Below are positions 1 to 64,000 of a DNA stretch of 64,000 nucleotides, piece by piece. The DNA lies in contig NZ_APLF01000004.1 in the NCBI RefSeq assembly GCF_000355905.1, positions 248,001 through 312,000 of the forward strand. Reading direction: 5' to 3'. The notes under the pieces are model-generated. The model saw nothing but the letters and a program-made list of their open reading frames with translations, did no database searches and had not been told where the DNA came from. The position numbers and the translations under genes are program-made. This DNA comes from Psychroflexus gondwanensis ACAM 44. Its GTDB lineage: Bacteria; Bacteroidota; Bacteroidia; Flavobacteriales; Flavobacteriaceae. Each line of letters opens with the position of its first letter. Position 1 is the stretch's first letter.

Positions 1-1198
<1,198 letters not shown>

Positions 1199-1290
1199 TT
1201 AAGGGTTGAAAAGCAGATACCTTGTTTAGACTTTAAAATTAAATTAAATTCTTCAGATTCCTAGTCAGAAAATCTGTTAATAAGCATACT

Positions 1291-2136
1291 TTAATAGGCT
1301 TTTAGCATTCTGTGATTTCCACGGAAATCTTTCCTGATCTCAACATACTCAAAACCAAAACTTTTGAATAATTGGCGAGTTTCTTCTGCTAAATATTGAT
1401 TGATTTCCACATAAACTAAAGGTCTTTTAGTCAGTTTGGAAGTCAGTTCTGCAATTTTTCTATAAAAAATTAAAGGATCGTTATCCTTTACAAATAAGGC
1501 CAGATGCGGTTCGTTTTTGAGAACATTGTCCTGCATTTGAGCTTGCTCATCGAATTTTACATAAGGAGGATTGGAAACCACAATATCAATCCCCTCTGCC
1601 AAATACTTCAAAATCAATACATCCCCTTGAATATACTCTATTCTGGTGTTATTATCTTCTGAATTTAATTCTGCTAGCTTTAAGGCTTCTACTGATATAT
1701 CTAAAGCCTTGAGTTTAGCTTGAGGCAGATGCTTAGCTAAAGCGATAGGAATGCAACCGCTCCCCGTTCCTAAATCTAATATAGACAACTGAGACTTTGA
1801 AGATTTCTGGTCTTCTAAAATCCATTCTACTAATTCTTCTGTTTCTGGCCTTGGAATCAATACACTTGAATTGACTCTAAAACGCAGCCCAAAAAATTCA
1901 GCGTAACCTAAGATATATTGGATGGGTTCTTGTGCTTCAAGTCGAGCTTGAGCCTTTTTAAAATCGTCTAGCTTTTTGGAATCTAGGTTCACTTCAGATT
2001 CTAAAAGCAAATCGTGAGTTTTTAAATCCAAAAGGTCTTCTGCCAACCACTTAAAGAAATTAGAAACCTCTCCCTCATTATAAATGGGCTGTAGAGCTAT
2101 AAAAAAGTCTTGCTTTAGATTCTTTAGGTTAGTCAT
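1291..2136 (-). CDS. prmC: Peptide chain release factor N5-glutamine methyltransferase PrmC
   Basis: This is a SAM-dependent enzyme that methylates the glutamine of the GGQ motif in release factors RF1/RF2. At 281 aa it has normal family length. It has an N-terminal helical release-factor-binding part (about 1-90), then a Rossmann methyltransferase domain with DLGTGSGCIPIALA (SAM loop) and the catalytic NPPY motif at about 189-192. An upstream PRPETEELVEW motif is typical of PrmC/HemK. Its start overlaps the stop of the upstream YigZ-family gene by 4 bp, so the two are probably translationally coupled. Confidence 0.95.
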   Translation of the reverse strand: MTNLKNLKQDFFIALQPIYNEGEVSNFFKWLAEDLLDLKTHDLLLESEVNLDSKKLDDFKKAQARLEAQEPIQYILGYAEFFGLRFRVNSSVLIPRPETEELVEWILEDQKSSKSQLSILDLGTGSGCIPIALAKHLPQAKLKALDISVEALKLAELNSEDNNTRIEYIQGDVLILKYLAEGIDIVVSNPPYVKFDEQAQMQDNVLKNEPHLALFVKDNDPLIFYRKIAELTSKLTKRPLVYVEINQYLAEETRQLFKSFGFEYVEIRKDFRGNHRMLKAY

Positions 2137-2756
2137 TCTTCTTCGGGTTTATGTTCACTAGAGACTTGAAATCCAAAAACAGTGTCAAATTTTTTAAAAA
2201 TCGATTCAAACTCTTTTTTCCTTACACTGATTTTAAATTTGCAGTTGAGTTTTAAGTCTTGAGATAGAATATCCAAGTCATATTCTTTGACCAGTCTCAT
2301 CACCAGATTCATTTTATCGTATTCACATACCACATCAAACTCCAAATTGATGGTTTTAGTGATAATGTTACTAGATTCCAATGCCATCTTTGCAGCAGTT
2401 TTATAGGCAGAAATCAGCCCACCTACGCCAAGCTTAGTGCCTCCAAAATACCTCACTACAACTACTAAAGTATTGGTCATTTCGAAATTTTGTAGCTGTC
2501 CCAGTATTGGCATTCCTGCAGAATTGGAAGGTTCACCATCATCGTTGACTCGGAAGTGTTCGTAGCTTTCTCCCATTTGCCAAGCATAACAAAAATGCCC
2601 TGCCTTGCTGTGCTTAGATTTCAAACTATCGATGGCCGCTTCTACCTCTGTTTCTGAAAGAATAGGAAAAGAATAAGCGAAAAACTTACTAGCCTTCTCC
2701 TTAAACAGGATTTCAGAACCAGGTCGGTTAATGGTTTTAAAAACGTCATCTTTCAA
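2133..2756 (-). CDS. YigZ/IMPACT family protein
   Basis: This 207-aa member of the UPF0029 (YigZ/IMPACT) family has the signature EPSNSAGMPIL and VVVRYFGGTKLGVGGL in the N-terminal IMPACT domain (about 20-130). A DUF1949-like C-terminal ferredoxin fold (about 140-200) follows. Relatives affect translation or stress signalling, but the bacterial biochemical role is unsettled. It lies just upstream of prmC with a 4-bp overlap, a pairing that fits a translation-related role. The family call is firm; the function is not. Confidence 0.9.
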   Translation of the reverse strand: MKDDVFKTINRPGSEILFKEKASKFFAYSFPILSETEVEAAIDSLKSKHSKAGHFCYAWQMGESYEHFRVNDDGEPSNSAGMPILGQLQNFEMTNTLVVVVRYFGGTKLGVGGLISAYKTAAKMALESSNIITKTINLEFDVVCEYDKMNLVMRLVKEYDLDILSQDLKLNCKFKISVRKKEFESIFKKFDTVFGFQVSSEHKPEEE

Positions 2757-2789
2757 AATAAAGTTGAATTATAGATTCAGGTCACTTTG

Positions 2790-3509
2790 TTAGCCTTGAA
2801 TGATAAAAATCGCTGGCCGCTTGTGCAGATCAATAGACATTTTCTTCCATTCTGCAGCGGTTTGTGTTTTGATAAATTCCGTAGAAAGCGTCAAATCAAC
2901 TGCCACACAGATCCTAGTGGAAGCCTGTAAAGTAGAGATAAGACTGATGAGCAATTTATTGTTCCTGTAAGGCGTTTCTATAAATAATTGAGCTTGAGTA
3001 TTCTCTATAGATGCCTTTTCGATTTTTTTTACAAAATGCTTTCTCTCTTGGTTATCGATAGGTAAATACCCGTGAAAAGTGAAGTTTTGACCATTAAGAC
3101 CGCTAGACATTAAGGCCAATAAAATAGAAGATGGACCTACCAAAGGAACCACTTTGATGTTTTTTTGGTGAGCCAAAGCTACCACTTGAGCTCCTGGATC
3201 TGCAACTCCAGGGCAACCAGCGTCGGAAAGCAGTCCCATATTGACGCCTTGTTCGCAGGGATCAAGGAAGTTTGGGATTTCAAGTTCTGAAGTGAATTTG
3301 TTTAATAACTGAAACTCAAGGCTAGGTTGTGATTTGGAAGGCACTACTTTTTTTATAAAATGTCTGGCAACTTTTTCATTTTCAACGATGTAATGGTCAA
3401 TTTCATTGATGACTTTACGAATGGACAGAGGGAGGACTTCCAAGGGCGGCAAGTCTCCAAGCCTATTAGGAATTAAATAAAGTTTACCTTTTGGAGGTGT
3501 TTTGTCCAT
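2790..3509 (-). CDS. RsmI-like SAM-dependent (tetrapyrrole-methylase fold) methyltransferase
   Basis: This 239-aa protein has the tetrapyrrole methylase fold. It shows the family's SDAGCPGVADPG motif (about 93-104) and a VPLVGPSS motif before the second subdomain. The best-known relatives are RsmI enzymes, which 2'-O-methylate C1402 of 16S rRNA. This copy starts with KGKLYLIPNRLGD rather than the usual GxLYxVaTPIGN, so it is a divergent branch seen in Bacteroidota and its target may differ. It ends 34 bp before the YigZ-family gene and follows the phosphatase gene by 30 bp on the same strand. Confidence 0.8.
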   Translation of the reverse strand: MDKTPPKGKLYLIPNRLGDLPPLEVLPLSIRKVINEIDHYIVENEKVARHFIKKVVPSKSQPSLEFQLLNKFTSELEIPNFLDPCEQGVNMGLLSDAGCPGVADPGAQVVALAHQKNIKVVPLVGPSSILLALMSSGLNGQNFTFHGYLPIDNQERKHFVKKIEKASIENTQAQLFIETPYRNNKLLISLISTLQASTRICVAVDLTLSTEFIKTQTAAEWKKMSIDLHKRPAIFIIQG

Positions 3510-3539
3510 ACATCTGTAATTAATTGATCAAAAATTAAA

Positions 3540-3992
3540 TTATGCTAATTCTGAAGCAATAACAGAACAGGATTCTTCTAACATGTGATACACCTGTTCA
3601 AAACCATTAATGGAATCATGATAAGGATCTGGTACACTTTGGTTTTCGCCTGGATATATAGTATTCAGAATTAAATTGACTTTGTCTTCTTCCTCTTTGT
3701 TGTCTGCCATGTTAATAACATCTTCATAATTGGATGAGTCCATGACATAAATATAATCAAAGCTTTGAAAATCTTTCTTTGTAAAGGGTCTACTTTTTTG
3801 GTTGGTAATGTCCAAGCCGTATTTGGAGGCCACTTCTATAGAGCGCTGGTCTGGAAGAGAACCTTGATGGTAGGTAGAAGTCCCTGCAGAATCTATTTCG
3901 AAAATGGAAGTGTCTAGCTTAGATCTAAGGAGGCCTTCTGCCAAAGGAGATCGGCAAATGTTACCCAAGCATACCATCAGGACACGAATCAT
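3540..3992 (-). CDS. Low-molecular-weight protein-tyrosine phosphatase
   Basis: This is a cytoplasmic phosphatase of the arsenate-reductase-like LMW-PTP family, 150 aa. The P-loop CLGNICRSP (C-x5-R-S) is at residues 8-16. The general-acid loop DPY is present at about 121-123 (VPDPYHDS). Bacterial members dephosphorylate tyrosine kinases and exopolysaccharide regulators, but no such partner is adjacent here. The start overlaps the dnaA stop by 4 bp, so it is probably co-translated with DnaA, an arrangement common in flavobacteria. Confidence 0.92.
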   Translation of the reverse strand: MIRVLMVCLGNICRSPLAEGLLRSKLDTSIFEIDSAGTSTYHQGSLPDQRSIEVASKYGLDITNQKSRPFTKKDFQSFDYIYVMDSSNYEDVINMADNKEEEDKVNLILNTIYPGENQSVPDPYHDSINGFEQVYHMLEESCSVIASELA

Positions 3993-5419
3993 AACTGCTT
4001 AAATTTGATTTCAAGATCCTGGATGAATTTCCTGTATTGCTTATCGGATTCTTGGAGATTGGTCACGATTTTACAGGAATGCAAGACCGTAGAGTGATCT
4101 CTTTGTCCGATGTGTCTTCCAATACTAGTCAGCGACGTTTTGGTTATTTCTTTAGCAAAATACATGGCGATTTGCCTAGCCTGAACAACGTTTCGTTTTC
4201 TACTCTTGGATTGTAGCTCGTCTATCTCGATATGGAAATAATCACTAACTACATTTTGAATATCATCTAGAGAAATCGGTTTCTTGTTGTTTTTGACGTA
4301 ATTCTTTACGATTTGCTCTGCAAGATCGATAGTGATTTCTGTTTTGCTAAACGAGGAGTGTGCGATTAGAGATATGATAGCTCCTTCTAACTCCCGAATA
4401 TTGGTGGTGATTCTTGAAGCTACATAATTTAGAATTTCATCGGCCATCTCTACACCATCATTATAAAGCTTACTCTTTATAATTTTGATACGCGTTTCAT
4501 AATCTGGTTGCTCGAGTTCTGCAGAAAGTCCCCACTTGAATCTGGAGAGCAGTCTCTGCTGTATATCTTGCATATCTACAGGAGCCTTGTCGCTGGTTAA
4601 AATCACTTGCTTACCGTTCTGATGCAAGTGATTGAAAATGTGAAAAAACACATCTTGCGTTCCCTTTTTACCGGAGATCAATTGGATATCATCTACAATG
4701 AGTACATCTATGACTTGATAAAAATGGATAAAATCGTTTCTGTTATTTTTGGAAACTGCATCGATATGCTGCTGCGTAAATTTATCGGCAGAAATATAAA
4801 GAACAGTTTTATCTGGAAATTTATCTTTGACTTGCAAACCTATGGCATGAGCTAAATGGGTTTTTCCCAAACCAACTCCCCCAAAAATAAGCAAAGGATT
4901 AAAAGAAGTTCCACCAGGTTTATTGGCCACCGCAAGACTTGCAGATCTCGCTAACCTATTGGAGGTTCCCTCCAGAAAATTATCGAAACTATAATTTGAG
5001 TTTAACTGAGAATCAATTTTTAAGTTACGAATGCCTGGAATGACGAACGGATTTCTTAATTCTGGATTCTTTTGGCGAGAAGGAAAATCTACAGATTGAG
5101 AGTGAACATTGGAACGTTGGGTGCTTGGTATTTTTTCTGTGAAGGGTTGTCTGTTGCCTTCAGCATTTTCCATACGAATCACGTATACCAACTTTGCTCC
5201 TTTTCCTATTTCTTTGGTCAAAGCAACTTTTAAAAGATCCACATAATGCTCTTCTAACCACTCGTAAAAAAATTTTGAAGGAACTTGAATACTTAAGGCA
5301 TTGTCATTAAGCTTTACAGCATTAATAGGTTGAAACCAGGTTTTGTAGGCCTGATCTGAGATATTGTCCTTTACAAAAGTTAGACAGTTATCCCAAACCG
5401 AAATTGCTGATTTTGACAT
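3989..5419 (-). CDS. dnaA: Chromosomal replication initiator DnaA
   Basis: This is the ATPase that opens the replication origin (476 aa). It has an N-terminal DnaA_N domain (about 5-65), a variable linker and an AAA+ domain with Walker A GGVGLGKTH (about 180-188). Walker B is LIVDDIQ. The C-terminal DNA-binding helix-turn-helix carries the signature IGRHIGQRDHSTVLHS. The ATG start gives the usual MSKSAISVWDNCL beginning. I saw no cluster of DnaA boxes in the 163-bp upstream spacer or elsewhere, so the origin is not demonstrated here. Confidence 0.98.
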   Translation of the reverse strand: MSKSAISVWDNCLTFVKDNISDQAYKTWFQPINAVKLNDNALSIQVPSKFFYEWLEEHYVDLLKVALTKEIGKGAKLVYVIRMENAEGNRQPFTEKIPSTQRSNVHSQSVDFPSRQKNPELRNPFVIPGIRNLKIDSQLNSNYSFDNFLEGTSNRLARSASLAVANKPGGTSFNPLLIFGGVGLGKTHLAHAIGLQVKDKFPDKTVLYISADKFTQQHIDAVSKNNRNDFIHFYQVIDVLIVDDIQLISGKKGTQDVFFHIFNHLHQNGKQVILTSDKAPVDMQDIQQRLLSRFKWGLSAELEQPDYETRIKIIKSKLYNDGVEMADEILNYVASRITTNIRELEGAIISLIAHSSFSKTEITIDLAEQIVKNYVKNNKKPISLDDIQNVVSDYFHIEIDELQSKSRKRNVVQARQIAMYFAKEITKTSLTSIGRHIGQRDHSTVLHSCKIVTNLQESDKQYRKFIQDLEIKFKQL

Positions 5420-5582
5420 AGTTAGACTTAAAGTATCTTAATTAGTATTCTATTCTTTGCAAGATGGATTTTCTTCTTGCGAAGGACAAATATGTGAACA
5501 AACTTTTTAATAAAAAAATCGAATTTGGGTGGAAGTTTTCTTTTTTTTTACATATACTTATAGAGATGTTAAAACTTAAATT

Positions 5583-6023
5583 TTGAGCAAAAATAGTAAA
5601 CTAATTAAGCCCATTTCTACCTCCTCTTCTATTGAAGTTAGGTATGCGGAAACCGATCAAATGGGAGTTGTGCATCATGCCAACTACCCCATTTATTTTG
5701 AACAAGCTAGAGTAGATTGGTTAAGAACAATGGGGATGCATTACCAAGAAATGGAAGATAAAGGAATTATGTTGCCCTTATCTAAATTGACTATTGATTA
5801 TAAAAAACCGGCAAGATTTGGAAATATTTTAAGCGTGAAGACGATCTTAAATACACTACCCAGTGCATCGATTATTTTTGATTATGAAATCAGAAATCAA
5901 AACAATGAAATCCTTACTCTTGGTCAAACAATACTCGTTTTTGTTGATCATAAAACAAGACGACCCATGCGTTGCCCACAAAGTATTATGGATCTTATTT
6001 TAAAAGCTATTCCGAAGGATTAA
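5583..6023 (+). CDS. Acyl-CoA thioesterase, YbgC/FadM-like hotdog fold
   Basis: This 146-aa single hotdog-domain thioesterase carries the YbgC-family active-site segment YAETDQMGVVHHANYPIYFE (Asp general base, conserved His and Tyr). It hydrolyses acyl-CoA thioesters in the cytoplasm; substrate length is unknown. The start is TTG at 5583. The only nearby upstream ATG (5566) is out of frame and stops at once. It is divergent from dnaA, and its last 4 bp overlap the end of the convergent mgsA gene. Confidence 0.88.
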   Translation: MSKNSKLIKPISTSSSIEVRYAETDQMGVVHHANYPIYFEQARVDWLRTMGMHYQEMEDKGIMLPLSKLTIDYKKPARFGNILSVKTILNTLPSASIIFDYEIRNQNNEILTLGQTILVFVDHKTRRPMRCPQSIMDLILKAIPKD

Positions 6024-6388
6024 TCCTTAAAATAAGCATCGACAAGAAGTTGTGCTGTTGCTGGATTGGTGGCAATAGGAATGTTATGGACATCGCAAAT
6101 TCTCATTAACATCTGGACATCTGGCTCGTGAGGATGCTTACCTAAGGGATCTCTAAAAAAAAGGATCATCGATAGTTTTTTTTCCGCCGCTAAAGCTGCT
6201 ATTTGGGCATCGCCACCGATGGGTCCCGAAAGTTTTTTCTCTACACTAAGGCCCGTGTTTTCAACGTGAGTACCGGTGGTTCCTGTAGCTATAAGCTTAG
6301 CTTTTTTAAGTTTTTCAATATTTTTATTGATAAAATTGACCATTTCTGGCTTCTTTCCATCGTGGGCAATTATGGCTATTTTCTTCAT
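6020..6388 (-). CDS. mgsA: Methylglyoxal synthase
   Basis: This enzyme converts dihydroxyacetone phosphate to methylglyoxal and phosphate, a bypass that relieves sugar-phosphate stress. The family motifs are present in order: ATGTTG phosphate loop, SGPIGGDAQ with the catalytic Asp, FFRDPL, HPHEPDVQ with the catalytic His and Asp, and ATNPATA. At 122 aa it is shorter than E. coli MgsA (152 aa), lacking N- and C-terminal extensions but no catalytic element. It is preceded by the GNAT gene 17 bp upstream, probably one transcript. Confidence 0.92.
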   Translation of the reverse strand: MKKIAIIAHDGKKPEMVNFINKNIEKLKKAKLIATGTTGTHVENTGLSVEKKLSGPIGGDAQIAALAAEKKLSMILFFRDPLGKHPHEPDVQMLMRICDVHNIPIATNPATAQLLVDAYFKD

Positions 6389-6404
6389 AAATTGGGTGTA
6401 TTCT

Positions 6405-6893
6405 TTAAACTAATTTTTTCTTCATAAATACCGTACAAGAATAATGTCCTGTATCTCCTAATCGTTCTTCTATATAATCGAAACCCGATTTTTTATATAA
6501 TTTTTGAGCAGGTTCCATCGTTGGTAAAGTTTCTATATAGCACTCATTATACTGATGCTCTTTCGCAAAGTTTAAGCACACCTGCATCATTTGTTGCCCC
6601 AGGCCTCTTCCTCTTACCTGAGGATGAAAATACATTTTCTGGAGTTCGCAGATTGTACTTTCTCCATTTTCTAAAGGAGCTATACCTGCACTGCCAAGGA
6701 TTTCATCTCCTTCCAGAAGTACAAAATACTCTGCTCTATCGTTCTGGTAAGTTTCGAAAAGCTGGTCCAAGGCTTTGTCTTCATAAGCTGTACCGACTTT
6801 GGGCGCACCTTGTTCTATCAAGACATAGCGTATCATTTCTGCTACTTTCGCATTGTCTTTTTGTTCTATAGGTCTAATTGATATATCAGTCAT
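6405..6893 (-). CDS. GNAT family N-acetyltransferase
   Basis: This is a GCN5-related acetyltransferase. The chosen start (ATG at 6893) gives MTDISIRPIEQ, the usual beginning of the fold; an in-frame ATG at 6944 would add 17 unconserved residues. The acetyl-CoA-binding motif A appears as MYFHPQVRGRGLGQQMM, followed by YIETLPTMEPAQKLYKKSGF. Substrate is unknown. It is co-oriented with mgsA 17 bp downstream. Confidence 0.85.
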   Translation of the reverse strand: MTDISIRPIEQKDNAKVAEMIRYVLIEQGAPKVGTAYEDKALDQLFETYQNDRAEYFVLLEGDEILGSAGIAPLENGESTICELQKMYFHPQVRGRGLGQQMMQVCLNFAKEHQYNECYIETLPTMEPAQKLYKKSGFDYIEERLGDTGHYSCTVFMKKKLV

Positions 6894-7086
6894 GTTTTGC
6901 TTCAGTTGAACGTGATTATTTTTAAAAAGTAATTGATCTTCCAATCTGGTTTAAAAACCACAGGCTAAATTAAGAGATTTCAAAAGTTTAAAGTGTCTCT
7001 ATCTTGAAAAATTAAAGCCTAAGCCTTATAAATTCAAAAGAAAAAACAGCGAAAACTATCTTTATAAAAAGGATGATTATTTTAAG

Positions 7087-7115
7087 TTGAATCCATGAGT
7101 CTTTTTCTATTTTTA
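7087..7115 (+). promoter_or_regulatory. Candidate promoter of ribD
   Basis: TTG at 7087-7089 and TATTTTTA at 7108-7115 are separated by 18 bp. This fits the Bacteroidota TTG-N17-23-TANNTTTG pattern except for the last base. It lies immediately before the GTG start at 7120, which would make the message nearly leaderless. Prediction only. Confidence 0.3.
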
Positions 7116-7119
7116 CACC

Positions 7120-8163
7120 GTGCAAACAAATGAATTTTACATCAAAAGATGCCTTGAACTGGCCGCAAATGGCCTAGGCACCACATACCCCAATCCTTTG
7201 GTAGGTTGTGTAATTGTTTGTAATGAGCGCGTTATAGGCGAAGGATGGCACATTAAAGCAGGAGATGCTCATGCTGAAGTAAGGGCCATTAATTCTGTAA
7301 AAGACCAGTCTTTACTTAAAAAATCTGTCCTTTACGTGACTTTGGAGCCTTGCAGTCACTATGGAAAAACGCCTCCCTGTAGTGATCTCATTATCGAAAA
7401 GAAAATTCCTAAAATTGTTATAGGAACTCTGGATCCATTTGCTAAAGTGGCAGGAATGGGAATCAAAAAATTATTGGCGGCCAAAAGAAGCGTAACCGTT
7501 GGTGTATGCGAAGAGGAGTGCGAAGAGCTAAATAAGCGATTTTTTACATTTCATAGAAAGCAAAGACCCTTTGTTATTTTAAAATGGGCTGAAACCACTC
7601 ATGGTTTTATTGCTCCAACTGAACAACAGAAAGGTGATATTTTTTGGATTACCAATGCGTATTCTCAACAGCTAGTGCACAAATGGAGAAGCGAAGAGCA
7701 AGCCATTTTGGTGGGGACTCAAACTGCACTTAAGGATAATCCTAAATTGAATGTAAGACATTATGAGGGTAAAAATCCAACGCGTGTCGTGATTGATAAA
7801 GCTTTAAAATTGCCAAGCTCCTTAGCTATAAGGGATACCACCCAACCTACTATCGTATTTCATGACTATAAACTAACTAAAGCAAATCAAGACAATTTGA
7901 GTTTTGAGGCCCTCGACTTTGAAAGGAATCTACCTGAACAAATTTTGTCCAATTTATATAAAAAGGGATTACAATCGGTAATTGTAGAAGGGGGCGCCAA
8001 GACTATACAGAGTTTTATTGATCGTGACCTATGGGATGAAGCTAGAGTATTTATTGGGAAAAATGAAATAAAAGATGGCCTTAAAGGACCCGTGCTAGAC
8101 CTAAAACCCACAAGAACTGAATGGCTAGAAGGCGATCAACTCAATTATTTTCAAAATGATTAA
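7120..8163 (+). CDS. ribD: Bifunctional riboflavin biosynthesis deaminase/reductase RibD
   Basis: RibD carries out the second and third steps of the GTP branch of riboflavin synthesis: deamination, then NADPH-dependent reduction of the ribosylamino-pyrimidine. At 347 aa it has full length. The deaminase domain (about 1-145) has the zinc site HAEVRAI and PCSHYGKTPPC; the reductase domain (about 146-347) has the VGTQTALKDNPKLNVR and VEGGAKT motifs. The start is GTG at 7120; the nearby ATG at 7095 is out of frame. The 3' end overlaps the following HAD gene by 8 bp. No other rib genes are adjacent. Confidence 0.96.
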   Translation: MQTNEFYIKRCLELAANGLGTTYPNPLVGCVIVCNERVIGEGWHIKAGDAHAEVRAINSVKDQSLLKKSVLYVTLEPCSHYGKTPPCSDLIIEKKIPKIVIGTLDPFAKVAGMGIKKLLAAKRSVTVGVCEEECEELNKRFFTFHRKQRPFVILKWAETTHGFIAPTEQQKGDIFWITNAYSQQLVHKWRSEEQAILVGTQTALKDNPKLNVRHYEGKNPTRVVIDKALKLPSSLAIRDTTQPTIVFHDYKLTKANQDNLSFEALDFERNLPEQILSNLYKKGLQSVIVEGGAKTIQSFIDRDLWDEARVFIGKNEIKDGLKGPVLDLKPTRTEWLEGDQLNYFQND

Positions 8164-8764
8164 GACTATTATTTTTGACTTTGGGGATGTGTTTCTTACT
8201 CTAGACAAGTCGGCTACACAAAAGCACATGGAGTCTTATGAAGTGGCTGAACTAAGCGAGGAATTAATTATGGTTAATGCTAGTTATGAAAAAGGACTGA
8301 TCTCAAGTTCAGAGTTTATTCAGCAGTATATCACTTGTTTTCCTGGATTAACAAAAGAAGCTTTTATTGAGGCTTGGAATTCTATTTTAATTGAGTTCCC
8401 TGCAGAACGTTTGGAATTTTTAAAACAACTAAAAGCCTCAGGAAAATATACTCTTATTTTATTGAGTAATACCAATGCACTGCATATCGATTGGGTAAAA
8501 GCAAACATTCCAATTTATGAAGAGTTCAAGTTCTGTTTTGATCAATTTTACCTGTCTCATGAAATCCATCATCGAAAACCAAACAGAGATATTTTTGAAT
8601 ATGTTCTTAGTGAAAACGAGCTTTTACCCGAAGAGACCTTGTTTGTAGATGATACTCAAGATCATATTTTATCTGCTGAGATATTAGGGATTCATACTTG
8701 GCATTTACAAGCTGGAAAGGAAGAGGTCGTCGATTTATTCTCTATTAAATCTAACTTATTTTGA
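8156..8764 (+). CDS. HAD-family hydrolase (subfamily IA-like)
   Basis: This 202-aa haloacid-dehalogenase-type phosphatase has motif I DFGDVF with the nucleophile Asp at residue 9. A helical cap (about 15-85) follows, then motif II LLSNTNA, a Lys in HRKPN and motif III LFVDDTQDH. The second Asp of classical DxD is Gly (DFG), as in the YihX-like branch. The substrate is probably a small phosphorylated metabolite; adjacency to ribD (8-bp overlap) makes a flavin-pathway phosphatase possible but unproven. Confidence 0.85.
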   Translation: MIKTIIFDFGDVFLTLDKSATQKHMESYEVAELSEELIMVNASYEKGLISSSEFIQQYITCFPGLTKEAFIEAWNSILIEFPAERLEFLKQLKASGKYTLILLSNTNALHIDWVKANIPIYEEFKFCFDQFYLSHEIHHRKPNRDIFEYVLSENELLPEETLFVDDTQDHILSAEILGIHTWHLQAGKEEVVDLFSIKSNLF

Positions 8765-9636
8765 TTGTTCTTCTCCTTAGCATTTTATCCTCTAGCGCTA
8801 TTTATATCGCTTTTAAGCTCTTTGGAAAATATAAAATCACAACTCTCAACGCGCTTATAGTCAATTACTTTACTGCTTTTATTTTAGGACTTAGTCTACA
8901 AGATCAGTTATCTATAAGCGAACTTCTAGAAACGCCCCAAAAGGATTGGTTTTATGGCTCAATGGCTTTGGGAGTTATGTTTATACTGGTCTTTTCTCTC
9001 ATGGTCATTACCACGCAAAAAGGGGGAATGTCTGTCGTTTCTGTAGCTAGTAAAATGAGCGTTGCTATTCCTGTACTTTTTGTAATTGTGTATTATGATG
9101 AACCTTTAGGCCCACTCAAAATTATAGGCATTTTGATGGCATTGGTGTCCGTCTATCTAGTATCGGTGAGACGACGTGATGGGTTAAGCATTGATATGAA
9201 GTTCTTTATTTTTCCGCTTTTGGTCTTTCTAGGAAGTGGCCTTATAGAAAGCAGTATTAAGTTTTTGGAAAACACTTATGTGCCAGATTCAGAAATCTCC
9301 TTATTTTCTGCCAACACTTTTTTATTTGCGTGTCTTACTGGAAGTATGGTGTTTGGATTTAGGACACTTTCGGGCAAAGCAAAATTTAGCTGGAAAGATA
9401 TTTTAGGAGGGGTTTTATTGGGAATTCCCAACTATTTTTCGATCTATTTTTTCATCTTGGCCTTAAGAATCGATGGACTGGATAGCTCTAGTATTTTCAT
9501 TATCAATAATGTTTCGATTGTTTTACTATCGACACTTTTAGGAATCATCTGTTTTAAAGAAAAGATAAGTCCCAAGAATTGGATAGGGATTGGCATCGCC
9601 ATTTTAAGCATCCTTTTAATTACCTACGTGAACTAA
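8761..9636 (+). CDS. EamA/DMT family transporter
   Basis: This 291-aa protein is almost entirely hydrophobic, with about ten transmembrane helices in two EamA-like repeats, the architecture of drug/metabolite transporters. The start is TTG at 8761, overlapping the stop of the HAD gene (TTGA), so the three-gene run ribD-HAD-EamA looks like one operon. A flavin or metabolite export role is possible from context only. The last 21 bp overlap the end of the convergent PAP2 gene. Confidence 0.85.
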   Translation: MIVLLLSILSSSAIYIAFKLFGKYKITTLNALIVNYFTAFILGLSLQDQLSISELLETPQKDWFYGSMALGVMFILVFSLMVITTQKGGMSVVSVASKMSVAIPVLFVIVYYDEPLGPLKIIGILMALVSVYLVSVRRRDGLSIDMKFFIFPLLVFLGSGLIESSIKFLENTYVPDSEISLFSANTFLFACLTGSMVFGFRTLSGKAKFSWKDILGGVLLGIPNYFSIYFFILALRIDGLDSSSIFIINNVSIVLLSTLLGIICFKEKISPKNWIGIGIAILSILLITYVN

Positions 9637-10185
9637 TTTTTTTAAGGCAAAATTGTAAAGTTCATAAAACAGAATTGCAAGGATAGTTCCCACTACACCA
9701 CCAACTATAACATCGCTCGGGAAATGGACTCCTACAAAAATTCTACTTAATGAAAACAAAATAGGCCAGATAAAAATAAGACCTAGGTATCTATATTTAG
9801 ATTTGAGACTTAAAAATATAAAGACGGTTGCTGCAAAGGATGTGGAAGCATGACCCGAGAAAAAACTGAAGTGGGAAGGCTCGTACAAAACTTTAATAAC
9901 TTCTGAAAGCGCTTCTTCAGTATTTGGCCTGCTTCTCATTACCAAAGATTTGGTGAAATCTGTAATTAAATGAGTTAAACCTACACAGGCTAATACAAAC
10001 AATAAACCTAACCCACCTTTCTTAGCTGGTGACTTATAAAAAAAGAGAGCTATAAGAAGTATGAAAAAGGGTATCCAGTGTTTTGTGTAAGTCACAAAAC
10101 TCCAAAATGGATCTAATACATCAGGACTTAGGTTATTTAGAAATACCATTAATTCCCAATCCCATTTTATAGGATTGATTTCCAT
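9616..10185 (-). CDS. PAP2-superfamily membrane phosphatase
   Basis: This 189-aa integral-membrane phosphatase carries the three PAP2 motifs: KSLVMRSRPN (motif 1), SGHAS (motif 2) and SRIFVGVHFPSDV (motif 3, nucleophile His). Substrates of relatives include phosphatidate, phosphatidylglycerol-phosphate and undecaprenyl pyrophosphate. It is co-directional with tatA (1-bp overlap of stop and start). Confidence 0.92.
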   Translation of the reverse strand: MEINPIKWDWELMVFLNNLSPDVLDPFWSFVTYTKHWIPFFILLIALFFYKSPAKKGGLGLLFVLACVGLTHLITDFTKSLVMRSRPNTEEALSEVIKVLYEPSHFSFFSGHASTSFAATVFIFLSLKSKYRYLGLIFIWPILFSLSRIFVGVHFPSDVIVGGVVGTILAILFYELYNFALKKLVHVGN

Positions 10186-10487
10186 TAGAATCGACGTTTG
10201 ATGGGACCTATAGCATCTTCAACTTCATCTTTCAATTTTGATGTTTTGGACTCCAAAGTCTTGGTATGTTCTTCTACATCTTTTTTGATGTCGAAGTCTA
10301 AATTGTGTTCCTTTTTTTGCTTGGTGATTTCAGTCTTAATCTCATCCGTTGCATGTCTGAAGGACTTCATCGTTTTACCAAAAAACCTAGCCATTTCAGG
10401 GATTTTATCCGCACCAAAAACCATTATCAAAATAAATAAGATAAAAGCTATTTCTCCGCCACTAATAAATAAAGGTAATTGAATCAT
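10185..10487 (-). CDS. tatA: Sec-independent translocase TatA/TatB-type subunit
   Basis: This 100-aa subunit of the twin-arginine translocase has a short N-terminal transmembrane helix (about 8-22) and the FGADKIPEMARFFGK hinge and amphipathic helix. A charged, coiled-coil-prone tail follows. Bacteroidota usually have a TatA-like subunit not cleanly split into A and B types; length and sequence fit either. tatC is not in the window. It overlaps the PAP2 gene by one base. Confidence 0.88.
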   Translation of the reverse strand: MIQLPLFISGGEIAFILFILIMVFGADKIPEMARFFGKTMKSFRHATDEIKTEITKQKKEHNLDFDIKKDVEEHTKTLESKTSKLKDEVEDAIGPIKRRF

Positions 10488-10552
10488 ACTGCAAATATAC
10501 TGGTAACCAATTGAACAAAGAAATATTAAAATTTAAATCTTAGATAAAGATT

Positions 10553-11467
10553 TTAAAAAATCGACAATCCTGTAAGTGTAGTCAAGTCTTCCAATACCTT
10601 CATCCCTAGTGCAGAATTTCCTTTGTCATTGAGCATAGGGCTCCAAACTGTTACCGAATAATGTTGAGGATGAACGGCAACAATACCACCTCCTACTCCA
10701 CTTTTTCCCGGTAAGCCTACTCGATAACTAAATTCTCCTGCTTCATCGTAAAACCCGCAGGTCTGCATAATGGCGTTAATACGCTTCACACTTTGAGGAT
10801 CTATCACTTGCTCCTGACTTCTAAAATGTTTGCCTTCATTGGCATAAAGCATAAAGGCTTTTGAAAGCTGGTCGCAAGTCATCGCTAAAGAGCACTGGTA
10901 AAAATAGAAATCCAGTATATCTTCGGTGTCGTTAGTAATATTTCCAAGGGATTTCATGTAATTGACCAAAGCCTTGTTTCGGTACCCATGTTTTTTTTCA
11001 CTTCTGGCAACAGACTCATCGAAGTGAATGTCCTCACTGCCGCAAAGTTTTCTTACGAATTTTAAAAGGTCTTTTTTTGGATTATCGAGAACAGTTAACA
11101 AAGCATCCGCAACCACTATAGATCCTGCATTTATAAAAGGATTACGAGGGATACCTTTTTCTCTTTCCAATTCTGTAAGTGAATTAAAAGCTGTTCCTGA
11201 AGGTTCAACGTTCACCCTTTTCCAAAGCTCCTTCCCCAGCAGTTCTTTAGCTATTGTTAAAGTGAAGACTTTTGAAATACTTTGAATGGAAAATTTTTCT
11301 TGGCTATCTCCAAACTCATAGGATGAGCCATCGTGAGCGTAGAGATAAATCCCGAATTTCAGAGGATCAACCTTAGACAATTCTGGTATATAACTAGCTA
11401 CATTCCCCATAGCTGTATCGGGAATAAAATCCTTCTGAAGTCGGTCTAAAATAGCTTGATAATCCAT
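10553..11467 (-). CDS. glsA: Glutaminase
   Basis: This enzyme hydrolyses L-glutamine to glutamate and ammonia (serine-dependent beta-lactamase-like fold). At 304 aa it has normal length. The catalytic SxxK motif is within FSIQSISKVFTL (about 60-71). FNSLTELEREKGIPRNPFINAGSIVV and GKSGVGGGIVAVHP are family signatures. The ATG lies one base after the pepE stop, so both are probably co-transcribed. Confidence 0.95.
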   Translation of the reverse strand: MDYQAILDRLQKDFIPDTAMGNVASYIPELSKVDPLKFGIYLYAHDGSSYEFGDSQEKFSIQSISKVFTLTIAKELLGKELWKRVNVEPSGTAFNSLTELEREKGIPRNPFINAGSIVVADALLTVLDNPKKDLLKFVRKLCGSEDIHFDESVARSEKKHGYRNKALVNYMKSLGNITNDTEDILDFYFYQCSLAMTCDQLSKAFMLYANEGKHFRSQEQVIDPQSVKRINAIMQTCGFYDEAGEFSYRVGLPGKSGVGGGIVAVHPQHYSVTVWSPMLNDKGNSALGMKVLEDLTTLTGLSIF

Positions 11468-12169
11468 CTAATTGAAATTTAAAATAGCATTGGAATCTAT
11501 TTCGTAAGGGGGTTGGCCAGGTTCAAAAATACGAGCAGGAAGGCCACCTTCCAATGTAATTTTGGCATCTGCTACTTTTAACCAACTCCCTTCACGCAAA
11601 CCTACAACTATTACAGAATTTAAATTTTGAAATTCCTTAATTCTAATTTCACGTGTTTCCCCTTTATGGGTCGAGTTTGAGTCGGTATCCATATAATGTG
11701 GATTAATATTAAAATCAAAGAGGCCTAAAGTTTTAAATGAAGGAGGGTAAACAATAGGCATATCGTTGGTCGTTTGCATAGTGAGCCCACAAATATTACT
11801 GCCAGCACTCGTTCCTAAATAGCTAGCACCAGCATCAATAGCAGTTCTCAAAACGTTCATCAATCCAAGTTCATGTAACTGTTTTACAAGTAAAAATGTA
11901 TTTCCACCTCCAACAAAAATAGCTTCAGCAGACGCAATAGCTTTTATGGGGTCTTCAAATTCGTGTAAACCTCTTACATCTTTCCCACAAGGCTTTAGGC
12001 CCTCTTTAGCCTTTTCAGTGTATTCATCGTGAGAAATGCCTCCTAGTCTGGCAAAAGGTATAAATAAAACGTCTTGAACATCGGCAAAATGAGTTTCAAG
12101 GCTTGGTAATAAATACTCTAAATAAGAGCTACCGTGAATAGTGGATGTACTTGCTATGATTGCTTGCAT
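11468..12169 (-). CDS. pepE: Dipeptidase E (alpha-aspartyl dipeptidase, S51)
   Basis: This cytoplasmic serine peptidase is specific for N-terminal Asp-X dipeptides (233 aa). The nucleophile elbow is GTSAGSN at about 118-124. Other catalytic-region matches are FVGGGNTFLLVK and NPHYMDTDSNSTHKGETR, which carries the conserved His. It lies directly upstream of glsA on the same strand. Both release or use acidic amino acids, so a shared role in amino-acid recycling is plausible. Confidence 0.92.
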   Translation of the reverse strand: MQAIIASTSTIHGSSYLEYLLPSLETHFADVQDVLFIPFARLGGISHDEYTEKAKEGLKPCGKDVRGLHEFEDPIKAIASAEAIFVGGGNTFLLVKQLHELGLMNVLRTAIDAGASYLGTSAGSNICGLTMQTTNDMPIVYPPSFKTLGLFDFNINPHYMDTDSNSTHKGETREIRIKEFQNLNSVIVVGLREGSWLKVADAKITLEGGLPARIFEPGQPPYEIDSNAILNFN

Positions 12170-12258
12170 ATGCTTTCAACAAATAATGTGTAGTAAACCG
12201 AGTTAACAAAAAAATAGTAGCAAAATTAGGATTGTGTATCTGATTTTTTAAGTAGATT

Positions 12259-13059
12259 GTGAAAAAATATCACATGAAACTAATCTTTACTAGCCTTTGT
12301 CTCGTTTTCATTCAAGTTTTAACTGCACAAATTAGTGATCGCGTTTATGTTGCAGGAGAAATTATAGTCCCGGTTGATGGAGAGGCTTCACAAATTGAAA
12401 TCATTAATCAAAATACAGATAAAGGGACGGTTACCAATCAATACGGTCAATTTGGGATTTTAGTGAGGATAGGAGATCGTTTAAGATTTGAAGCCATTCA
12501 ATATCAAAATTTTACGGTGGTTATAGATGAAAATATCATCAAAAAAAAGAAGTTGACCATCAAAATCAATGATGAGGTCAACACCTTAGATGAAGTGATA
12601 GTATCGCCTTATGATCTGGAAGGCAATATTGAGGTGGACGCCAGGAAAGTAAATACAACTTACTATAAAGCCCCTGGTGATGGTTCAAAATCAATTTTGA
12701 ACGATTTTGATGGAACCCAGCCCAATATAAGAACTCAGACTATAAATGAAAGTCTTAATACCGAACAACAATTTATTAAAAACGGGTTGAATATCGCTAA
12801 TATTTTCAGAACAATTTTAGCATCAAAAGAAGTTACTGAAGACCATAGGTTACCAGAAAATGTAGATGTTATGGTGAGGAAGATGTATAAAGATTCCTTT
12901 TTTAAGGAAAATCTTAATATCGATGAAGATAAAATCAACCAGTTTATTTTCTACGTCGAAGACAAAGGCCTAACTAAGAATATGTTAAAAAAAGGTAACG
13001 AATTGGACTTGATCGGGTTTTTGATTCAGAAATCTAAAGAATTTAAATCTGAAGACTAA
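12259..13059 (+). CDS. Secreted carboxypeptidase-regulatory-like (CarbopepD_reg) domain protein
   Basis: This 266-aa exported protein has a signal peptide ending near LTAQ, then a beta-sandwich resembling CarboxypepD_reg_2 (about 25-110; VYVAGEIIVPVDGEASQ, then NTLDEVIVSPYDLEGN). A charged C-terminal part is unlike known domains. The start is GTG at 12259; an ATG at 12274 (MKLIFTS) is the alternative and also gives a signal peptide. It is first of three small genes ahead of the M1 peptidase. No enzymatic motif was seen. Confidence 0.75.
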   Translation: MKKYHMKLIFTSLCLVFIQVLTAQISDRVYVAGEIIVPVDGEASQIEIINQNTDKGTVTNQYGQFGILVRIGDRLRFEAIQYQNFTVVIDENIIKKKKLTIKINDEVNTLDEVIVSPYDLEGNIEVDARKVNTTYYKAPGDGSKSILNDFDGTQPNIRTQTINESLNTEQQFIKNGLNIANIFRTILASKEVTEDHRLPENVDVMVRKMYKDSFFKENLNIDEDKINQFIFYVEDKGLTKNMLKKGNELDLIGFLIQKSKEFKSED

Positions 13060-13060
13060 T

Positions 13061-13816
13061 TTGAAAGCCTACTTCTACCTCCTTTTCATCTTACCCCTAC
13101 TCAGCTTTGGGCAGGAAAAATTTATAAAGGGTCAGATTTATGCAGATTCTTTGGAGACTTACCAAGTTAACATCATCAATATCACTCAGGAAATTGGCCA
13201 AGTGTCCACTAAAGAGGGGAAATATAACATTAGGGCTCAAATAGGCGATTCCATATTATTTACCTCTCTTCAACATAAAACCTACACCATAAAGGTTGAA
13301 GACAGCAATTTGAGAACTAACACTTCCATTTTCCTGGAGATGCAGGTGAACGAATTGGAAGAGGTCACTATTTTACAATATGACCTTACCGGTGACTTAA
13401 GCAAAGACATTAAACAAGTAAAAACTGACTTTATTGACCAGCGGCAGTTTGGTTTTAGAGTCCCTCGAAAATTACCTAAAGTAGAACGAGAATTACGCGC
13501 TGCTTATTCGAGTTCTGGAGGTGTCCCTCTAGACTTTATTATTATGTCGCTTAATGGAGAAATGAAAAAACTAAAGCAACGCATAGACATTGCTAATCTT
13601 AAAACTGATAAAAATAGAATCTTAAGAATTGTCCCGTCTAGTTTGATAACCGCCGACTTAAATATTCCTGAAATTTATATTGAAGACTTCGCCTACTATT
13701 GTGCGGAGGATAAGCGTACAGTTTCTATCATGGATAAAGGAGATCCATTAGCCTTAATCGATGAATTAAAGCTAAAAGCAATTGCTTATATTGCGCTCAA
13801 AAATTTTGAAGAATGA
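13061..13816 (+). CDS. Secreted CarbopepD_reg-like protein, paralogue of the preceding gene
   Basis: This 251-aa protein begins with a signal peptide ending near LLSFGQ. It repeats the layout of the previous gene: KGQIYADSLETYQVNIIN, then the NELEEVTILQYDLTGDLSKD linker and a charged tail. The shared order and the matching NTLDEVIVSPYDLEGN / NELEEVTILQYDLTGD segments point to tandem duplication with divergence. The start is TTG at 13061, one base after the previous stop. Function is unknown; an envelope or periplasmic location is expected. Confidence 0.72.
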   Translation: MKAYFYLLFILPLLSFGQEKFIKGQIYADSLETYQVNIINITQEIGQVSTKEGKYNIRAQIGDSILFTSLQHKTYTIKVEDSNLRTNTSIFLEMQVNELEEVTILQYDLTGDLSKDIKQVKTDFIDQRQFGFRVPRKLPKVERELRAAYSSSGGVPLDFIIMSLNGEMKKLKQRIDIANLKTDKNRILRIVPSSLITADLNIPEIYIEDFAYYCAEDKRTVSIMDKGDPLALIDELKLKAIAYIALKNFEE

Positions 13817-14307
13817 AAGTGTTATTGACTTTTTTCATTTGGTTTTCTATCTCAACAACTACAGAGGTGCATGAATTCTACCTTAGCGTTACCGATATAA
13901 ATTATGTTGCTGAAAAACAAAATCTTCAAATTATATCTAGAGTATTTACAGATGATTTTGAAGATGTTCTCAATAAACGATATCAAAAAGATTTTAAACT
14001 TATTCCCTCTTTAGAAGTCAAAGAAACTGAAGTCTACATTGAAAGATATATCAATGATAAACTTTTTATAGAATCTAAGGGTGATATTTTGACCCTTAAG
14101 TATTTAGGAAAGAAATACGAGGATGACATGGTTTATTTATATATTGAAATTGAAAATATAGATAAGCTTAACTCCATAACTATTGAAAATTTAATTTTGA
14201 CAGATTTGTTTGAGGAGCAAAAAAATATGATTCATTTCAAATCTGGAGAGTTTAAAAAAAGTTTTATTTTAGAAAAAAAACTCTCAAAACGAACGATAAC
14301 ATTTTAA
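13813..14307 (+). CDS. DUF6702-like envelope protein
   Basis: This 164-aa protein starts with a short hydrophobic segment and then EVHEFYLSVTDINYVAEKQ and ISRVFTDDFEDVL. This is the pattern of the uncharacterised flavobacterial DUF6702 family, often encoded next to M1 peptidases. The ATG overlaps the stop of the upstream gene (ATGA), indicating an operon. No catalytic motif was seen. Family assignment is from memory of the pattern, function unknown. Confidence 0.65.
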   Translation: MKVLLTFFIWFSISTTTEVHEFYLSVTDINYVAEKQNLQIISRVFTDDFEDVLNKRYQKDFKLIPSLEVKETEVYIERYINDKLFIESKGDILTLKYLGKKYEDDMVYLYIEIENIDKLNSITIENLILTDLFEEQKNMIHFKSGEFKKSFILEKKLSKRTITF

Positions 14308-14343
14308 CCCTAGTTTAATTTAAGTATAATAATACAGTACATT

Positions 14344-16668
14344 ATGAATAGAATTAAATATGCATCGCTTTTTTTAGCGGTTTTATCCATCACCTTTTCA
14401 GGCTTTTCTCAAGAAGAAAAAGTGGAAGAAAAACAAGAAGGACATACCAACCAGAACAAATTCAGACAACTTTACGATGAATTTGCAACGCCAAATGTCT
14501 ATAGAACGGCTTCTGGTGCTCCAGGTCATCAGTATTATCAAAATACTGCAGATTATGAGATGGACATTACCTTAGATGATGAGAATACTATGCTCTACGG
14601 AAAGGAGACCATTACTTATACCAACAATTCTCCTGATGCCTTAGAGTATTTATGGGTCATGTTAGACCAAAACATAAGAGCTAAAGACAGCCCAGCTAAA
14701 GAGCGTAACAGTAGTGAATTTGCTCCTGTAACTCCTGCGCCAAGCTTTGTGAACTCTCACATGAAAGCAGATTTTGATGGTGGGTTTAATATCAAAAAAG
14801 TTCATAAGGATGGCCAACCTCTTCCTCATACCATTAATTTTACGATGATGAGAGTAGAAATGCCAGAACCACTTATGCCAGGTAAATCTTTTGAATTTTC
14901 AATAGAGTGGGATTATTTAATTAATAACCACACGATAAACAGTGGACGTTCTGGATACGAATATTTTGAAGAAGACGATAACAGAGCTTATGTTATAGCT
15001 CAATTTTTCCCAAGAATGGCCGTATACAATGACAAAGAAGGGTGGCAAAACTACCAATTTTGGGGAAGTGGAGAATTTGCTTTACCATTTGGTAATTATG
15101 AGGTAAATATAACTGTTCCAGAAGATCACATATTGGATGGTACCGGAAAACTTCAGAATAGAAAAGAAGTATTTAGCAAAACTATGCTGGATCGATATGA
15201 ACAAGCAAAAACCTCTTTCGACAAACCTGTTGTTATTGTTACAGAAGAAGAAGCCGTTGCTAACGAAAAAATGAATGCCACTGAAACTAAAACTTGGGAG
15301 TTTAAAGCCGAAATGGTAAGAGACTTTGGTTTTGCTACCTCAAGAAAATTTATTTGGGACATGATGGCTGTTAAGGTTGGCGATAAAGATGTTATGGCTG
15401 TTTCCCTTTACCCTAAAGAAGGGAATCCCTTATGGGAAGAATGGTCGACTCGCGCAGTAGCTAGTACATTGGAAACCTACAGCAACTATACCTTTGAGTA
15501 TCCTTATCACAAAGCAATTTCTGTTCATGCGAAAAGCCAAGGAATGGAATATCCAATGATTTGTTGGAACTACGGGAGACCCGATGAAAATGGGTTTATC
15601 TCAGATCGTACGAAATTCGGAATGGTAAGTGTGATTATTCATGAAATTGGACACAACTTTTTTCCTATGATCGTCAACAGTGACGAAAGACAATGGGGAT
15701 GGATGGATGAAGGTCTTAACACTTTTATGCAGTATTTATCTGAGCAAGAATTTGCAAAAACCTACCCTGCTATATTATCTGGAAACGAAGAAATTTACGA
15801 AAAATACCCATCAAGACGTGGTGAGCCTTCTAAAATGGTTAATTACATGAAAGGAAATCAAGAGTATATCTCTCCAATCATGACCAATCCAGAACAAGTG
15901 TACCAATTAGGAAATAATGCATACGGGAAACCAGCAACAGCTCTTAATATTTTGAGAGAGACCGTTATGGGTCATGAGCTTTTCGATTATTCTTTTAAAA
16001 CTTTTGCACAACGTTGGATGTTTAAACATCCAACTCCAGAGGACTTTTTCAGAACTATGGAAGATGCTTCTGCCGTTGACTTAGATTGGTATTGGAGAGG
16101 ATGGTTTTACACTACAGATTATGTAGATATTGGCATCGATGATGTTAAAAACTACTTTATTACAAGCAATCCTACTACAGAAGGTAAAGCTTTACTAAGT
16201 AGATATGGTATAGATGATCCAGCAAATGATTCAAGAACTAAAGATGCGGTTTATCTGTTGACAGAAGATAGTGAGGATTTTGAAGCAGCTATGAAAAATG
16301 GGGATCCTTTAGATCAAGCTCCAAAATTAAGAGAATACCTTATGGATAACTTCACCCAACAAGAGATTGATGTGATGAAGCAGCCTAAGCATATTTATGA
16401 AGTGACTTTCAATAAACCAGGTGGCTTAGTGATGCCGATTATTGTAGAATTTCAATATGCCGATGGAACTTCAGAAGTTATTAAATATCCTGTTCAAGTC
16501 TGGAGAAAAAACGACTCTGAAGTGAAAAAAGCTATTTTTTCTGAAAAGGAAATCGTAAAAATGACTGTTGATCCAAATGCAGAAACGGCAGATGTAGACA
16601 CTACTAATAATGTTTGGCCAAGAGAAAATACAAGTAGCGAATTTGAATCCTTTAAAGAAGAAAATTAA
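14344..16668 (+). CDS. M1 family metallopeptidase
   Basis: This 774-aa exported zinc aminopeptidase-like enzyme has a signal peptide ending at FSGFSQ. An N-terminal beta-saddle domain is followed by the thermolysin-like domain with zinc motif HEIGHNFFP and the downstream Glu in WGWMDEGLN (HExxH-x18-E spacing). It lacks an obvious T9SS sorting domain. Substrates are likely peptides in the periplasm. It lies 36 bp after the DUF6702-like gene, so probably the last gene of that operon. A terminator hairpin follows. Confidence 0.9.
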   Translation: MNRIKYASLFLAVLSITFSGFSQEEKVEEKQEGHTNQNKFRQLYDEFATPNVYRTASGAPGHQYYQNTADYEMDITLDDENTMLYGKETITYTNNSPDALEYLWVMLDQNIRAKDSPAKERNSSEFAPVTPAPSFVNSHMKADFDGGFNIKKVHKDGQPLPHTINFTMMRVEMPEPLMPGKSFEFSIEWDYLINNHTINSGRSGYEYFEEDDNRAYVIAQFFPRMAVYNDKEGWQNYQFWGSGEFALPFGNYEVNITVPEDHILDGTGKLQNRKEVFSKTMLDRYEQAKTSFDKPVVIVTEEEAVANEKMNATETKTWEFKAEMVRDFGFATSRKFIWDMMAVKVGDKDVMAVSLYPKEGNPLWEEWSTRAVASTLETYSNYTFEYPYHKAISVHAKSQGMEYPMICWNYGRPDENGFISDRTKFGMVSVIIHEIGHNFFPMIVNSDERQWGWMDEGLNTFMQYLSEQEFAKTYPAILSGNEEIYEKYPSRRGEPSKMVNYMKGNQEYISPIMTNPEQVYQLGNNAYGKPATALNILRETVMGHELFDYSFKTFAQRWMFKHPTPEDFFRTMEDASAVDLDWYWRGWFYTTDYVDIGIDDVKNYFITSNPTTEGKALLSRYGIDDPANDSRTKDAVYLLTEDSEDFEAAMKNGDPLDQAPKLREYLMDNFTQQEIDVMKQPKHIYEVTFNKPGGLVMPIIVEFQYADGTSEVIKYPVQVWRKNDSEVKKAIFSEKEIVKMTVDPNAETADVDTTNNVWPRENTSSEFESFKEEN

Positions 16669-16690
16669 TAAAAGATAAGTAGATAGATTT

Positions 16691-16719
16691 AAACGTCGAT
16701 GAATTTTCATCGGCGTTTT
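16691..16719. terminator. Bidirectional Rho-independent terminator
   Basis: A 13-bp stem (arms 16691-16703 and 16706-16718, one G-U pair) has a TT loop, flanked by A- and T-runs. It sits between the converging M1 peptidase and lipid kinase genes, so it can serve both. Confidence 0.75.
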
Positions 16720-17589
16720 CTATTTGATAAATTTCAAAGCTTTAGGTAAAACATCAATTTGAATCTTATCGAATTGATCAATAATTTCACCATCAATTTG
16801 AAGTAAATTGGGCTCAAGAAGTTTTATTTGAGCGGACTTGGCTTGAATGGTTTCAAAATTTTGAATTTCATAGTCCTCATTAAATTTCGAATAGGTAGCT
16901 TTAATGAGGTCTGAAAAGTCAACCGCCTTTATGATAACCAATTCAAACAAACCATCATTCATCTTACCAATGGTATTCAAGGGAATACCAGTCCCAAACT
17001 TTCTACCATTACAGATGGCAAGCATGACTCCTTTTCGTTCGTAGGTATTTTTCTCGGTTTCAATTTCAAATTTGAAACCCTTAAGGTTATTAAATTCAGA
17101 CCAAAAATGCTTGGCGTAGGTCAAGAGACCACGACTTTTGTCTTTTTCATAATTCCAAACCAAATTTGCATTCGCACCAAGATCCCCGAGATGAAGCAGC
17201 AAATGCTTTTGATTCAACTGGAGCAAATCAACTTCAAAGTAGTTTTCTGAAGCTAAATAGTTTTCGAAGAGCTGCTTAGGAGAGTCAATTAAGTCAAATT
17301 CTTCAGCCATTCCATTAGCTGAACCCATAGGTATAAAACCAATTAGCGAACTTTCGGATCTAAAAACATCCAAAAACATATTTAAAGTTCCATCTCCTCC
17401 AACAACAATTACTTTATGAGGGCTTTTAGTCTTAATCAACTGCTCTACTTCCTTGAAATCAGCTTTCCCAGTTGTTTTATAAACGTGGCTGTCAAGTTTG
17501 TGTTGAGACATTAATCGCCCAGCAAATTCCAAAAAACTCGACTTATTTTTATCCCCAGAGATAGGGTTAACGATTAATAGAACATCCAT
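16720..17589 (-). CDS. YegS/DagK-like lipid kinase
   Basis: This 289-aa member of the diacylglycerol kinase catalytic-domain family has NPISGDKNK near the N-terminus. The nucleotide-binding VVGGDGTLNMF motif is at about 77-87, followed by GFIPMGSANGMAE. Relatives phosphorylate diacylglycerol or other lipids at the membrane. The gene starts 2 bp after the APP1-like phosphatase gene, which would carry out the reverse reaction on phosphatidate. Confidence 0.88.
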   Translation of the reverse strand: MDVLLIVNPISGDKNKSSFLEFAGRLMSQHKLDSHVYKTTGKADFKEVEQLIKTKSPHKVIVVGGDGTLNMFLDVFRSESSLIGFIPMGSANGMAEEFDLIDSPKQLFENYLASENYFEVDLLQLNQKHLLLHLGDLGANANLVWNYEKDKSRGLLTYAKHFWSEFNNLKGFKFEIETEKNTYERKGVMLAICNGRKFGTGIPLNTIGKMNDGLFELVIIKAVDFSDLIKATYSKFNEDYEIQNFETIQAKSAQIKLLEPNLLQIDGEIIDQFDKIQIDVLPKALKFIK

Positions 17590-17591
17590 GT

Positions 17592-18521
17592 TTACAAATT
17601 GAGTAATAGCTTAAGGCTTTCGATTTCAAGATCTATATCATCCTCGTCTTGAAAGTAAGTACAAGGCACTCCTGTTTGCTTTAAAGCTTCCCATTTTTTG
17701 GTCTGAACATCATCTACGGAAAAACCGGTTTGTCTTATAAATACCTTTGAAATCTGAGGCCTAAATGTATGCACAATTTGAGTATAAATGTCGATATCCT
17801 TTTGGGTATCATCTCCAATTAATATAAAGGTCTTATCTGGTAAATTGGTAAGCAACTGATGCAGAAATTGAAGTTTATGATTTCCTTTTTTAGGCTTAAA
17901 TAAAGATTTGAATTTTAGATAGGGAGTCAAAAATAAAGCCCCGTTTGGAATTTCATTGAATCTGAAAATCGAGGTAATCAATCCAAATAAGTTGCTCTCA
18001 CTTTTAGAGAGGTAGGATATTCTGAATTGGTTCTCATCAAGAAAATCTAAAAGCGAATTACTAAATAAGACTTTTTTTCTTCGCTTGGGTCTTTTAAAAA
18101 GAATGGTGTAGATTCTTTTAAGAGCAGAGGCAGTGTGAGAATGTATCACGGTATCATCAATATCAGAAACCACCTCGATGGATGTTTCCAAATTTTTAAA
18201 ATACACAGGATGAAACTGCTGAATAGCTAGCTCATTATGGGTGTGGTCGTATAGTTTAAAATCACCCAGATTTTGGACAGGAAGTATTTCAAAAAAATAG
18301 CCTCGTTTTGAGGTCATAATTTCAAAAGATTTCGACTGAGTTTCGAGAGTGATGAATTTGCTTTTGTAAAGCTTTTTTTGATAGGATGTTATAACATTCC
18401 AAAAATTCCTCAAAATGGATTTAGGCTGTTTATCAATAGAGGTTTCATGCTTCAACACAGTTCCTGTAACGAGCATATTGTTTTTCATTTCAACAATAGT
18501 AAGGTGCCAGATAAATGCCAT
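17592..18521 (-). CDS. APP1-like phosphatidate phosphatase (DUF2183)
   Basis: This 309-aa protein has the APP1 catalytic domain with a HAD-type DxDxT signature, VVSDIDDTVIHSHTASA. Further motifs are LSKSESNLFG and FILIGDDTQKDIDIY. Yeast APP1 dephosphorylates phosphatidate to diacylglycerol; bacterial relatives are uncharacterised. No signal peptide is evident. The genes upstream (MFS) and downstream (lipid kinase) are within 2 bp, indicating one tightly packed transcript. Confidence 0.85.
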   Translation of the reverse strand: MAFIWHLTIVEMKNNMLVTGTVLKHETSIDKQPKSILRNFWNVITSYQKKLYKSKFITLETQSKSFEIMTSKRGYFFEILPVQNLGDFKLYDHTHNELAIQQFHPVYFKNLETSIEVVSDIDDTVIHSHTASALKRIYTILFKRPKRRKKVLFSNSLLDFLDENQFRISYLSKSESNLFGLITSIFRFNEIPNGALFLTPYLKFKSLFKPKKGNHKLQFLHQLLTNLPDKTFILIGDDTQKDIDIYTQIVHTFRPQISKVFIRQTGFSVDDVQTKKWEALKQTGVPCTYFQDEDDIDLEIESLKLLLNL

Positions 18522-18522
18522 T

Positions 18523-19857
18523 TTATCCCTTTTTAGTTTGAGCTTTCAATCTAAAGAGAAGAAAAATCCCTCCAATAAAAAACAAAATTAGAAAAAGTAT
18601 AGCATTTCTTATACTTCCGGTAATTTGAGCTATGAACCCATACAAAAACATCCCTATCACTATACCCACTTTTTCAGTCACTTCATAAAAACTAAAAAAG
18701 GAGGCGGTATCTTTTTCATCATCTGGAATATACTTTGAGAACGTAGATCTTGATAAAGACTGTATGGCTCCCATCACCAAGCCAACAAAAAAGGCAGTAA
18801 TATAAAACTGCATGGGCTGAGTAATAAAGAACGCATAGACACAAATCCCAATCCAAATGGTATTAATCCAAATTAGTAGGTTGATGTTTCCGTAGGATTC
18901 AGCAAGCCGAGAGGCAGCGTTAGCTCCTACTATAGCAACTAATTGGATTAGGAGTATACTCACAATAAGACCCGTAGTAGATTCTCCTTTTGGCCATTGG
19001 ATTTCCCCAACACCAAAGTAGGTTGCAATCAACATTATAGTTTGCACAGCCATACTATAAACAAAAAAGGCCTTTAAATAAGGTTCAACAGCATAAGAAG
19101 TCTTAATTTTAGAATAGGTGGTTTTTAATTCTCGGAAGCCATTCAGCAGTAAGTCTTTTGTTTTGATCTTCCCCTTACGATTGCCTTTTGGCAAGTATGC
19201 ATACGTATATTGGCTGAAAGCAATCCACCAAACCCCTGTCAAGATAAATGAAATTCGGGTAGGAAGCGATTCGCTGACGAATCCAAAGCTACTATGAAAT
19301 AAAATTAGAATTAAACAGCAAACCAAAAGAATAACGCTACCCATATACCCTAGAGTATACCCTTTTGCTGAAGCTCTATCTTGCTGGTCCTTTTGAGCAA
19401 TATCCGGCAAGTAAGAATTGTAAAAAACAATGCTTCCCCAAAAGCCTATGAGTCCAAAAAAGTAGCACAAAAGTCCAAACCATAAATTTTCTAGAGAAAA
19501 CCAAAATAATCCTATACAGGAAATTGCTCCTAGGTAATTGAAGAATTTCATGAAGTTTTTCTTATTCCCTATATAATCTGAAATCCCTCCCAGTAATGGG
19601 CTTATGATGGAGATCACAACAAAGGCTAAAGCCGTTACATAACTTATTAGGGCATCATTATTAAAATCAAAACCAAGAAAGTTAACGGTATCGCTAATCA
19701 CGAGACCTTCATCATCTTTTAGGATAGTAAGCGCCCCGTAATAAATTGGAAAAATGGCTGAGCTAATCACAAGAGGGTAAACCGAATTTGCCCAATCATA
19801 AAACGCCCAGGCGTTAATTAGTTTCTTATGGCCTTTAGGAAGCGTTTTCTGTCCCAA
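18523..19857 (-). CDS. UMF1-family MFS transporter
   Basis: This 444-aa protein has about 12 transmembrane helices. The N-terminal NAWAFYDWANSVYPLVI is the hallmark of the UMF1 (Atg22-like) branch of the major facilitator superfamily, whose eukaryotic relatives export amino acids from vacuoles. The loop sequence ISPLLGGISDYIGNKKNFM matches the MFS A-motif region. The substrate is unknown. It lies 3 bp after the M48 gene and 1 bp before the phosphatase gene. Confidence 0.9.
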   Translation of the reverse strand: MGQKTLPKGHKKLINAWAFYDWANSVYPLVISSAIFPIYYGALTILKDDEGLVISDTVNFLGFDFNNDALISYVTALAFVVISIISPLLGGISDYIGNKKNFMKFFNYLGAISCIGLFWFSLENLWFGLLCYFFGLIGFWGSIVFYNSYLPDIAQKDQQDRASAKGYTLGYMGSVILLVCCLILILFHSSFGFVSESLPTRISFILTGVWWIAFSQYTYAYLPKGNRKGKIKTKDLLLNGFRELKTTYSKIKTSYAVEPYLKAFFVYSMAVQTIMLIATYFGVGEIQWPKGESTTGLIVSILLIQLVAIVGANAASRLAESYGNINLLIWINTIWIGICVYAFFITQPMQFYITAFFVGLVMGAIQSLSRSTFSKYIPDDEKDTASFFSFYEVTEKVGIVIGMFLYGFIAQITGSIRNAILFLILFFIGGIFLLFRLKAQTKKG

Positions 19858-19860
19858 GAT

Positions 19861-20703
19861 TTAGTTTTGAAATGAAGTCACCCCAAACTTTGCTGCCTCT
19901 GCTTTAGCTTCAGCAGACCATTTTTGAAGATTGTTGATTCGTTCATCGGTAGAGGGGTGTGTGCTCAAAAATTGAGGTGGACCCGCTCCTCCAGAATATT
20001 CTTTCATTCGTTTCCATAGTTTTGCTGCTTCATCTGGGTCATAGCCAGCAATGGCCATCAATTTTATCCCAATCTTATCAGCTTCGGTTTCGTGATTTCT
20101 ACTGAAAGGTAGCATGATCCCAATTTGAGAGCCGATACCATATGCAGTAGTAAACAACTCCTGGGTTTGCTGATCTTCATTACCTAAAGCGATTGATCCA
20201 ACAGCACCGACTGTTTGTTGAATTTGACCAGCACTCATCCGTTGTTGACCATGATTGGCTAAAGCATGAGCGACTTCATGCCCCATAATAGTTGCGACTC
20301 CAGCTTCGTTTTTAGCAATGGGTAAAATTCCTGTATAAAAAACAATTTTACCTCCGGGCATAGCCCATGCATTCACTTGGTCATCTTCTATAAGATTAAA
20401 TTCCCATTTGTAATTATCTGTATAGTCTGGATATCCGTTTTTTATTAACCAACGCTCAGAGGCATTGGCTATTCTTAATCCAACACGCTGGATCATTTGA
20501 GCCTGATCTCCTTCCTTTATGACTTTACTTTCCTCCAAAACTTGATTGTATTGCTTGAAAGACATTGGTATAATTTGCGAATTAGGAACCAGTGCTAATG
20601 TGCTTTTACCCGTAAATGGATTTTGACCACAACCAAAAATAAATAGGATCAATAAAAAACTGGTACAGAATTTGAACTTAGACATATTATTAATTTTTAT
20701 CAA
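19861..20703 (-). CDS. M48 family zinc metalloprotease lipoprotein
   Basis: This 280-aa BepA/Oma1-like peptidase has a lipobox LFIFGC (Cys about 25). The zinc motif HEVAHALANHG and the third ligand region NHETEADKIGIKLM are present. No LES-type acidic run follows the Cys (CGQNPF), so it probably faces the periplasm. BepA-type enzymes act in outer-membrane protein quality control. A TAGTTTTG (-7-like) element lies upstream on the minus strand (20708-20701) without a clear -33 box. Confidence 0.9.
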   Translation of the reverse strand: MIKINNMSKFKFCTSFLLILFIFGCGQNPFTGKSTLALVPNSQIIPMSFKQYNQVLEESKVIKEGDQAQMIQRVGLRIANASERWLIKNGYPDYTDNYKWEFNLIEDDQVNAWAMPGGKIVFYTGILPIAKNEAGVATIMGHEVAHALANHGQQRMSAGQIQQTVGAVGSIALGNEDQQTQELFTTAYGIGSQIGIMLPFSRNHETEADKIGIKLMAIAGYDPDEAAKLWKRMKEYSGGAGPPQFLSTHPSTDERINNLQKWSAEAKAEAAKFGVTSFQN

Positions 20704-20793
20704 AACTAATCATAAAATTGAACTTCTAATGTGATTGATTTGTGAAAGTTGATGGATGTTGTCATAGAAGTTTTAATTTTAAACAAAAAACAC

Positions 20794-21276
20794 ATGATGA
20801 AGAATGTATGGATTATAGTAGTGTTATTCGGTTTGATCTCTTGTAAGTCTGAAGCTCAGCAGGAAGAGCAAAAAACCATGGATTATAAAGTCCAAAAAAC
20901 AGAAAGTGAATGGAAAGCTGAACTTACCCAAGAAGAATTTAATATCTTAAGACAAGCGGGGACAGAAAGACCTTTTTCTAGCCCGCTCAATGACGTTAAG
21001 GAATCGGGTACTTTTGTTTGTGCTGCTTGTGGAAACGAACTTTACGAGACTAAACACAAATTTATGAGTGGAACAGGTTGGCCAAGTTTTGACCGTGCTG
21101 TTGATGGAAGTTTAGCTATGAGCTCAGACAGGAAGTTAGGCTATGAAAGATCTGAGTTACTCTGTGGAGATTGCGGAGGACATCTTGGACACCTTTTTGA
21201 TGATGGACCAAGAGAAACCACTGGCAAAAGACACTGTATAAACGGTGTGGCTTTAAAATTTATTCCTAAACAATAA
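20794..21276 (+). CDS. msrB: Peptide-methionine (R)-S-oxide reductase MsrB, lipoprotein form
   Basis: This enzyme reduces the R-epimer of methionine sulfoxide in proteins. The start at 20794 gives a lipoprotein signal MMKNVWIIVVLFGLISC; an open frame extends up to 20749 but adds no signal-like sequence. Zinc cysteines are in CAACG and CGDCGGH, and the catalytic Cys is in RHCINGVAL. The lipobox suggests membrane-anchored, extracytoplasmic repair. It is followed after 4 bp by a second, leaderless msrB. Confidence 0.92.
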   Translation: MMKNVWIIVVLFGLISCKSEAQQEEQKTMDYKVQKTESEWKAELTQEEFNILRQAGTERPFSSPLNDVKESGTFVCAACGNELYETKHKFMSGTGWPSFDRAVDGSLAMSSDRKLGYERSELLCGDCGGHLGHLFDDGPRETTGKRHCINGVALKFIPKQ

Positions 21277-21280
21277 TAAT

Positions 21281-21673
21281 ATGGCAGATTCAAATCAAAT
21301 ATCAGAAGAACAATGGAAAGAAAAACTCTCTGAAAAAGAATTCCATGTCTTAAGAGAAAAAGGCACGGAACCTCCTCACTCTGGGAAGTACAACACCCAC
21401 TTTGAAGAAGGCAAGTACAAATGCAGAGGCTGTGGTGAATTGCTTTTTGATAGTCAATCCAAATTCGAGAGTAATTGTGGCTGGCCAAGTTTCGACAGTT
21501 CTGTAGAAGGCTCTATAGAATATAAAAAGGATACCAATTTTGGGATGCAACGCATAGAAATTTTATGTTCCAATTGCGGCGGCCACATTGGTCACATTTT
21601 TGATGATGGTCCTACAGAAAGTGGAAAACGCTATTGCGTGAATTCACTAAGCATTGACTTTAAAAACAAATAA
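21281..21673 (+). CDS. msrB: Peptide-methionine (R)-S-oxide reductase MsrB, cytoplasmic form
   Basis: This 130-aa MsrB has no signal peptide. Zinc-binding pairs are CRGCG and CSNCGGHIGH, and the catalytic Cys is in RYCVNS. It is about the minimum size for a complete MsrB domain. Together with the upstream lipoprotein copy it would cover both sides of the inner membrane. Confidence 0.93.
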   Translation: MADSNQISEEQWKEKLSEKEFHVLREKGTEPPHSGKYNTHFEEGKYKCRGCGELLFDSQSKFESNCGWPSFDSSVEGSIEYKKDTNFGMQRIEILCSNCGGHIGHIFDDGPTESGKRYCVNSLSIDFKNK

Positions 21674-21674
21674 G

Positions 21675-22193
21675 ATGAAGAAAATTAGCTATTTATTGAT
21701 TGTATTATTGAGCCTTATCGCCTGTGAAGGGGACAGAGGGCCTCAAGGACCTCAAGGTATCGATGGAGGTGTTATTCTAGGTAATGTGTATGAAATAAAC
21801 CGAGACCTTCTACCTCAAAACAATTACTCTACCGTTTTTGAATTTCCCTTGGATATAGAAGTTTTTGAAAGTGATGTCGTCCTTGTTTATCTTCTTGAAG
21901 AGGTTGTTAATGATGAAGGAGGTCCTGCAAGTGTATGGACGCCCCTTCCACAAAGCTTCTTTTTCGATGATGGCAATCAGGTGGTGTACACCTATAATCA
22001 TACTTACTTTGATGTTAATATTTTTTTAGATGGTAATGTAAATTTAGATACTGTGCCAGATGAGTTCATTTTCAATAAGACGTTTAGAATAGCTATTATT
22101 CCTGCAGAATTTGCAGAAAACAATCCGAATTTAAATAGTTACGAGTCTGTTATGCAAACCATGCCAGATGCTAAAATCATTAAAATAGACTAA
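21675..22193 (+). CDS. Lipoprotein with short collagen-like segment
   Basis: This 172-aa protein has a lipobox LLSLIAC followed by EGDRGPQGPQGIDGG, a short run of Gly-X-Y triplets. A beta-rich globular domain of unknown function follows. The start is ATG at 21675, 1 bp after the msrB stop. Such proteins are common, uncharacterised lipoproteins in flavobacteria. The hairpin at 22211-22247 ends the transcript. Confidence 0.75.
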   Translation: MKKISYLLIVLLSLIACEGDRGPQGPQGIDGGVILGNVYEINRDLLPQNNYSTVFEFPLDIEVFESDVVLVYLLEEVVNDEGGPASVWTPLPQSFFFDDGNQVVYTYNHTYFDVNIFLDGNVNLDTVPDEFIFNKTFRIAIIPAEFAENNPNLNSYESVMQTMPDAKIIKID

Positions 22194-22210
22194 TTTTCAA
22201 TTAAAAATTG

Positions 22211-22247
22211 ATAAAGACCTTGGTAGCACAAGGTCTTTATCGTTTTT
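22211..22247 (+). terminator. Rho-independent terminator
   Basis: A perfect 12-bp stem (22211-22222 with 22229-22240) and 6-nt loop are followed by CGTTTTTG. It ends the msrB/collagen-like lipoprotein transcript. Confidence 0.85.
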
Positions 22248-22334
22248 GTATTAACCAACTTACGTTAATACTCTTCAAATAAAGCAGTCCCTTTTAAAAT
22301 ATAATTTTAATTTTACGCTTCAAATAAAAATATT

Positions 22335-22883
22335 ATGAGTGATAAATCAGGAAAAGTTCAAGACCTTATAGATAAAAAGTTTTTAGAAGAACGCAAAGTG
22401 TTTTTGAATGGCCAAGTCGACGGCAAAAGCGCCAAACATATTATTGATAGATTGATGTATCTTGATATGGAAAGCAATGATGAAATCCAATTTTACATTA
22501 ACAGCCCAGGTGGATATGTAACCGATGGGTTTGCTATCTACGATACCATGAAAGGATTGAAAAGTCCAGTTTCTACAATTTGCTGTGGCTTAGCGGCTTC
22601 CATGGGTTCTATTTTAATGTCTGGTGGTGAAAAAGGCAAACGTTTTATCCAGCCGCATGCCAAAATAATGATTCACCAACCTATGGGTGGTGCTCAAGGC
22701 CAGGCTTCCAATATTGAAATCCAGGCTAAGGAAATTCTAAAAATAAAGGAGCTAAGTGCGCAGATTCTTGCTGACAATTGTGGACAGGACTTAGACAAAG
22801 TAATGAAAGATTTCAAGAGAGATCACTGGATGGACGCTCAGGAATCTTTGGACTACGGGATTGTTGATGGTATATTGTCGTAA
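22335..22883 (+). CDS. clpP: ClpP-family serine protease
   Basis: This 182-aa peptidase S14 has the oxyanion GG (NSPGGYVTDGFAI), catalytic Ser in GLAASMGSILM, His in AKIMIHQPMGG and Asp in YGIVDGIL. It is slightly shorter than the ClpP found next to clpX in most genomes (about 200-220 aa). clpX is not adjacent, so this may be a second ClpP paralogue. It would act as a tetradecameric peptidase with a Clp ATPase partner. Confidence 0.9.
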   Translation: MSDKSGKVQDLIDKKFLEERKVFLNGQVDGKSAKHIIDRLMYLDMESNDEIQFYINSPGGYVTDGFAIYDTMKGLKSPVSTICCGLAASMGSILMSGGEKGKRFIQPHAKIMIHQPMGGAQGQASNIEIQAKEILKIKELSAQILADNCGQDLDKVMKDFKRDHWMDAQESLDYGIVDGILS

Positions 22884-22886
22884 ATT

Positions 22887-23330
22887 TTGAAGTTGTCTAT
22901 ACGATATATCTCTGCCAGAGAGACCTTAGAGTTAAGGCAAAACGTTTTAAGACCTAGTAAACCTCAAAGCTCCTGTATTTGGAAAGGAGATAATTCAAAA
23001 AGCACCATGCATATTGGTGCTTTTGTAGATTCCAAATGCATAGGAATCCTCAGTCTATTTGAAACGAATACCGATGAATTGCCTGAGACCAAACATTACC
23101 AACTAAGAGGAATGGCAGTCGATTTAGATTACAGAGGTAAGGGTATTGGAAAGCAATTAGTAAATTTTTCTGAACACGAACTTAAAACTCTGGAGATTCC
23201 TGTTTTATGGTGCAATGCTAGAATTTCCGCTAAGGATTTTTACTCAAAACTCGGCTTTAAAGTTATTTCCAAGGAATTTATGATTCCAGATGTTGGGCCT
23301 CATTATAAAATGTCCAAAAGTTTGACCTAA
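22887..23330 (+). CDS. GNAT family N-acetyltransferase
   Basis: This 147-aa acetyltransferase has the CoA-binding motif GMAVDLDYRGKGIGKQLV and the C-terminal WCNARISAKDFYSKLGF. The start is TTG at 22887, 3 bp after the clpP stop. The substrate is unknown. The adjacent peptidoglycan-type peptidase 1 bp downstream suggests one transcript. Confidence 0.85.
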   Translation: MKLSIRYISARETLELRQNVLRPSKPQSSCIWKGDNSKSTMHIGAFVDSKCIGILSLFETNTDELPETKHYQLRGMAVDLDYRGKGIGKQLVNFSEHELKTLEIPVLWCNARISAKDFYSKLGFKVISKEFMIPDVGPHYKMSKSLT

Positions 23331-23331
23331 A

Positions 23332-24078
23332 ATGAACCGAAAAAGATTTCTGTATATCTCCACTTTGTCTGGAATTGGATTTCAATTTCCTTTTCAAGCT
23401 TTCTTTAAGAAACCTACCGAATTTCAAAACATAAGCATTGAGCAAGTTTTAGGATTGGATACCTCCCATTTAGAACCCTCACCGATTTTATTGGAAAAAA
23501 AAACCTATAAATCTTTTTCGAAAATGCAATCTGCAGCTCTCAAGGATGACATCCATCTTCAGATTGTATCCGGATATAGGAGCTTTTCGAACCAGAAACA
23601 AATTTGGGAGAAAAAATATAATCAGCTTCTTAACACCCACTCTAGTACTGAAGCTATTTCAGAAATTATCACCTACTCTTCCATTCCAGGGACTTCTCGA
23701 CACCATTGGGGTACAGATATAGATATCATTGACCAATCGGTTCAGCTTCCTAAAGGAGATATTCTCTTGGAAAAACACTACCATGGAACAGGAGTGTTTT
23801 CAAATTTAAAGGTGTGGATGGAGCGCTATGGGAGTGATTTTGGATTTGAGCTTGTGTATACCGATGATAAGACTCGAACCGGTTTTTTATATGAACCTTG
23901 GCATTACTCCTTCTCCCCAACATCCAAGGATTTTCTTAGCCTCCAGATGGAAGAAAGCTTTCAGACATCTTGGGAAAAGTTGAGTTTTGATGGAAAATCG
24001 AAGATGACTCCAGAATTCATAGCCTCTTATTTTAAAAACTATGCTTTAGGTATCAGTACTTTTTTAATGCCATCTTAA
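23332..24078 (+). CDS. M15 (VanY-type) D-alanyl-D-alanine carboxypeptidase
   Basis: This 248-aa exported zinc peptidase acts on peptidoglycan stem peptides. VanY-family motifs are SGYRSFSNQKQIW, SRHHWGTDIDI (zinc His and Asp) and EPWHYSF (third ligand His). The N-terminus NRKRFLYIS resembles a relaxed Tat or Sec signal with a short hydrophobic stretch. It lies 1 bp after the GNAT gene. Confidence 0.87.
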   Translation: MNRKRFLYISTLSGIGFQFPFQAFFKKPTEFQNISIEQVLGLDTSHLEPSPILLEKKTYKSFSKMQSAALKDDIHLQIVSGYRSFSNQKQIWEKKYNQLLNTHSSTEAISEIITYSSIPGTSRHHWGTDIDIIDQSVQLPKGDILLEKHYHGTGVFSNLKVWMERYGSDFGFELVYTDDKTRTGFLYEPWHYSFSPTSKDFLSLQMEESFQTSWEKLSFDGKSKMTPEFIASYFKNYALGISTFLMPS

Positions 24079-24131
24079 ACTCTCCTTACTATCTATCAAT
24101 AATTCTTATTTTAGCAGAAAATACGATTAGA

Positions 24132-25652
24132 ATGGGCAAAAAAGTCATATTAACAATATTAGACGGCTGGGGGATTTCCCCTTCCAAAGAGATCTCTGCT
24201 GTAGATAAAGCTAATACACCCTTCATGGATAGCCTCTACAAGCAGTATCCTCATGCTACTTTGAGAACAGATGGACTAAATGTAGGTTTGCCTGAAGGAC
24301 AAATGGGGAATTCTGAAGTGGGACATATGAATCTTGGAGCTGGACGTGTGGTTTATCAAGACTTGGTAAAAATCAACATGGCTGTAGAAAAGGATACGCT
24401 TAAAAATGAACCTGTGCTTGAACAAGCTTTTGATTACGCCAAAAAAAAGGATAAAGCCGTTCATTTTCTGGGCCTTGTAAGCGATGGAGGTGTTCATTCA
24501 CATGTCAGCCATTTAAAAGGTTTGGTCTCTGCAGCAGAAGAGTTTGGTATTTCTAAAAAATATGTACATGCGTTTACAGACGGTAGAGACGTCGATCCAC
24601 ATTCTGGAAAAGGATTTATAGAAGATTTGCTTCCACATTTTAAAAAAACAAATACTCACTTAGCGTCTATAATTGGCAGATACTATGCGATGGATAGGGA
24701 CAAGCGCTGGGAAAGAGTCGAAAAGGCTTACGACCTAATTGTTAAAGGGGAAGCTGAAGCCTACACTGAAAATCCTTTGGAAGCACTTCAAAAAAGTTAT
24801 GATGATGGAGTCTCGGATGAATTCATCAAACCTATTTCTATAACCAAAAACGATGAACCTGTTGCAAAGATAAATGAAGGTGATGTTGTGATCTTTTTCA
24901 ACTTTAGAACAGACCGTGGACGCCAATTGACTCAAGCCTTAAGTCAAGAGGATTTTAAACAATATGACATGAAGTCCATACCCTTGTATTTCGTCACAAT
25001 GACAAAATACGACGATACCTTTAAAAATATAAACGTTGTTTTCAAAAAAGACAACATCAAAGCCACTTTAGGAGAAGTTTTGGAGTATACCGGGAAATCT
25101 CAAATAAGAGCTGCAGAAACAGAGAAGTATCCTCACGTTACTTTTTTCTTTTCCGGAGGCAGAGAAGACCCCTTTAGAGACGAAAGACGAATTATGGTGA
25201 ATTCTCCGAAAGTAGCTACTTATGACTTACAACCCGAAATGAGTGCCTACCAATTAAAAGATAAGATCGTCAAAGAAATTTCTGAACAAAGCGCAGATTT
25301 TATATGTTTAAATTTCGCCAATCCAGACATGGTTGGACACACAGGAGATTTTGACGCCGCTGTAAAAGCCTGCGAAACCGTTGACGAATGCCTGAAAGAG
25401 GTTGTGACTGCTGCAAAAGAAGAAGACTATTCCGTCATTGTTATCGCCGACCACGGGAATAGCGAAACTATGGTGAATCCAGATGGCTCCCCAAACACAG
25501 CGCACACCACCAACCCTGTTCCTTTCATCTTGGTTGATAGTGATATCACCTCGATCAAAGACGGCATCTTAGGAGATATTGCTCCTACAATTCTTGACCT
25601 TATGGATATCGAAAAACCAGAATTAATGACTCAACATTCATTGCTTTCATGA
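24132..25652 (+). CDS. gpmI: 2,3-bisphosphoglycerate-independent phosphoglycerate mutase
   Basis: This glycolytic enzyme (506 aa) interconverts 3- and 2-phosphoglycerate using two Mn ions. The N-terminal DGWG metal motif, phosphoserine nucleophile region QMGNSEVGHMNLGAGR (about 57-72) and C-terminal ADHGNSE are all present. The stop overlaps the start of the next gene by 4 bp. Confidence 0.97.
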   Translation: MGKKVILTILDGWGISPSKEISAVDKANTPFMDSLYKQYPHATLRTDGLNVGLPEGQMGNSEVGHMNLGAGRVVYQDLVKINMAVEKDTLKNEPVLEQAFDYAKKKDKAVHFLGLVSDGGVHSHVSHLKGLVSAAEEFGISKKYVHAFTDGRDVDPHSGKGFIEDLLPHFKKTNTHLASIIGRYYAMDRDKRWERVEKAYDLIVKGEAEAYTENPLEALQKSYDDGVSDEFIKPISITKNDEPVAKINEGDVVIFFNFRTDRGRQLTQALSQEDFKQYDMKSIPLYFVTMTKYDDTFKNINVVFKKDNIKATLGEVLEYTGKSQIRAAETEKYPHVTFFFSGGREDPFRDERRIMVNSPKVATYDLQPEMSAYQLKDKIVKEISEQSADFICLNFANPDMVGHTGDFDAAVKACETVDECLKEVVTAAKEEDYSVIVIADHGNSETMVNPDGSPNTAHTTNPVPFILVDSDITSIKDGILGDIAPTILDLMDIEKPELMTQHSLLS

Positions 25653-26206
25653 AAAATATCAAGTACTTTTTAATTATAATCGTTTTGATAATTACTTCCT
25701 GTAATTTTATGCCATCTGACTCGAAACAGGAGGCTGACCTCCAAAATTTTAAATTAATGTTAGGTGAATTTGATTTAAAAGAGTTGAAAACGACCAAAAA
25801 TGCAGTTTGGTTCAACACGACTTATGAAGAATACTCCGCAAATCCTGAAATTTTGAAAAAACTTTCTGCTGAAGTGAAAAAAGAAAACTTTAACATAGAG
25901 GTCTACATGGGTACGTGGTGTCCCGATAGTCAAAGAGAGGTCCCTCATTTAATCAAGATTTTAGATCAAATTAATTTTAACAGGGATAACTTGAGGTTAG
26001 TAGCTGTAGATTCAAACAAAGTAGTGACCAGCCTATCAGAAGTAGAACGAAAAAGTTTAAACATCATCAATGTCCCAACTATAATTGTTTATGATGACAA
26101 TGGTGATGAACTAAACAGATATGTAGAATTTGCTCAAGAATCTCTTGAAGAGGACCTATTGAAAATTCTATCTAGAGAAGATTACAAACACATCTATGAC
26201 TTTTAA
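25649..26206 (+). CDS. Thioredoxin-fold lipoprotein with CPDS active site
   Basis: This 185-aa protein has a lipobox LIITSC (Cys about 18) and a thioredoxin-like domain. The usual WCxxC is replaced by TWCPDSQRE, keeping only the first cysteine. Such a site cannot form the intramolecular disulfide of thioredoxin; it may act by a monothiol or peroxiredoxin-like mechanism. The start overlaps the gpmI stop. It is followed by a HAD protein and map on the same strand. Confidence 0.8.
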   Translation: MKNIKYFLIIIVLIITSCNFMPSDSKQEADLQNFKLMLGEFDLKELKTTKNAVWFNTTYEEYSANPEILKKLSAEVKKENFNIEVYMGTWCPDSQREVPHLIKILDQINFNRDNLRLVAVDSNKVVTSLSEVERKSLNIINVPTIIVYDDNGDELNRYVEFAQESLEEDLLKILSREDYKHIYDF

Positions 26207-26215
26207 TTGAGTTTT

Positions 26216-26641
26216 ATGATTTCATCCAAACAACCTGTCCTTGCTATTGACTTTGATGGCACTATCGTAGATAACAAATATCCTGCTATAGGTAAGCCTA
26301 AGCTATTCGCTTTTGAAACCCTGAAAAAGCTTCAGAAAAAAGGCTTTGTTCTTATTTTATGGACCTATAGAAGCGGAAGGAGCCTTCAGGAAGCCGTGGA
26401 GTTTTGCAGACAAGGGGGGATAGAATTTTATGCAGTCAATAAAAGTTATCCAGAAGAAGATTATTCTGAAGACATTAGCCGAAAAATAAACGCAGATGTT
26501 TTTATAGACGATAGAAATGTTGGTGGATTTATAGGATGGGGAGCAATATATAGAGAGTTATTAGGCGAAGATGAAGAGCTGAGACACTTAAAATCTAAGA
26601 AGAAAGGTTTTTTTGAATCTATTTTTAAAAAAGATAAATGA
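26216..26641 (+). CDS. Small HAD-fold phosphatase (BT0820-like)
   Basis: This ~141-aa HAD hydrolase has motif I DFDGTIVDNKYP, LWTYRSGRSLQEAVEF and DVFIDDRNVGG (motif III). It lacks a cap domain. The ATG at 26216 is chosen; an in-frame TTG at 26207 would add three residues. Relatives in Bacteroides were annotated from structural genomics, and the substrate is uncertain. The stop overlaps the map start by 4 bp. Confidence 0.82.
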   Translation: MISSKQPVLAIDFDGTIVDNKYPAIGKPKLFAFETLKKLQKKGFVLILWTYRSGRSLQEAVEFCRQGGIEFYAVNKSYPEEDYSEDISRKINADVFIDDRNVGGFIGWGAIYRELLGEDEELRHLKSKKKGFFESIFKKDK

Positions 26642-27456
26642 TTATAACAAAGACAAAAGAGGAGATCAAGCTTATGCACGAGAGTGCACAAATCGTGTCA
26701 AAAACCCTAGGAATGCTTGCAAAGGAAGTGAAACCTGGAGTTACAACCCTTCACCTCGATAAGCTTGCAGAAGAATTTATAAGAGATCATGGAGCTATTC
26801 CTGGTTTTTTGGGCATGTATGACTTCCCAAACACACTTTGCATGAGCCCAAACGCACAAGTTGTGCACGGTATTCCAAATACAAAAGCTTTAAACGAAGG
26901 AGATATTATTTCTATTGATTGCGGGGCTGTGAAAAATGAATACTATGGCGACCATGCCTATACTTTTGAAGTTGGAGATGTTTCTGAGGACATAAAAAAA
27001 TTAATCCGGGTTACTAAAGAATCACTTTACAAAGGTATTGAACAGTTTGTCAGTGGAAATCGCGTGGGTGATGTAGGTTATGCTATCCAAAAACATACTG
27101 AGAAGCATGGCTATGGAGTCGTTAGAGAGTTGGTAGGCCATGGCTTAGGAAAAACAATGCATGAGGACCCCCAAATGCCTAATTATGGTAAAAGAGGCCG
27201 AGGTAAGAAATTTGTAGAGGGAATGACCGTGGCTATAGAACCTATGATCAATATGGGAACCAAACGGATTAAACAACTGCCAGATGGATGGACTATACTA
27301 ACCGCAGATGGTTTACCAAGTATTCATTTCGAACATGATGTGGCTTTAGTCGATGGTGAACCTAGATTACTTTCTACATTTGATTATGTTCATGAAGCAT
27401 TAGGTATAACTACCCAAGAAGAAGATCCTTTTCGACTTGACCTAGCTCTACTCTAG
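26638..27456 (+). CDS. map: Type I methionine aminopeptidase
   Basis: This enzyme removes the initiator methionine from nascent proteins (272 aa). The dinuclear-metal ligands sit in SIDCGAVKNEYYGDHAYTF (two Asp), GHGLGKTMHEDP (His), AIEPMINMG (Glu) and HFEHDVALV (Glu). It is last in a run of genes overlapping by 4 bp with the HAD gene. A 150-bp spacer then separates it from the carotenoid operon. Confidence 0.96.
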   Translation: MIITKTKEEIKLMHESAQIVSKTLGMLAKEVKPGVTTLHLDKLAEEFIRDHGAIPGFLGMYDFPNTLCMSPNAQVVHGIPNTKALNEGDIISIDCGAVKNEYYGDHAYTFEVGDVSEDIKKLIRVTKESLYKGIEQFVSGNRVGDVGYAIQKHTEKHGYGVVRELVGHGLGKTMHEDPQMPNYGKRGRGKKFVEGMTVAIEPMINMGTKRIKQLPDGWTILTADGLPSIHFEHDVALVDGEPRLLSTFDYVHEALGITTQEEDPFRLDLALL

Positions 27457-27572
27457 GTTTTTAAGCCTTAGGCTAGACAAATCATAAAGAAATTTGGAGC
27501 TTGAAGTGGCCTCCAATTAAATTTTTTGAAAAATTGTTTAACTTTTAACTTGATTTTTTAAACAAAGTACGC

Positions 27573-27597
27573 CAATATTCAATATTTTTGGATATTG
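27573..27597 (+). promoter_or_regulatory. Candidate promoter/operator of the carotenoid operon
   Basis: TATTTTTG at 27583-27590 matches the Bacteroidota -7 consensus TANNTTTG; no good -33 TTG is at the right distance. It is embedded in an imperfect inverted repeat, CAATATTC (27573-27580) and GGATATTG (27590-27597). This is a plausible binding site for the MerR-family regulator encoded just downstream. Confidence 0.4.
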
Positions 27598-27609
27598 TTA
27601 TACAAAGCC

Positions 27610-28509
27610 ATGGGAAACATTAAACAAAATTTCAGCATTAAAGATTTAGAATCGTTGAGCGGTATCAAAGCTCACACCATACGGATGTGGGAGAAAAGAT
27701 ACGGTGTTTTAGAGCCTGAACGCACAGAAACCAATATCAGAAATTATGGAGTCACCGGACTTCAGAAGATATTGAACATTGCGTTTTTAAATGAGAATGG
27801 ATACAAAATTTCGAGAATTTCAAAACTTGATGATGAAGAAATTTCTAATCTTGTTCAAAGCATTACGACTAGTAAAAGTAATTATGGTCGAGCATTAAAA
27901 TCAATGAAGGTGGCAATGATGAATTTCGATCAGCCATTATTCTTGAGAACTTATGAGAATTTACTCATCAACAAAACGTTTTCTGAAATTTATGAGGATG
28001 TTTTTATCCCTTTGATGATTGAGACTGGTATGCTTTGGCAAGCAGGTACAATTACCCCTGCACACGAGCAGTTCATCTCCAATCTTGTCAAACAAAAACT
28101 TTTTATCAATATTGAAAAACTTCAAAAAGAGAATGCCTCAAAAACCGATAAGGTATTTATCCTTTTTCTGCCCGATGAAGAAATTCACGATATTGGTTTA
28201 TACTACGCCAACTATGAGATTTTATCGCATGGTTACAAAGTAATATTTTTGGGTCAGAGCTTACCTATGCAAGATTTAACTTATCTTTCCACGCTCTACG
28301 ATAATCCTATTTTTGTGAGTTACCTTACTGTAAAACCAGATCATTTAGAACAATATCTGATAGATTTTAAAGAACACATTTGTCCTGATGGACGTTGTGA
28401 ATACTGGTTACTCGGTCGTAAGTCTATTGAACTTATAGAAAATAATACTAAACTCCCTGAAGGTATCAGAGCATTTAGAGATATCTCAGAATTAACATTA
28501 AACTTATAA
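27610..28509 (+). CDS. MerR-family regulator with B12-binding domain (CarH/LitR-like)
   Basis: This ~299-aa predicted repressor of the carotenoid operon starts at ATG 27610. The N-terminal MerR winged helix contains GIKAHTIRMWEKRYG. A helical-bundle B12-binding domain (about 80-175) and a Rossmann B12 domain with EIHDIG (about 191-196; DxHxxG with Asp to Glu) follow. His193 would be the lower cobalt ligand. The CarH W-x9-E-H motif reads W143-x9-E153-Q154, and the residue after Trp is Gln144, not His. CarH-type proteins bind adenosylcobalamin in the dark and release DNA in light. Here B12 binding looks possible but the bis-His photoadduct would not form in the same way. Confidence 0.88.
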   Translation: MGNIKQNFSIKDLESLSGIKAHTIRMWEKRYGVLEPERTETNIRNYGVTGLQKILNIAFLNENGYKISRISKLDDEEISNLVQSITTSKSNYGRALKSMKVAMMNFDQPLFLRTYENLLINKTFSEIYEDVFIPLMIETGMLWQAGTITPAHEQFISNLVKQKLFINIEKLQKENASKTDKVFILFLPDEEIHDIGLYYANYEILSHGYKVIFLGQSLPMQDLTYLSTLYDNPIFVSYLTVKPDHLEQYLIDFKEHICPDGRCEYWLLGRKSIELIENNTKLPEGIRAFRDISELTLNL

Positions 28510-28510
28510 T

Positions 28511-29968
28511 ATGAGTAAATCGATTGCAGTCATTGGATCTGGCTTTTCGTCGCTAGCTGCCGCTTGCTATTTGGCAAAAAATGGGCATGAGGTTCAACTT
28601 TTTGAAAAAAATGATAGCTTGGGTGGTAGAGCCCGTCGTTTTAAAGAAAAAGGATTTACTTTTGACATGGGTCCTTCTTGGTATTGGATGCCTGATGTTT
28701 TTGAAAGATTTTTTGCAGATTTTGATAAAAAACCATCCGACTATTATGAATTGGATAAGCTCGATCCAGGTTACCAAGTCATTTTTGAAGGAGGAGAAAC
28801 TATCGAAATTGGAGATAGTTTAGATAAGATTTATAAAATCTTCGACCAAGAAGAAGAAAATGGCGCCAAGAAACTAAAGAAGTTTATAGACCATGCTCGT
28901 AAAAATTACGACATCGCTATTAAAGATTTAGTCTATAAACCAGGTGTTTCTCCACTTGAGTTGGTGACCCCAAAAACAGTGACCAAACTTGGAGAATTTT
29001 TTAGCACCGTCGATAAGGATGTGGAAAAGGTTTTTAAAAACGAAAAGCTAAAACAGATTCTAAAGTTCCCCGTATTATTTTTAGGAGCTAAGCCAAGTGA
29101 AACGCCTTCTTTTTATAATTTCATGAATTATGCAGATTTTGGTTTAGGGACATGGCATCCCAAAGGAGGATTCCATGAAGTCATTGCTGCTATTGCAAAT
29201 TTGGCAAAATCTCTTGGAGTAGAATTACACACCAATGCCAACATCGAAAAAATTAATGTTGAAAATCATACTGCCAAAAGCTTGAAGGTGAATGGTGAGA
29301 TTAAAACCTTTGATATCATTTTATCCGGGGCAGATTATCACCATACAGAAACCCTTCTAGACGAAAAGCATCGTCAATATTCAGAATCCTACTGGGATAA
29401 AAAAGTCTTTGCGCCTTCCTCTTTATTGTTTTATTTAGGTTTCGATAAGAAATTGGAAAACGTCAAGCATCACAATTTGTTTTTTGATGTGGACTTCGAG
29501 GCACATGCCCAAGATATTTATACCACACCCCAGTGGCCTAAAGATCCATTGTTCTACGCTAATTTCACGTCTATAACAGATCCTGGAACAGCACCTAAAG
29601 GCCAAGAAAATGGGTTCTTTTTAGTCCCTATTGCCCCAGGAATTGAAGACACAGAGGAATTGAGGGAGGAATATTTTAACAAAATTATTACAAGGTTTGA
29701 AACGCTAACAAATCAAAGTGTTAGAAAAAATATTATATTTAAAAAATCCTTTTGTGTAAATGATTTTGTTGAAGATTACAATTCGTATAAAGGCAATGCT
29801 TATGGAATGGCAAATACTTTATTACAAACGGCTTTTTTGAGACCAAAATTAAAAAGCAAGAAAGTGAAGAATCTATTTTTTACAGGACAACTTACTGTCC
29901 CTGGACCTGGTGTTCCACCCGCATTAATTTCGGGTAAATTGGTGTCCGAATTAATTGAGAAAAATTAA
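28511..29968 (+). CDS. crtI: Phytoene desaturase CrtI
   Basis: This 485-aa FAD-dependent desaturase converts phytoene to lycopene. It has an N-terminal dinucleotide fold VIGSGFSSLAAACYLAKNG, FEKNDSLGGRARRF and DMGPSWYWMPDVF. The C-terminal signature FFTGQLTVPGPGVPPALISG is typical of CrtI. It begins 1 bp after the regulator stop, so the regulator gene leads the operon. Confidence 0.95.
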   Translation: MSKSIAVIGSGFSSLAAACYLAKNGHEVQLFEKNDSLGGRARRFKEKGFTFDMGPSWYWMPDVFERFFADFDKKPSDYYELDKLDPGYQVIFEGGETIEIGDSLDKIYKIFDQEEENGAKKLKKFIDHARKNYDIAIKDLVYKPGVSPLELVTPKTVTKLGEFFSTVDKDVEKVFKNEKLKQILKFPVLFLGAKPSETPSFYNFMNYADFGLGTWHPKGGFHEVIAAIANLAKSLGVELHTNANIEKINVENHTAKSLKVNGEIKTFDIILSGADYHHTETLLDEKHRQYSESYWDKKVFAPSSLLFYLGFDKKLENVKHHNLFFDVDFEAHAQDIYTTPQWPKDPLFYANFTSITDPGTAPKGQENGFFLVPIAPGIEDTEELREEYFNKIITRFETLTNQSVRKNIIFKKSFCVNDFVEDYNSYKGNAYGMANTLLQTAFLRPKLKSKKVKNLFFTGQLTVPGPGVPPALISGKLVSELIEKN

Positions 29969-29972
29969 AGTA

Positions 29973-30812
29973 ATGAAATCATTGTTTGACACTGTATCGA
30001 GAGAATGTAGCAAGATGGTCACCCATTCTTACAGCACCTCTTTTTCTATTGCCACTAAACTCTTAGCCCCGTCTATTCGGCAAGATATTTACAATATTTA
30101 TGGGTTTGTAAGATTTGCAGACGAAATCGTAGATACTTTTCATGACTACGATAAGTCTATTTTATTTAAAAGGTTTCAGGAAGATATGTACAATGCCGTT
30201 GAGCATAAAATAAGTTTAAATCCAATATTAAACAGCTTTCAAGAAACCGTTCATAAATATAATATAGATGCTCATCTTTACGAATCCTTTATGGATAGTA
30301 TGGAAAAAGATTTACATAAATCCAATTATCTTACCCAAGAGGAATATGAAGCTTACATCTATGGAAGCGCAGACGTTGTTGGATTGATGTGTTTAAAGGT
30401 ATTTGTAAAAGGCGATCTTGAAATGTATGAAAATCTCAAAGAAGATGCGATGAGATTGGGTTCTGCGTTTCAAAAAGTGAATTTTCTAAGAGATTTAAAA
30501 GCAGATTGTGAAGATTTAGAAAGATCGTATTTTCCAGATGCAGACTTAAACCGTCTGGATGAAACTACTAAAGCTTCTATCATTTCAGAGATAGATGCAG
30601 ATTTTCAAGCAGGCTTAAGAGGGATTTCAATGTTACCTGTAGAGGCTAAACTTGGAGTCTATACCGCTTATATTTATTATTCGAAATTACTTCAGAAGTT
30701 AAAAAATACACCTTCGCTTGAAATTAAAAACAGGCGAATAAGAGTACCAAACTACCAAAAGGCGAGTTTACTAGCAAAATCTTACATTTCATGTAGGTTT
30801 AATTTAGTTTAA
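29973..30812 (+). CDS. crtB: Phytoene synthase CrtB
   Basis: This enzyme condenses two geranylgeranyl diphosphates to phytoene. The chosen ATG (29973) gives MKSLFDTVSRECSK, about 279 aa; an upstream in-frame start at 29955 overlapping crtI would add six residues. Both Asp-rich motifs are visible: FADEIVDTFHDYD and FLRDLKADCEDLERSYFPD. The diphosphate substrate must be made elsewhere, as crtE is not in the window. Confidence 0.95.
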   Translation: MKSLFDTVSRECSKMVTHSYSTSFSIATKLLAPSIRQDIYNIYGFVRFADEIVDTFHDYDKSILFKRFQEDMYNAVEHKISLNPILNSFQETVHKYNIDAHLYESFMDSMEKDLHKSNYLTQEEYEAYIYGSADVVGLMCLKVFVKGDLEMYENLKEDAMRLGSAFQKVNFLRDLKADCEDLERSYFPDADLNRLDETTKASIISEIDADFQAGLRGISMLPVEAKLGVYTAYIYYSKLLQKLKNTPSLEIKNRRIRVPNYQKASLLAKSYISCRFNLV

Positions 30813-30816
30813 GATT

Positions 30817-31263
30817 ATGGAGATATTGATTTGGATAGTTGTTTTTATAACAACCTTTTTATTAATGGAATTTATGGCGTGGTTTACCCACAAATACGTC
30901 ATGCATGGTTTTTTATGGATGTTACACAAAGATCACCATCTTAAAGACCATAAGAGTTGGTGGGAACGCAACGATTTATTCTTTGTGTTTTACGCTGTTG
31001 TAAGCATGTACTTTTTTATGATCGCACAATTTCAATTTGCGGTTGCTATTGGAGCAGGGATTGCAGGCTACGGCCTAGCTTATTTTCTTGTTCACGATAT
31101 CTTTATTCACCAACGGTTCAAATTATTCAGAAAAGCAGATCACTGGTATGCTAAAGGTATACGCCGTGCCCATAAAATTCACCATAAACATTTGGGGAAA
31201 GAAGAAAGTGAATGTTTTGGAATGCTTATTCCACCTCTACGGTTCCTCAAAAACAAAAAGTAA
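30817..31263 (+). CDS. crtZ: Beta-carotene 3-hydroxylase CrtZ
   Basis: This 148-aa membrane di-iron hydroxylase of the fatty-acid-hydroxylase superfamily has histidine clusters HKYVMH, HKDHHL, HDIFIHQR and HKIHHKH. It adds 3-OH to the beta-ionone ring. It is located 4 bp after crtB and directly abuts the CrtD-like gene. Confidence 0.93.
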   Translation: MEILIWIVVFITTFLLMEFMAWFTHKYVMHGFLWMLHKDHHLKDHKSWWERNDLFFVFYAVVSMYFFMIAQFQFAVAIGAGIAGYGLAYFLVHDIFIHQRFKLFRKADHWYAKGIRRAHKIHHKHLGKEESECFGMLIPPLRFLKNKK

Positions 31264-32736
31264 ATGAAGTCAAATGCTGCCATTATAGGTTCTGGTATAG
31301 CTGGAATCGCTTCTGCTTTGCGCTTAAAAGCTAAGGGTTATGAGGTCGATATATTTGAGCAAAATGACTATACAGGAGGCAAACTTCATAGTATCACCAG
31401 AGGAAATTATCGCTTCGATTACGGTCCTTCTCTATTTACGATGCCTCACCTTGTAGATGAATTGTTTGGATTGTTCGATATCGATCCCAAAGACTACTTT
31501 CAATACAAAAGAAAAGAGACCATCTGTAATTACTTCTGGGAGGATGGAAAACGCTTTCAAGTGAATGCGGATACCAAAACCTTTATCAAAGAAGCTGCTG
31601 AAAGTTTTGACGAATCTGAAAAACATTTAGAAGACTATCTAAAAAGTACGAAAACCAAATACGATCTAACTTCCAAATTATTTTTGGAGAAATCGCTTCA
31701 TAAATTCGACACCTACCTGTCTAAAGATACCTTAAAGGCTGTTTTTAATATAGGCAAATTACATCTGGACAGCAGCTTAAATGAGGTGAACGAAAAGTAT
31801 TTTGACCATCCTAAGCTTATCCAACTTTTTAACAGGTTTGCAACCTATAATGGATCCACTCCTTATAAAACACCAGGAATCATGTCTATGATTCCCCATC
31901 TTGAGATGAACTATGGGACATTTGTTCCCAAACATGGGATGCATGATATTTCACAAAGTCTTACTCAGCTCGCTAAAAATGTCGGAATCTCCATACATCT
32001 GAACCAAAAGGTAGATGAAATCGTTTATGAAAACAATACAGCAAAGGCTTTAAAAATAAACGGAGACGACCAAGCTTTCGATCTTATCGTCTGTAATATG
32101 GATGTGTATTCCGCTTACAACACTCTTCTCAAAAAAGTAAAAGCTCCAAAAAAGACCTTGAGTCAAGAGCGCTCGAGTTCTGCTTTAATTTTTTATTGGG
32201 GAATCAACAAAACATTTGAGGAACTAGACTTACACAATATTTTATTTACAGAAGATTACGAAAAGGAATTTGATCACTTGTTTAATAAAAAATACTTTGC
32301 AGACGACCCTACCGTGTATATCAACATCTCTTCTAAGGAGGTGAAAGAAGATGCACAGGAAGGTCATGAAAACTGGTTTGTAATGGTTAATGCCCCTACC
32401 AATTGTGGCCAAGATTGGACTGCCCAAACCACTTATATCAGGGAGAAAGTTATCGCTAAAATCAATAAATGCCTAGGCTCCAAAATAGAAAACTACATTG
32501 AAGTTGAACACGTCGTCACTCCAAAGGATATCGAGTTTGCAACCTCATCGTTCCAAGGCTCTTTGTATGGAACGTCCAGTAATAATAAATTCGCAGCTTT
32601 TCTAAGACATCCAAACTTCAGTTCAAAGCTAAAAAACTTATACTTTTGTGGAGGAAGTGTGCACCCTGGGGGAGGAATTCCTTTATGTTTGCTCTCTGCC
32701 AAAATTGTTTCAGATTTAGTTCCACAACCCCAATAA
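31264..32736 (+). CDS. crtD: CrtD-like carotenoid 3,4-desaturase (CrtI family)
   Basis: This is a second CrtI-superfamily protein (490 aa) with AIIGSGIAGIASALRLKAKG and the C-terminal CGGSVHPGGGIPLCLLSAKI. It differs from the first CrtI (HPGGGIPL instead of VPGPGVPP), a pattern seen in CrtD-type 1-hydroxycarotenoid 3,4-desaturases. Its place just before a CruF-like hydratase supports that role in saproxanthin/myxol-type synthesis. Other CrtI-family functions cannot be excluded from sequence alone. Confidence 0.8.
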   Translation: MKSNAAIIGSGIAGIASALRLKAKGYEVDIFEQNDYTGGKLHSITRGNYRFDYGPSLFTMPHLVDELFGLFDIDPKDYFQYKRKETICNYFWEDGKRFQVNADTKTFIKEAAESFDESEKHLEDYLKSTKTKYDLTSKLFLEKSLHKFDTYLSKDTLKAVFNIGKLHLDSSLNEVNEKYFDHPKLIQLFNRFATYNGSTPYKTPGIMSMIPHLEMNYGTFVPKHGMHDISQSLTQLAKNVGISIHLNQKVDEIVYENNTAKALKINGDDQAFDLIVCNMDVYSAYNTLLKKVKAPKKTLSQERSSSALIFYWGINKTFEELDLHNILFTEDYEKEFDHLFNKKYFADDPTVYINISSKEVKEDAQEGHENWFVMVNAPTNCGQDWTAQTTYIREKVIAKINKCLGSKIENYIEVEHVVTPKDIEFATSSFQGSLYGTSSNNKFAAFLRHPNFSSKLKNLYFCGGSVHPGGGIPLCLLSAKIVSDLVPQPQ

Positions 32737-33381
32737 ATGAAGAGTTTACCTCAGCAACAGTCTTATTTATACATAGCCATCGGCATTCTATGGCTTTTCC
32801 ATGTTTCAGGTATAATTGGCATTAGCATAGGGTATCAGGACTGGTTCGCCAGTAGAACTGGTCTCAACTTGGTGATAATGTTTATAGCCTTAATTGCTTT
32901 CTACCCTTTGGATTCCATCAAAAAGTGGGGTTTATTTTTTTTGTTCGGCTTCCTAGGGATTTTGGTAGAATACCTAGGAGTAACTTTTGGTCTTTTCTTT
33001 GGGGACTATGCCTATGGTAATAATTTTGGTCCTAAGATTCTTGGAGTGCCCCTGCTTATTGGAGTGAATTGGGCTATGCTCACTTTTATTTGTGGCTCGA
33101 TTGCCAATAAGTTATCAGACAGTGTATTTCTCAAATCTCTCCTAGGCACCTTTATGATGCTTTTGCTGGATTTGTTTATGGAAAAGGTCGCTCCTATTTT
33201 TGATTTTTGGGAATTTACAGGAGGCTATGCCCCTATAGATAATTATATTGCTTGGGGAGTAATCTCCTTTATTTTTCATCTTATTTTTCATCTATTCAAA
33301 GTCAAAGGCAACTTTTTGATTTCGTTTCACTTATATATGGTTCAACTCGTCTTTTTTATCTATTTCTATGTCTACTTTTAA
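32737..33381 (+). CDS. cruF: CruF-like carotenoid 1,2-hydratase (DUF422)
   Basis: This 214-aa protein has six to seven transmembrane helices of the carotenoid biosynthesis protein family (DUF422). Family-type motifs are EYLGVTFGLFFGDYAYG and LGVPLLIGVNWAML. CruF hydrates the psi end of monocyclic carotenes to a 1'-hydroxy group. It directly abuts crtD, and its end overlaps crtY by 14 bp. Confidence 0.85.
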   Translation: MKSLPQQQSYLYIAIGILWLFHVSGIIGISIGYQDWFASRTGLNLVIMFIALIAFYPLDSIKKWGLFFLFGFLGILVEYLGVTFGLFFGDYAYGNNFGPKILGVPLLIGVNWAMLTFICGSIANKLSDSVFLKSLLGTFMMLLLDLFMEKVAPIFDFWEFTGGYAPIDNYIAWGVISFIFHLIFHLFKVKGNFLISFHLYMVQLVFFIYFYVYF

Positions 33382-34528
33382 TTATCATTACATCATCATA
33401 GGAGCTGGAGCGGCTGGGTTAAACCTGGCTTTAGCTATGAATGAAGATGCTTTTTTTAAGGACAAGAAGATTCTGATTTTAGACAAGGACAAAAAAACTG
33501 AAAACGACAGAACTTGGAGTTTTTGGGAAAAAGGGAATGGCAAGTGGGATCACATCGTTTCTAAAACATGGAAGAAATCTATCGTTACTGCCAAAGGTGA
33601 AGACATCAATTTTGATTTAAAAAAGTACACCTACAAAATGTTGAGGTCAGCAGATTTTTATCAATTTGCCAAAACAGAACTTGACTCTTCCAATATAGAG
33701 TGGAAAACAGAAGACGTCCAAAAGGTAGTTCAAAACCAAGATAAAGCTATAGTGACAACTCCTGAGAGCGATTACACAGCCGATTTTGTATTTGACAGTA
33801 GGATTCCATCACTTTATGCTTTAGACCATCCAGACTCTCTTAATATCGCTCAGCATTTTAAAGGATGGATTATCGAAACTGAGGAAGAAGTCTTTGATGA
33901 TACTCAATTTACGATGATGGATTATAGCATCAAAGATGGTGAAACCACTAGCTTCACATATGTTCTCCCCTTATCTCCCACTAAAGCACTGGTTGAGTTT
34001 ACGTATTTCAGTCCAGACCTAGTGAGTGAAGCCACTTACGATCACTATTTAAAAAGATATATTTCTGAAAAGTTAGAGCAGGAGAATTATAAGATCTTAG
34101 AGACTGAAAAAGGCGTGATCCCGATGACCAATTTTCCCTTCGAAGATTTTAATCAAAAGCACATTATCAAAATTGGTACAGCAGGGGGCTGGGTTAAAGC
34201 TTCTTCTGGGTATTCCTTCAAAAACTGCGAGAAGAAAAGTAAGAAAATCATCAAGTTCTTGAAATCAAATCCTGACTATTATCGCAACTCCTCCCCTACC
34301 AAATTTAAGCATTACGATAAAATTTTCTTAGAGGTGCTCAGCAAAGAGAATCATTTTGGTGAGGAGCTCTTTTATCGCATGTATAAAAACAATTCTATAA
34401 GAACGATCTTTAGATTTTTGGACGAAAAGTCGCTGTTTTCTGAAGATTTAAAAATCATTCTGAATTTGAGTTCTAAACCCTTTATCAAAGCGTTTTTAAG
34501 ACACGTTAAAAGCGGACTTAAAACTTAA
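33368..34528 (+). CDS. crtY: Lycopene beta-cyclase CrtY
   Basis: This 386-aa flavoprotein forms beta-ionone rings. It has IIIGAGAAGLNLALAM and the diagnostic NDRTWSFWEKG. Later GTAGGWVKASSGYSF is also family-like. It overlaps cruF by 14 bp at its start and the convergent CrtA-like gene by 4 bp at its end. It is the last gene of the plus-strand carotenoid operon. Confidence 0.93.
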   Translation: MSTFNYHYIIIGAGAAGLNLALAMNEDAFFKDKKILILDKDKKTENDRTWSFWEKGNGKWDHIVSKTWKKSIVTAKGEDINFDLKKYTYKMLRSADFYQFAKTELDSSNIEWKTEDVQKVVQNQDKAIVTTPESDYTADFVFDSRIPSLYALDHPDSLNIAQHFKGWIIETEEEVFDDTQFTMMDYSIKDGETTSFTYVLPLSPTKALVEFTYFSPDLVSEATYDHYLKRYISEKLEQENYKILETEKGVIPMTNFPFEDFNQKHIIKIGTAGGWVKASSGYSFKNCEKKSKKIIKFLKSNPDYYRNSSPTKFKHYDKIFLEVLSKENHFGEELFYRMYKNNSIRTIFRFLDEKSLFSEDLKIILNLSSKPFIKAFLRHVKSGLKT

Positions 34529-35211
34529 TGCCCTTTCAAAGTGACCTTTTTCTGAATGCGAAATCTAGAAAATAGTTCCTCGCTGTACCAGTCCAATTCT
34601 CTTGTTTTTTGGATGGCCTTAATATGTTCTCTGCTTTGATAAGCGTAAGCTTGAAGGCTTTCTAAATCTTTCCAAACGCTAAAAGTGGCCATTTCCACAA
34701 AAGGAAGTTCACCAAAACCTTTAGTATAGATCAACCCTTTAGCATTTTCCAAGGGTTTTTGAGATTCTGGAACATATTTCCAGAACTTCAAAAGCATTTT
34801 AGTCTTAATACTGGCTCGGGTAATAACCGCAATTTCAGAATCTGGCTCCATCTCTTTTGCATTTACTGTAGATTCAAAAGGGTTTTTAGCATTCCATAAG
34901 CCTCTGGCTTGTATGCTTTCCAAATAATAAACCTGCATCTTATCTGCGTGACTTTGATAGACTTTACTGAGCTTATGAGTTTCAAAAAAAGTTTGTGCAG
35001 CATCTTCCGACTCCCACACTTGCAAAACCGAATACACACTCCAATCTGGAAAAGGATTGAAATGATCTTTACCGCTTCCCATAAGCTTATAAAAACTAAG
35101 CCCTTTTACAGATTTCATATAGTTATGCCCAAACTGCATCATGGACAACGCCCAAAATTTATTAGAAAATCCTTTATAGTTTAAGACAGTAAGGGTGGTG
35201 ATTTGGGACAT
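34525..35211 (-). CDS. CrtA-family (spheroidene monooxygenase-like) oxygenase
   Basis: This ~228-aa protein has the CrtA family pattern: SFYKLMGSGKD, FNPFPDWSVYSVLQVW and, later, ELPFVEMATFSVW. I chose ATG 35211 (MSQITTLTVL); a start at 35229 would add six residues. In flavobacteria CrtA homologues near these genes have been linked to carotenoid 2-hydroxylation (saproxanthin to myxol); this is from memory and unverified for this protein. It is transcribed toward crtY with a 4-bp overlap, separate from the main operon. Confidence 0.82.
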   Translation of the reverse strand: MSQITTLTVLNYKGFSNKFWALSMMQFGHNYMKSVKGLSFYKLMGSGKDHFNPFPDWSVYSVLQVWESEDAAQTFFETHKLSKVYQSHADKMQVYYLESIQARGLWNAKNPFESTVNAKEMEPDSEIAVITRASIKTKMLLKFWKYVPESQKPLENAKGLIYTKGFGELPFVEMATFSVWKDLESLQAYAYQSREHIKAIQKTRELDWYSEELFSRFRIQKKVTLKGH

Positions 35212-35230
35212 AGTTTTGTATAAAAACAAA

Positions 35231-35266
35231 GATGAAAACTATTTTGTACTAAACATAGTTTTCATC
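35231..35266 (-). terminator. Inverted repeat, probable terminator of the S9 peptidase transcript
   Basis: A perfect 12-bp inverted repeat (35231-35242 and 35255-35266, 12-nt loop) is followed on the minus strand by TTTGTTTTTATA. It lies between the S9 peptidase stop and the CrtA-like start, so it would insulate the two genes. Confidence 0.55.
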
Positions 35267-35327
35267 TCTATTTTATTAAATCTTAAACATAAGTGGATAA
35301 CCTGAATTGAAATTCAGAGATGTGCTA

Positions 35328-37373
35328 TTAGTCTTTATGCTTATCGAACCAACTGGTGATGTATCCTACTTTCCTAAATAAGTTACTGGGTTTCCCTGCG
35401 ATGCCATGACCAGAGCCTGCAATACGAACCATAACGGCTTCTACTCCTTGTAATTTTAAGGCGGCATAATATTGTTCGGTCTCACTCATTGGCGTTCTAT
35501 AGTCTTGTTGGCCTGTTAGAAGCATGGTTGGGGTTTTGACATTTCCAACCAAAGAAATCGGTGAAAATTTCAAATACTCGTCTGGGGTTTCCCAAGGTTT
35601 ATTTTTGAACCAGTACTTGGCAAAAAATGGAGAACCATCTGCCGTCAAGACAAAACTGTACCAATTGATAACTGGCTTTGCCACTACAGAAGCTTTAAAT
35701 CTATCGGTTTTTCCAATAGACCAAGCGGTAAGGACTCCTCCTCCACTTCCTCCAGTAATATAGAGTTGGTCGGTATTGATATAACCTTGATCGACCACAT
35801 AATCTGTCGCATCCATCAAATCGTTGTAATCTTCACTTGGATAATTGTGATTGATGTAAGCTGCAAAGTCTTCTCCATAACTTGTACTTCCTCTAGGATT
35901 GGTATACACCACAACATATCCTCTACTCGCCATAAACTGCAATTCTGGTGAAAATCGAGAACCATAATTGGTATACGGACCACCGTGGATTTCAAGAATC
36001 ATAGGATAGGTCTTGGAAGGATCAAAATTGGGAGGCGTGAGAATCCAGCCTTGTACTTTAAAATCATCCACTGAAGATTCTACCCAAAACTCCTCGACCT
36101 TTCCTGTTTTTTTAGACTTTAGAAGGTTGGCATTCAAATTTGTGAGACGTTTGGTCTCTCTACTGGATTTTCGAGAAACAACAGCCAATTCTGCAGGCGT
36201 AGAAGTGGTTACATGAGAAAAGGCCAACTTTCCTTTATTGGAGACCGAATATGTGCCGCCACCATACGGACGACCAATACTTGGAGACCCTAAGTTTTCT
36301 GCAACTGTAGAGACCTCACCGTTCAGGTTGATTTGTCCAACTTTGCTGTTGCCTTCTTCATCGTATCGAAAATAAATAGACTTACCATCTTTGGCCCAAG
36401 TGATCGAAGATATGTCTTGTGCAAAGCCTTTGGACAAGATTTCTAATTCAGTTCCATCTCTAGACATCAGATATAGCTTGGTGAGTTGGTAACCCACAAA
36501 TTTGTCGTCGAATCCTGTATAAGCGATATACTCACCATCAGGTGAAACTTTTGGAGAATAAAACGGTCCTCTTGTGCTGGTCAATTGTTTACTTACTCCT
36601 GTTTCAATGTGCTGTTCAAAAATTTGTTCATTGTTTGGATCTATATCAGCATCTTCAGACTTATCCACCGTGTATAAAATGTGTTTCCCATCTGGAGTCC
36701 AAGTAGGTGAACCAAATTGATGAGAACCCGAAGTTAGTTGTCGAGCCGTTCCGCCTTCAGCAGAAATCACAAAAATATGACTGTACCCGTCTTGCACGTA
36801 GCCTCCACCATCTCTTCTGTATACCGCTTTATCTATCACGTCTGCTCCTTTTTCCCATTCAGCACCTTTAGGAGCAGTAGGAATTTTAGGCTGAATTGCC
36901 TTAGATGATTCCGGAACAAATTTGCTAAATAAGAGTTGTGTTCCATCGGGAGACCAACTAATATTCGATGGACTTTCAGTAAAATTCGTCAATGCTGCCG
37001 TGGTCTTGGACTCTACCCAATAGACATAGAGTTGGTTAGACCCGTCCTGATTGGAGGTAAAGGCAAACTTATCGCCTTGCGGAGACCAGGTGACATTACC
37101 ATGGTATTTGGTCCCAGAGGTGATAGGATAGTGAATTTCACCATCAAAAGATATTTGCCATAAGTTGACCAAGCGGCTATCGGTCATCACATCAAATTGA
37201 TGTCTTTCGTAAATAATCGTTTCCCCATCTGGAGAAATCTCTGGATTACCGACCATTTGCAAATCAAATAGATCCATATAATCAAAAAAGTCTTCAGAAA
37301 CTTGAGCTTTCAGTTGGGTGGTAGCTACCAAAAAGAAAGCAAGGATATAACTGCTTAAACGTAATATAGTCAT
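35328..37373 (-). CDS. S9 family peptidase (acylaminoacyl/dipeptidyl peptidase-like)
   Basis: This ~681-aa exported serine peptidase starts at ATG 37373 with signal peptide MTILRLSSYILAFFLVATTQ-LKAQ; a longer frame starts upstream inside the amidase gene. WD40-like/PD40 beta-propeller repeats (NISWSPDGTQ, TPDGKHIL, VSPDGEYIA) fill the first ~400 residues. The alpha/beta-hydrolase domain has GGSGGGV (Ser), LLTGQQDYRTP (Asp) and IAGSGHGIAG (His). It is probably co-transcribed with the amidase. Confidence 0.9.
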   Translation of the reverse strand: MTILRLSSYILAFFLVATTQLKAQVSEDFFDYMDLFDLQMVGNPEISPDGETIIYERHQFDVMTDSRLVNLWQISFDGEIHYPITSGTKYHGNVTWSPQGDKFAFTSNQDGSNQLYVYWVESKTTAALTNFTESPSNISWSPDGTQLLFSKFVPESSKAIQPKIPTAPKGAEWEKGADVIDKAVYRRDGGGYVQDGYSHIFVISAEGGTARQLTSGSHQFGSPTWTPDGKHILYTVDKSEDADIDPNNEQIFEQHIETGVSKQLTSTRGPFYSPKVSPDGEYIAYTGFDDKFVGYQLTKLYLMSRDGTELEILSKGFAQDISSITWAKDGKSIYFRYDEEGNSKVGQINLNGEVSTVAENLGSPSIGRPYGGGTYSVSNKGKLAFSHVTTSTPAELAVVSRKSSRETKRLTNLNANLLKSKKTGKVEEFWVESSVDDFKVQGWILTPPNFDPSKTYPMILEIHGGPYTNYGSRFSPELQFMASRGYVVVYTNPRGSTSYGEDFAAYINHNYPSEDYNDLMDATDYVVDQGYINTDQLYITGGSGGGVLTAWSIGKTDRFKASVVAKPVINWYSFVLTADGSPFFAKYWFKNKPWETPDEYLKFSPISLVGNVKTPTMLLTGQQDYRTPMSETEQYYAALKLQGVEAVMVRIAGSGHGIAGKPSNLFRKVGYITSWFDKHKD

Positions 37374-37389
37374 AGGTTTAGGTTTAGGT

Positions 37390-39033
37390 TTAGTTTGAAT
37401 ATTTTTTAGGGGATTCACGATAGTTAGTATTTTGCTCAAAGAGTTTAGCGTAACTAAACAAATCTGACTCTCCATAAGGTTTTGCAATAAAGGTTAGACC
37501 TTTAGGCTCTCCTTCAGAAGTATAGCCCATCGGTACTGTAAGTCCCGGATATTTTGCCGCAGCAGCTTGTCCTGCATTATAATTATTGATCGATAACATT
37601 GCATCTAACCTATTATCCACCATTGGGGTTTCAAAATAAGCAAGCCCAGCTTTATAGAGATTGTCTCTTATGTCTTGAAGCTCCTCTTCAGATAAGTTTA
37701 AGTCTTCGATCCCTTCAAACCTAGCCTGTCCGTAAGGAATCCTAACCAGGGTATCTTCTAGATTAAATTTTATCACGTCTGCTGCAGATTTTACAATCAC
37801 GTCTTCAGAGGTATAGGCTTTTAAATAGTTGGCAAGATCTATTTTCATATCTCCACTCAATAGTTCAGTAAAGCCCTCGAAATTCATAGGCTTGGGGTTG
37901 ATCTCAATAATTTCAGCTCCTAATGACTTGAGATCTTCAAGGGCTCTGCTGTATAAGGAATCTTCAAGATAACTGGTATACACGCCAAATCTTAAATTCT
38001 TTAAGTCTGCTCTAGGATCTATCTCCCAGGGCACCGCAGCACCGGACTTTGCCGTGGCCATTGCTGAAAACACAATAGAATTATCGCTTATGGTTTTGGT
38101 AATAGGTCCAGGGGTATCCAAAGTACTAGAAATGGGCACAATCCCTTCCTGACTTAGTACACCAACGGTAGGTTTTAAACCTACCGACGATTGCTGACTG
38201 GAGGGCGAAAGAATAGAACCCGAGGTTTCTGTACCTATAGCAGCTACTGCATAGTTGGCAGCAACACTTACTGCACTTCCAGAGCTCGACCCACCAGTAT
38301 CAAAGGTTCTAGGTCCGTATGGATTTAAAGTTTGACCACCAATAGCACTATATCCGTTAGGACAACCATCGCAAAGGAAATTGGCCCACTCACTCAAGTT
38401 GGCTTTTCCCAAAATAAGAGCGCCGTGAGATTTTAAATTGGTAACAATCTTTGCATCGATTTCGGTTTGGTTATCCATCAAGGCCACTGCGCCAGCGGTG
38501 GTGATCATATTTTTGGTATTGATATTATCCTTCAATAAAATGGGCATCCCGTAGATAGGGTGTTGCTTTTTGGCTTGAAGCGCATCTAGCTCTTCCGCTT
38601 GAGCCACCACCCTGGGATTGATGGAAATAATTGCATTGAGTGCTAAGTCTTTATTAGTCTCGGTATCTGCAATCCGGAAGAGATACCATTGGGTTAAACT
38701 CTTATAAGTAAGAGTTCCGTCTTCAATATGATTTTGAATGGAAGTAATGTCTTGGTCAAAAATGTAAGGCGTAAGATTAACGTACATCTCTTTAGAAAAG
38801 CCATTGAGTTGGGAGGTAATGGTTTCTATAATAGCATTCCGATCAGAAACTTTAGATTGTATGAGTTGATAGCGCAAACGCTCCGATGCGTTGTCGGCGC
38901 TGGAGTCTATTATACCCGTTTCGTCGTAAGGTACCCAGACCTCAAATTCTGGAGCCGAATTGTCTTTACAAGCACTTAGACTTAATATAAAAAGGGTAAC
39001 AATAAAAAATGAATTAAACTTAAACTGATGCAT
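37390..39033 (-). CDS. Amidase-signature lipoprotein
   Basis: This 547-aa lipoprotein has a lipobox LFILSLSAC. The amidase signature domain has Lys in [12 protein letters not shown], then [22 protein letters not shown] and TETSGSI (Ser-cisSer-Lys triad). It hydrolyses C-N amide bonds; the substrate is unknown. The Cys is followed by KDNSAPE, with one acidic residue nearby. The 16-bp spacer to the peptidase gene is filled by a short hexamer repeat. Confidence 0.88.
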
Positions 39034-39138
39034 GGATAAATTTTAGAAATAATGTTTGAGCCTTAAAAATAGCACAATTTTAGGATTCAATTGGTTTGAA
39101 TTCAATTATTTAAATGAAAACCTACCTAATACTGAGTA

Positions 39139-39169
39139 TTGTGTAATCTTAATATTATCCTTATTTTTG
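39139..39169 (+). promoter_or_regulatory. Bacteroidota consensus promoter
   Basis: TTG (39139-39141) and TATTTTTG (39162-39169) are separated by 20 bp, matching TTG-N17-23-TANNTTTG exactly. The predicted start site is about 39175, giving a ~140-nt leader before the gene at 39313. Confidence 0.5.
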
Positions 39170-39312
39170 GAAACATTTAATAAAATATTAATTTTTTGAT
39201 CGCTAAAAAATGCTTTTTGTTACTTTTTCATCCCTTATCTTAGTAACATTATTTCAAGGTGTTTTTAAATCTGATCAATTTTTTAACCCCAATCTATTTT
39301 AAGCTTTTGATT

Positions 39313-39657
39313 ATGAAACGACTGAATCTCCTAGAGATATTAAAGAAAAAGTATCCCAAAAGTATTAACCCCAAACTGATTTATGTGGGGCTATTCCAAA
39401 CCTCTAAAGACGTTTTTCTAGAGAAAATCCTAGATGACGAACCGGAACGTCTAGTCCAGCATAATTTGGAGCAGATTTACGATAAAGACTTGGTGCATTT
39501 TCAACCTATACTCCAGGGCTGCTTGTTTAATCCGCTTATTCCTATAGATGATAATGCCACTCGGTTTTTATTACACATGGATCCGTTGAGTATTATGCTA
39601 AACTTTAATGATATTTTTACTGAAGACGCCACCGATCGCCTACTAAAGTATATTTAG
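39313..39657 (+). CDS. Hypothetical protein
   Basis: This 114-aa protein is not recognised. It begins MKRLNLLEILKKKYPKS, is charged at the N-terminus and has no signal peptide or membrane segment. The ATG at 39313 is chosen over a GTG at 39259, which would add a hydrophobic, unconserved-looking stretch. It has its own consensus promoter and sits 42 bp ahead of the serine hydrolase gene. Confidence 0.6.
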   Translation: MKRLNLLEILKKKYPKSINPKLIYVGLFQTSKDVFLEKILDDEPERLVQHNLEQIYDKDLVHFQPILQGCLFNPLIPIDDNATRFLLHMDPLSIMLNFNDIFTEDATDRLLKYI

Positions 39658-39698
39658 AATTGAGAACTATGCCGTAAAAATTCATAACCTTTTCACTC

Positions 39699-40814
39699 TT
39701 GAAACTCAACCTGTTCTCCAAACTCATCATACTTTTAGTCCTATTACAAAGTTTATCCTCCTGTAAAGTTGGTCGGTTTATTGTCTATAATTTTGCAGAT
39801 ATCAACGACCATAAGAAATTCCCGTCAAGACTTATAGAAAACGACTCTACCAGCTTTCAGTTTACAGAGGCCAAAATTTCCAAAATACCAGATTCTGTTA
39901 CGGTTAAAAAAGAGAAGACCAGTTTTGAAACCTATCTAGAAGATAACGAAACCGTCGCGTTTTTAGTGATTAGAAACGACACCCTACTCTATGAAAACTA
40001 TTGGTATGACTATAACCGCTCTTCCGTTGTGCCCTCATTTTCTATGGCCAAATCGGTGACTTCTATCCTTATTGGCATTGCTATAGACGACGGACTTATT
40101 ACTTCTGTTGACGAACCGGTAACCACGTATATCCCAGAGCTCAAAGACAATGGATTTGACCAAGTAAGTCTTGAGCATCTGCTACAAATGACCTCTGGGC
40201 TAAAGTTTGGCGAAAGTTACTACAATCCCTTTGGGACGGTGGCTACCTTTTATTACGGGAGACGCCTCAGGAAAGCTATTGAAAAGCTAGAGCTAGAGAA
40301 TCCTCCTGGAGTTGGTTTTGACTATACCAGCGGCGAAGCACAATTGCTAGGCTTGGTTTTAGAACGGGCGCTCAACGGCCAGACCGTCTCTTCGTACCTG
40401 GAAGAGAAGCTGTGGAAACCTCTCCAAATGGAATACAATGCCAGTTGGAGCATCGATAAAAAGAAAAACGGACTGGAGAAAACCTTTTGCTGCCTAAATG
40501 CCAGAGCACGTGATTTTGCCAAGCTCGGCCGACTCTACCTCAACAAAGGAAACTGGAACGGACAGCAGATTGTCTCTGAAGCTTGGGTAAAGCGCTCTAC
40601 AGCAGTCGATACCACCAAAGGGAGTTCTTGGGAATACCAATACCAGTGGTGGATCCCCACCAAAACTGGGGATTTTATGGCCGAAGGAATTCTAGGCCAG
40701 TATATTTACGTAGACCCCAAAACCAACTTGATCATCGTAAGACTAGGGAAAAGTAATGGCGATACTAATTTTGAAAGCCTCTTTGTAAGTATGAGTTCGT
40801 ATTATAAAATGTAA
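39699..40814 (+). CDS. Beta-lactamase-fold serine hydrolase lipoprotein
   Basis: This 371-aa member of the class C beta-lactamase/penicillin-binding-protein-like family has a lipobox LQSLSSC. SxxK appears as PSFSMAKSVTSILIG, and the YxN-type element as FDYTSGEAQLLG. The start is TTG at 39699. Such proteins are usually esterases or D-amino-peptidases. The C-terminal base and codon usage is more G+C-rich than in neighbours to the right. Confidence 0.85.
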   Translation: MKLNLFSKLIILLVLLQSLSSCKVGRFIVYNFADINDHKKFPSRLIENDSTSFQFTEAKISKIPDSVTVKKEKTSFETYLEDNETVAFLVIRNDTLLYENYWYDYNRSSVVPSFSMAKSVTSILIGIAIDDGLITSVDEPVTTYIPELKDNGFDQVSLEHLLQMTSGLKFGESYYNPFGTVATFYYGRRLRKAIEKLELENPPGVGFDYTSGEAQLLGLVLERALNGQTVSSYLEEKLWKPLQMEYNASWSIDKKKNGLEKTFCCLNARARDFAKLGRLYLNKGNWNGQQIVSEAWVKRSTAVDTTKGSSWEYQYQWWIPTKTGDFMAEGILGQYIYVDPKTNLIIVRLGKSNGDTNFESLFVSMSSYYKM

Positions 40815-40836
40815 AATTAAAAAGAATTCGTTTATC

Positions 40837-40867
40837 TTGTATTAGTTCAGGTAAATGGGTAGTTTTA
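40837..40867 (+). promoter_or_regulatory. Weak candidate promoter
   Basis: TTG (40837-40839), 20-bp spacer and TAGTTTTA (40860-40867), with one mismatch in the last base. It precedes the 28-aa frame at 40891 and the zinc-ribbon gene. Confidence 0.25.
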
Positions 40868-40890
40868 TATAAAAAGAGTTAGGCATAATT

Positions 40891-40977
40891 ATGGCAAAAA
40901 CTGTAACAAAATTTTCATTATTTATTGCTTCGCCTAATCATCTTGAAGTAGAAAGTTCTGCGACTGTTATAAAATAA
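40891..40977 (+). pseudogene. Possible remnant of a DUF4062-type protein N-terminus
   Basis: This 28-codon frame reads MAKTVTKFSLFIASPNHLE then VESSATVIK and stop. It resembles the start of DUF4062 proteins (LFIASPxDLxxER...), which are N-terminal domains of NTPases often found in defence or mobile loci. The rest is missing. This is a fragment call from pattern only; it could be a chance frame. Confidence 0.25.
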
Positions 40978-41002
40978 TAAACCATTAAAACACGATAAGC
41001 CT

Positions 41003-41284
41003 ATGACCTGTGAGACGTGCAATGCTAAATTCAGCTACTTTAAAGTATTAAAATCCTTTTGGCTTGGATATCAAGATATAAAATGTGACCACTGCGATTC
41101 AACTTATGAACATAAGCTATCGAATAGAGTTTTAGGAGGACTCCTCGTAATGATTTCAATTTTTGTAAGTTTTATTATTTTCAGTGACAAACCTAAGTTA
41201 GTCCCTATCATTGGATTTATACTGATGTCTATAGTTTTATCGTTACTCTTACCGTTTATTATGAAGTTCCGTCGATTAGAATAA
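41003..41284 (+). CDS. TIGR04104-like putative zinc-ribbon membrane protein
   Basis: This 93-aa protein has a four-cysteine zinc-ribbon, CETCNAKFSYFKVLKSFW then IKCDHCDSTYEHKL, followed by two transmembrane helices (about 45-85). This layout fits the small TIGR04104 putative zinc-finger family of Firmicutes and Bacteroidota. Function is unknown. Confidence 0.75.
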   Translation: MTCETCNAKFSYFKVLKSFWLGYQDIKCDHCDSTYEHKLSNRVLGGLLVMISIFVSFIIFSDKPKLVPIIGFILMSIVLSLLLPFIMKFRRLE

Positions 41285-41680
41285 AGTGCAGAAGATATGC
41301 TGATCGTAAAAGTAAATTTATAGAATACAAAGCCGACACAAATGAATAACTCAAAAATAGGAGTCGTGTAGTGAAAGTTCACCTACTTTTCTTACTTATC
41401 AAATGTAACTCTTAAATTGATTTCCATTTAATTCCAGACATCCACATTCGTAAAAGACTAGAGTTGAGTTGATTGATAAATCTATGCAGGTCAGAATAAG
41501 TGAAAAATTCTGATCGTGCAGACTAACTTTTCAATTCTCAATCCATAAAAAATATTTATACATATTATTATATAATCAGTATAATATACTTTTAGTTACA
41601 TATATTTCATAAATATTACCTAAATAATAAATTATAGGCATTTATTACCCTTTTAAGTATTATTTTTAATAAAAAATATT
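41285..41680. other. 396-bp AT-rich non-coding stretch
   Basis: No convincing gene was seen on either strand; all frames are broken by stops. The last 140 bp are very AT-rich and presumably hold the promoter of the SPFH lipoprotein gene, but no TANNTTTG box was recognised. Confidence 0.5.
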
Positions 41681-42463
41681 ATGAAAACAAAAACTATTTT
41701 AAGCATAGCTCTAGCAGCTATTTTTTTAAGCAGTTGCGCCGTGATTAGGCCTGGTGAGGCTGGAGTAAAACAGACACTTGGTAATTTTTCAGACGAAGTG
41801 ATAACTCAAGGGACTATAATTTATAACCCTTTTATAAGTAAAGTGATAAAAGAATCTACACAGACTAATAATATAAAACTTTTTCTGAGTCTACCCAGTA
41901 AAGAAGGTCTTAGTGTAAATTCTGAGATTTCAATTTTATACCGCTTAGAAAAAAATAAAATACCCTCTGTATTAGAGAATTTAGGGCGAGATTATGAATC
42001 TATAATTACTAGTGTATTTAGATCTGCTTCTTCTGATATATGTGCTCAGTTTTTTGCCAAGGATATGCATTCTGGGATGCGTGCACAGATAGAGAAAGAA
42101 ATCAAAGCCAGTATGGAAGAGAATATAACGAAACAAGCCGATGGTATCGAACTTATTGCTGTTTTAATGAAGAGCATACAATTACCTCAGGGTTTAGCTA
42201 ATTCTATAGAACGAAAATTGCAGGCTGAACAAGATGCTATGCGATTGGTGTTTGTTCTACAACAAGAAAAATTAGAGGCCGAGAGAAAAATCATAGGTGC
42301 AAAGGGAGAGCGAGATGCCCAGCTTATTCTAGCAGAGGGACTTACTGATCAAATTATAAAAACTAGAAGTATAGAGGCCTTTAGTAAATTATCTCTATCT
42401 CCAAACTCAAAAATAATCATCACCGATGGAAAGGCCCCTCTATTGATTAATATTGATCAATAA
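41681..42463 (+). CDS. SPFH/prohibitin-like lipoprotein
   Basis: This 260-aa protein has a lipobox AIFLSSC and then VIRPGEAGVKQTLGNFSDEV, the SPFH (prohibitin/stomatin) N-terminal pattern. An SPFH domain (about 22-170) is followed by a helical, coiled-coil-prone segment LQAEQDAMRLVFVLQQEKLEAE. Most prohibitin relatives use a transmembrane anchor, whereas this one is a predicted lipoprotein. A terminator hairpin follows at 42608. Confidence 0.82.
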   Translation: MKTKTILSIALAAIFLSSCAVIRPGEAGVKQTLGNFSDEVITQGTIIYNPFISKVIKESTQTNNIKLFLSLPSKEGLSVNSEISILYRLEKNKIPSVLENLGRDYESIITSVFRSASSDICAQFFAKDMHSGMRAQIEKEIKASMEENITKQADGIELIAVLMKSIQLPQGLANSIERKLQAEQDAMRLVFVLQQEKLEAERKIIGAKGERDAQLILAEGLTDQIIKTRSIEAFSKLSLSPNSKIIITDGKAPLLINIDQ

Positions 42464-42607
42464 ATTTTAATAATGAATTTGTGGTTCGACGAAAACTCAA
42501 TAGAGCCCCAAATGCAAAGATCAGTATTACTTATTGTCAAACCTATAAAATGCTAAATACTGATTAAAATACAAATCTATTTTTTCGTTTTGTTTATGTT
42601 TTAGTTG

Positions 42608-42640
42608 AAAGCCATCTCAGATTTGAGATGGCTTTTAGTT
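42608..42640 (+). terminator. Rho-independent terminator
   Basis: A perfect 12-bp stem (42608-42619 with 42624-42635) and GATT loop end in a T-rich stretch, 145 bp after the SPFH gene. Confidence 0.8.
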
Positions 42641-42740
42641 TATAGAAAGCTGTAGTCCGTCCGATTACCATATTGCCTGAATTTTGAAAAGGAAAAAACA
42701 ATTATATTCACTGTGTAATTAGACTTGAAACCCTAAAGAA

Positions 42741-43433
42741 TTGTTTGAACCAAAACCGGCACTACTCATTTATAAGCCAAGAACATCGATAAAAATAGGT
42801 CTATTCCTTGTAATTCTTTTTGGCTCGTTTTTATGGGCTTGCGGATCAATTAATGACAACCGCTTTATTTTCTTCCTCCACAATCGATTTTTAGAAGAAC
42901 ACGGCTTAAGTGAATTACATCCCAAATTCGGACGGACAGAATACAATGAGATCATTGCCGAATTTGAAAAAAATGGTTTTAAGGTTTTCAGCGAAAAAAG
43001 AAACGGAAACGTAAACGCGCGAGAATACGCCTTAGGAATTGTTAATCAAATTGACAGCTTGATAAAAAACGGTACTGAATCAAACAACATAACAATCGTT
43101 GGAACATCAAAAGGTGGATATATTGCTCAATACGTTTCAACATTAGCAAGAAATCCAGACTTAAATTTTGTTTTTATCGGAAGTTTTAGGACTAGCGACT
43201 TGGAAAATAGTCCAGAAATCAACTATTGTGGGAACATTCTAAGCATTTACGAAAAGTCCGATCCCTTTGGAGTTTCTGCATTGGAACGAAAAAAATCTTC
43301 AAGCTACAAAATTAAACATTTTAAAGAAATTGAACTGAATACAGGAATGGGACACGGCTTTTTATTTAAAGCTTTAAAAGAATGGATTGAACCGACAATA
43401 GATTGGGCAAACGGAAATTACAAAAGCAAGTAA
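42741..43433 (+). CDS. Alpha/beta-hydrolase-like membrane-anchored protein
   Basis: This 230-aa protein has an N-terminal hydrophobic segment LFLVILFGSFLWACGS that may be a lipobox. The nucleophile elbow is GTSKGGYIA, and a late Asp and His are in EKSDPFGV and GMGHGFLF. These fit an alpha/beta-hydrolase catalytic triad. The start is TTG at 42741. The substrate is unknown. Confidence 0.72.
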   Translation: MFEPKPALLIYKPRTSIKIGLFLVILFGSFLWACGSINDNRFIFFLHNRFLEEHGLSELHPKFGRTEYNEIIAEFEKNGFKVFSEKRNGNVNAREYALGIVNQIDSLIKNGTESNNITIVGTSKGGYIAQYVSTLARNPDLNFVFIGSFRTSDLENSPEINYCGNILSIYEKSDPFGVSALERKKSSSYKIKHFKEIELNTGMGHGFLFKALKEWIEPTIDWANGNYKSK

Positions 43434-43489
43434 AAAGCGACTGGAACCTATTTAGATTAAGTAAAAATGAATCCTACTTTGCATAACAA

Positions 43490-44320
43490 ATGAAAGATAA
43501 AATTATAAATTGGAATGTAGACCCCGTGATTTTTTGGATAACTGACACATTTCCTTTAAAATATTATGGCTTGTTTTTTATGACGGGGCTTCTCTTAGCT
43601 CATTACATTATAAAACGCATTTACATTAAAGAAAATATACCCATTGCAAATTTAGAAAAGCTATTTATCTACATCGTTGTTGGAACACTTTTGGGAGCAA
43701 GACTCGGACATTGTTTATTTTATGACCCTTCCTATTATTTTCAAAATCCAGTCGAAATTTTACTCCCTATCAAAAAGATAGGAGACTCCTATCAATTTAT
43801 TGGATTTCAAGGACTCGCAAGTCATGGAGGGGCCATTGGGGTTTTAATTGCAATCGCTCTTTATTGTCAAAAATATAAAACTAAATTTTTATGGGTGTTA
43901 GATAGAGTGACAATTGTTGCACCAATTGCAGCTGCTTTTATAAGATTTGGGAATTTTATGAACTCAGAAATTTATGGGAAACCTACCAACGGAAACTGGG
44001 GAGTTGTTTTTCAAAGAGATGATATGATACCAAGACATCCAACTCAACTCTATGAGGCTTTCTCATACCTTCTCATATTTGGTATATTATTTTTTATATA
44101 TAAGAATAGAGCTAAAGAAAAAGCTAATGGACTTATATTTGGAGTGTTTTTAGTTTTACTATTTTTAACACGATTTTTAATAGAATTTTTTAAAGAAAAT
44201 CAAGTCGGGTTCGAAAGTCAAATGTTGATTAATATGGGACAAGTTTTAAGTATTCCTTTTATTATAATTGGGCTGATTTTAATAATTACTAGGAAAAGAC
44301 AAACAGTAAATACCTTATAG
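43490..44320 (+). CDS. lgt: Prolipoprotein diacylglyceryl transferase homologue
   Basis: This 276-aa protein has seven predicted membrane helices. Lgt motifs are GLASHGGAIG (catalytic His), FIRFGNFMNSEIYG (Lgt signature) and RHPTQLYEA. Lgt attaches diacylglycerol to the lipobox Cys of lipoproteins. It is in an AT-rich accessory-looking region rather than a housekeeping context, so it could be an extra copy. The whole genome is needed to tell. Confidence 0.88.
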   Translation: MKDKIINWNVDPVIFWITDTFPLKYYGLFFMTGLLLAHYIIKRIYIKENIPIANLEKLFIYIVVGTLLGARLGHCLFYDPSYYFQNPVEILLPIKKIGDSYQFIGFQGLASHGGAIGVLIAIALYCQKYKTKFLWVLDRVTIVAPIAAAFIRFGNFMNSEIYGKPTNGNWGVVFQRDDMIPRHPTQLYEAFSYLLIFGILFFIYKNRAKEKANGLIFGVFLVLLFLTRFLIEFFKENQVGFESQMLINMGQVLSIPFIIIGLILIITRKRQTVNTL

Positions 44321-44465
44321 ACATTGGTAATATTTTGATGAAATTGAAATAAAAACAGGAATGTAATATGCTTTTTATTTTAAAGTCAACTAAATTTAAT
44401 GTTTACCTTACTGCTTTCAAAAATAAAAATGAGTGAATACCTAATCTAATATTTTAAAAGAACCC

Positions 44466-45563
44466 ATGAAAAACCTATACTTCGTCCTCTTGCTCACTTT
44501 TATCTCCCCCCTGTTCAGCAATAGTGCTCTTGCCCAGTGTGATGACATAAGTCTAGAGAATCTTACGAACCCAGGGCCATTTGATGTAGAAATCCTTACC
44601 GAGGCAGATGGAATTCGAAATGGGCCCAATTATTTAGAAGCGACCATTTACTACCCAACCAACGCTACGCCGCCCTTCGCAAGTATTGCAATAGTCCCTG
44701 GATTTGTATCGCTTCCTACGAGTGTGGAAGAATGGGGACCGTTTTATGCGTCTCACGGAATTGTAACCATTATTATAGGGACAAATTCTATTTTTGATCT
44801 CCCAGAGGCACGTGCTAATGCCCTGCTAGATGCCTTGGAAACTATTAAGCAAGAAAATAGTAGAGTCTCTTCTCCGCTTGAAGGAGACCTCAACTTAGAC
44901 CAATTGGCCGTAAGTGGATGGTCTATGGGCGGTGGTGGTGCTCAAAGGGCTGCTGTTCTTGATAATAGCATTGCCGGCGTTGTAGCTTTATGTCCATGGC
45001 TTCCTAACCCTCAACTTAATCATGAAAGTCCAGTCCTTATTTTTAGCGGTGAGGAGGATACTGTAGCTCCTCCTTCACAGCACGCAGATCTTCATTATAA
45101 TGCAACACCGAATATGACTGACAAAGTACTCTTCGAAATTGCAAATGGCGATCACTCCGTTGCAAATACGCCTAATGGCGGAGGCGGTTCTGTAGGGAGA
45201 ATAGCACTTTCTTGGCTTAAACTCTATCTGGAAAATAACGATTGTTATTGTCCGTTGTTAACAGACAATCTCTTAGTAAATCCTCCTGCTGCTTCTAAGG
45301 TGGAGCAAAGTTTCGAATGTGAATTGTTGGGGATTGATAGTCAGGAATTGGCTATTGGATTTTATCCCAATCCAACCAGAAACATAGTCTATTTAGAAAT
45401 TCCTAAAGACGTTCATTATGAACTCATTTCGTCCCTAGGACAACCTTTATTAGAAGGAAATCTAACTGGAAATAACAAGCAGATTGATTTGTCTCAATTT
45501 CCCGAAAGCTTGTATTATTTGCAAATAGAAGGTCAAGTTATAAAACTTATTAAAAACAATTAA
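44466..45563 (+). CDS. Secreted polyesterase/cutinase-like hydrolase (PETase-like) with T9SS C-terminal domain
   Basis: This 365-aa protein has a signal peptide ending near NSALAQ. The catalytic triad is visible: Ser153 in GWSMGGGG, Asp198 in SGEEDTVAP and His230 in NGDHSVAN. The spacing (45 and 32) nearly equals that of known PET hydrolases (46 and 31 in the Ideonella enzyme). IVPGFVSLPTS and WGPFYASHG match the oxyanion region, with Phe for the usual Tyr, and a Trp is in CPWLPNP. The tail (about 297-365) has YPNPT and YYLQIEG...KLIKNN, a type A T9SS sorting domain. Bacteroidota esterases PET27 and PET30 share this layout. The physiological substrate is probably a natural polyester or lipid ester. 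Confidence 0.85.
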   Translation: MKNLYFVLLLTFISPLFSNSALAQCDDISLENLTNPGPFDVEILTEADGIRNGPNYLEATIYYPTNATPPFASIAIVPGFVSLPTSVEEWGPFYASHGIVTIIIGTNSIFDLPEARANALLDALETIKQENSRVSSPLEGDLNLDQLAVSGWSMGGGGAQRAAVLDNSIAGVVALCPWLPNPQLNHESPVLIFSGEEDTVAPPSQHADLHYNATPNMTDKVLFEIANGDHSVANTPNGGGGSVGRIALSWLKLYLENNDCYCPLLTDNLLVNPPAASKVEQSFECELLGIDSQELAIGFYPNPTRNIVYLEIPKDVHYELISSLGQPLLEGNLTGNNKQIDLSQFPESLYYLQIEGQVIKLIKNN

Positions 45564-45783
45564 CTAGCCTACATGAACATGATAAGCAATTCTAACATAA
45601 ACAAAAATATAAGGGTCGTATACCTAAAGCCTTTGTTGATTGATAAGCGATAATAAGAACACAGGTAGTAAATTGATTTATATATGTATTGCAACAGCCG
45701 CATTTGAAATCATATCGATTAAAGTCTAGTATTACTTCATGACTAGAGACCTGATTATAGAAAGGTTAATTAAAAAAATAGTG

Positions 45784-46203
45784 ATGATAAAAAAAAATAA
45801 AGCCAAAGTCTCTTATGGAATGTTGATCTTCATATTTCTAGTATTTTTTGGCCCTGTCAGCTTTGAAGTTTTAAACGATGGCATTCAAAGTGAATTTTAT
45901 GTACTACTTGGAGTACTCATCCCATCATTTGTCTTCATCTTATATATGTTCCTAAAAACGGAATACTACATTGAAGAGAACCTCTTAAAAATAAAATGCG
46001 GTCTATTATTCAATAAAAGCATTGAGATTCATAAGATCAAAAAAATAAGTAAAACAAATAGCCCAATCTCCTCTCCGGCTCGAATTGAGATCACTTACGG
46101 AGAGTATGACGAGATCATACTCTCACCCAAAGACAAACTTACTTTGGCAAAGGACCTTACAACAATTCACCCAGCCATTGAAAATAATATAACTGAAGAC
46201 TAG
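45784..46203 (+). CDS. Bacterial PH-domain-like membrane protein
   Basis: This ~139-aa protein has two transmembrane helices (about 8-60) followed by a small beta domain with TEYYIEENLLKIKCGLLFN and IKKISKTNSPISSPA. This is the pattern of bacterial PH-like (bPH/YdbS-type) domains. The ATG at 45784 is chosen; an ATG at 45739 would add 15 charged residues. Function is unknown. Confidence 0.65.
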   Translation: MIKKNKAKVSYGMLIFIFLVFFGPVSFEVLNDGIQSEFYVLLGVLIPSFVFILYMFLKTEYYIEENLLKIKCGLLFNKSIEIHKIKKISKTNSPISSPARIEITYGEYDEIILSPKDKLTLAKDLTTIHPAIENNITED

Positions 46204-46214
46204 AGATAAAGAAT

Positions 46215-46376
46215 ATGAATAAAATGAGACGTATTGGATTAGTCGTACTAATCATAGGAATTATAAGCCAATTTGCTTTAGAAGAGGCTACTTACGATTT
46301 TTGGTCTGGAGCCTTAATTGGTGGAGGAATTGCCTTGCTTTTTTTTGGGAAAATGGTCAAACTACCTCATAAATAG
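46215..46376 (+). CDS. Small two-helix membrane protein
   Basis: This 53-aa frame (MNKMRRIGLVVLIIGIISQF then ALEEATYDFW and SGALIGGGIALLFFG) has two hydrophobic helices and basic ends. It begins 12 bp after the PH-like gene on the same strand and is probably co-transcribed. Not recognised. Confidence 0.55.
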   Translation: MNKMRRIGLVVLIIGIISQFALEEATYDFWSGALIGGGIALLFFGKMVKLPHK

Positions 46377-46482
46377 AATTTTAATGCTGAGCAATTTTTA
46401 AAATCGAGCTGCAGGTGTATTCAAAATTAGCCCAAACGATGAAAAAAGACTTGCTCTTTGTATTTGCCAAACAACTTGGCTT

Positions 46483-47529
46483 TTAGCGTTTCAAATAGTT
46501 GTACTTTTTTTGCTTTTCTTTCCACCGTTTCATCGCATATTTCTGCATATCCTCTACTTTATCTTTTTCATCTACGATTTCAAAGCCAAGTAGAGCTTCT
46601 ATGATATCCTCTAAAGTGGTAATACCATCCATGCCTCCATATTCGTCGGTCACCAAGGAAATATGCTCTTTATGCTGAAGGAGTTCCTCCCAAACATCAA
46701 ACAAAGTCATGTCCTTAGGAAAGCTTAAAAGATCTCGTTTTATATCCTTAAGTTGAACATCAAATTTATCTTCGGCTAGTTTTTCAAAAATGAGTTCTCG
46801 TAGTACGTAGCCTGTGATTTGGTCTTTTTCATTTTGATAGATAGGAATTCTAGAAAAATGTAGAAACTCTTTATTTTGCATAAACTCTTCTAAACTCATC
46901 TCTTCGCTTGCGGTTACAACCACAATTCGAGGAGTCATCACTTCACTGATCTTTATACTCTTCAGCTTGATTAAATTTTGGATGATTCTATTTTCTTTAT
47001 CAACGAAAACCCCTTCTTGAGTTCCAATGGTAGCAAGTGCAGAAATCTCCTCTCTACTAGTAGTCAGTTGTTTTTTTTCTCTTGAAAGTTTTTTAGTTAA
47101 CATAGAGGAAAGTTTTACAAGTGGATAGGTAATAACCATCATGAATTTAATGGTTTTATAAGAGATTCCTACCAGTTCCCTACTGTAGTTTGCGCCTAGT
47201 GTTTTAGGAATAATTTCTGTAAAAATTAAAATTAAAAGCGTTAAAATCGCTGAAACCACCCCAAAATAGGCTTCACCAAATACAAGAGTTGCCTGTGCTC
47301 CTACCCCCGCTGCTCCAACGGTATGCGCAATCGTATTTACAGTGAGAATAGCAGTTAAAGGTTTGTCGATATCTTCTTTAAGTTCCAACATAGAAGAAGA
47401 CTTTACCTTTGCATCAGACGATTCAGATTTTAAAAAAGACACTGGAACAGATAACAAAACTGCTTCCATAATAGAGCAAATAAAGGAAGAAAAAAGAGCT
47501 ATAAAAAGGTATAGAAATAAAAGAGCCAT
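46483..47529 (-). CDS. CNNM/CorC (HlyC-like) family membrane protein
   Basis: This 348-aa protein has an N-terminal DUF21/CNNM transmembrane domain (about 1-150), then a CBS pair (about 195-320) with EVMTPRIVVV and LVTDEYGGMDGITTLEDIIEALLG. The C-terminal CorC_HlyC domain of longer members is reduced to a short tail, giving a short form. Relatives are implicated in Mg/Co export. GldE of flavobacteria is a related protein, but the neighbouring gld genes expected for it are absent here. Confidence 0.88.
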   Translation of the reverse strand: MALLFLYLFIALFSSFICSIMEAVLLSVPVSFLKSESSDAKVKSSSMLELKEDIDKPLTAILTVNTIAHTVGAAGVGAQATLVFGEAYFGVVSAILTLLILIFTEIIPKTLGANYSRELVGISYKTIKFMMVITYPLVKLSSMLTKKLSREKKQLTTSREEISALATIGTQEGVFVDKENRIIQNLIKLKSIKISEVMTPRIVVVTASEEMSLEEFMQNKEFLHFSRIPIYQNEKDQITGYVLRELIFEKLAEDKFDVQLKDIKRDLLSFPKDMTLFDVWEELLQHKEHISLVTDEYGGMDGITTLEDIIEALLGFEIVDEKDKVEDMQKYAMKRWKEKQKKYNYLKR

Positions 47530-47839
47530 ACGGTATCAAGGTTTCAAATCACACAATACTCAAATTTAAGGGATTTTAAGGTTAGTTTTGATTTAAAATG
47601 AAATTGTTTGCAGAGTTTTATCATATAGGTACTAAGATTTGATTTTAATTTGAGCTTAACAGCAATCCACTGTTTCAATTTCTTTAAAGATAAGAGAAAG
47701 CAAATGAGTAGTTTTTAAAACTGCAGTGTAGGTAGTTAAAGTCAATTAATCTGCGGCATAAGTAATCGAGCATTCTAATTTGCTTTGTAACGTTAGGATT
47801 AACATCATAGCTTAGAAGAAGCCAACGTTTTTTTAAGAT
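47530..47839. other. 310-bp intergenic stretch
   Basis: The stretch lies between the CNNM/CorC start and the sigma-factor stop, both on the minus strand. I saw no gene, hairpin or consensus promoter. Confidence 0.5.
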
Positions 47840-48376
47840 TTACAACATAAACTGATTAGCTCGCTTTCTGAGATGCTTTAGTGCTTTGGACATCTGGTTT
47901 TCCACCGTCTTTACAGAAATATCCATGTCTTTGGCAATATCTTTATAGATGGTTTTTTCTAGTTTGTTTTTGACAAATATCTCCTTACATCTTGGCGGCA
48001 ACTCATCTATATACTGGTGTAATTTTTTGAGTTTGGTTTCCTGATGGTATTCCTGAGTATTCATTGAACTCGCAATCACCTCACATTTGATAGTATCTAA
48101 ATCATCAAACTTAATTTTCTTTTTTCTTAAGTGTTGTAAAAATTGATTGTGACAAGACGTAAATAAGTAATTTTTAAGTGAACCTGTAATAGTGATTTTG
48201 CGACGCTTTTCATAAAATTTCATTAACATATCTTGAACAATATCTTCGGATAATTTTTTGTTTTCACAAAGCTTAAAGACATAATTACAAAGCCATTGGT
48301 AGTATTTATCGTATAGAATTTGATAAGCGATTTCATCGCCTTGTTTCAATTTTTGTATAAAATTAAGTTCTTTCAC
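47840..48376 (-). CDS. ECF-type RNA polymerase sigma factor
   Basis: This ~178-aa sigma-70 family factor starts from a GTG near 48376 (VKELNFIQKLKQGDE, the usual start); a TTG at 48433 would add 19 residues. Region 2 is LYDKYYQWLCNYVFKLCEN with DIVQDML. Region 4 is the HTH with YIDELPPRCKEIF and DISVKTVENQMSKALKHLR. It belongs to the FecI/SusI-like group with Bacteroidota 'RNA polymerase sigma-70' proteins. It is divergent from the FecR gene, with a short shared promoter region. Confidence 0.9.
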   Translation of the reverse strand: MKELNFIQKLKQGDEIAYQILYDKYYQWLCNYVFKLCENKKLSEDIVQDMLMKFYEKRRKITITGSLKNYLFTSCHNQFLQHLRKKKIKFDDLDTIKCEVIASSMNTQEYHQETKLKKLHQYIDELPPRCKEIFVKNKLEKTIYKDIAKDMDISVKTVENQMSKALKHLRKRANQFML

Positions 48377-48475
48377 TTTTAGCAAATTAAGAAAAATATT
48401 TAATTTATCTGAATTCAAATAGGGGTTTTTCAATAAAACCGCATCTTATAAGTAAGAGATCTACATAAATTCTAA

Positions 48476-49648
48476 ATGAATTCAGACCAACTTATTGAAA
48501 ATTATTTACAGGGAAGTCTTTCTAAAAGAGAGAGAGTTCAACTGAATAAATGGGTTAAAAAAGACTTAAAGAACCTTAAGCATTTTAAGGAACGTATTCG
48601 TTCACATTCTTATGTCATCCCCTTAAACTTCAATTCTGATAAAGCTTTTGATCGTTTTTATCAAAAAATTCAAGAGAAAAAACACTCAAGCAAACAAAGA
48701 CTAAAAATATTTTACTGGGCTGCAAGTTTTACAGCCTTAATAGGTCTAGGTCTTCTCTATCAAAATTCAGAATTATTATTTACAGATCAATATAATGTAG
48801 CCAATAAAAAAGAGGCTAATGAGAGTCTAAAGGAAATCCAAGTCACTTTATCTGATGGAAGTCAATACCGTATCGACAAAAAATCAACTACAAGTCTTGA
48901 GGACAAATCAGGTAGACTTGTCGCCAGTCAATTAGATAATATATTATCCTTTGAAACTCATTCTTCTATTGCAAAGGATACCTCAACAACCCAAATTGAC
49001 ATACCGTATGGAGAGAAATTAAAACTTAGACTATCTGATGGAACTTTAGTCTGGTTAAATTCGGGGAGTAGCCTAAGCTTTCCTCAACAATTTAGCTCTA
49101 AGTCCAAAACCAGAGAAGTAAATGTGAACGGTGAGGCCTATTTTGAGGTTTCTAAAAATAAACAAAAACCGTTTATAGTCCATACGCCCAGCGTAAGTGT
49201 GAAAGTTTTGGGGACTCACTTTAATATTTCTTCCTACGCCAACGATTCTAAGGCAGAAACAACCCTCATGGAAGGTAAAGTCCAAGTTTACCATAGCCTT
49301 CAAAAAAATACTCCTATTGAATTAGTACCAAATCAACAGGCGGTATTTGAAAAGACAAGCCGGATTTTTCAAAAAAATACGGTAGACGCCAACGCTTATA
49401 ACAGTTGGATTGATGACATTTTGATTGTAGACGGTCTGTCCTTTCTTGAACTTAAGAAAAAACTAGAACGCAAATACAATATTACAATTACCAACGAATT
49501 GGATCATCTATGGGAGAAAACCTACAGAGGTGAATTTAAAGATGAATCCCTTGCCGAAACCTTGGAAACCATCGCCCTAAGTTCAAAATTTAGTTTTTCT
49601 ATAGATGGAAAACACGTTAGAATTTTTAATAAAAAACCAAAGGATTAA
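48476..49648 (+). CDS. FecR-family anti-sigma factor
   Basis: This 390-aa inner-membrane protein has an N-terminal cytoplasmic anti-sigma region (about 1-75) and one transmembrane helix (IFYWAASFTALIGLGLLY, about 80-97). A periplasmic FecR domain carries IPYGEKLKLRLSDGTLVWLNSG, VNGEAYFEVSKN, and DUF4974 near the C-terminus (YRGEFKDESLAETLETIA). It would control the divergent sigma factor in response to the downstream receptor. Confidence 0.93.
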   Translation: MNSDQLIENYLQGSLSKRERVQLNKWVKKDLKNLKHFKERIRSHSYVIPLNFNSDKAFDRFYQKIQEKKHSSKQRLKIFYWAASFTALIGLGLLYQNSELLFTDQYNVANKKEANESLKEIQVTLSDGSQYRIDKKSTTSLEDKSGRLVASQLDNILSFETHSSIAKDTSTTQIDIPYGEKLKLRLSDGTLVWLNSGSSLSFPQQFSSKSKTREVNVNGEAYFEVSKNKQKPFIVHTPSVSVKVLGTHFNISSYANDSKAETTLMEGKVQVYHSLQKNTPIELVPNQQAVFEKTSRIFQKNTVDANAYNSWIDDILIVDGLSFLELKKKLERKYNITITNELDHLWEKTYRGEFKDESLAETLETIALSSKFSFSIDGKHVRIFNKKPKD

Positions 49649-49700
49649 ACAGGCCAACAACCAGTAGTTCAACACAATTATTAACTTAAAACACTTTACA

Positions 49701-52700
49701 ATGAAGATTTACACAAAAGGATTTGAACATCGAAAATGTTCAACTTTACGTATGACAACACTGAAAGCGATGCTCGTAGTATTCTTATCGTTCTTTGTTG
49801 TTAACCCAAGTTTTGCAAACCCAAAACTTCAACAGAACATTTCTATTGCTTATGAAGATGCAAAGCTTCTTGATGTTTTAAACGACATCAAATCAAAATC
49901 GAAATTCAATTTCTTTTATGATATCAATGAAATTGATGAGAATAAGAAAGTAAGTATTGAAGCCAAAAACGAAGCTTTTGAAAACATTTTAGATCAAATT
50001 AGCAAGCAAGTTAACTTCGATTATACCTTCAATGGAAATCAAGTTATCCTTACAGCCGGCATTACAAATGCCAAGGCTGTCACTGTTGCTATCCAAGACC
50101 GAGAAGTAACTGGAATGGTTGTAGGGCCAGATGGGAATCCGCTACCTGGAGCTAATGTCATAGTGAAAGGAACCAGCGTTGGCGCACAAACCGACTTTGA
50201 TGGAAACTTTACAGTACAGGTTCCTGAGGGTTCAAAATTCCTTGTGATCTCTTATGTAGGTTTTGAAGAGAAGGAAGTAAATGTAAAGGGGAAATCCAAC
50301 GTAACAGTTCAATTGAAGCCAGATGCTGGACAACTTGATGCCGTGGTTGTAATAGGGACTCGAGGTAAACCAAGAACCTCTTTTGACTCTCCAGTAGCTG
50401 TAGATAATTTTAAAACATCAGAGCTACAAAAAACAGGTAAAACGACAGTTGATCAACAATTGATGCTACGCGTCCCTTCCTATAATGCAACAGAACAGCC
50501 AGTATCAGATGCAGCGGCTCACTTTAGTCCTGCAGGTTTGAGAGGTCTTTTTCCTAGTAGAACTTTAGTATTGGTAAATGGAAAACGAAAAAATGCCAGT
50601 GCACTAGTTTATAGTTATGTCACTCCAGGCCGTGGTGAAGTTGGGGTAGATATGAAAGCTATTCCCTCTGCAGCTTTAGAAAGCGTAGAAGTTTTGAGAG
50701 ATGGTGCAGCTGCACAATACGGATCGGATGCGATTGCTGGTGTCATTAATCTTGTGATGAAGGAAGATGTAGATCCTTTTGTAAATACAGGTTATAGCAC
50801 AACAACACGTGGTGATGGTGAACAGTACCAATTAGAATCTGGTTTTGGTATAGACCTTGGACCTGAGGGCTTCGCCAATTTCACATTAAGTCATATGGAC
50901 TCTAAGGCTACACAACGTGCAGGAACAATCACAAGTGTACAAGATGAGGCAGATTACTGGGGAATTCCTGGTGCCGTACCAGATTATAGTATAGATGATT
51001 TATCTGCTTTTCTAGATCGAAATCCAAGTGCTGGTTTTCAAGTGGGTTTACCAAACACCACAATTACTAATTTTGCTTATAACTTAGGGTTTACCTTAGA
51101 TGAAGAGACCAATACAGAAATTTATTCTTTTGGTACACTCACCGACAGAGAAGGTTCTGCCCCTCAGTTTGCTAGAGTGCCATATTGGGTGCCAGGTTTT
51201 GAGGCCATCTATCCAGATCAAGATTTCTTTTTGGCTAAAATGGCTCCTCAAATTCGAGATCATACTTTCGCGTTTGGTTTGAAAACAACCTTTAACGAGT
51301 GGAATTTTGACTTAAGTTCCACTTTAGGTAAAAATAGAATTGACTATTATATCGAAGATTCGTTTAACCAGTCTTTTGCTGGAAGTAGTCCTTCTGATTT
51401 TTATAATGGAGCCCATGAATTTAGTCATGTGGTTAATAATTTGGATATTAATAGAACCTTCTACGATACAGGACTTGAAGCTTTATCAGTAGCTTTTGGT
51501 TTAGAACACAGGACAGAAAACTTTGTAACCGAAGAGGGTGAATTTGCTTCTTACGGGGATGGAGAATCTCCCGATGCACAAGGAGGCAGGACAGGTTCAG
51601 AATCTTTTGGAGGTTTTAGTCCAGAAAATGCATCAGATGATTACAGATCGAATGTTGGTTTTTACACAGACATCACTGCAGATTTTACAGAATCCTTTTT
51701 AGTGAGTGGTGCTTTGCGTTATGAAGATTACAGTGATTTCGGATCTAATATAAGTTGGAAATTAAGTTCTAGATATAAGTTTCTTGATGATAAATTGGTC
51801 GTAAGAGGTTCTGTAAGTAGTGGTTTTAGAGCGCCATCTTTACACCAAGTCTACTATACAGCCACAACAACGACTTTAACAACCAACGGAGTACAGCAAA
51901 ATGGTATTTTGAATAATGCCAACCCTGCTTTAAGAGCACTTGGTATTCCTGAGCTAGACGCTGAAACGTCGTTTAACTTGAGTGGTGGTTTAACCTATAG
52001 ATTTAATAGAAATTCTGGGATCACCATAGATGCTTACCAAATCGATGTAGACGATAGAATTGCACTCTCTGGGCAAGTTACAGCCACAGGAGATCCAAAT
52101 AGTCCTATAGACCAGACTCTAGATAATGTGGGAGTGGGTTCTGCTGGCTTTTTCTTGAATGCTATAGATACAAGAACCAAAGGGATTGATATTGTATATA
52201 GCTACAGTAATATAGAATTGGGAAGAGGTTTCTTAAGCGGTAGTGTAGCTGCTAACTTCAATGAAACAGAAGTGCAAGGAACTAATTTTCCTGCGTTTAT
52301 TGAAGACAATAATTTAGGAGATGCCATTTTTTCAAGAGAAGATATTTCCAGAGTTGAAAGCTGGAGACCTCAAGAAAAAGTTGTCGCAACCGCTAGTTAT
52401 GAAATCGATAAGTTTACCGCAAATTTATCTTTGATGTATTACGGTTCAGTAACTTACAGACACCCTGTTGATCCTATAAACGATGCTACCTACGGAGGCA
52501 AAACCTTAACGGATTTGAGCGTTAATTATGCGTTTACAGATAAAATCAATTTTACTCTGGGCGTGAATAATTTATTTGATGTTTTTCCTGATACCTTTGC
52601 TGAAGCATACGCATCAACTGGTGGAACACCACAAGACAGAAATTTAGATTTCGTTGGGAGATTTAAGTACCCGTGGCAAACCACACAGTTTGGTATTGAC

Positions 52701-52739
52701 GGAACTCGAGTTTTTTCTCAATTGAATATTAGTTTCTAA
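49701..52739 (+). CDS. STN-domain TonB-dependent outer-membrane receptor
   Basis: This 1012-aa receptor has a signal peptide ending near SFAN and an STN signalling domain (about 48-115, with YEDAKLLDVLNDIKSKSKF). A CarboxypepD_reg domain (about 135-205: VTGMVVGPDGNPLPGANVIVKG), plug (about 225-350) and beta-barrel ending in a C-terminal Phe (NISF) follow. The STN domain and the FecR gene 52 bp upstream make a trans-envelope signalling system. No SusD partner follows, so it is not a typical SusC; the ligand is unknown (glycan, iron chelate or other). Confidence 0.92.
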   Translation: MKIYTKGFEHRKCSTLRMTTLKAMLVVFLSFFVVNPSFANPKLQQNISIAYEDAKLLDVLNDIKSKSKFNFFYDINEIDENKKVSIEAKNEAFENILDQISKQVNFDYTFNGNQVILTAGITNAKAVTVAIQDREVTGMVVGPDGNPLPGANVIVKGTSVGAQTDFDGNFTVQVPEGSKFLVISYVGFEEKEVNVKGKSNVTVQLKPDAGQLDAVVVIGTRGKPRTSFDSPVAVDNFKTSELQKTGKTTVDQQLMLRVPSYNATEQPVSDAAAHFSPAGLRGLFPSRTLVLVNGKRKNASALVYSYVTPGRGEVGVDMKAIPSAALESVEVLRDGAAAQYGSDAIAGVINLVMKEDVDPFVNTGYSTTTRGDGEQYQLESGFGIDLGPEGFANFTLSHMDSKATQRAGTITSVQDEADYWGIPGAVPDYSIDDLSAFLDRNPSAGFQVGLPNTTITNFAYNLGFTLDEETNTEIYSFGTLTDREGSAPQFARVPYWVPGFEAIYPDQDFFLAKMAPQIRDHTFAFGLKTTFNEWNFDLSSTLGKNRIDYYIEDSFNQSFAGSSPSDFYNGAHEFSHVVNNLDINRTFYDTGLEALSVAFGLEHRTENFVTEEGEFASYGDGESPDAQGGRTGSESFGGFSPENASDDYRSNVGFYTDITADFTESFLVSGALRYEDYSDFGSNISWKLSSRYKFLDDKLVVRGSVSSGFRAPSLHQVYYTATTTTLTTNGVQQNGILNNANPALRALGIPELDAETSFNLSGGLTYRFNRNSGITIDAYQIDVDDRIALSGQVTATGDPNSPIDQTLDNVGVGSAGFFLNAIDTRTKGIDIVYSYSNIELGRGFLSGSVAANFNETEVQGTNFPAFIEDNNLGDAIFSREDISRVESWRPQEKVVATASYEIDKFTANLSLMYYGSVTYRHPVDPINDATYGGKTLTDLSVNYAFTDKINFTLGVNNLFDVFPDTFAEAYASTGGTPQDRNLDFVGRFKYPWQTTQFGIDGTRVFSQLNISF

Positions 52740-52762
52740 AGTAGAATTTATAATAATTTTTC

Positions 52763-52795
52763 AAACCCCTGTTTTAAAAAACAGGGGTTTTTTTG
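52763..52795 (+). terminator. Rho-independent terminator
   Basis: A perfect stem (52763-52775 with 52778-52790), rich in G/C at its middle, is followed by a T-run. It lies 24 bp after the TonB-dependent receptor stop. Confidence 0.85.
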
Positions 52796-52867
52796 TGGTT
52801 TCATCTACACGAACGTTAAGAGAAATGAAGAAGCTTTATAGGATACAATCAGCAACAAGATCTATAA

Positions 52868-53053
52868 GAAAATAAATATATAATACTAGGAGACCAAATT
52901 GAAGTGCAGCCTTATGTATACTCCTCTATGAGCATGAACCAATACGATTACTTTCCCAGTTGTTTGATGATGGGATTAGCCGGGAACGATTTGTTTCTTA
53001 ACCAAATCCTTTTCATCGATACTGAAAATAATTTTTTCGGGATTAGTGAATAA
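52868..53053 (+). pseudogene. Possible remnant of a retropepsin-like aspartic protease C-terminus
   Basis: This 61-codon frame without a start at its beginning reads ...ILGDQIEVQPYVYSS..., ...MMGLAGNDLFLNQILFIDT and ENNFFGISE-stop. This resembles the end of bacterial retropepsin-like aspartic proteases (GxDLLxNxxxxIDxxNxxxGI). Upstream frames are broken. It could also be a chance open frame in a non-coding region. Confidence 0.3.
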
Positions 53054-53369
53054 AAGGCCTTAACCCTATTTGAATAAGTCTCACTGCTCTACACCTATTA
53101 TCTTAGGAAAATAATTTTTCTAGAGCATTCAACACAGAGGTGATCCAAAAACGACCAGTTTAATAAATGCAAACGACTTCTTCTAAAAATTGAGAATCCT
53201 ACAAGCTTTTTTTATTTTAATTTCTAAAACTTACTCCCCACTTAAACATCTGTATTAAGAGTCTCAATATAAGCGATATCGATTGCGAAAAAAGATACGC
53301 TTTAGAAGAAATAATAGCTTGACCACCTATATATAAGAGCCATTACACCTTTACAAGGGCATTAATTAA

Positions 53370-53390
53370 CTATACATTACCTATACATTT
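53370..53390 (+). repeat. Direct repeat, 11-bp period
   Basis: CTATACATTA (53370-53379), one base, then CTATACATTT (53381-53390). The period of one helical turn is typical of binding sites for response regulators or similar factors, about 200 bp upstream of the glucan locus. Confidence 0.35.
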
Positions 53391-53541
53391 TTAGTTTTAT
53401 TAACAAATAATAATATTTAATATTTTTCTTATATTAGATATAGTAAGACTTTATTAACTAATTTTAAGAATAACTCAATAAAACTACTTATTTTTTAAGA
53501 CGTATGTTTTTTGTAGTGTATTTTTTTAAATAATTATCAAC

Positions 53542-53559
53542 TCAAACCTTTAAGTTTGA
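53542..53559 (+). promoter_or_regulatory. Candidate promoter/operator of the glucan locus
   Basis: TAAGTTTG (53551-53558) matches the -7 consensus TANNTTTG. It overlaps a short inverted repeat, TCAAAC (53542-53547) and GTTTGA (53554-53559). No clear -33 TTG is at the right spacing, so an activator may be required. It lies 29 bp before the first gene. Confidence 0.4.
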
Positions 53560-53587
53560 TATACATGAATTAACAAATATCTAACAC

Positions 53588-56500
53588 ATGAAAAAATTTC
53601 TATTTATAAGTATTGTCTTGTTATCTACTGTGATGGGGTTTTCTCAATCTCAAAGAGTTTCAATCACCACAGATGACCAAGGGATGAAACTACAAGTTGA
53701 TGGTAGTGACTTTATGATTAATGGTATGAATTGGGACTACTTCCCTAGAGGAACAAATTTCAATTACAGTTTATGGAACCAATCAGACGATGTTATAAAA
53801 GCAGCCTTGGATGCTGAAATGGGCTTACTCAAAAATATGGGAGTCAACACCATTAGACTGTATACAGGTATACAACCAAAATGGATAGAATACATCTATG
53901 AAAATTATGGTATTTATACCATGTTAAACCATTCTTTTGGTAGATATGGTTTAACTATCGATGGGAACTGGACTCCTGTGACTAAATATGATGATCCAGC
54001 AACTCAGGAATTACTTCTTTCGGAAGTAACTGAACTAGCTAATGATTACAAAGGAACTCCTGGTCTTTTACTTTTTCTTTTAGGAAATGAAAACAACTAT
54101 GGGTTGTTTTGGGCTGGTGCTGAAACAGAAGATTTTCCAGACGAGGAAGGTGAAAAACGAGCCGTTGGAGAAAACAGGGGCCGACCAATGTATCGCTTAA
54201 TGAACGAAGCCGCTGTTAAAATGAAAGAAATAAATGGTTCTTTACCAGTGGCTATTTGTAATGGTGATGTTTTATTTCTAGATATAATTGCCGAAGAATG
54301 CCCCGATGTAGATATTTATGGAACCAACATGTATCGCGGTAAGTCTTTTGGTAATGCTTTTGAGACGATTAAAGAAGTTTATGGCAAGCCTGTTCTATTT
54401 ACAGAGTTCGGTGCAGATGCTTTCAATGCTTTAGAGAACCAAGAAGACCAAAAATCTCAGGCTTACTACATGGTCAATAACTGGAAAGACATTTATGAGA
54501 ATGCTGCTGGATTAGGAAAAGCAGAAAACTCAATTGGGGGGTTTACCTTTCAATTTAGCGACGGCTGGTGGAAATACGGACAGACAAAAAATCTTGATGT
54601 TCACGATAGTAATGCGTCCTGGTCTAACGGGGGTTATGATAGAGACCATGAAGAAGGTAAAAATAACATGAATGAGGAATGGTTTGGAATTTGCGCAAAA
54701 GGAGCAACAAATTCAAGAGGTGTATACGATCTGTATCCGCGTGCTGCCTACTATGCCTTAAAAGAAGCACACCAACTAGATCCTTATGCAGAAGGGATTG
54801 ATGCTCAATTTATCGACAACTATTTCAGCACTATTTCATTAACCGATGCTGTGTTACGAGCTAGAGGTGATAAAGCCGCTATGAGTGGTGGAGGTTCTCA
54901 AAAAGTAGGCATTAGTAGAATAGCAGCGCATTTATCTACATTTTATACTGGGGGAAGTTTAATCACTACTCCAGATAATCCAGATCCAAATGACAATTCA
55001 TACCCCAACCAACTTGGGTTTGATCAAATGCAGTCTTATTTTATAGGTGTAGGCGGACAACCAGCGCCAAATGTAAATTTTAATGTAGACTTTAACATTG
55101 TAGGTGATGTTGCCGAAAATCCTATCAACGAGATTTTCTATGAAAATAGAGCCAGACCTATAAGAGTGACTTCCCCTGATGGCGAAGTTATCCTTCAAGA
55201 CAATAATAATTTGCAGGTTTATCAAGCAGAGTTTGAATGGAAAAATGACAATTTTGATTTAAGAGGCTTTTACAGAACAGGACATTACCATTGGGGTTAT
55301 GAAGGTGATATCTTTGGATTATATCCCGAAGCTAACTATGGCCCCAATTTAGATATCTACGGCGGTATCATTTCAGGTATTGAAGTGGATGCTAAGGGAA
55401 AGTTAGAAGGCTTAAAAGCAGCACTAGGTCCACAATTGTGGTGGGGAGCTAATCCAACCATGCTCTTTAAATATTCCAAAACTATTGCCAAGTGGGATAT
55501 TACAGGGATTTATAATAGGGATGTAGAAACAGACTTAGAATTCGATGAAAATGGACGACGTGTTTTAGATCAAAATCAGGTTAGGAGTGGGGTTATTCCA
55601 CCCTGGCCAATGGAAAGAGCAACTCTTGCTTTTGAACGGGATTTTGGAAATTTTGGATTAACCTTTGGTAGTATTTGGGCTGGAAGACCATTAAATGGGA
55701 GTACTTACCAAGATATTAATGATGCAGGAGAGATTGTCGTAGATGAAATAAACTCAGATGATAATTGGGGTGGAAAAGCAAAAATAACCTACGAGGCGGG
55801 TAAGTTTAAGTGGTATGCACAAGGTTCAATCATGGGGCTAGTGGCCAATGGAAGTGCTGACCCAACCATAACGTTTACGGGCTGGAAACTTAAGGATACT
55901 GGTAGTGGTAACCAAAGCAACTTTTTATCGGGTATGACCTACAATATTGGAAAATGGCAAATAGCTCCTAATTTTTTATGGCAAAAACCACTAGTAGACC
56001 CAATGCCTAACAACGGAGATGCCCCTGGACGATTGAGGAATTTTATAGATGATCCTTTTGCGGTAAGATGGAATAGAGAAACAACTGCTGGTGAGATTCT
56101 ATTTACCTACGACCCTACTCCTGGCACCTATATGTATGATTGGGATAATAATAAGGCTGAAGATGCTGAATTTGCTATAAGTGCTGGATTCATTTTTAGA
56201 CATCTGCCTACAACAATGGATGCGCATATTGGTTTCCTTGATACTCGAGAATTTTTTGCTTTTGGAACTTCTGTTCCAGCTGAAGACCTTTATGAGGCTC
56301 ACGCAAGAATTGTTTCTAAATTAAGTCCAGAATTAGGAATTGTAGGCGCTTTCTATTATGGTAATGGACAAGCACAAGGGGATTCTCAGAGACTTGTCAC
56401 CGATAGATTTGGGGCAAATTTAAACGTGTTTTACAAAAAATTTATCATTAATGGAGATGTAAAGGTAAATGACTGGGGTCCTTTTGACTACCACAGAGAT

Positions 56501-56758
56501 TTTAACTTGACATTCCCTCTGCAATTACAGCTTGACATATCTACAACTTTAGGGATGCCACAATGGTATATATTACCAAGTACACAAATTGGAATGAGAG
56601 GTATATGGAGGTCTTTAAATGAATTTTCTCCTCGATTTTCTCCAAATAATACACCCATTGGTTCTTTTAATGCAGAGCCTATATTAAGCCCTGTTGGCTT
56701 TCCTAACGGATCTGAGTGGGAAATAATGACCTATATAAGATTTAACATCGGTAAATAA
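53588..56758 (+). CDS. Clan GH-A glycoside hydrolase fused to an outer-membrane beta-barrel
   Basis: This 1056-aa protein has a Sec signal ending at GFSQ and no lipobox. Residues ~30-400 form a (beta/alpha)8-type glycosidase: GMNWDYFPRGTNF, LLKNMGVNTIRLYTG, acid/base Glu168 in LLGNENNYG and nucleophile Glu273 in LFTEFGADAF, spaced as in clan GH-A. The start resembles GH72 glucanosyltransferases and GH2 barrels. From about residue 480 the sequence changes to alternating aromatic beta-strands (DLRGFYRTGHYHW, GNFGLTFGSIWAGR, ITYEAGKFKWYAQGS, DVKVNDWGPFDYH) up to the end YIRFNIGK, as in outer-membrane barrels. It is first in the glucan locus. Activity is probably on beta-1,3-glucan, inferred from neighbours. 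Confidence 0.72.
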   Translation: MKKFLFISIVLLSTVMGFSQSQRVSITTDDQGMKLQVDGSDFMINGMNWDYFPRGTNFNYSLWNQSDDVIKAALDAEMGLLKNMGVNTIRLYTGIQPKWIEYIYENYGIYTMLNHSFGRYGLTIDGNWTPVTKYDDPATQELLLSEVTELANDYKGTPGLLLFLLGNENNYGLFWAGAETEDFPDEEGEKRAVGENRGRPMYRLMNEAAVKMKEINGSLPVAICNGDVLFLDIIAEECPDVDIYGTNMYRGKSFGNAFETIKEVYGKPVLFTEFGADAFNALENQEDQKSQAYYMVNNWKDIYENAAGLGKAENSIGGFTFQFSDGWWKYGQTKNLDVHDSNASWSNGGYDRDHEEGKNNMNEEWFGICAKGATNSRGVYDLYPRAAYYALKEAHQLDPYAEGIDAQFIDNYFSTISLTDAVLRARGDKAAMSGGGSQKVGISRIAAHLSTFYTGGSLITTPDNPDPNDNSYPNQLGFDQMQSYFIGVGGQPAPNVNFNVDFNIVGDVAENPINEIFYENRARPIRVTSPDGEVILQDNNNLQVYQAEFEWKNDNFDLRGFYRTGHYHWGYEGDIFGLYPEANYGPNLDIYGGIISGIEVDAKGKLEGLKAALGPQLWWGANPTMLFKYSKTIAKWDITGIYNRDVETDLEFDENGRRVLDQNQVRSGVIPPWPMERATLAFERDFGNFGLTFGSIWAGRPLNGSTYQDINDAGEIVVDEINSDDNWGGKAKITYEAGKFKWYAQGSIMGLVANGSADPTITFTGWKLKDTGSGNQSNFLSGMTYNIGKWQIAPNFLWQKPLVDPMPNNGDAPGRLRNFIDDPFAVRWNRETTAGEILFTYDPTPGTYMYDWDNNKAEDAEFAISAGFIFRHLPTTMDAHIGFLDTREFFAFGTSVPAEDLYEAHARIVSKLSPELGIVGAFYYGNGQAQGDSQRLVTDRFGANLNVFYKKFIINGDVKVNDWGPFDYHRDFNLTFPLQLQLDISTTLGMPQWYILPSTQIGMRGIWRSLNEFSPRFSPNNTPIGSFNAEPILSPVGFPNGSEWEIMTYIRFNIGK

Positions 56759-56766
56759 TATTTAAA

Positions 56767-58206
56767 ATGATACATAACAAATCAAAATATTTTCAAATAA
56801 TAGGACTTGTTTTACTGTCTATGATAGTAACGACGAGTTGTGAAAGAGAAGTGTCTGATGCTGCTGTACTTGCAACTTTTCCTACTACAGCGGATGTTTT
56901 TACAGATAATCCAGTAGGTTTAACAGATGAGTTCTTTATATCATTTGATCCAGTAGAAGGTGCAAATGTAAATGGCTTTGATACAGATGAAAGTGAAGCT
57001 TATGAAGGTTTTGCCTCCATAAGGATTGACGTGCCTTCACCTAATGATCCTGATGGTGGTTTTATAGGTGGTATTTTTAGAGATCGAGGTGAGGGTAGGA
57101 ATTTAACCGGTTATGATGCATTGACCTTTTGGGCTAAAGCTTCTACAACAGGAGTTTTAGGAGAAGCTGGTTTTGGGACCGACTTTGATGGGGATAAATT
57201 TAGAACCGTAGCAGCGGATTTACAGTTATCAACTAATTGGAAAAAATATGTAATCCCAATGCCAGATCCATCGAAATTAACTCAAGAAAGAGGCATGTTT
57301 GTTTTTTCAGCTGGAACTCAAAGCACCGACGGATTAGGTTTTGTTATATGGTTGGATGAAATTAAGTTTGAAAAACTAGGAACAATAGCACAACCGAGGC
57401 CTGCTATTCAAAATGGAGAGGATGTGGTGATCCAAAATTTTATAGGGGGAACCGTAAACATTTCAGGATTATCCCAGACTTTTAATACGGCAGCTCAGGG
57501 AGATGTAACTGTAAATGCAGCTCTTGCTTATTTTGAATTTCAATCATCAAATGAAACTGTCGCAACAGTAAGTGCTTTAGGTCAAGTTAATGTTGTGGGT
57601 GGAGGCACAGCTACTATTACAGCATCTTTAGGAGTAAATGAGGCTCAAGGTTCGTTAACCATCGAATCATTAGGTAATTTTACGCCTGCCCCTACTCCAA
57701 CTCGAAATCCAAATAATGTTATCTCTATATTTAGTGATGCTTATCAAAATGTAGCCGTCGATTATTATAACGGATTCTTTACTGGTGATGGCCAAACCAC
57801 TCTAGGAGGAGAAGGCCCAGGTGGTGCAGACCTGAGTGTTGATGGAGATGGTATAATTAACTACACTAATCTAAACTTTGTAGGAATAGGAACATTCATG
57901 GATGTCCCTACTATTGATGCCACATCAATGACACATATTCATGTAGACCTTAATATAAACGAAGCATTAAATGCGGGTGATAATATAACCTTACAAATCC
58001 TTAATGATGTTGGCGGTAACGAAACATCTGGTTCAGTTACAATTACTGCAGCTAATTTGGCTGCAAATGATTGGAGAGGTTTTGATATTCCATTAGCTAA
58101 TTTTACAGGATTATCTAATCGCTCCCAACTAGGTCTGTTGTTCTTTATTTCCAATTCAATTTCTAATGTGTATGTCGATAATATTTACTATTACATCGAA
58201 CAATAA
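56767..58206 (+). CDS. Surface lipoprotein with Ig-like (Big_2) domain and carbohydrate-binding-like modules
   Basis: This 479-aa lipoprotein (lipobox VTTSC, Cys25) is followed by EREVSD, an acidic run consistent with surface export. The first beta-sandwich (about 45-205) has YEGFASIRIDV and FWAKAS, and ends VIWLDEIKFEKL, like CBM-type galactose-binding folds. A Big_2 domain follows (about 215-300: ATVSALGQVNVVGGGTATITAS). A second similar sandwich ends in VYVDNIYYYIEQ. It would bind glucan, like a SusE/F-type protein. The start is 8 bp after the previous gene. Confidence 0.75.
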   Translation: MIHNKSKYFQIIGLVLLSMIVTTSCEREVSDAAVLATFPTTADVFTDNPVGLTDEFFISFDPVEGANVNGFDTDESEAYEGFASIRIDVPSPNDPDGGFIGGIFRDRGEGRNLTGYDALTFWAKASTTGVLGEAGFGTDFDGDKFRTVAADLQLSTNWKKYVIPMPDPSKLTQERGMFVFSAGTQSTDGLGFVIWLDEIKFEKLGTIAQPRPAIQNGEDVVIQNFIGGTVNISGLSQTFNTAAQGDVTVNAALAYFEFQSSNETVATVSALGQVNVVGGGTATITASLGVNEAQGSLTIESLGNFTPAPTPTRNPNNVISIFSDAYQNVAVDYYNGFFTGDGQTTLGGEGPGGADLSVDGDGIINYTNLNFVGIGTFMDVPTIDATSMTHIHVDLNINEALNAGDNITLQILNDVGGNETSGSVTITAANLAANDWRGFDIPLANFTGLSNRSQLGLLFFISNSISNVYVDNIYYYIEQ

Positions 58207-58221
58207 CTTAAAGATAATTAT

Positions 58222-59109
58222 ATGAAAACTATACACTCAAAAAATAAATTAAGACTTGCGCCTTATAATTTAGCCTTAATTCTAGGTGCTATTTTAATAG
58301 TGACTAGCTGCGACCTAGATGAGACCCAAGAAGTAACAACACTCAACAACCTTGTGATGTCTGATGAGTTTGATGTTGATGGAGCACCAGATAGTAATAT
58401 GTGGGGGTATGATGTTGGAGATGGAACAAATGAAGGGATTCCTGGTTGGGGAAATAACGAATTGCAGTACTATACAGACAGACCAGAAAACGTAACTGTA
58501 GAAAACGGAGTCCTTATAATTACAGCTAAAGAAGAATCTTTTGAAGGTAAAGGCTATACTTCAGCGAGATTAACTTCTCAAGATTTGTTCGAGCAACAAT
58601 ACGGTCGATTTGAAGCACGGATTCGAGTTCCGTTTGGTAAAGGCTACTGGCCTGCATTTTGGCTTTTAGGTGTGCCTAAAACCATAACGGTTGATCATGA
58701 AGAAGTTTTAGAAGAATGGCCTGCTATAGGTGAAATAGATATTATGGAATATCTGGGAGATGAGCCAACCAATGTATTTGGAACTTTACATGGTCCAGGA
58801 TTTTCGGGCGCAGAATCGATTTCTAAAGAATTTACCCTAGAAAACGACCGTTTTGATACAGGTTTTCATGTGTTTGGGATTGAGTGGTCGCCTACTTCCG
58901 TCAACTTTTATGTGGACGGCAATATATACCAAACTCTCACTCGCGAGGACGTAGCAGAAGAAACGGATGGAGAAGGAGAATGGGTATTTGATAGACCTTT
59001 TTATATCATACTCAATGTGGCTATTGGTGGTAATTTACCTGGTAATCCAACTGAGAATACAGTTTTCCCCCAAAGCATGATTGTAGATTACGTAAGAGTA
59101 TATAATTAA
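58222..59109 (+). CDS. GH16 family endo-beta-1,3-glucanase (laminarinase) lipoprotein
   Basis: This 295-aa enzyme has a lipobox IVTSC (Cys30) and an acidic DLDET tail suggesting surface display. The GH16 core has GWGNNELQYYTDRPENV, ARLTSQ and FGKGYWPAFWLLG. The catalytic motif EIDIME has nucleophile Glu171 and acid/base Glu176. Later motifs are GIEWSPTSVNFYVDG and FYIILNVAIGGNLPG. The EIDIME form is typical of beta-1,3-glucanases rather than agarases or carrageenases. It is located between two putative binding lipoproteins. Confidence 0.93.
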   Translation: MKTIHSKNKLRLAPYNLALILGAILIVTSCDLDETQEVTTLNNLVMSDEFDVDGAPDSNMWGYDVGDGTNEGIPGWGNNELQYYTDRPENVTVENGVLIITAKEESFEGKGYTSARLTSQDLFEQQYGRFEARIRVPFGKGYWPAFWLLGVPKTITVDHEEVLEEWPAIGEIDIMEYLGDEPTNVFGTLHGPGFSGAESISKEFTLENDRFDTGFHVFGIEWSPTSVNFYVDGNIYQTLTREDVAEETDGEGEWVFDRPFYIILNVAIGGNLPGNPTENTVFPQSMIVDYVRVYN

Positions 59110-59119
59110 AACCAGAGCT

Positions 59120-59896
59120 ATGAAAATCTTAAAATATAATATCCTTATTGTTTTTTTCCTATGTATCGGTAGCGGATTTATTTTTCAATCTTGTGAAGAT
59201 GATGATGATATGTCAAATGAATTAGTGGCAAGGTTTACCCAAACCATTAATCAAAGTACAGGTACGGTTACCTTTATCAATCTATCAGAAAATGCAATAT
59301 CCTATAGTTGGAATTTTGGTGATGGTTCATCTTCATCATTTATAAATCCTGTAAAATCTTACGAAGAAGGGGGTTCATATACTGTTACACTTCAAGTAAC
59401 TGGTGGTAATGGTGATACGGCAAGCTTTCAAGATACTTTTATCGTTGATGAACAATTTGGCGGGGGCTTATTAATTAATGGAGATTTCGAAAATGGTTCG
59501 GAAGGCTGGATAGTCGGTGTAGATGATAATGTGCCCGCACCAGTTGTTACAGAAAATGATAACTCTTTTTATGAAGTTAACATCACTAATCCAGATCCAA
59601 ATCAACCATTTTTAGTTAATGTTAGTCAAAAGGTTGCTATCACACAAGGTGAAACTTATGTCTTAACATTCGAGGCCTGGTCTGATGGCGATAGAACTTT
59701 AATTGCTGGCATAGGTCTTAGTGGAGGTGACTTTTCAAATGATACCCAAACTGTAAACCTTACTGATACTCAACAACAATTTGAAATCACACTTAGCTCG
59801 CAAGAATTTGGAGCTCTTGACGCTAGAGTTTTATTTGACTCTAATGGTGATGCTGGTCTTGTGAGAATAGATAATGTCTCTTTAAACTTACAATAG
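59120..59896 (+). CDS. PKD-domain surface lipoprotein with CBM4-like C-terminus
   Basis: This 258-aa lipoprotein (lipobox FIFQSC, Cys25) is followed by EDDDDM, a strong acidic surface-export-like signal. The PKD domain (about 33-110) has YSWNFGDGSSSSFINPVKSY. A C-terminal sandwich begins LINGDFENGSEGWIVG and ends VRIDNVSLNLQ, the pattern of CBM4/9-like modules. It probably binds glucan at the cell surface. It begins 10 bp after the GH16 gene and is followed by a terminator-like hairpin. Confidence 0.82.
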   Translation: MKILKYNILIVFFLCIGSGFIFQSCEDDDDMSNELVARFTQTINQSTGTVTFINLSENAISYSWNFGDGSSSSFINPVKSYEEGGSYTVTLQVTGGNGDTASFQDTFIVDEQFGGGLLINGDFENGSEGWIVGVDDNVPAPVVTENDNSFYEVNITNPDPNQPFLVNVSQKVAITQGETYVLTFEAWSDGDRTLIAGIGLSGGDFSNDTQTVNLTDTQQQFEITLSSQEFGALDARVLFDSNGDAGLVRIDNVSLNLQ

Positions 59897-59997
59897 CCTT
59901 TATAAGAACATTGCATCTATTTAGTAGTAAATATTTAGGTCTAAATAATAATTTAAATCAAACAGTAAGTTAAACACAAGAATTAAACTAATAAGAT

Positions 59998-60029
59998 AAG
60001 CGGTATCCTTAAATCATACCGCTTTGTTC
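59998..60029 (+). terminator. Terminator-like hairpin before the GH149 gene
   Basis: A 9-bp perfect stem (59998-60006 with 60016-60024) and a 9-nt loop are followed by TGTTCTT. It would end most transcription from the lipoprotein genes or attenuate read-through into GH149. Confidence 0.6.
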
Positions 60030-60061
60030 TTAAAATAAAAAATAAAACAAATAGTAAAGTA

Positions 60062-63000
60062 ATGATTGAAGACAAGATGACTAAAGATCAAACGTCCAAA
60101 ACTAGTAACTTAGAACAAGTAAGATTAAATGGTGAAAAATTCCTGAAAATCCATAACAACGATGCTATGAGGCCTTTTTTCATGAGTATTGTGAGCGATT
60201 CTAACCACTGGATGTTTATTTCTAGTAATGGAGGTTTAACAGCAGGAAGACGAAATGCAGAGTATGCCTTATTTCCATATTACACCGACGATAAAATCAC
60301 CGAATCGGCAAATTATACAGGGAGTAAAACTATTTTTAGAGTTCACTTGAATGATGATATTAATTTCTGGGAACCTTTTTCAAACCGTTTTGTAGAACAG
60401 TACCAGATTACCAGGAATATCTATAAAAACATTTATGGAAATAAACTGTTTTTTGAAGAAATCAACCACAGTCTAAACCTTACTTTCACTTACCGATGGT
60501 CAACTAGTGATCAATTTGGTTTTGTGAAAAAATCTCAATTAGTTAGCCATAACTCTGCTCCTATAAAAGTTGAAGTTTTAGATGGATTGCAAAACGCCCT
60601 ACCGGCTGGTGTCGTTAGTGATTTACAAACTCAAAGCAGTAATTTGGTTGATGCCTACAAACGCAACGAGCTTGATAAAAAAACAGGCTTAGGCATTTTT
60701 GCACTTAGTGCTGTGCCAGTAGATAAAGCCGAACCTAGTGAAGCTTTAAAAGCTAATGTGGTTTGGTCTTTGGGAATTGAAAATCCTACTTACCTCCTTT
60801 CCTCTTTACAACTTGAAACCTTCAGGACCGGAAAAAATCTTGCCGAAGAAACTGATGTTAAAGCAGAAAAAGGAGCCTATTTTATTAATAAAACACTTCA
60901 ACTAAAAGCAGATGGGAGTAAAACATGGTATATTGTTGCTGATGTTAATTATAATCATGCTTCAGTGGTAAAACTTCAGCAAGATTTACACCAAGAGAAT
61001 CTTTTAAATTTAATTGAAGAAGATATAAATTCTGGCACTGAGAAATTAATTCGACTTATTGCTGCCGCAGACGGACTTCAACGCAGTAATGACAACTTGA
61101 GAGATATTCGCCATTATTCCAATACCATGTTTAATATAATGCGTGGTGGAATTTTCGATAATAATTATCAGATTGAGCGATGGGATTTTAAAAACTATAT
61201 CCATAAAGCAAACATTCCTTTGGCCAAAAAATTTGAAGCTCAGATAAAAGGTTTACCAGAGAGCTTTTCTTTTAGTGATCTAAAGGCTTTAGCTAAAGAT
61301 CAAAATAATGAAGATTTTACTAGGCTTTCCTATGAATACTTGCCTCTAAAATTTAGCCGAAGACATGGAGATCCAAGTCGACCATGGAATCAATTTTCAA
61401 TTAATACCAAAGATGAAGATGGCTCCAAAATTCTGAATTATGAAGGCAACTGGCGTGATATCTTTCAAAATTGGGAAAGCTTAGTACACTCCTACCCTCA
61501 GTTTATTGAAGGTATGATTTACAAATTTTTAAATGCTACAACTTTTGACGGTTATAACCCCTATCGTGTCACCAAAGATGGCTTTGATTGGGAAACTATA
61601 GAGCCAGACGATCCTTGGTCTTACATTGGTTACTGGGGGGATCATCAAATTATTTATTTACTCAAATTCTTAGAATTTTATGAAGACTATCAACCAGGAA
61701 GTATAGCTCAATTATTCAGCAAATCTCAATTTGTTTATGCTAACGTGCCTTACAGGATTAAGTCATATCAAGATATTCTAAACGATCCAAAAGATACCAT
61801 AGAATTTGACCATAAAGCCGATGCTAAAATTAGAAGTAAACGTGATAAGATTGGAGCTGATGGTGCATTACTTCAGAATAAAAGAGGTGAAATTATTCAC
61901 GTCAATTTTGTTGAAAAAATACTAGCTACAACGTTAGCTAAATTATCCAACTTTATTCCTGAGGCGGGAATATGGATGAATACCCAACGCCCAGAATGGA
62001 ACGATGCTAATAATGCTTTAGTCGGAAATGGTGTTTCAATGGTCACCTTAGCCTACCTGAGACGGTTTTTAGACTTCTTTAAATCGATTTTTAAAGACAT
62101 CGATGCCTCAGAAAACTACGAAGTTTCTGAAGAGCTAGCTGAGATGTTTGCCAAAATGGAAAAAACATTCGCTATCAATAAACATTTAACTGAAGGTAAA
62201 TTTAGTGATCACCAACGTAAAGAAGTTTTGGACGAATTAGGTGAAGCAGCGAGTGTTTTTAGGACTCAGGTTTACACTACTGGTTTTTCAGGACATAAGA
62301 CTGAAGTCTCTTCAACACAAATCGGGCACTTTATCAACACCAGTTTAGTTTATCTAGAGCATGCAATTGAAGTGAATAAACGAACTGACAACTTATACCA
62401 CGCCTATAACCTAATGACCGTTAATCAAGATAAGGTCTCCATAGATTACCTTTCTGAGATGCTCGAAGGTCAAGTTGCTGTATTAAGTTCAGGTTACTTA
62501 AATTCTAATCAAGCTTTAACTTTACTTGATGCTTTAAAGCAAAGCGCTTTATTTAGACCCGACCAATACAGTTATTTATTATACCCCTACAAAGACTTAA
62601 AAGGCTTTTTGGACCGAAATAATGTTCCAGAAACTTCTGTAAAGTCATCAAAATTGCTTCAAAAGCTGGTGAAAGATGGCCATAAAGGTATAATTGAAAA
62701 AGATGTAAAAAACAATTATCACTTTAATGGCAACTTCAATAATGCTAAGAAATTAAAAGAAGCTCTTTTATCTTTAGAAGACCAGGCTTATTCAACTTTG
62801 GCAGAAAAAGAAATGGACCAAATACTTAAAGTTTATGAAGAAGTTTTTAATCATAAATCATTTACAGGACGTTCCGGGACTTTTTATGGCTATGAAGGCT
62901 TAGGATCTATTTATTGGCATATGGTTTCAAAACTGCAATTAGCGGTTTTGGAAACCTGCATACAAGCCATAGATGCTAAGTCATCTCCTGAAGTTATCGG

Positions 63001-63514
63001 TCGATTACTAGAGCACTATTATGAAATAAACGAAGGCATAGGTGTTCATAAATCTCCTAAGTTATATGGTGCATTTCCAACTGATCCTTATTCTCATACT
63101 CCACAAGGTAAAGGCGCACAACAACCTGGGATGACAGGCCAAGTGAAAGAAGACATTTTAAGTCGATTTGGAGAATTGGGTGTTCATATTTATAAAGGGA
63201 AAATTCAATTTAAACCCGATTTATTGCGAAAAACCGAATTTTTAGAAGAAGAACATGTTTTTAGGTTTGTAGATCTAAGCGGTCAAAAGCATCGCCTTCA
63301 ACTTAAGCGGAATTCATTAGGATTTACCTTTTGCCAAGTTCCAATAATTTATTCTATTTCAGATCAAAACAAAATAGAAATAGAATTCTATAGCAAAAAT
63401 TCAGAACAGATTGAAGGACTTCATTTGCCTAAAGAAATTAGTCAAGAAGTTTTTAACCGCTCAGGTCAAGTTAAAATAATTCACGTTTATATTGAAGCGT
63501 CTATTTTAAAATAA
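60062..63514 (+). CDS. GH149-type beta-1,3-glucan phosphorylase
   Basis: This 1150-aa protein has no signal peptide, so it is cytoplasmic. The size and the segments NSNGG-like SSNGGLTAGRRNAEYALFP, NYEGNWRDIFQNWE (about 459-472) and DPWSYIGYWGDHQIIYLLK (about 515-533) fit GH149, a clan GH-Q-related (GH94-like) family of about 1100 aa. These enzymes phosphorolyse beta-1,3-glucans to glucose-1-phosphate. The Asp of the RDIFQ motif is a candidate general acid by analogy with GH94; I did not verify the exact residue. GH94 and GH161 are alternatives. Its place next to GH16 and GH17 supports laminarin use. Confidence 0.82.
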   Translation: MIEDKMTKDQTSKTSNLEQVRLNGEKFLKIHNNDAMRPFFMSIVSDSNHWMFISSNGGLTAGRRNAEYALFPYYTDDKITESANYTGSKTIFRVHLNDDINFWEPFSNRFVEQYQITRNIYKNIYGNKLFFEEINHSLNLTFTYRWSTSDQFGFVKKSQLVSHNSAPIKVEVLDGLQNALPAGVVSDLQTQSSNLVDAYKRNELDKKTGLGIFALSAVPVDKAEPSEALKANVVWSLGIENPTYLLSSLQLETFRTGKNLAEETDVKAEKGAYFINKTLQLKADGSKTWYIVADVNYNHASVVKLQQDLHQENLLNLIEEDINSGTEKLIRLIAAADGLQRSNDNLRDIRHYSNTMFNIMRGGIFDNNYQIERWDFKNYIHKANIPLAKKFEAQIKGLPESFSFSDLKALAKDQNNEDFTRLSYEYLPLKFSRRHGDPSRPWNQFSINTKDEDGSKILNYEGNWRDIFQNWESLVHSYPQFIEGMIYKFLNATTFDGYNPYRVTKDGFDWETIEPDDPWSYIGYWGDHQIIYLLKFLEFYEDYQPGSIAQLFSKSQFVYANVPYRIKSYQDILNDPKDTIEFDHKADAKIRSKRDKIGADGALLQNKRGEIIHVNFVEKILATTLAKLSNFIPEAGIWMNTQRPEWNDANNALVGNGVSMVTLAYLRRFLDFFKSIFKDIDASENYEVSEELAEMFAKMEKTFAINKHLTEGKFSDHQRKEVLDELGEAASVFRTQVYTTGFSGHKTEVSSTQIGHFINTSLVYLEHAIEVNKRTDNLYHAYNLMTVNQDKVSIDYLSEMLEGQVAVLSSGYLNSNQALTLLDALKQSALFRPDQYSYLLYPYKDLKGFLDRNNVPETSVKSSKLLQKLVKDGHKGIIEKDVKNNYHFNGNFNNAKKLKEALLSLEDQAYSTLAEKEMDQILKVYEEVFNHKSFTGRSGTFYGYEGLGSIYWHMVSKLQLAVLETCIQAIDAKSSPEVIGRLLEHYYEINEGIGVHKSPKLYGAFPTDPYSHTPQGKGAQQPGMTGQVKEDILSRFGELGVHIYKGKIQFKPDLLRKTEFLEEEHVFRFVDLSGQKHRLQLKRNSLGFTFCQVPIIYSISDQNKIEIEFYSKNSEQIEGLHLPKEISQEVFNRSGQVKIIHVYIEASILK

Positions 63515-63520
63515 AGAGTC

Positions 63521-64000
63521 ATGAAGCCAGTAACACCTGTCCTTTTAGTAATAAGCCTTGTTTTACTGGCTTCTTGCCAATCATCTCAAAAAGAGAAAAA
63601 CCCTATGCAAAATAATAGAAATCTAACTGCTAAAGAAATTCTTAATAAACCAGAGTTTTTAGCAATTTCTTACGGTGGCTACCGAAAAGAGTCACGCGAA
63701 GAGCAACCCACTATTAAACAGCTTAAAGAAGATTTGAAAATTCTTCACGCTATGGATATTCGCATATTACGAACCTATAATGTTCGCCTTCCACATGCTG
63801 CCAACATTTTAAAAGCAATTGACGAACTGAAGAAAGCAAATCCTGAATTTGAAATGTATATGATGCTCGGGGCATGGATCGATTGTAAAAATGCGTGGAC
63901 CGAAATGCCACTCAACCACAATGAAGGAAGCGAACATAACGCTATAGAAATTGACAGAGCTGTAGAATTAGCTAATCAATATCCTGATATTGTTAAAATA
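63521..64000 (+). CDS. GH17-like beta-1,3-glucanase lipoprotein (partial, runs off window)
   Basis: The first 160 residues of an exported enzyme, truncated by the right edge. The lipobox is LVLLASC (Cys19), followed by QSSQKEK with no acidic run, so a periplasmic-facing location is likely. The start of a TIM barrel shows AISYGGYRKESREEQPTIKQ, then DIRILRTYNVRLP and MYMMLGAWIDCKNAW, matching bacterial GH17 proteins of laminarin loci. Catalytic Glu residues lie beyond the edge. It follows GH149 by 6 bp. Confidence 0.82.
   Translation, partial: MKPVTPVLLVISLVLLASCQSSQKEKNPMQNNRNLTAKEILNKPEFLAISYGGYRKESREEQPTIKQLKEDLKILHAMDIRILRTYNVRLPHAANILKAIDELKKANPEFEMYMMLGAWIDCKNAWTEMPLNHNEGSEHNAIEIDRAVELANQYPDIVKI

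Follow-up and report, generated by a model that had tools for sequence, protein, structure and literature searches.

A glycosidase fused to a predicted outer-membrane barrel, and the lipoprotein encoded beside it, in Psychroflexus gondwanensis and other Bacteroidota

One gene of Psychroflexus gondwanensis ACAM 44 joins a clan GH-A glycosidase domain to a C-terminal half that is predicted to form an outer-membrane beta-barrel, and the next gene encodes a lipoprotein that goes with the barrel; together the barrel and the lipoprotein may form an overlooked machine for sugar uptake or processing. Both genes lie in a stretch of 64,000 nucleotides, the window, whose coordinates are used below; all of the features given with coordinates are on the forward strand. 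The association of the barrel with the lipoprotein gene, and its absence from the stand-alone versions of the enzyme, is new here.

The fused protein is encoded in a single frame at 53588-56758 (1056 aa, C-terminal YIRFNIGK). It begins with a Sec-type signal peptide (residues 1-20, MKKFLFISIVLLSTVMGFSQ; 53588..53647) in which no lipobox is seen by eye, and its Q20 occupies an invariant column of an 81-row alignment; a regex survey detected a lipobox-like string in 9 of 122 fused homologues. The catalytic domain (residues 21-400; 53648..54787) is followed by an interdomain linker (residues 385-440; 54740..54907) with helices at 385-394, 406-414 and 418-425 in the AlphaFold2 (AF2) model, and by the predicted barrel domain of about 24 strands (residues 441-1056; 54908..56755). 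Among 100 genomes searched, the window's own included, 36 had matches and 29 of these encode fused relatives of full length, and all 80 loci kept from 386 related stretches of named genomes are fused over the full length, these named loci being close kin at 65-87% identity. Because the fusion recurs at full length in relatives, it can be neither a chance ORF nor a product of assembly, and we regard the joining of the two halves in one genuine protein as virtually certain; it is recurrent across Bacteroidota. A previous sequence-only reading of the window had described the single 1056-aa chain and its Sec signal without a lipobox in the same terms, and its remark that no enzyme of this layout had been described agrees with our search of the literature, in which the accessible parts of open-licence papers yielded no account of an outer-membrane barrel that carries a glycosidase in the same chain.

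The AF2 model built from the 81-row alignment places a (beta/alpha)8 fold at residues 67-320, with the TIM domain starting almost directly after the signal peptide and with E168, the predicted acid/base (54089..54091), directly after beta-4 and E273, the predicted nucleophile (54404..54406), at the end of beta-7. These two residues and N167, which precedes the acid/base, are the same in every one of 122 distinct full-length proteins, so that the fold, the Asn-Glu pair after beta-4 and the beta-7 glutamate that characterize clan GH-A are all found in the domain, as the earlier assignment of the clan with Glu168 and Glu273 had held. A single-sequence search of the full protein against solved structures gave no match at E <= 1. 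Foldseek ranked GH158 and GH157 highest for the catalytic domain, and whole-sequence profile matches were obtained to BuGH158 (E 1.9e-7; main stretch at positions 111-300 of 382, and hence only a local sequence similarity) and to LaGH157 (E 1.4e-4; confined to positions 164-326). The former, an endo-laminarinase of B. uniformis (PDB 6PAL; solved chain of ~400 aa), shares with the fused protein the clan, the N-E acid/base pair and a beta-1,3-glucan locus, but carries a C-terminal Ig-like domain, according to the accessible part of PMC7157763, where the fused protein has the predicted barrel instead; in our model only helices and then barrel strands follow the TIM domain (residues 323-383 being of low confidence), and no such Ig-like domain is seen in it. 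LaGH157 (PDB 9G5G/9FZ9) is a GH-A endo-beta-1,3-glucanase with a DGWWK stretch after beta-8 common to both proteins, but it is distant and has no barrel.

Pfam models gave a more scattered picture: among 36 family members at E <= 0.01, PF02836 (the GH2 TIM-barrel model) matches 33, PF03198 (GH72) touches 6 with a best value of 2.8e-5, and the GH53 and PF11790 models match 7 each; the window protein itself is without a match to PF02836. The likeness of the N-terminus to GH72 glucanosyltransferases that the sequence-only reading had suggested did not hold up. PF03198 finds nothing in the window's own genome, the window protein included, and kinship with GH72 was rejected on that empty search; the nearest solved kin of the enzyme are the endo-beta-1,3-glucanases GH158 and GH157, an activity reported for both families in the accessible parts of PMC10229575 and PMC7157763. 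The substrate is in all likelihood beta-1,3-glucan, and the enzyme probably cuts the algal sugar laminarin.

For the C-terminal half we count 24 main predicted strands, an even number that depends on the omission of six loop strands of 3-5 residues. Their connections alternate in the AF2 model between mostly long ones and ones of mostly 2-3 residues, and their amphipathicity (z 6.0) lies above each of 5000 shuffles, as against z -1.6 for the strands of the TIM domain. The quality of the models is only fair, both for the barrel on its own (pTM 0.73, pLDDT 73.0) and for the full chain (pTM 0.54, pLDDT 72.9). The 50 Foldseek matches listed for this half are without exception outer-membrane barrel proteins or complexes that contain such a protein, and the best of them by E-value is a BtuB, the TM-scores to the listed barrels being low (0.19-0.39 by query length). 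A profile of the barrel had no match at E <= 10 to PDB sequences, nor did Pfam (PF07715, PF00593 and PF03797 included) on eight chosen C-terminal halves, and the full window protein matches neither the PF07715 plug nor the PF00593 receptor barrel; the barrel is therefore known by its fold only. The family searches that the sequence-only reading had proposed divided, the catalytic domain leading to GH158 and GH157 and the C-terminal half to no Pfam barrel family; its suggestion of an outer-membrane barrel is supported by the strand count in the full-chain prediction and by the fold matches. The strands are amphipathic, the turns on one face are short and the strand number (by our own count) is even, and we consider it very probable that this half is an outer-membrane barrel; from the model, we infer it to be closed, plug-less and of about 24 strands.

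The even strand number and the turns of mostly 2-3 residues on one face would put both barrel ends in the periplasm, and the enzyme domain is thus rather likely, on the predicted topology, to be periplasmic and to lie below the pore rather than above it. In 53 representatives, three of the 12 predicted outer loops are very conserved, namely S5-S6 (residues 565-593, GHYHWGYEGDIFGLYPEANYGPNLDIYGG; 55280..55366) with a mean entropy of 0.30 and residues 616-622 and 964-974 with 0.14 each; the remaining nine range from 0.57 to 1.56, and all outer loops pooled equal the strands in conservation (mean entropy 1.03 each). Residues 30-390 have an entropy of 0.88, compared with 1.49 for the linker stretch 391-440.

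The barrel's companion, which the earlier reading overlooked, is a lipoprotein of 479 aa at 56767-58206, with Cys25 in a C-E-R motif and a Big_2 domain. A partner gene stands directly downstream of the fused gene in all 78 named loci with room for it, which are closely related and do not represent 78 independent events, and 67 of these 78 partners show a lipobox pattern; the partner also adjoins the fused gene in three further loci (L183, L184 and L185), in Persicobacter and in Bacteroides finegoldii (34% identity). In a scan of 395 genomes, 33 of 34 with the barrel have a near-full-length partner, adjoining in 32 of those 33. In G239 barrel and partner lie far apart; the barrel gene of G328 is broken, and that genome lacks the partner. 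G222 encodes a partner-like protein (35% identity) and no barrel. Profile matches of the partner fall only in its Big_2 region (a teneurin-like protein, phage proteins and a carbohydrate-binding protein), apart from weak discoidin-like ones, and a SusD profile gave none; its C-terminal domain, at about 305-477, also occurs in other proteins. Judging by its gene context, the partner may bind glycan, and it is likely that partner and barrel form a physical complex.

Stand-alone versions of the enzyme lack the partner in all 11 loci and in all 9 genomes, one of which (G200) has an upstream protein with a partner-like C-terminal domain. Six of the 11 match the lipobox pattern and two more look lipoprotein-like by eye. 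Apparently the barrel and the lipoprotein have been lost together, repeatedly, and the free enzymes left behind are often lipoproteins; such joint loss amounts to a natural experiment on the purpose of the barrel.

Downstream of the partner the window encodes a GH16 lipoprotein (58222..59109; PF00722, E 3.5e-23), a lipoprotein with PKD and CBM4/9 domains (59120..59896; PF18911, PF02018), both with a lipobox judged by eye, a GH149 beta-1,3-glucan phosphorylase (60062..63514; NF058639, 1813 bits against a cut-off of 1150) and a GH17-like lipoprotein truncated by the window end (63521..64000), two relatives of which (425 and 427 aa) score 26.4 and 29.9 bits against PF00332 (cut-off 28.2). These neighbours agree with the beta-1,3-glucan context that had been proposed from the sequence. 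At 32 of 59 loci the gene directly upstream of the fused one encodes a LuxR-type regulator and no SusC or SusD was found within ~10 kb, and at 24 of 59 SusC and/or SusD occur within that distance. The locus of the gut species B. finegoldii runs from a DUF6377 gene to bglX without SusCD, and no SusD was found on that record. The window's own genome has a SusC-SusD-SGBP-GH3 block on another contig (C10), and the barrel is therefore not the sole candidate channel here; this block and the 24 loci rule out that the fused form replaces SusCD everywhere.

We lean slightly toward reading the two genes as an outer-membrane module for beta-1,3-glucan (laminarin) that consists of an enzyme-fused channel and a surface lipoprotein. 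In such a module the lipoprotein would be exposed at the cell surface, above or alongside the barrel, and capture glucan chains much as SusD does. Chains that the GH16 has produced would enter the barrel and be bound there by the conserved aromatic outer loops. Suspended in the periplasm at the N-terminal end of the protein, the catalytic domain would cut the emerging chains endo-wise by a retaining mechanism (E168 as acid/base, E273 as nucleophile), and GH17 and GH149, together with GH30 and GH3 in relatives, would complete the breakdown. The chances that the barrel acts as a glucan channel seem about even, and inward passage of products through it, which the sequence-only reading had also raised, is plausible. 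The pair resembles SusC/SusD and BtuB/BtuG in combining an outer-membrane barrel with a lipoprotein, here with constant gene adjacency, but differs from them in the lack of a plug or TonB-receptor match, in its strand number (SusC- and BtuB-type barrels have 22), in the fused enzyme and in a partner without a SusD match.

The same chain might instead serve for surface display, with an autotransporter-like barrel whose pore is threaded by the linker and with the glucanase facing outward at the cell surface, next to the lipoprotein and the GH16, so that the barrel would be an anchor and not a transporter. An N-terminal passenger, a helical linker and a C-terminal barrel in one chain are the order of type V autotransporters, including the type Va enzymes, PUL lipoprotein enzymes often face outward, and the stand-alone versions are largely lipoprotein-like (the six and two of 11 given above). 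Type Va barrels, however, have 12 strands against the ~24 predicted here, none of the eight barrel halves matched a Pfam model such as PF03797, and the domains that precede large barrels in the chain (POTRA, TPR, plug) normally lie in the periplasm; a mere anchor would also leave the three very conserved outer loops and the constant partner unexplained, and we think display unlikely, although well worth keeping in view. The barrel and lipoprotein might also be accessory, assembling a surface complex that feeds SusC/SusD nearby or elsewhere, through which all import would proceed. The 24 loci with SusC and/or SusD and the matching block on contig C10 speak for this scaffold; the 32 loci with a regulator gene of their own but without nearby SusCD, and the B. 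finegoldii genes, speak against it, and we give it a minor share of the probability.

Regarding the enzyme itself, a domain that acts on beta-1,3-glucan like GH72, lengthening, branching or rearranging it rather than hydrolysing it, would be compatible with the six PF03198 matches, and the accessible part of PMC13188888 describes the GH17 from a laminarin PUL of Muricauda as a transglycosylase. Retaining hydrolases and transglycosylases are not separable by sequence; the GH158, GH157 and GH2 models fit better, the neighbours are degradative enzymes, and we hold transfer to be quite improbable. That the protein is an ordinary GH2 beta-glycosidase with an unrelated beta-rich tail is suggested by the name that RefSeq gives the B. 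finegoldii homologue and by the 33 members that match PF02836. It is nevertheless very hard to credit, given that scans of six full-length or stand-alone proteins matched no GH2 sugar-binding or Ig-like domain and that the tail is amphipathic, with only outer-membrane barrel proteins or complexes among its listed fold matches.

The 'GH2 beta-glycosidase' of the Muricauda PUL is very probably the present fused protein, as far as the accessible part of PMC13188888 allows the comparison: in M. spongiicola 2012CJ35-5 (L056) the fused protein is the sole GH2-model match among six ORFs scanned out of nine with at least 250 aa, and its gene stands behind a LuxR-type gene. The main text of that paper contains no occurrence of 'outer membrane', 'SusD' or 'TonB', and its accessible part mentions neither the barrel nor the partner. 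We have also considered whether the fused protein might be the 'GH0' described for laminarin PULs of the North Sea in the accessible part of PMC10108472; if so, its gene would rank with the most highly expressed ones of a bloom MAG. On our reading the module was overlooked because databases, and probably this 2026 Muricauda paper, label the fused protein 'GH2'; annotation registers only a 'GH2 TIM barrel', which masks a membrane half of 600 residues.

As a store of carbon laminarin is of major importance in the sea, and Bacteroidota belong to the organisms that chiefly consume it; its uptake across their outer membrane is credited to SusC/SusD. Tentatively, and with less confidence than we place in the module as such, we suggest an undescribed Bacteroidota uptake machine in which a plug-less channel of ~24 strands bears a glucanase at its periplasmic mouth and a dedicated lipoprotein lid, as an alternative to SusCD that both imports and cuts beta-1,3-glucan across many species of the sea and at least one of the gut. 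If it is true that the barrel is the missing transporter, such a machine would be a second route of glycan import with the enzyme built in, and would account for the laminarin loci that have no SusCD nearby.

The + strand ORF at 53588-56758 translates, in agreement with the sequence-only reading, into one protein of 1056 aa, and the named homologues that match it best are from Psychroflexus. The joining of its glycosidase half to its predicted barrel half is neither a chance event nor an assembly join, since full-length relatives were found in 29 of the 36 matching genomes among 100 searched (its own included; three others match in the catalytic half only and four remotely) and in all 80 loci kept from 386 stretches of named genomes that encode relatives. 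The fused arrangement is genuine and widely distributed. A scan of 395 genomes drawn from across the phylum gave a close match to the catalytic half in 43 (any match in 52); the barrel half is also present in 34 of these 43 and absent from nine, and it was not found in any genome that lacks the catalytic half. The barrel lies within an open frame of at least 1028 aa in 33 of the 34 genomes, the frame being fragmented in G328.

In an AlphaFold2 model built on an 81-row alignment, the catalytic half adopts a (beta/alpha)8 fold in which E168 follows beta-4 and E273 sits where beta-7 ends (confidence is low for residues 323-383), and N167, E168, Y249, E273 and W327 are invariant in all 122 distinct full-length proteins; both observations bear out the earlier claim of a clan GH-A domain with Glu168 and Glu273. 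In a Foldseek search with the full model, GH158 entries took ranks 1-6, followed by GH157 at rank 7 and then by GH2, with TM-scores by target length of 0.45-0.53 for the top seven. A 36-member profile matched the B. uniformis endo-laminarinase BuGH158 at a whole-sequence E of 1.9e-7, the GH157 endo-beta-1,3-glucanase LaGH157 (1.4e-4), another GH158 (3.3e-4) and, at about 2e-3, GH2 beta-galactosidases. The likeness to GH72 proposed earlier did not hold up: at E <= 0.01 in Pfam, GH72 was matched by six of the 36 members, versus 33 for the GH2 TIM model (GH53 and PF11790, seven each; Cellulase, two), and fold and profile favour GH158 and GH157. The sole Pfam match of the window's own domain is PF11790, under its cut-off. 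On the strength of the fold ranking, profile and Pfam results, the catalytic half is of clan GH-A, appears to lie near GH157 and GH158 rather than being an established member of either, and is probably a beta-1,3-glucan enzyme.

Residues 441-1055 of the model form 24 main predicted strands, a count that omits six strands of 3-5 residues within loops. Of the eleven connections on one face, eight span 2-3 residues and the remaining three 6, 8 and 20; of the twelve on the opposite face, nine span 23-36 and the remaining three 7, 7 and 11. The alternate-residue amphipathicity of the strands lay above all of 5000 shuffles (z 6.0), a signal that the TIM strands did not give in the same test. The best 50 of 836 fold matches (E <= 10) were all outer-membrane barrel proteins or complexes containing one, and the barrel matches listed include BtuB, MOMP, MtrB, FimD, AlgE and LptD; their TM-scores are low, owing either to differing numbers of strands or to imperfections of the model. 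Strand prediction, amphipathicity and fold matches thus support the proposal of an enzyme fused to an outer-membrane barrel, but the barrel half matched nothing in Pfam families or PDB sequences. The C-terminal half is very probably such a barrel. Conservation in three of the 12 predicted outer loops exceeds that of the catalytic domain (entropy 0.14-0.30 versus 0.88 in 53 representatives), and the outer loops overall equal the strands (mean entropy 1.03 each). The even strand number would put both ends of the barrel in the periplasm, and the enzyme with them; the exception would be a linker that runs through the pore, as it does in autotransporters.

The next gene, at 56767-58206, encodes a Big_2-containing lipoprotein, the partner. 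It directly follows the fused gene in every one of the 78 named loci that extend 1200 nt or more downstream (two of the 80 had too little DNA to be counted), with a gap of -65 to +19 nt and, in each, an adjoining stretch that stays open for 350 codons or more; 67 of the 78 partners carry a lipobox pattern. The arrangement recurs in the fetched loci L183, L184 and L185 and in Persicobacter. The partners of L183 (10185-12725, 846 aa) and L185 (5874-8405, 843 aa) have extra copies of the C-terminal domain, which also occurs in many other proteins. In the 395-genome scan, 33 of the 34 barrel genomes have a near-full-length partner, G328 being the exception (in G397 it is in two pieces on two contigs). 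By coordinates read by eye it adjoins the barrel in 32 of the 33; in G239 it lies about 10 kb upstream on the same contig. A near-full-length partner is absent from all nine genomes whose sole form is a stand-alone enzyme, and no partner lies in any of 11 fetched stand-alone loci, 10 of them with at least 1200 nt downstream, which represent 11 of the 12 stand-alone genomes from both searches (G424 was left out). A near-full-length partner (35% identity) occurs in one barrel-less genome, G222, and in stand-alone G200 an upstream protein carries a partner-like C-terminal domain; shorter matches of this sort are common, any partner match being found in 63 of the 395.

A quick maximum-likelihood tree was built from the catalytic domains of 53 fused and 11 stand-alone proteins, with six distant relatives as the outgroup; its starred branches require at least five changes between fused and stand-alone labels. 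The tree alone cannot discriminate between repeated gain and repeated loss of the barrel; loss is likelier because the barrels are homologous. A 35th genome, G215, has a decayed barrel stub alone, behind a stand-alone enzyme. At and just past the end of the stand-alone ORF of L181 (about 3387-3617) lies a 77-residue remnant of the barrel (32% identity, E 4e-10), which looks like a barrel in the course of decay. Six of the 11 stand-alone enzymes carry a lipobox pattern and two more resemble lipoproteins; the pattern occurs in nine of 122 fused forms, where it lies mostly within the hydrophobic segment and is probably a chance match. Remote barrel-less relatives of the catalytic domain (L186-L191, about 340-480 aa, 25-27% identity) were also seen, three of which (L186-L188) have the DGWWKAG stretch in common and may represent a further GH-A family without a name.

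The gene order in the window is FecR, TonB receptor, fused gene, partner, GH16, PKD/CBM4, GH149 (1813 bits versus a cut-off of 1150) and GH17-like; the partner and GH16 are nearly constant across the 80 named loci, where the TonB receptor has no counterpart at the equivalent position. A sigma-factor-like gene (by eye), FecR and the TonB receptor occupy 47840-52739, which may be a local insertion since the set was not found at that position in the 80 loci. The gap of about 850 bases to the fused gene (52740-53587) wholly contains only one ORF of at least 30 aa, of 49 aa. Fifty-nine named loci, flanked on either side by about 10 kb, were surveyed within the locus for SusC/SusD (21 with less were dropped), using small home-made profiles that could miss divergent members. 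A LuxR-type regulator gene (Y_Y_Y domain above cut-off, GerE match slightly below) lies directly upstream in 32, with no SusC/SusD found; SusC and/or SusD occur without such a regulator in 21, three have both and three neither, and including frames cut by locus ends left the counts unchanged. In Bacteroides finegoldii, whose fused protein and partner share 55% and 34% identity, respectively, with those of the window, the order is fused gene, partner, GH16, two further genes and bglX; SusC/SusD are neither annotated nor found by profile at the locus, and SusD nowhere on the record. This record (L224, NZ_OY725931.1), titled 'plasmid 29', encodes valine-tRNA ligase as well as rpsA, and seems to be a piece of chromosome mislabelled as a plasmid. 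The window occupies C4:248001-312000 of a 3.3-Mb genome that carries a SusC-SusD-SGBP-GH3 block on contig C10, by which the idea of the fused barrel as a general SusCD replacement is contradicted; in P. lacisalsi (L034) the counterpart of this block lies just upstream of the fused gene. Within the C10 stretch L231 (C10:44000-63000), the laminarin-type SusC-SusD-SGBP region at 8654-15730 matches P. lacisalsi at 100% for two proteins, 99.8% for SusD and only 91% for SusC, a mosaic that suggests recent exchange.

PULs with GH149 and laminarin PULs of Muricauda have been described (PMC5827456, PMC13188888), and PMC13188888 mentions a 'GH2 beta-glycosidase' in clusters beginning with a LuxR gene. 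This is very probably the fused protein, because the latter is the only match to a GH2 model among six ORFs scanned in L056, which comes from M. spongiicola 2012CJ35-5, one of the strains listed in that paper, but from another contig. One homologue bears the RefSeq title 'glycoside hydrolase family 2 TIM barrel-domain containing protein'. The portions of the literature reached by our search contain no description of the barrel or of the barrel-lipoprotein pair. We lean, by a little, towards reading the fused protein as a putative outer-membrane channel with a built-in enzyme that, together with its constant lipoprotein partner, would act on beta-1,3-glucan. Glycan systems of a barrel plus a lipoprotein are of an already-known kind, of which we rate the fused barrel and its partner a variant; should it prove true that the barrel brings in glucan independently of SusCD, this would be an uptake machine of a new kind.
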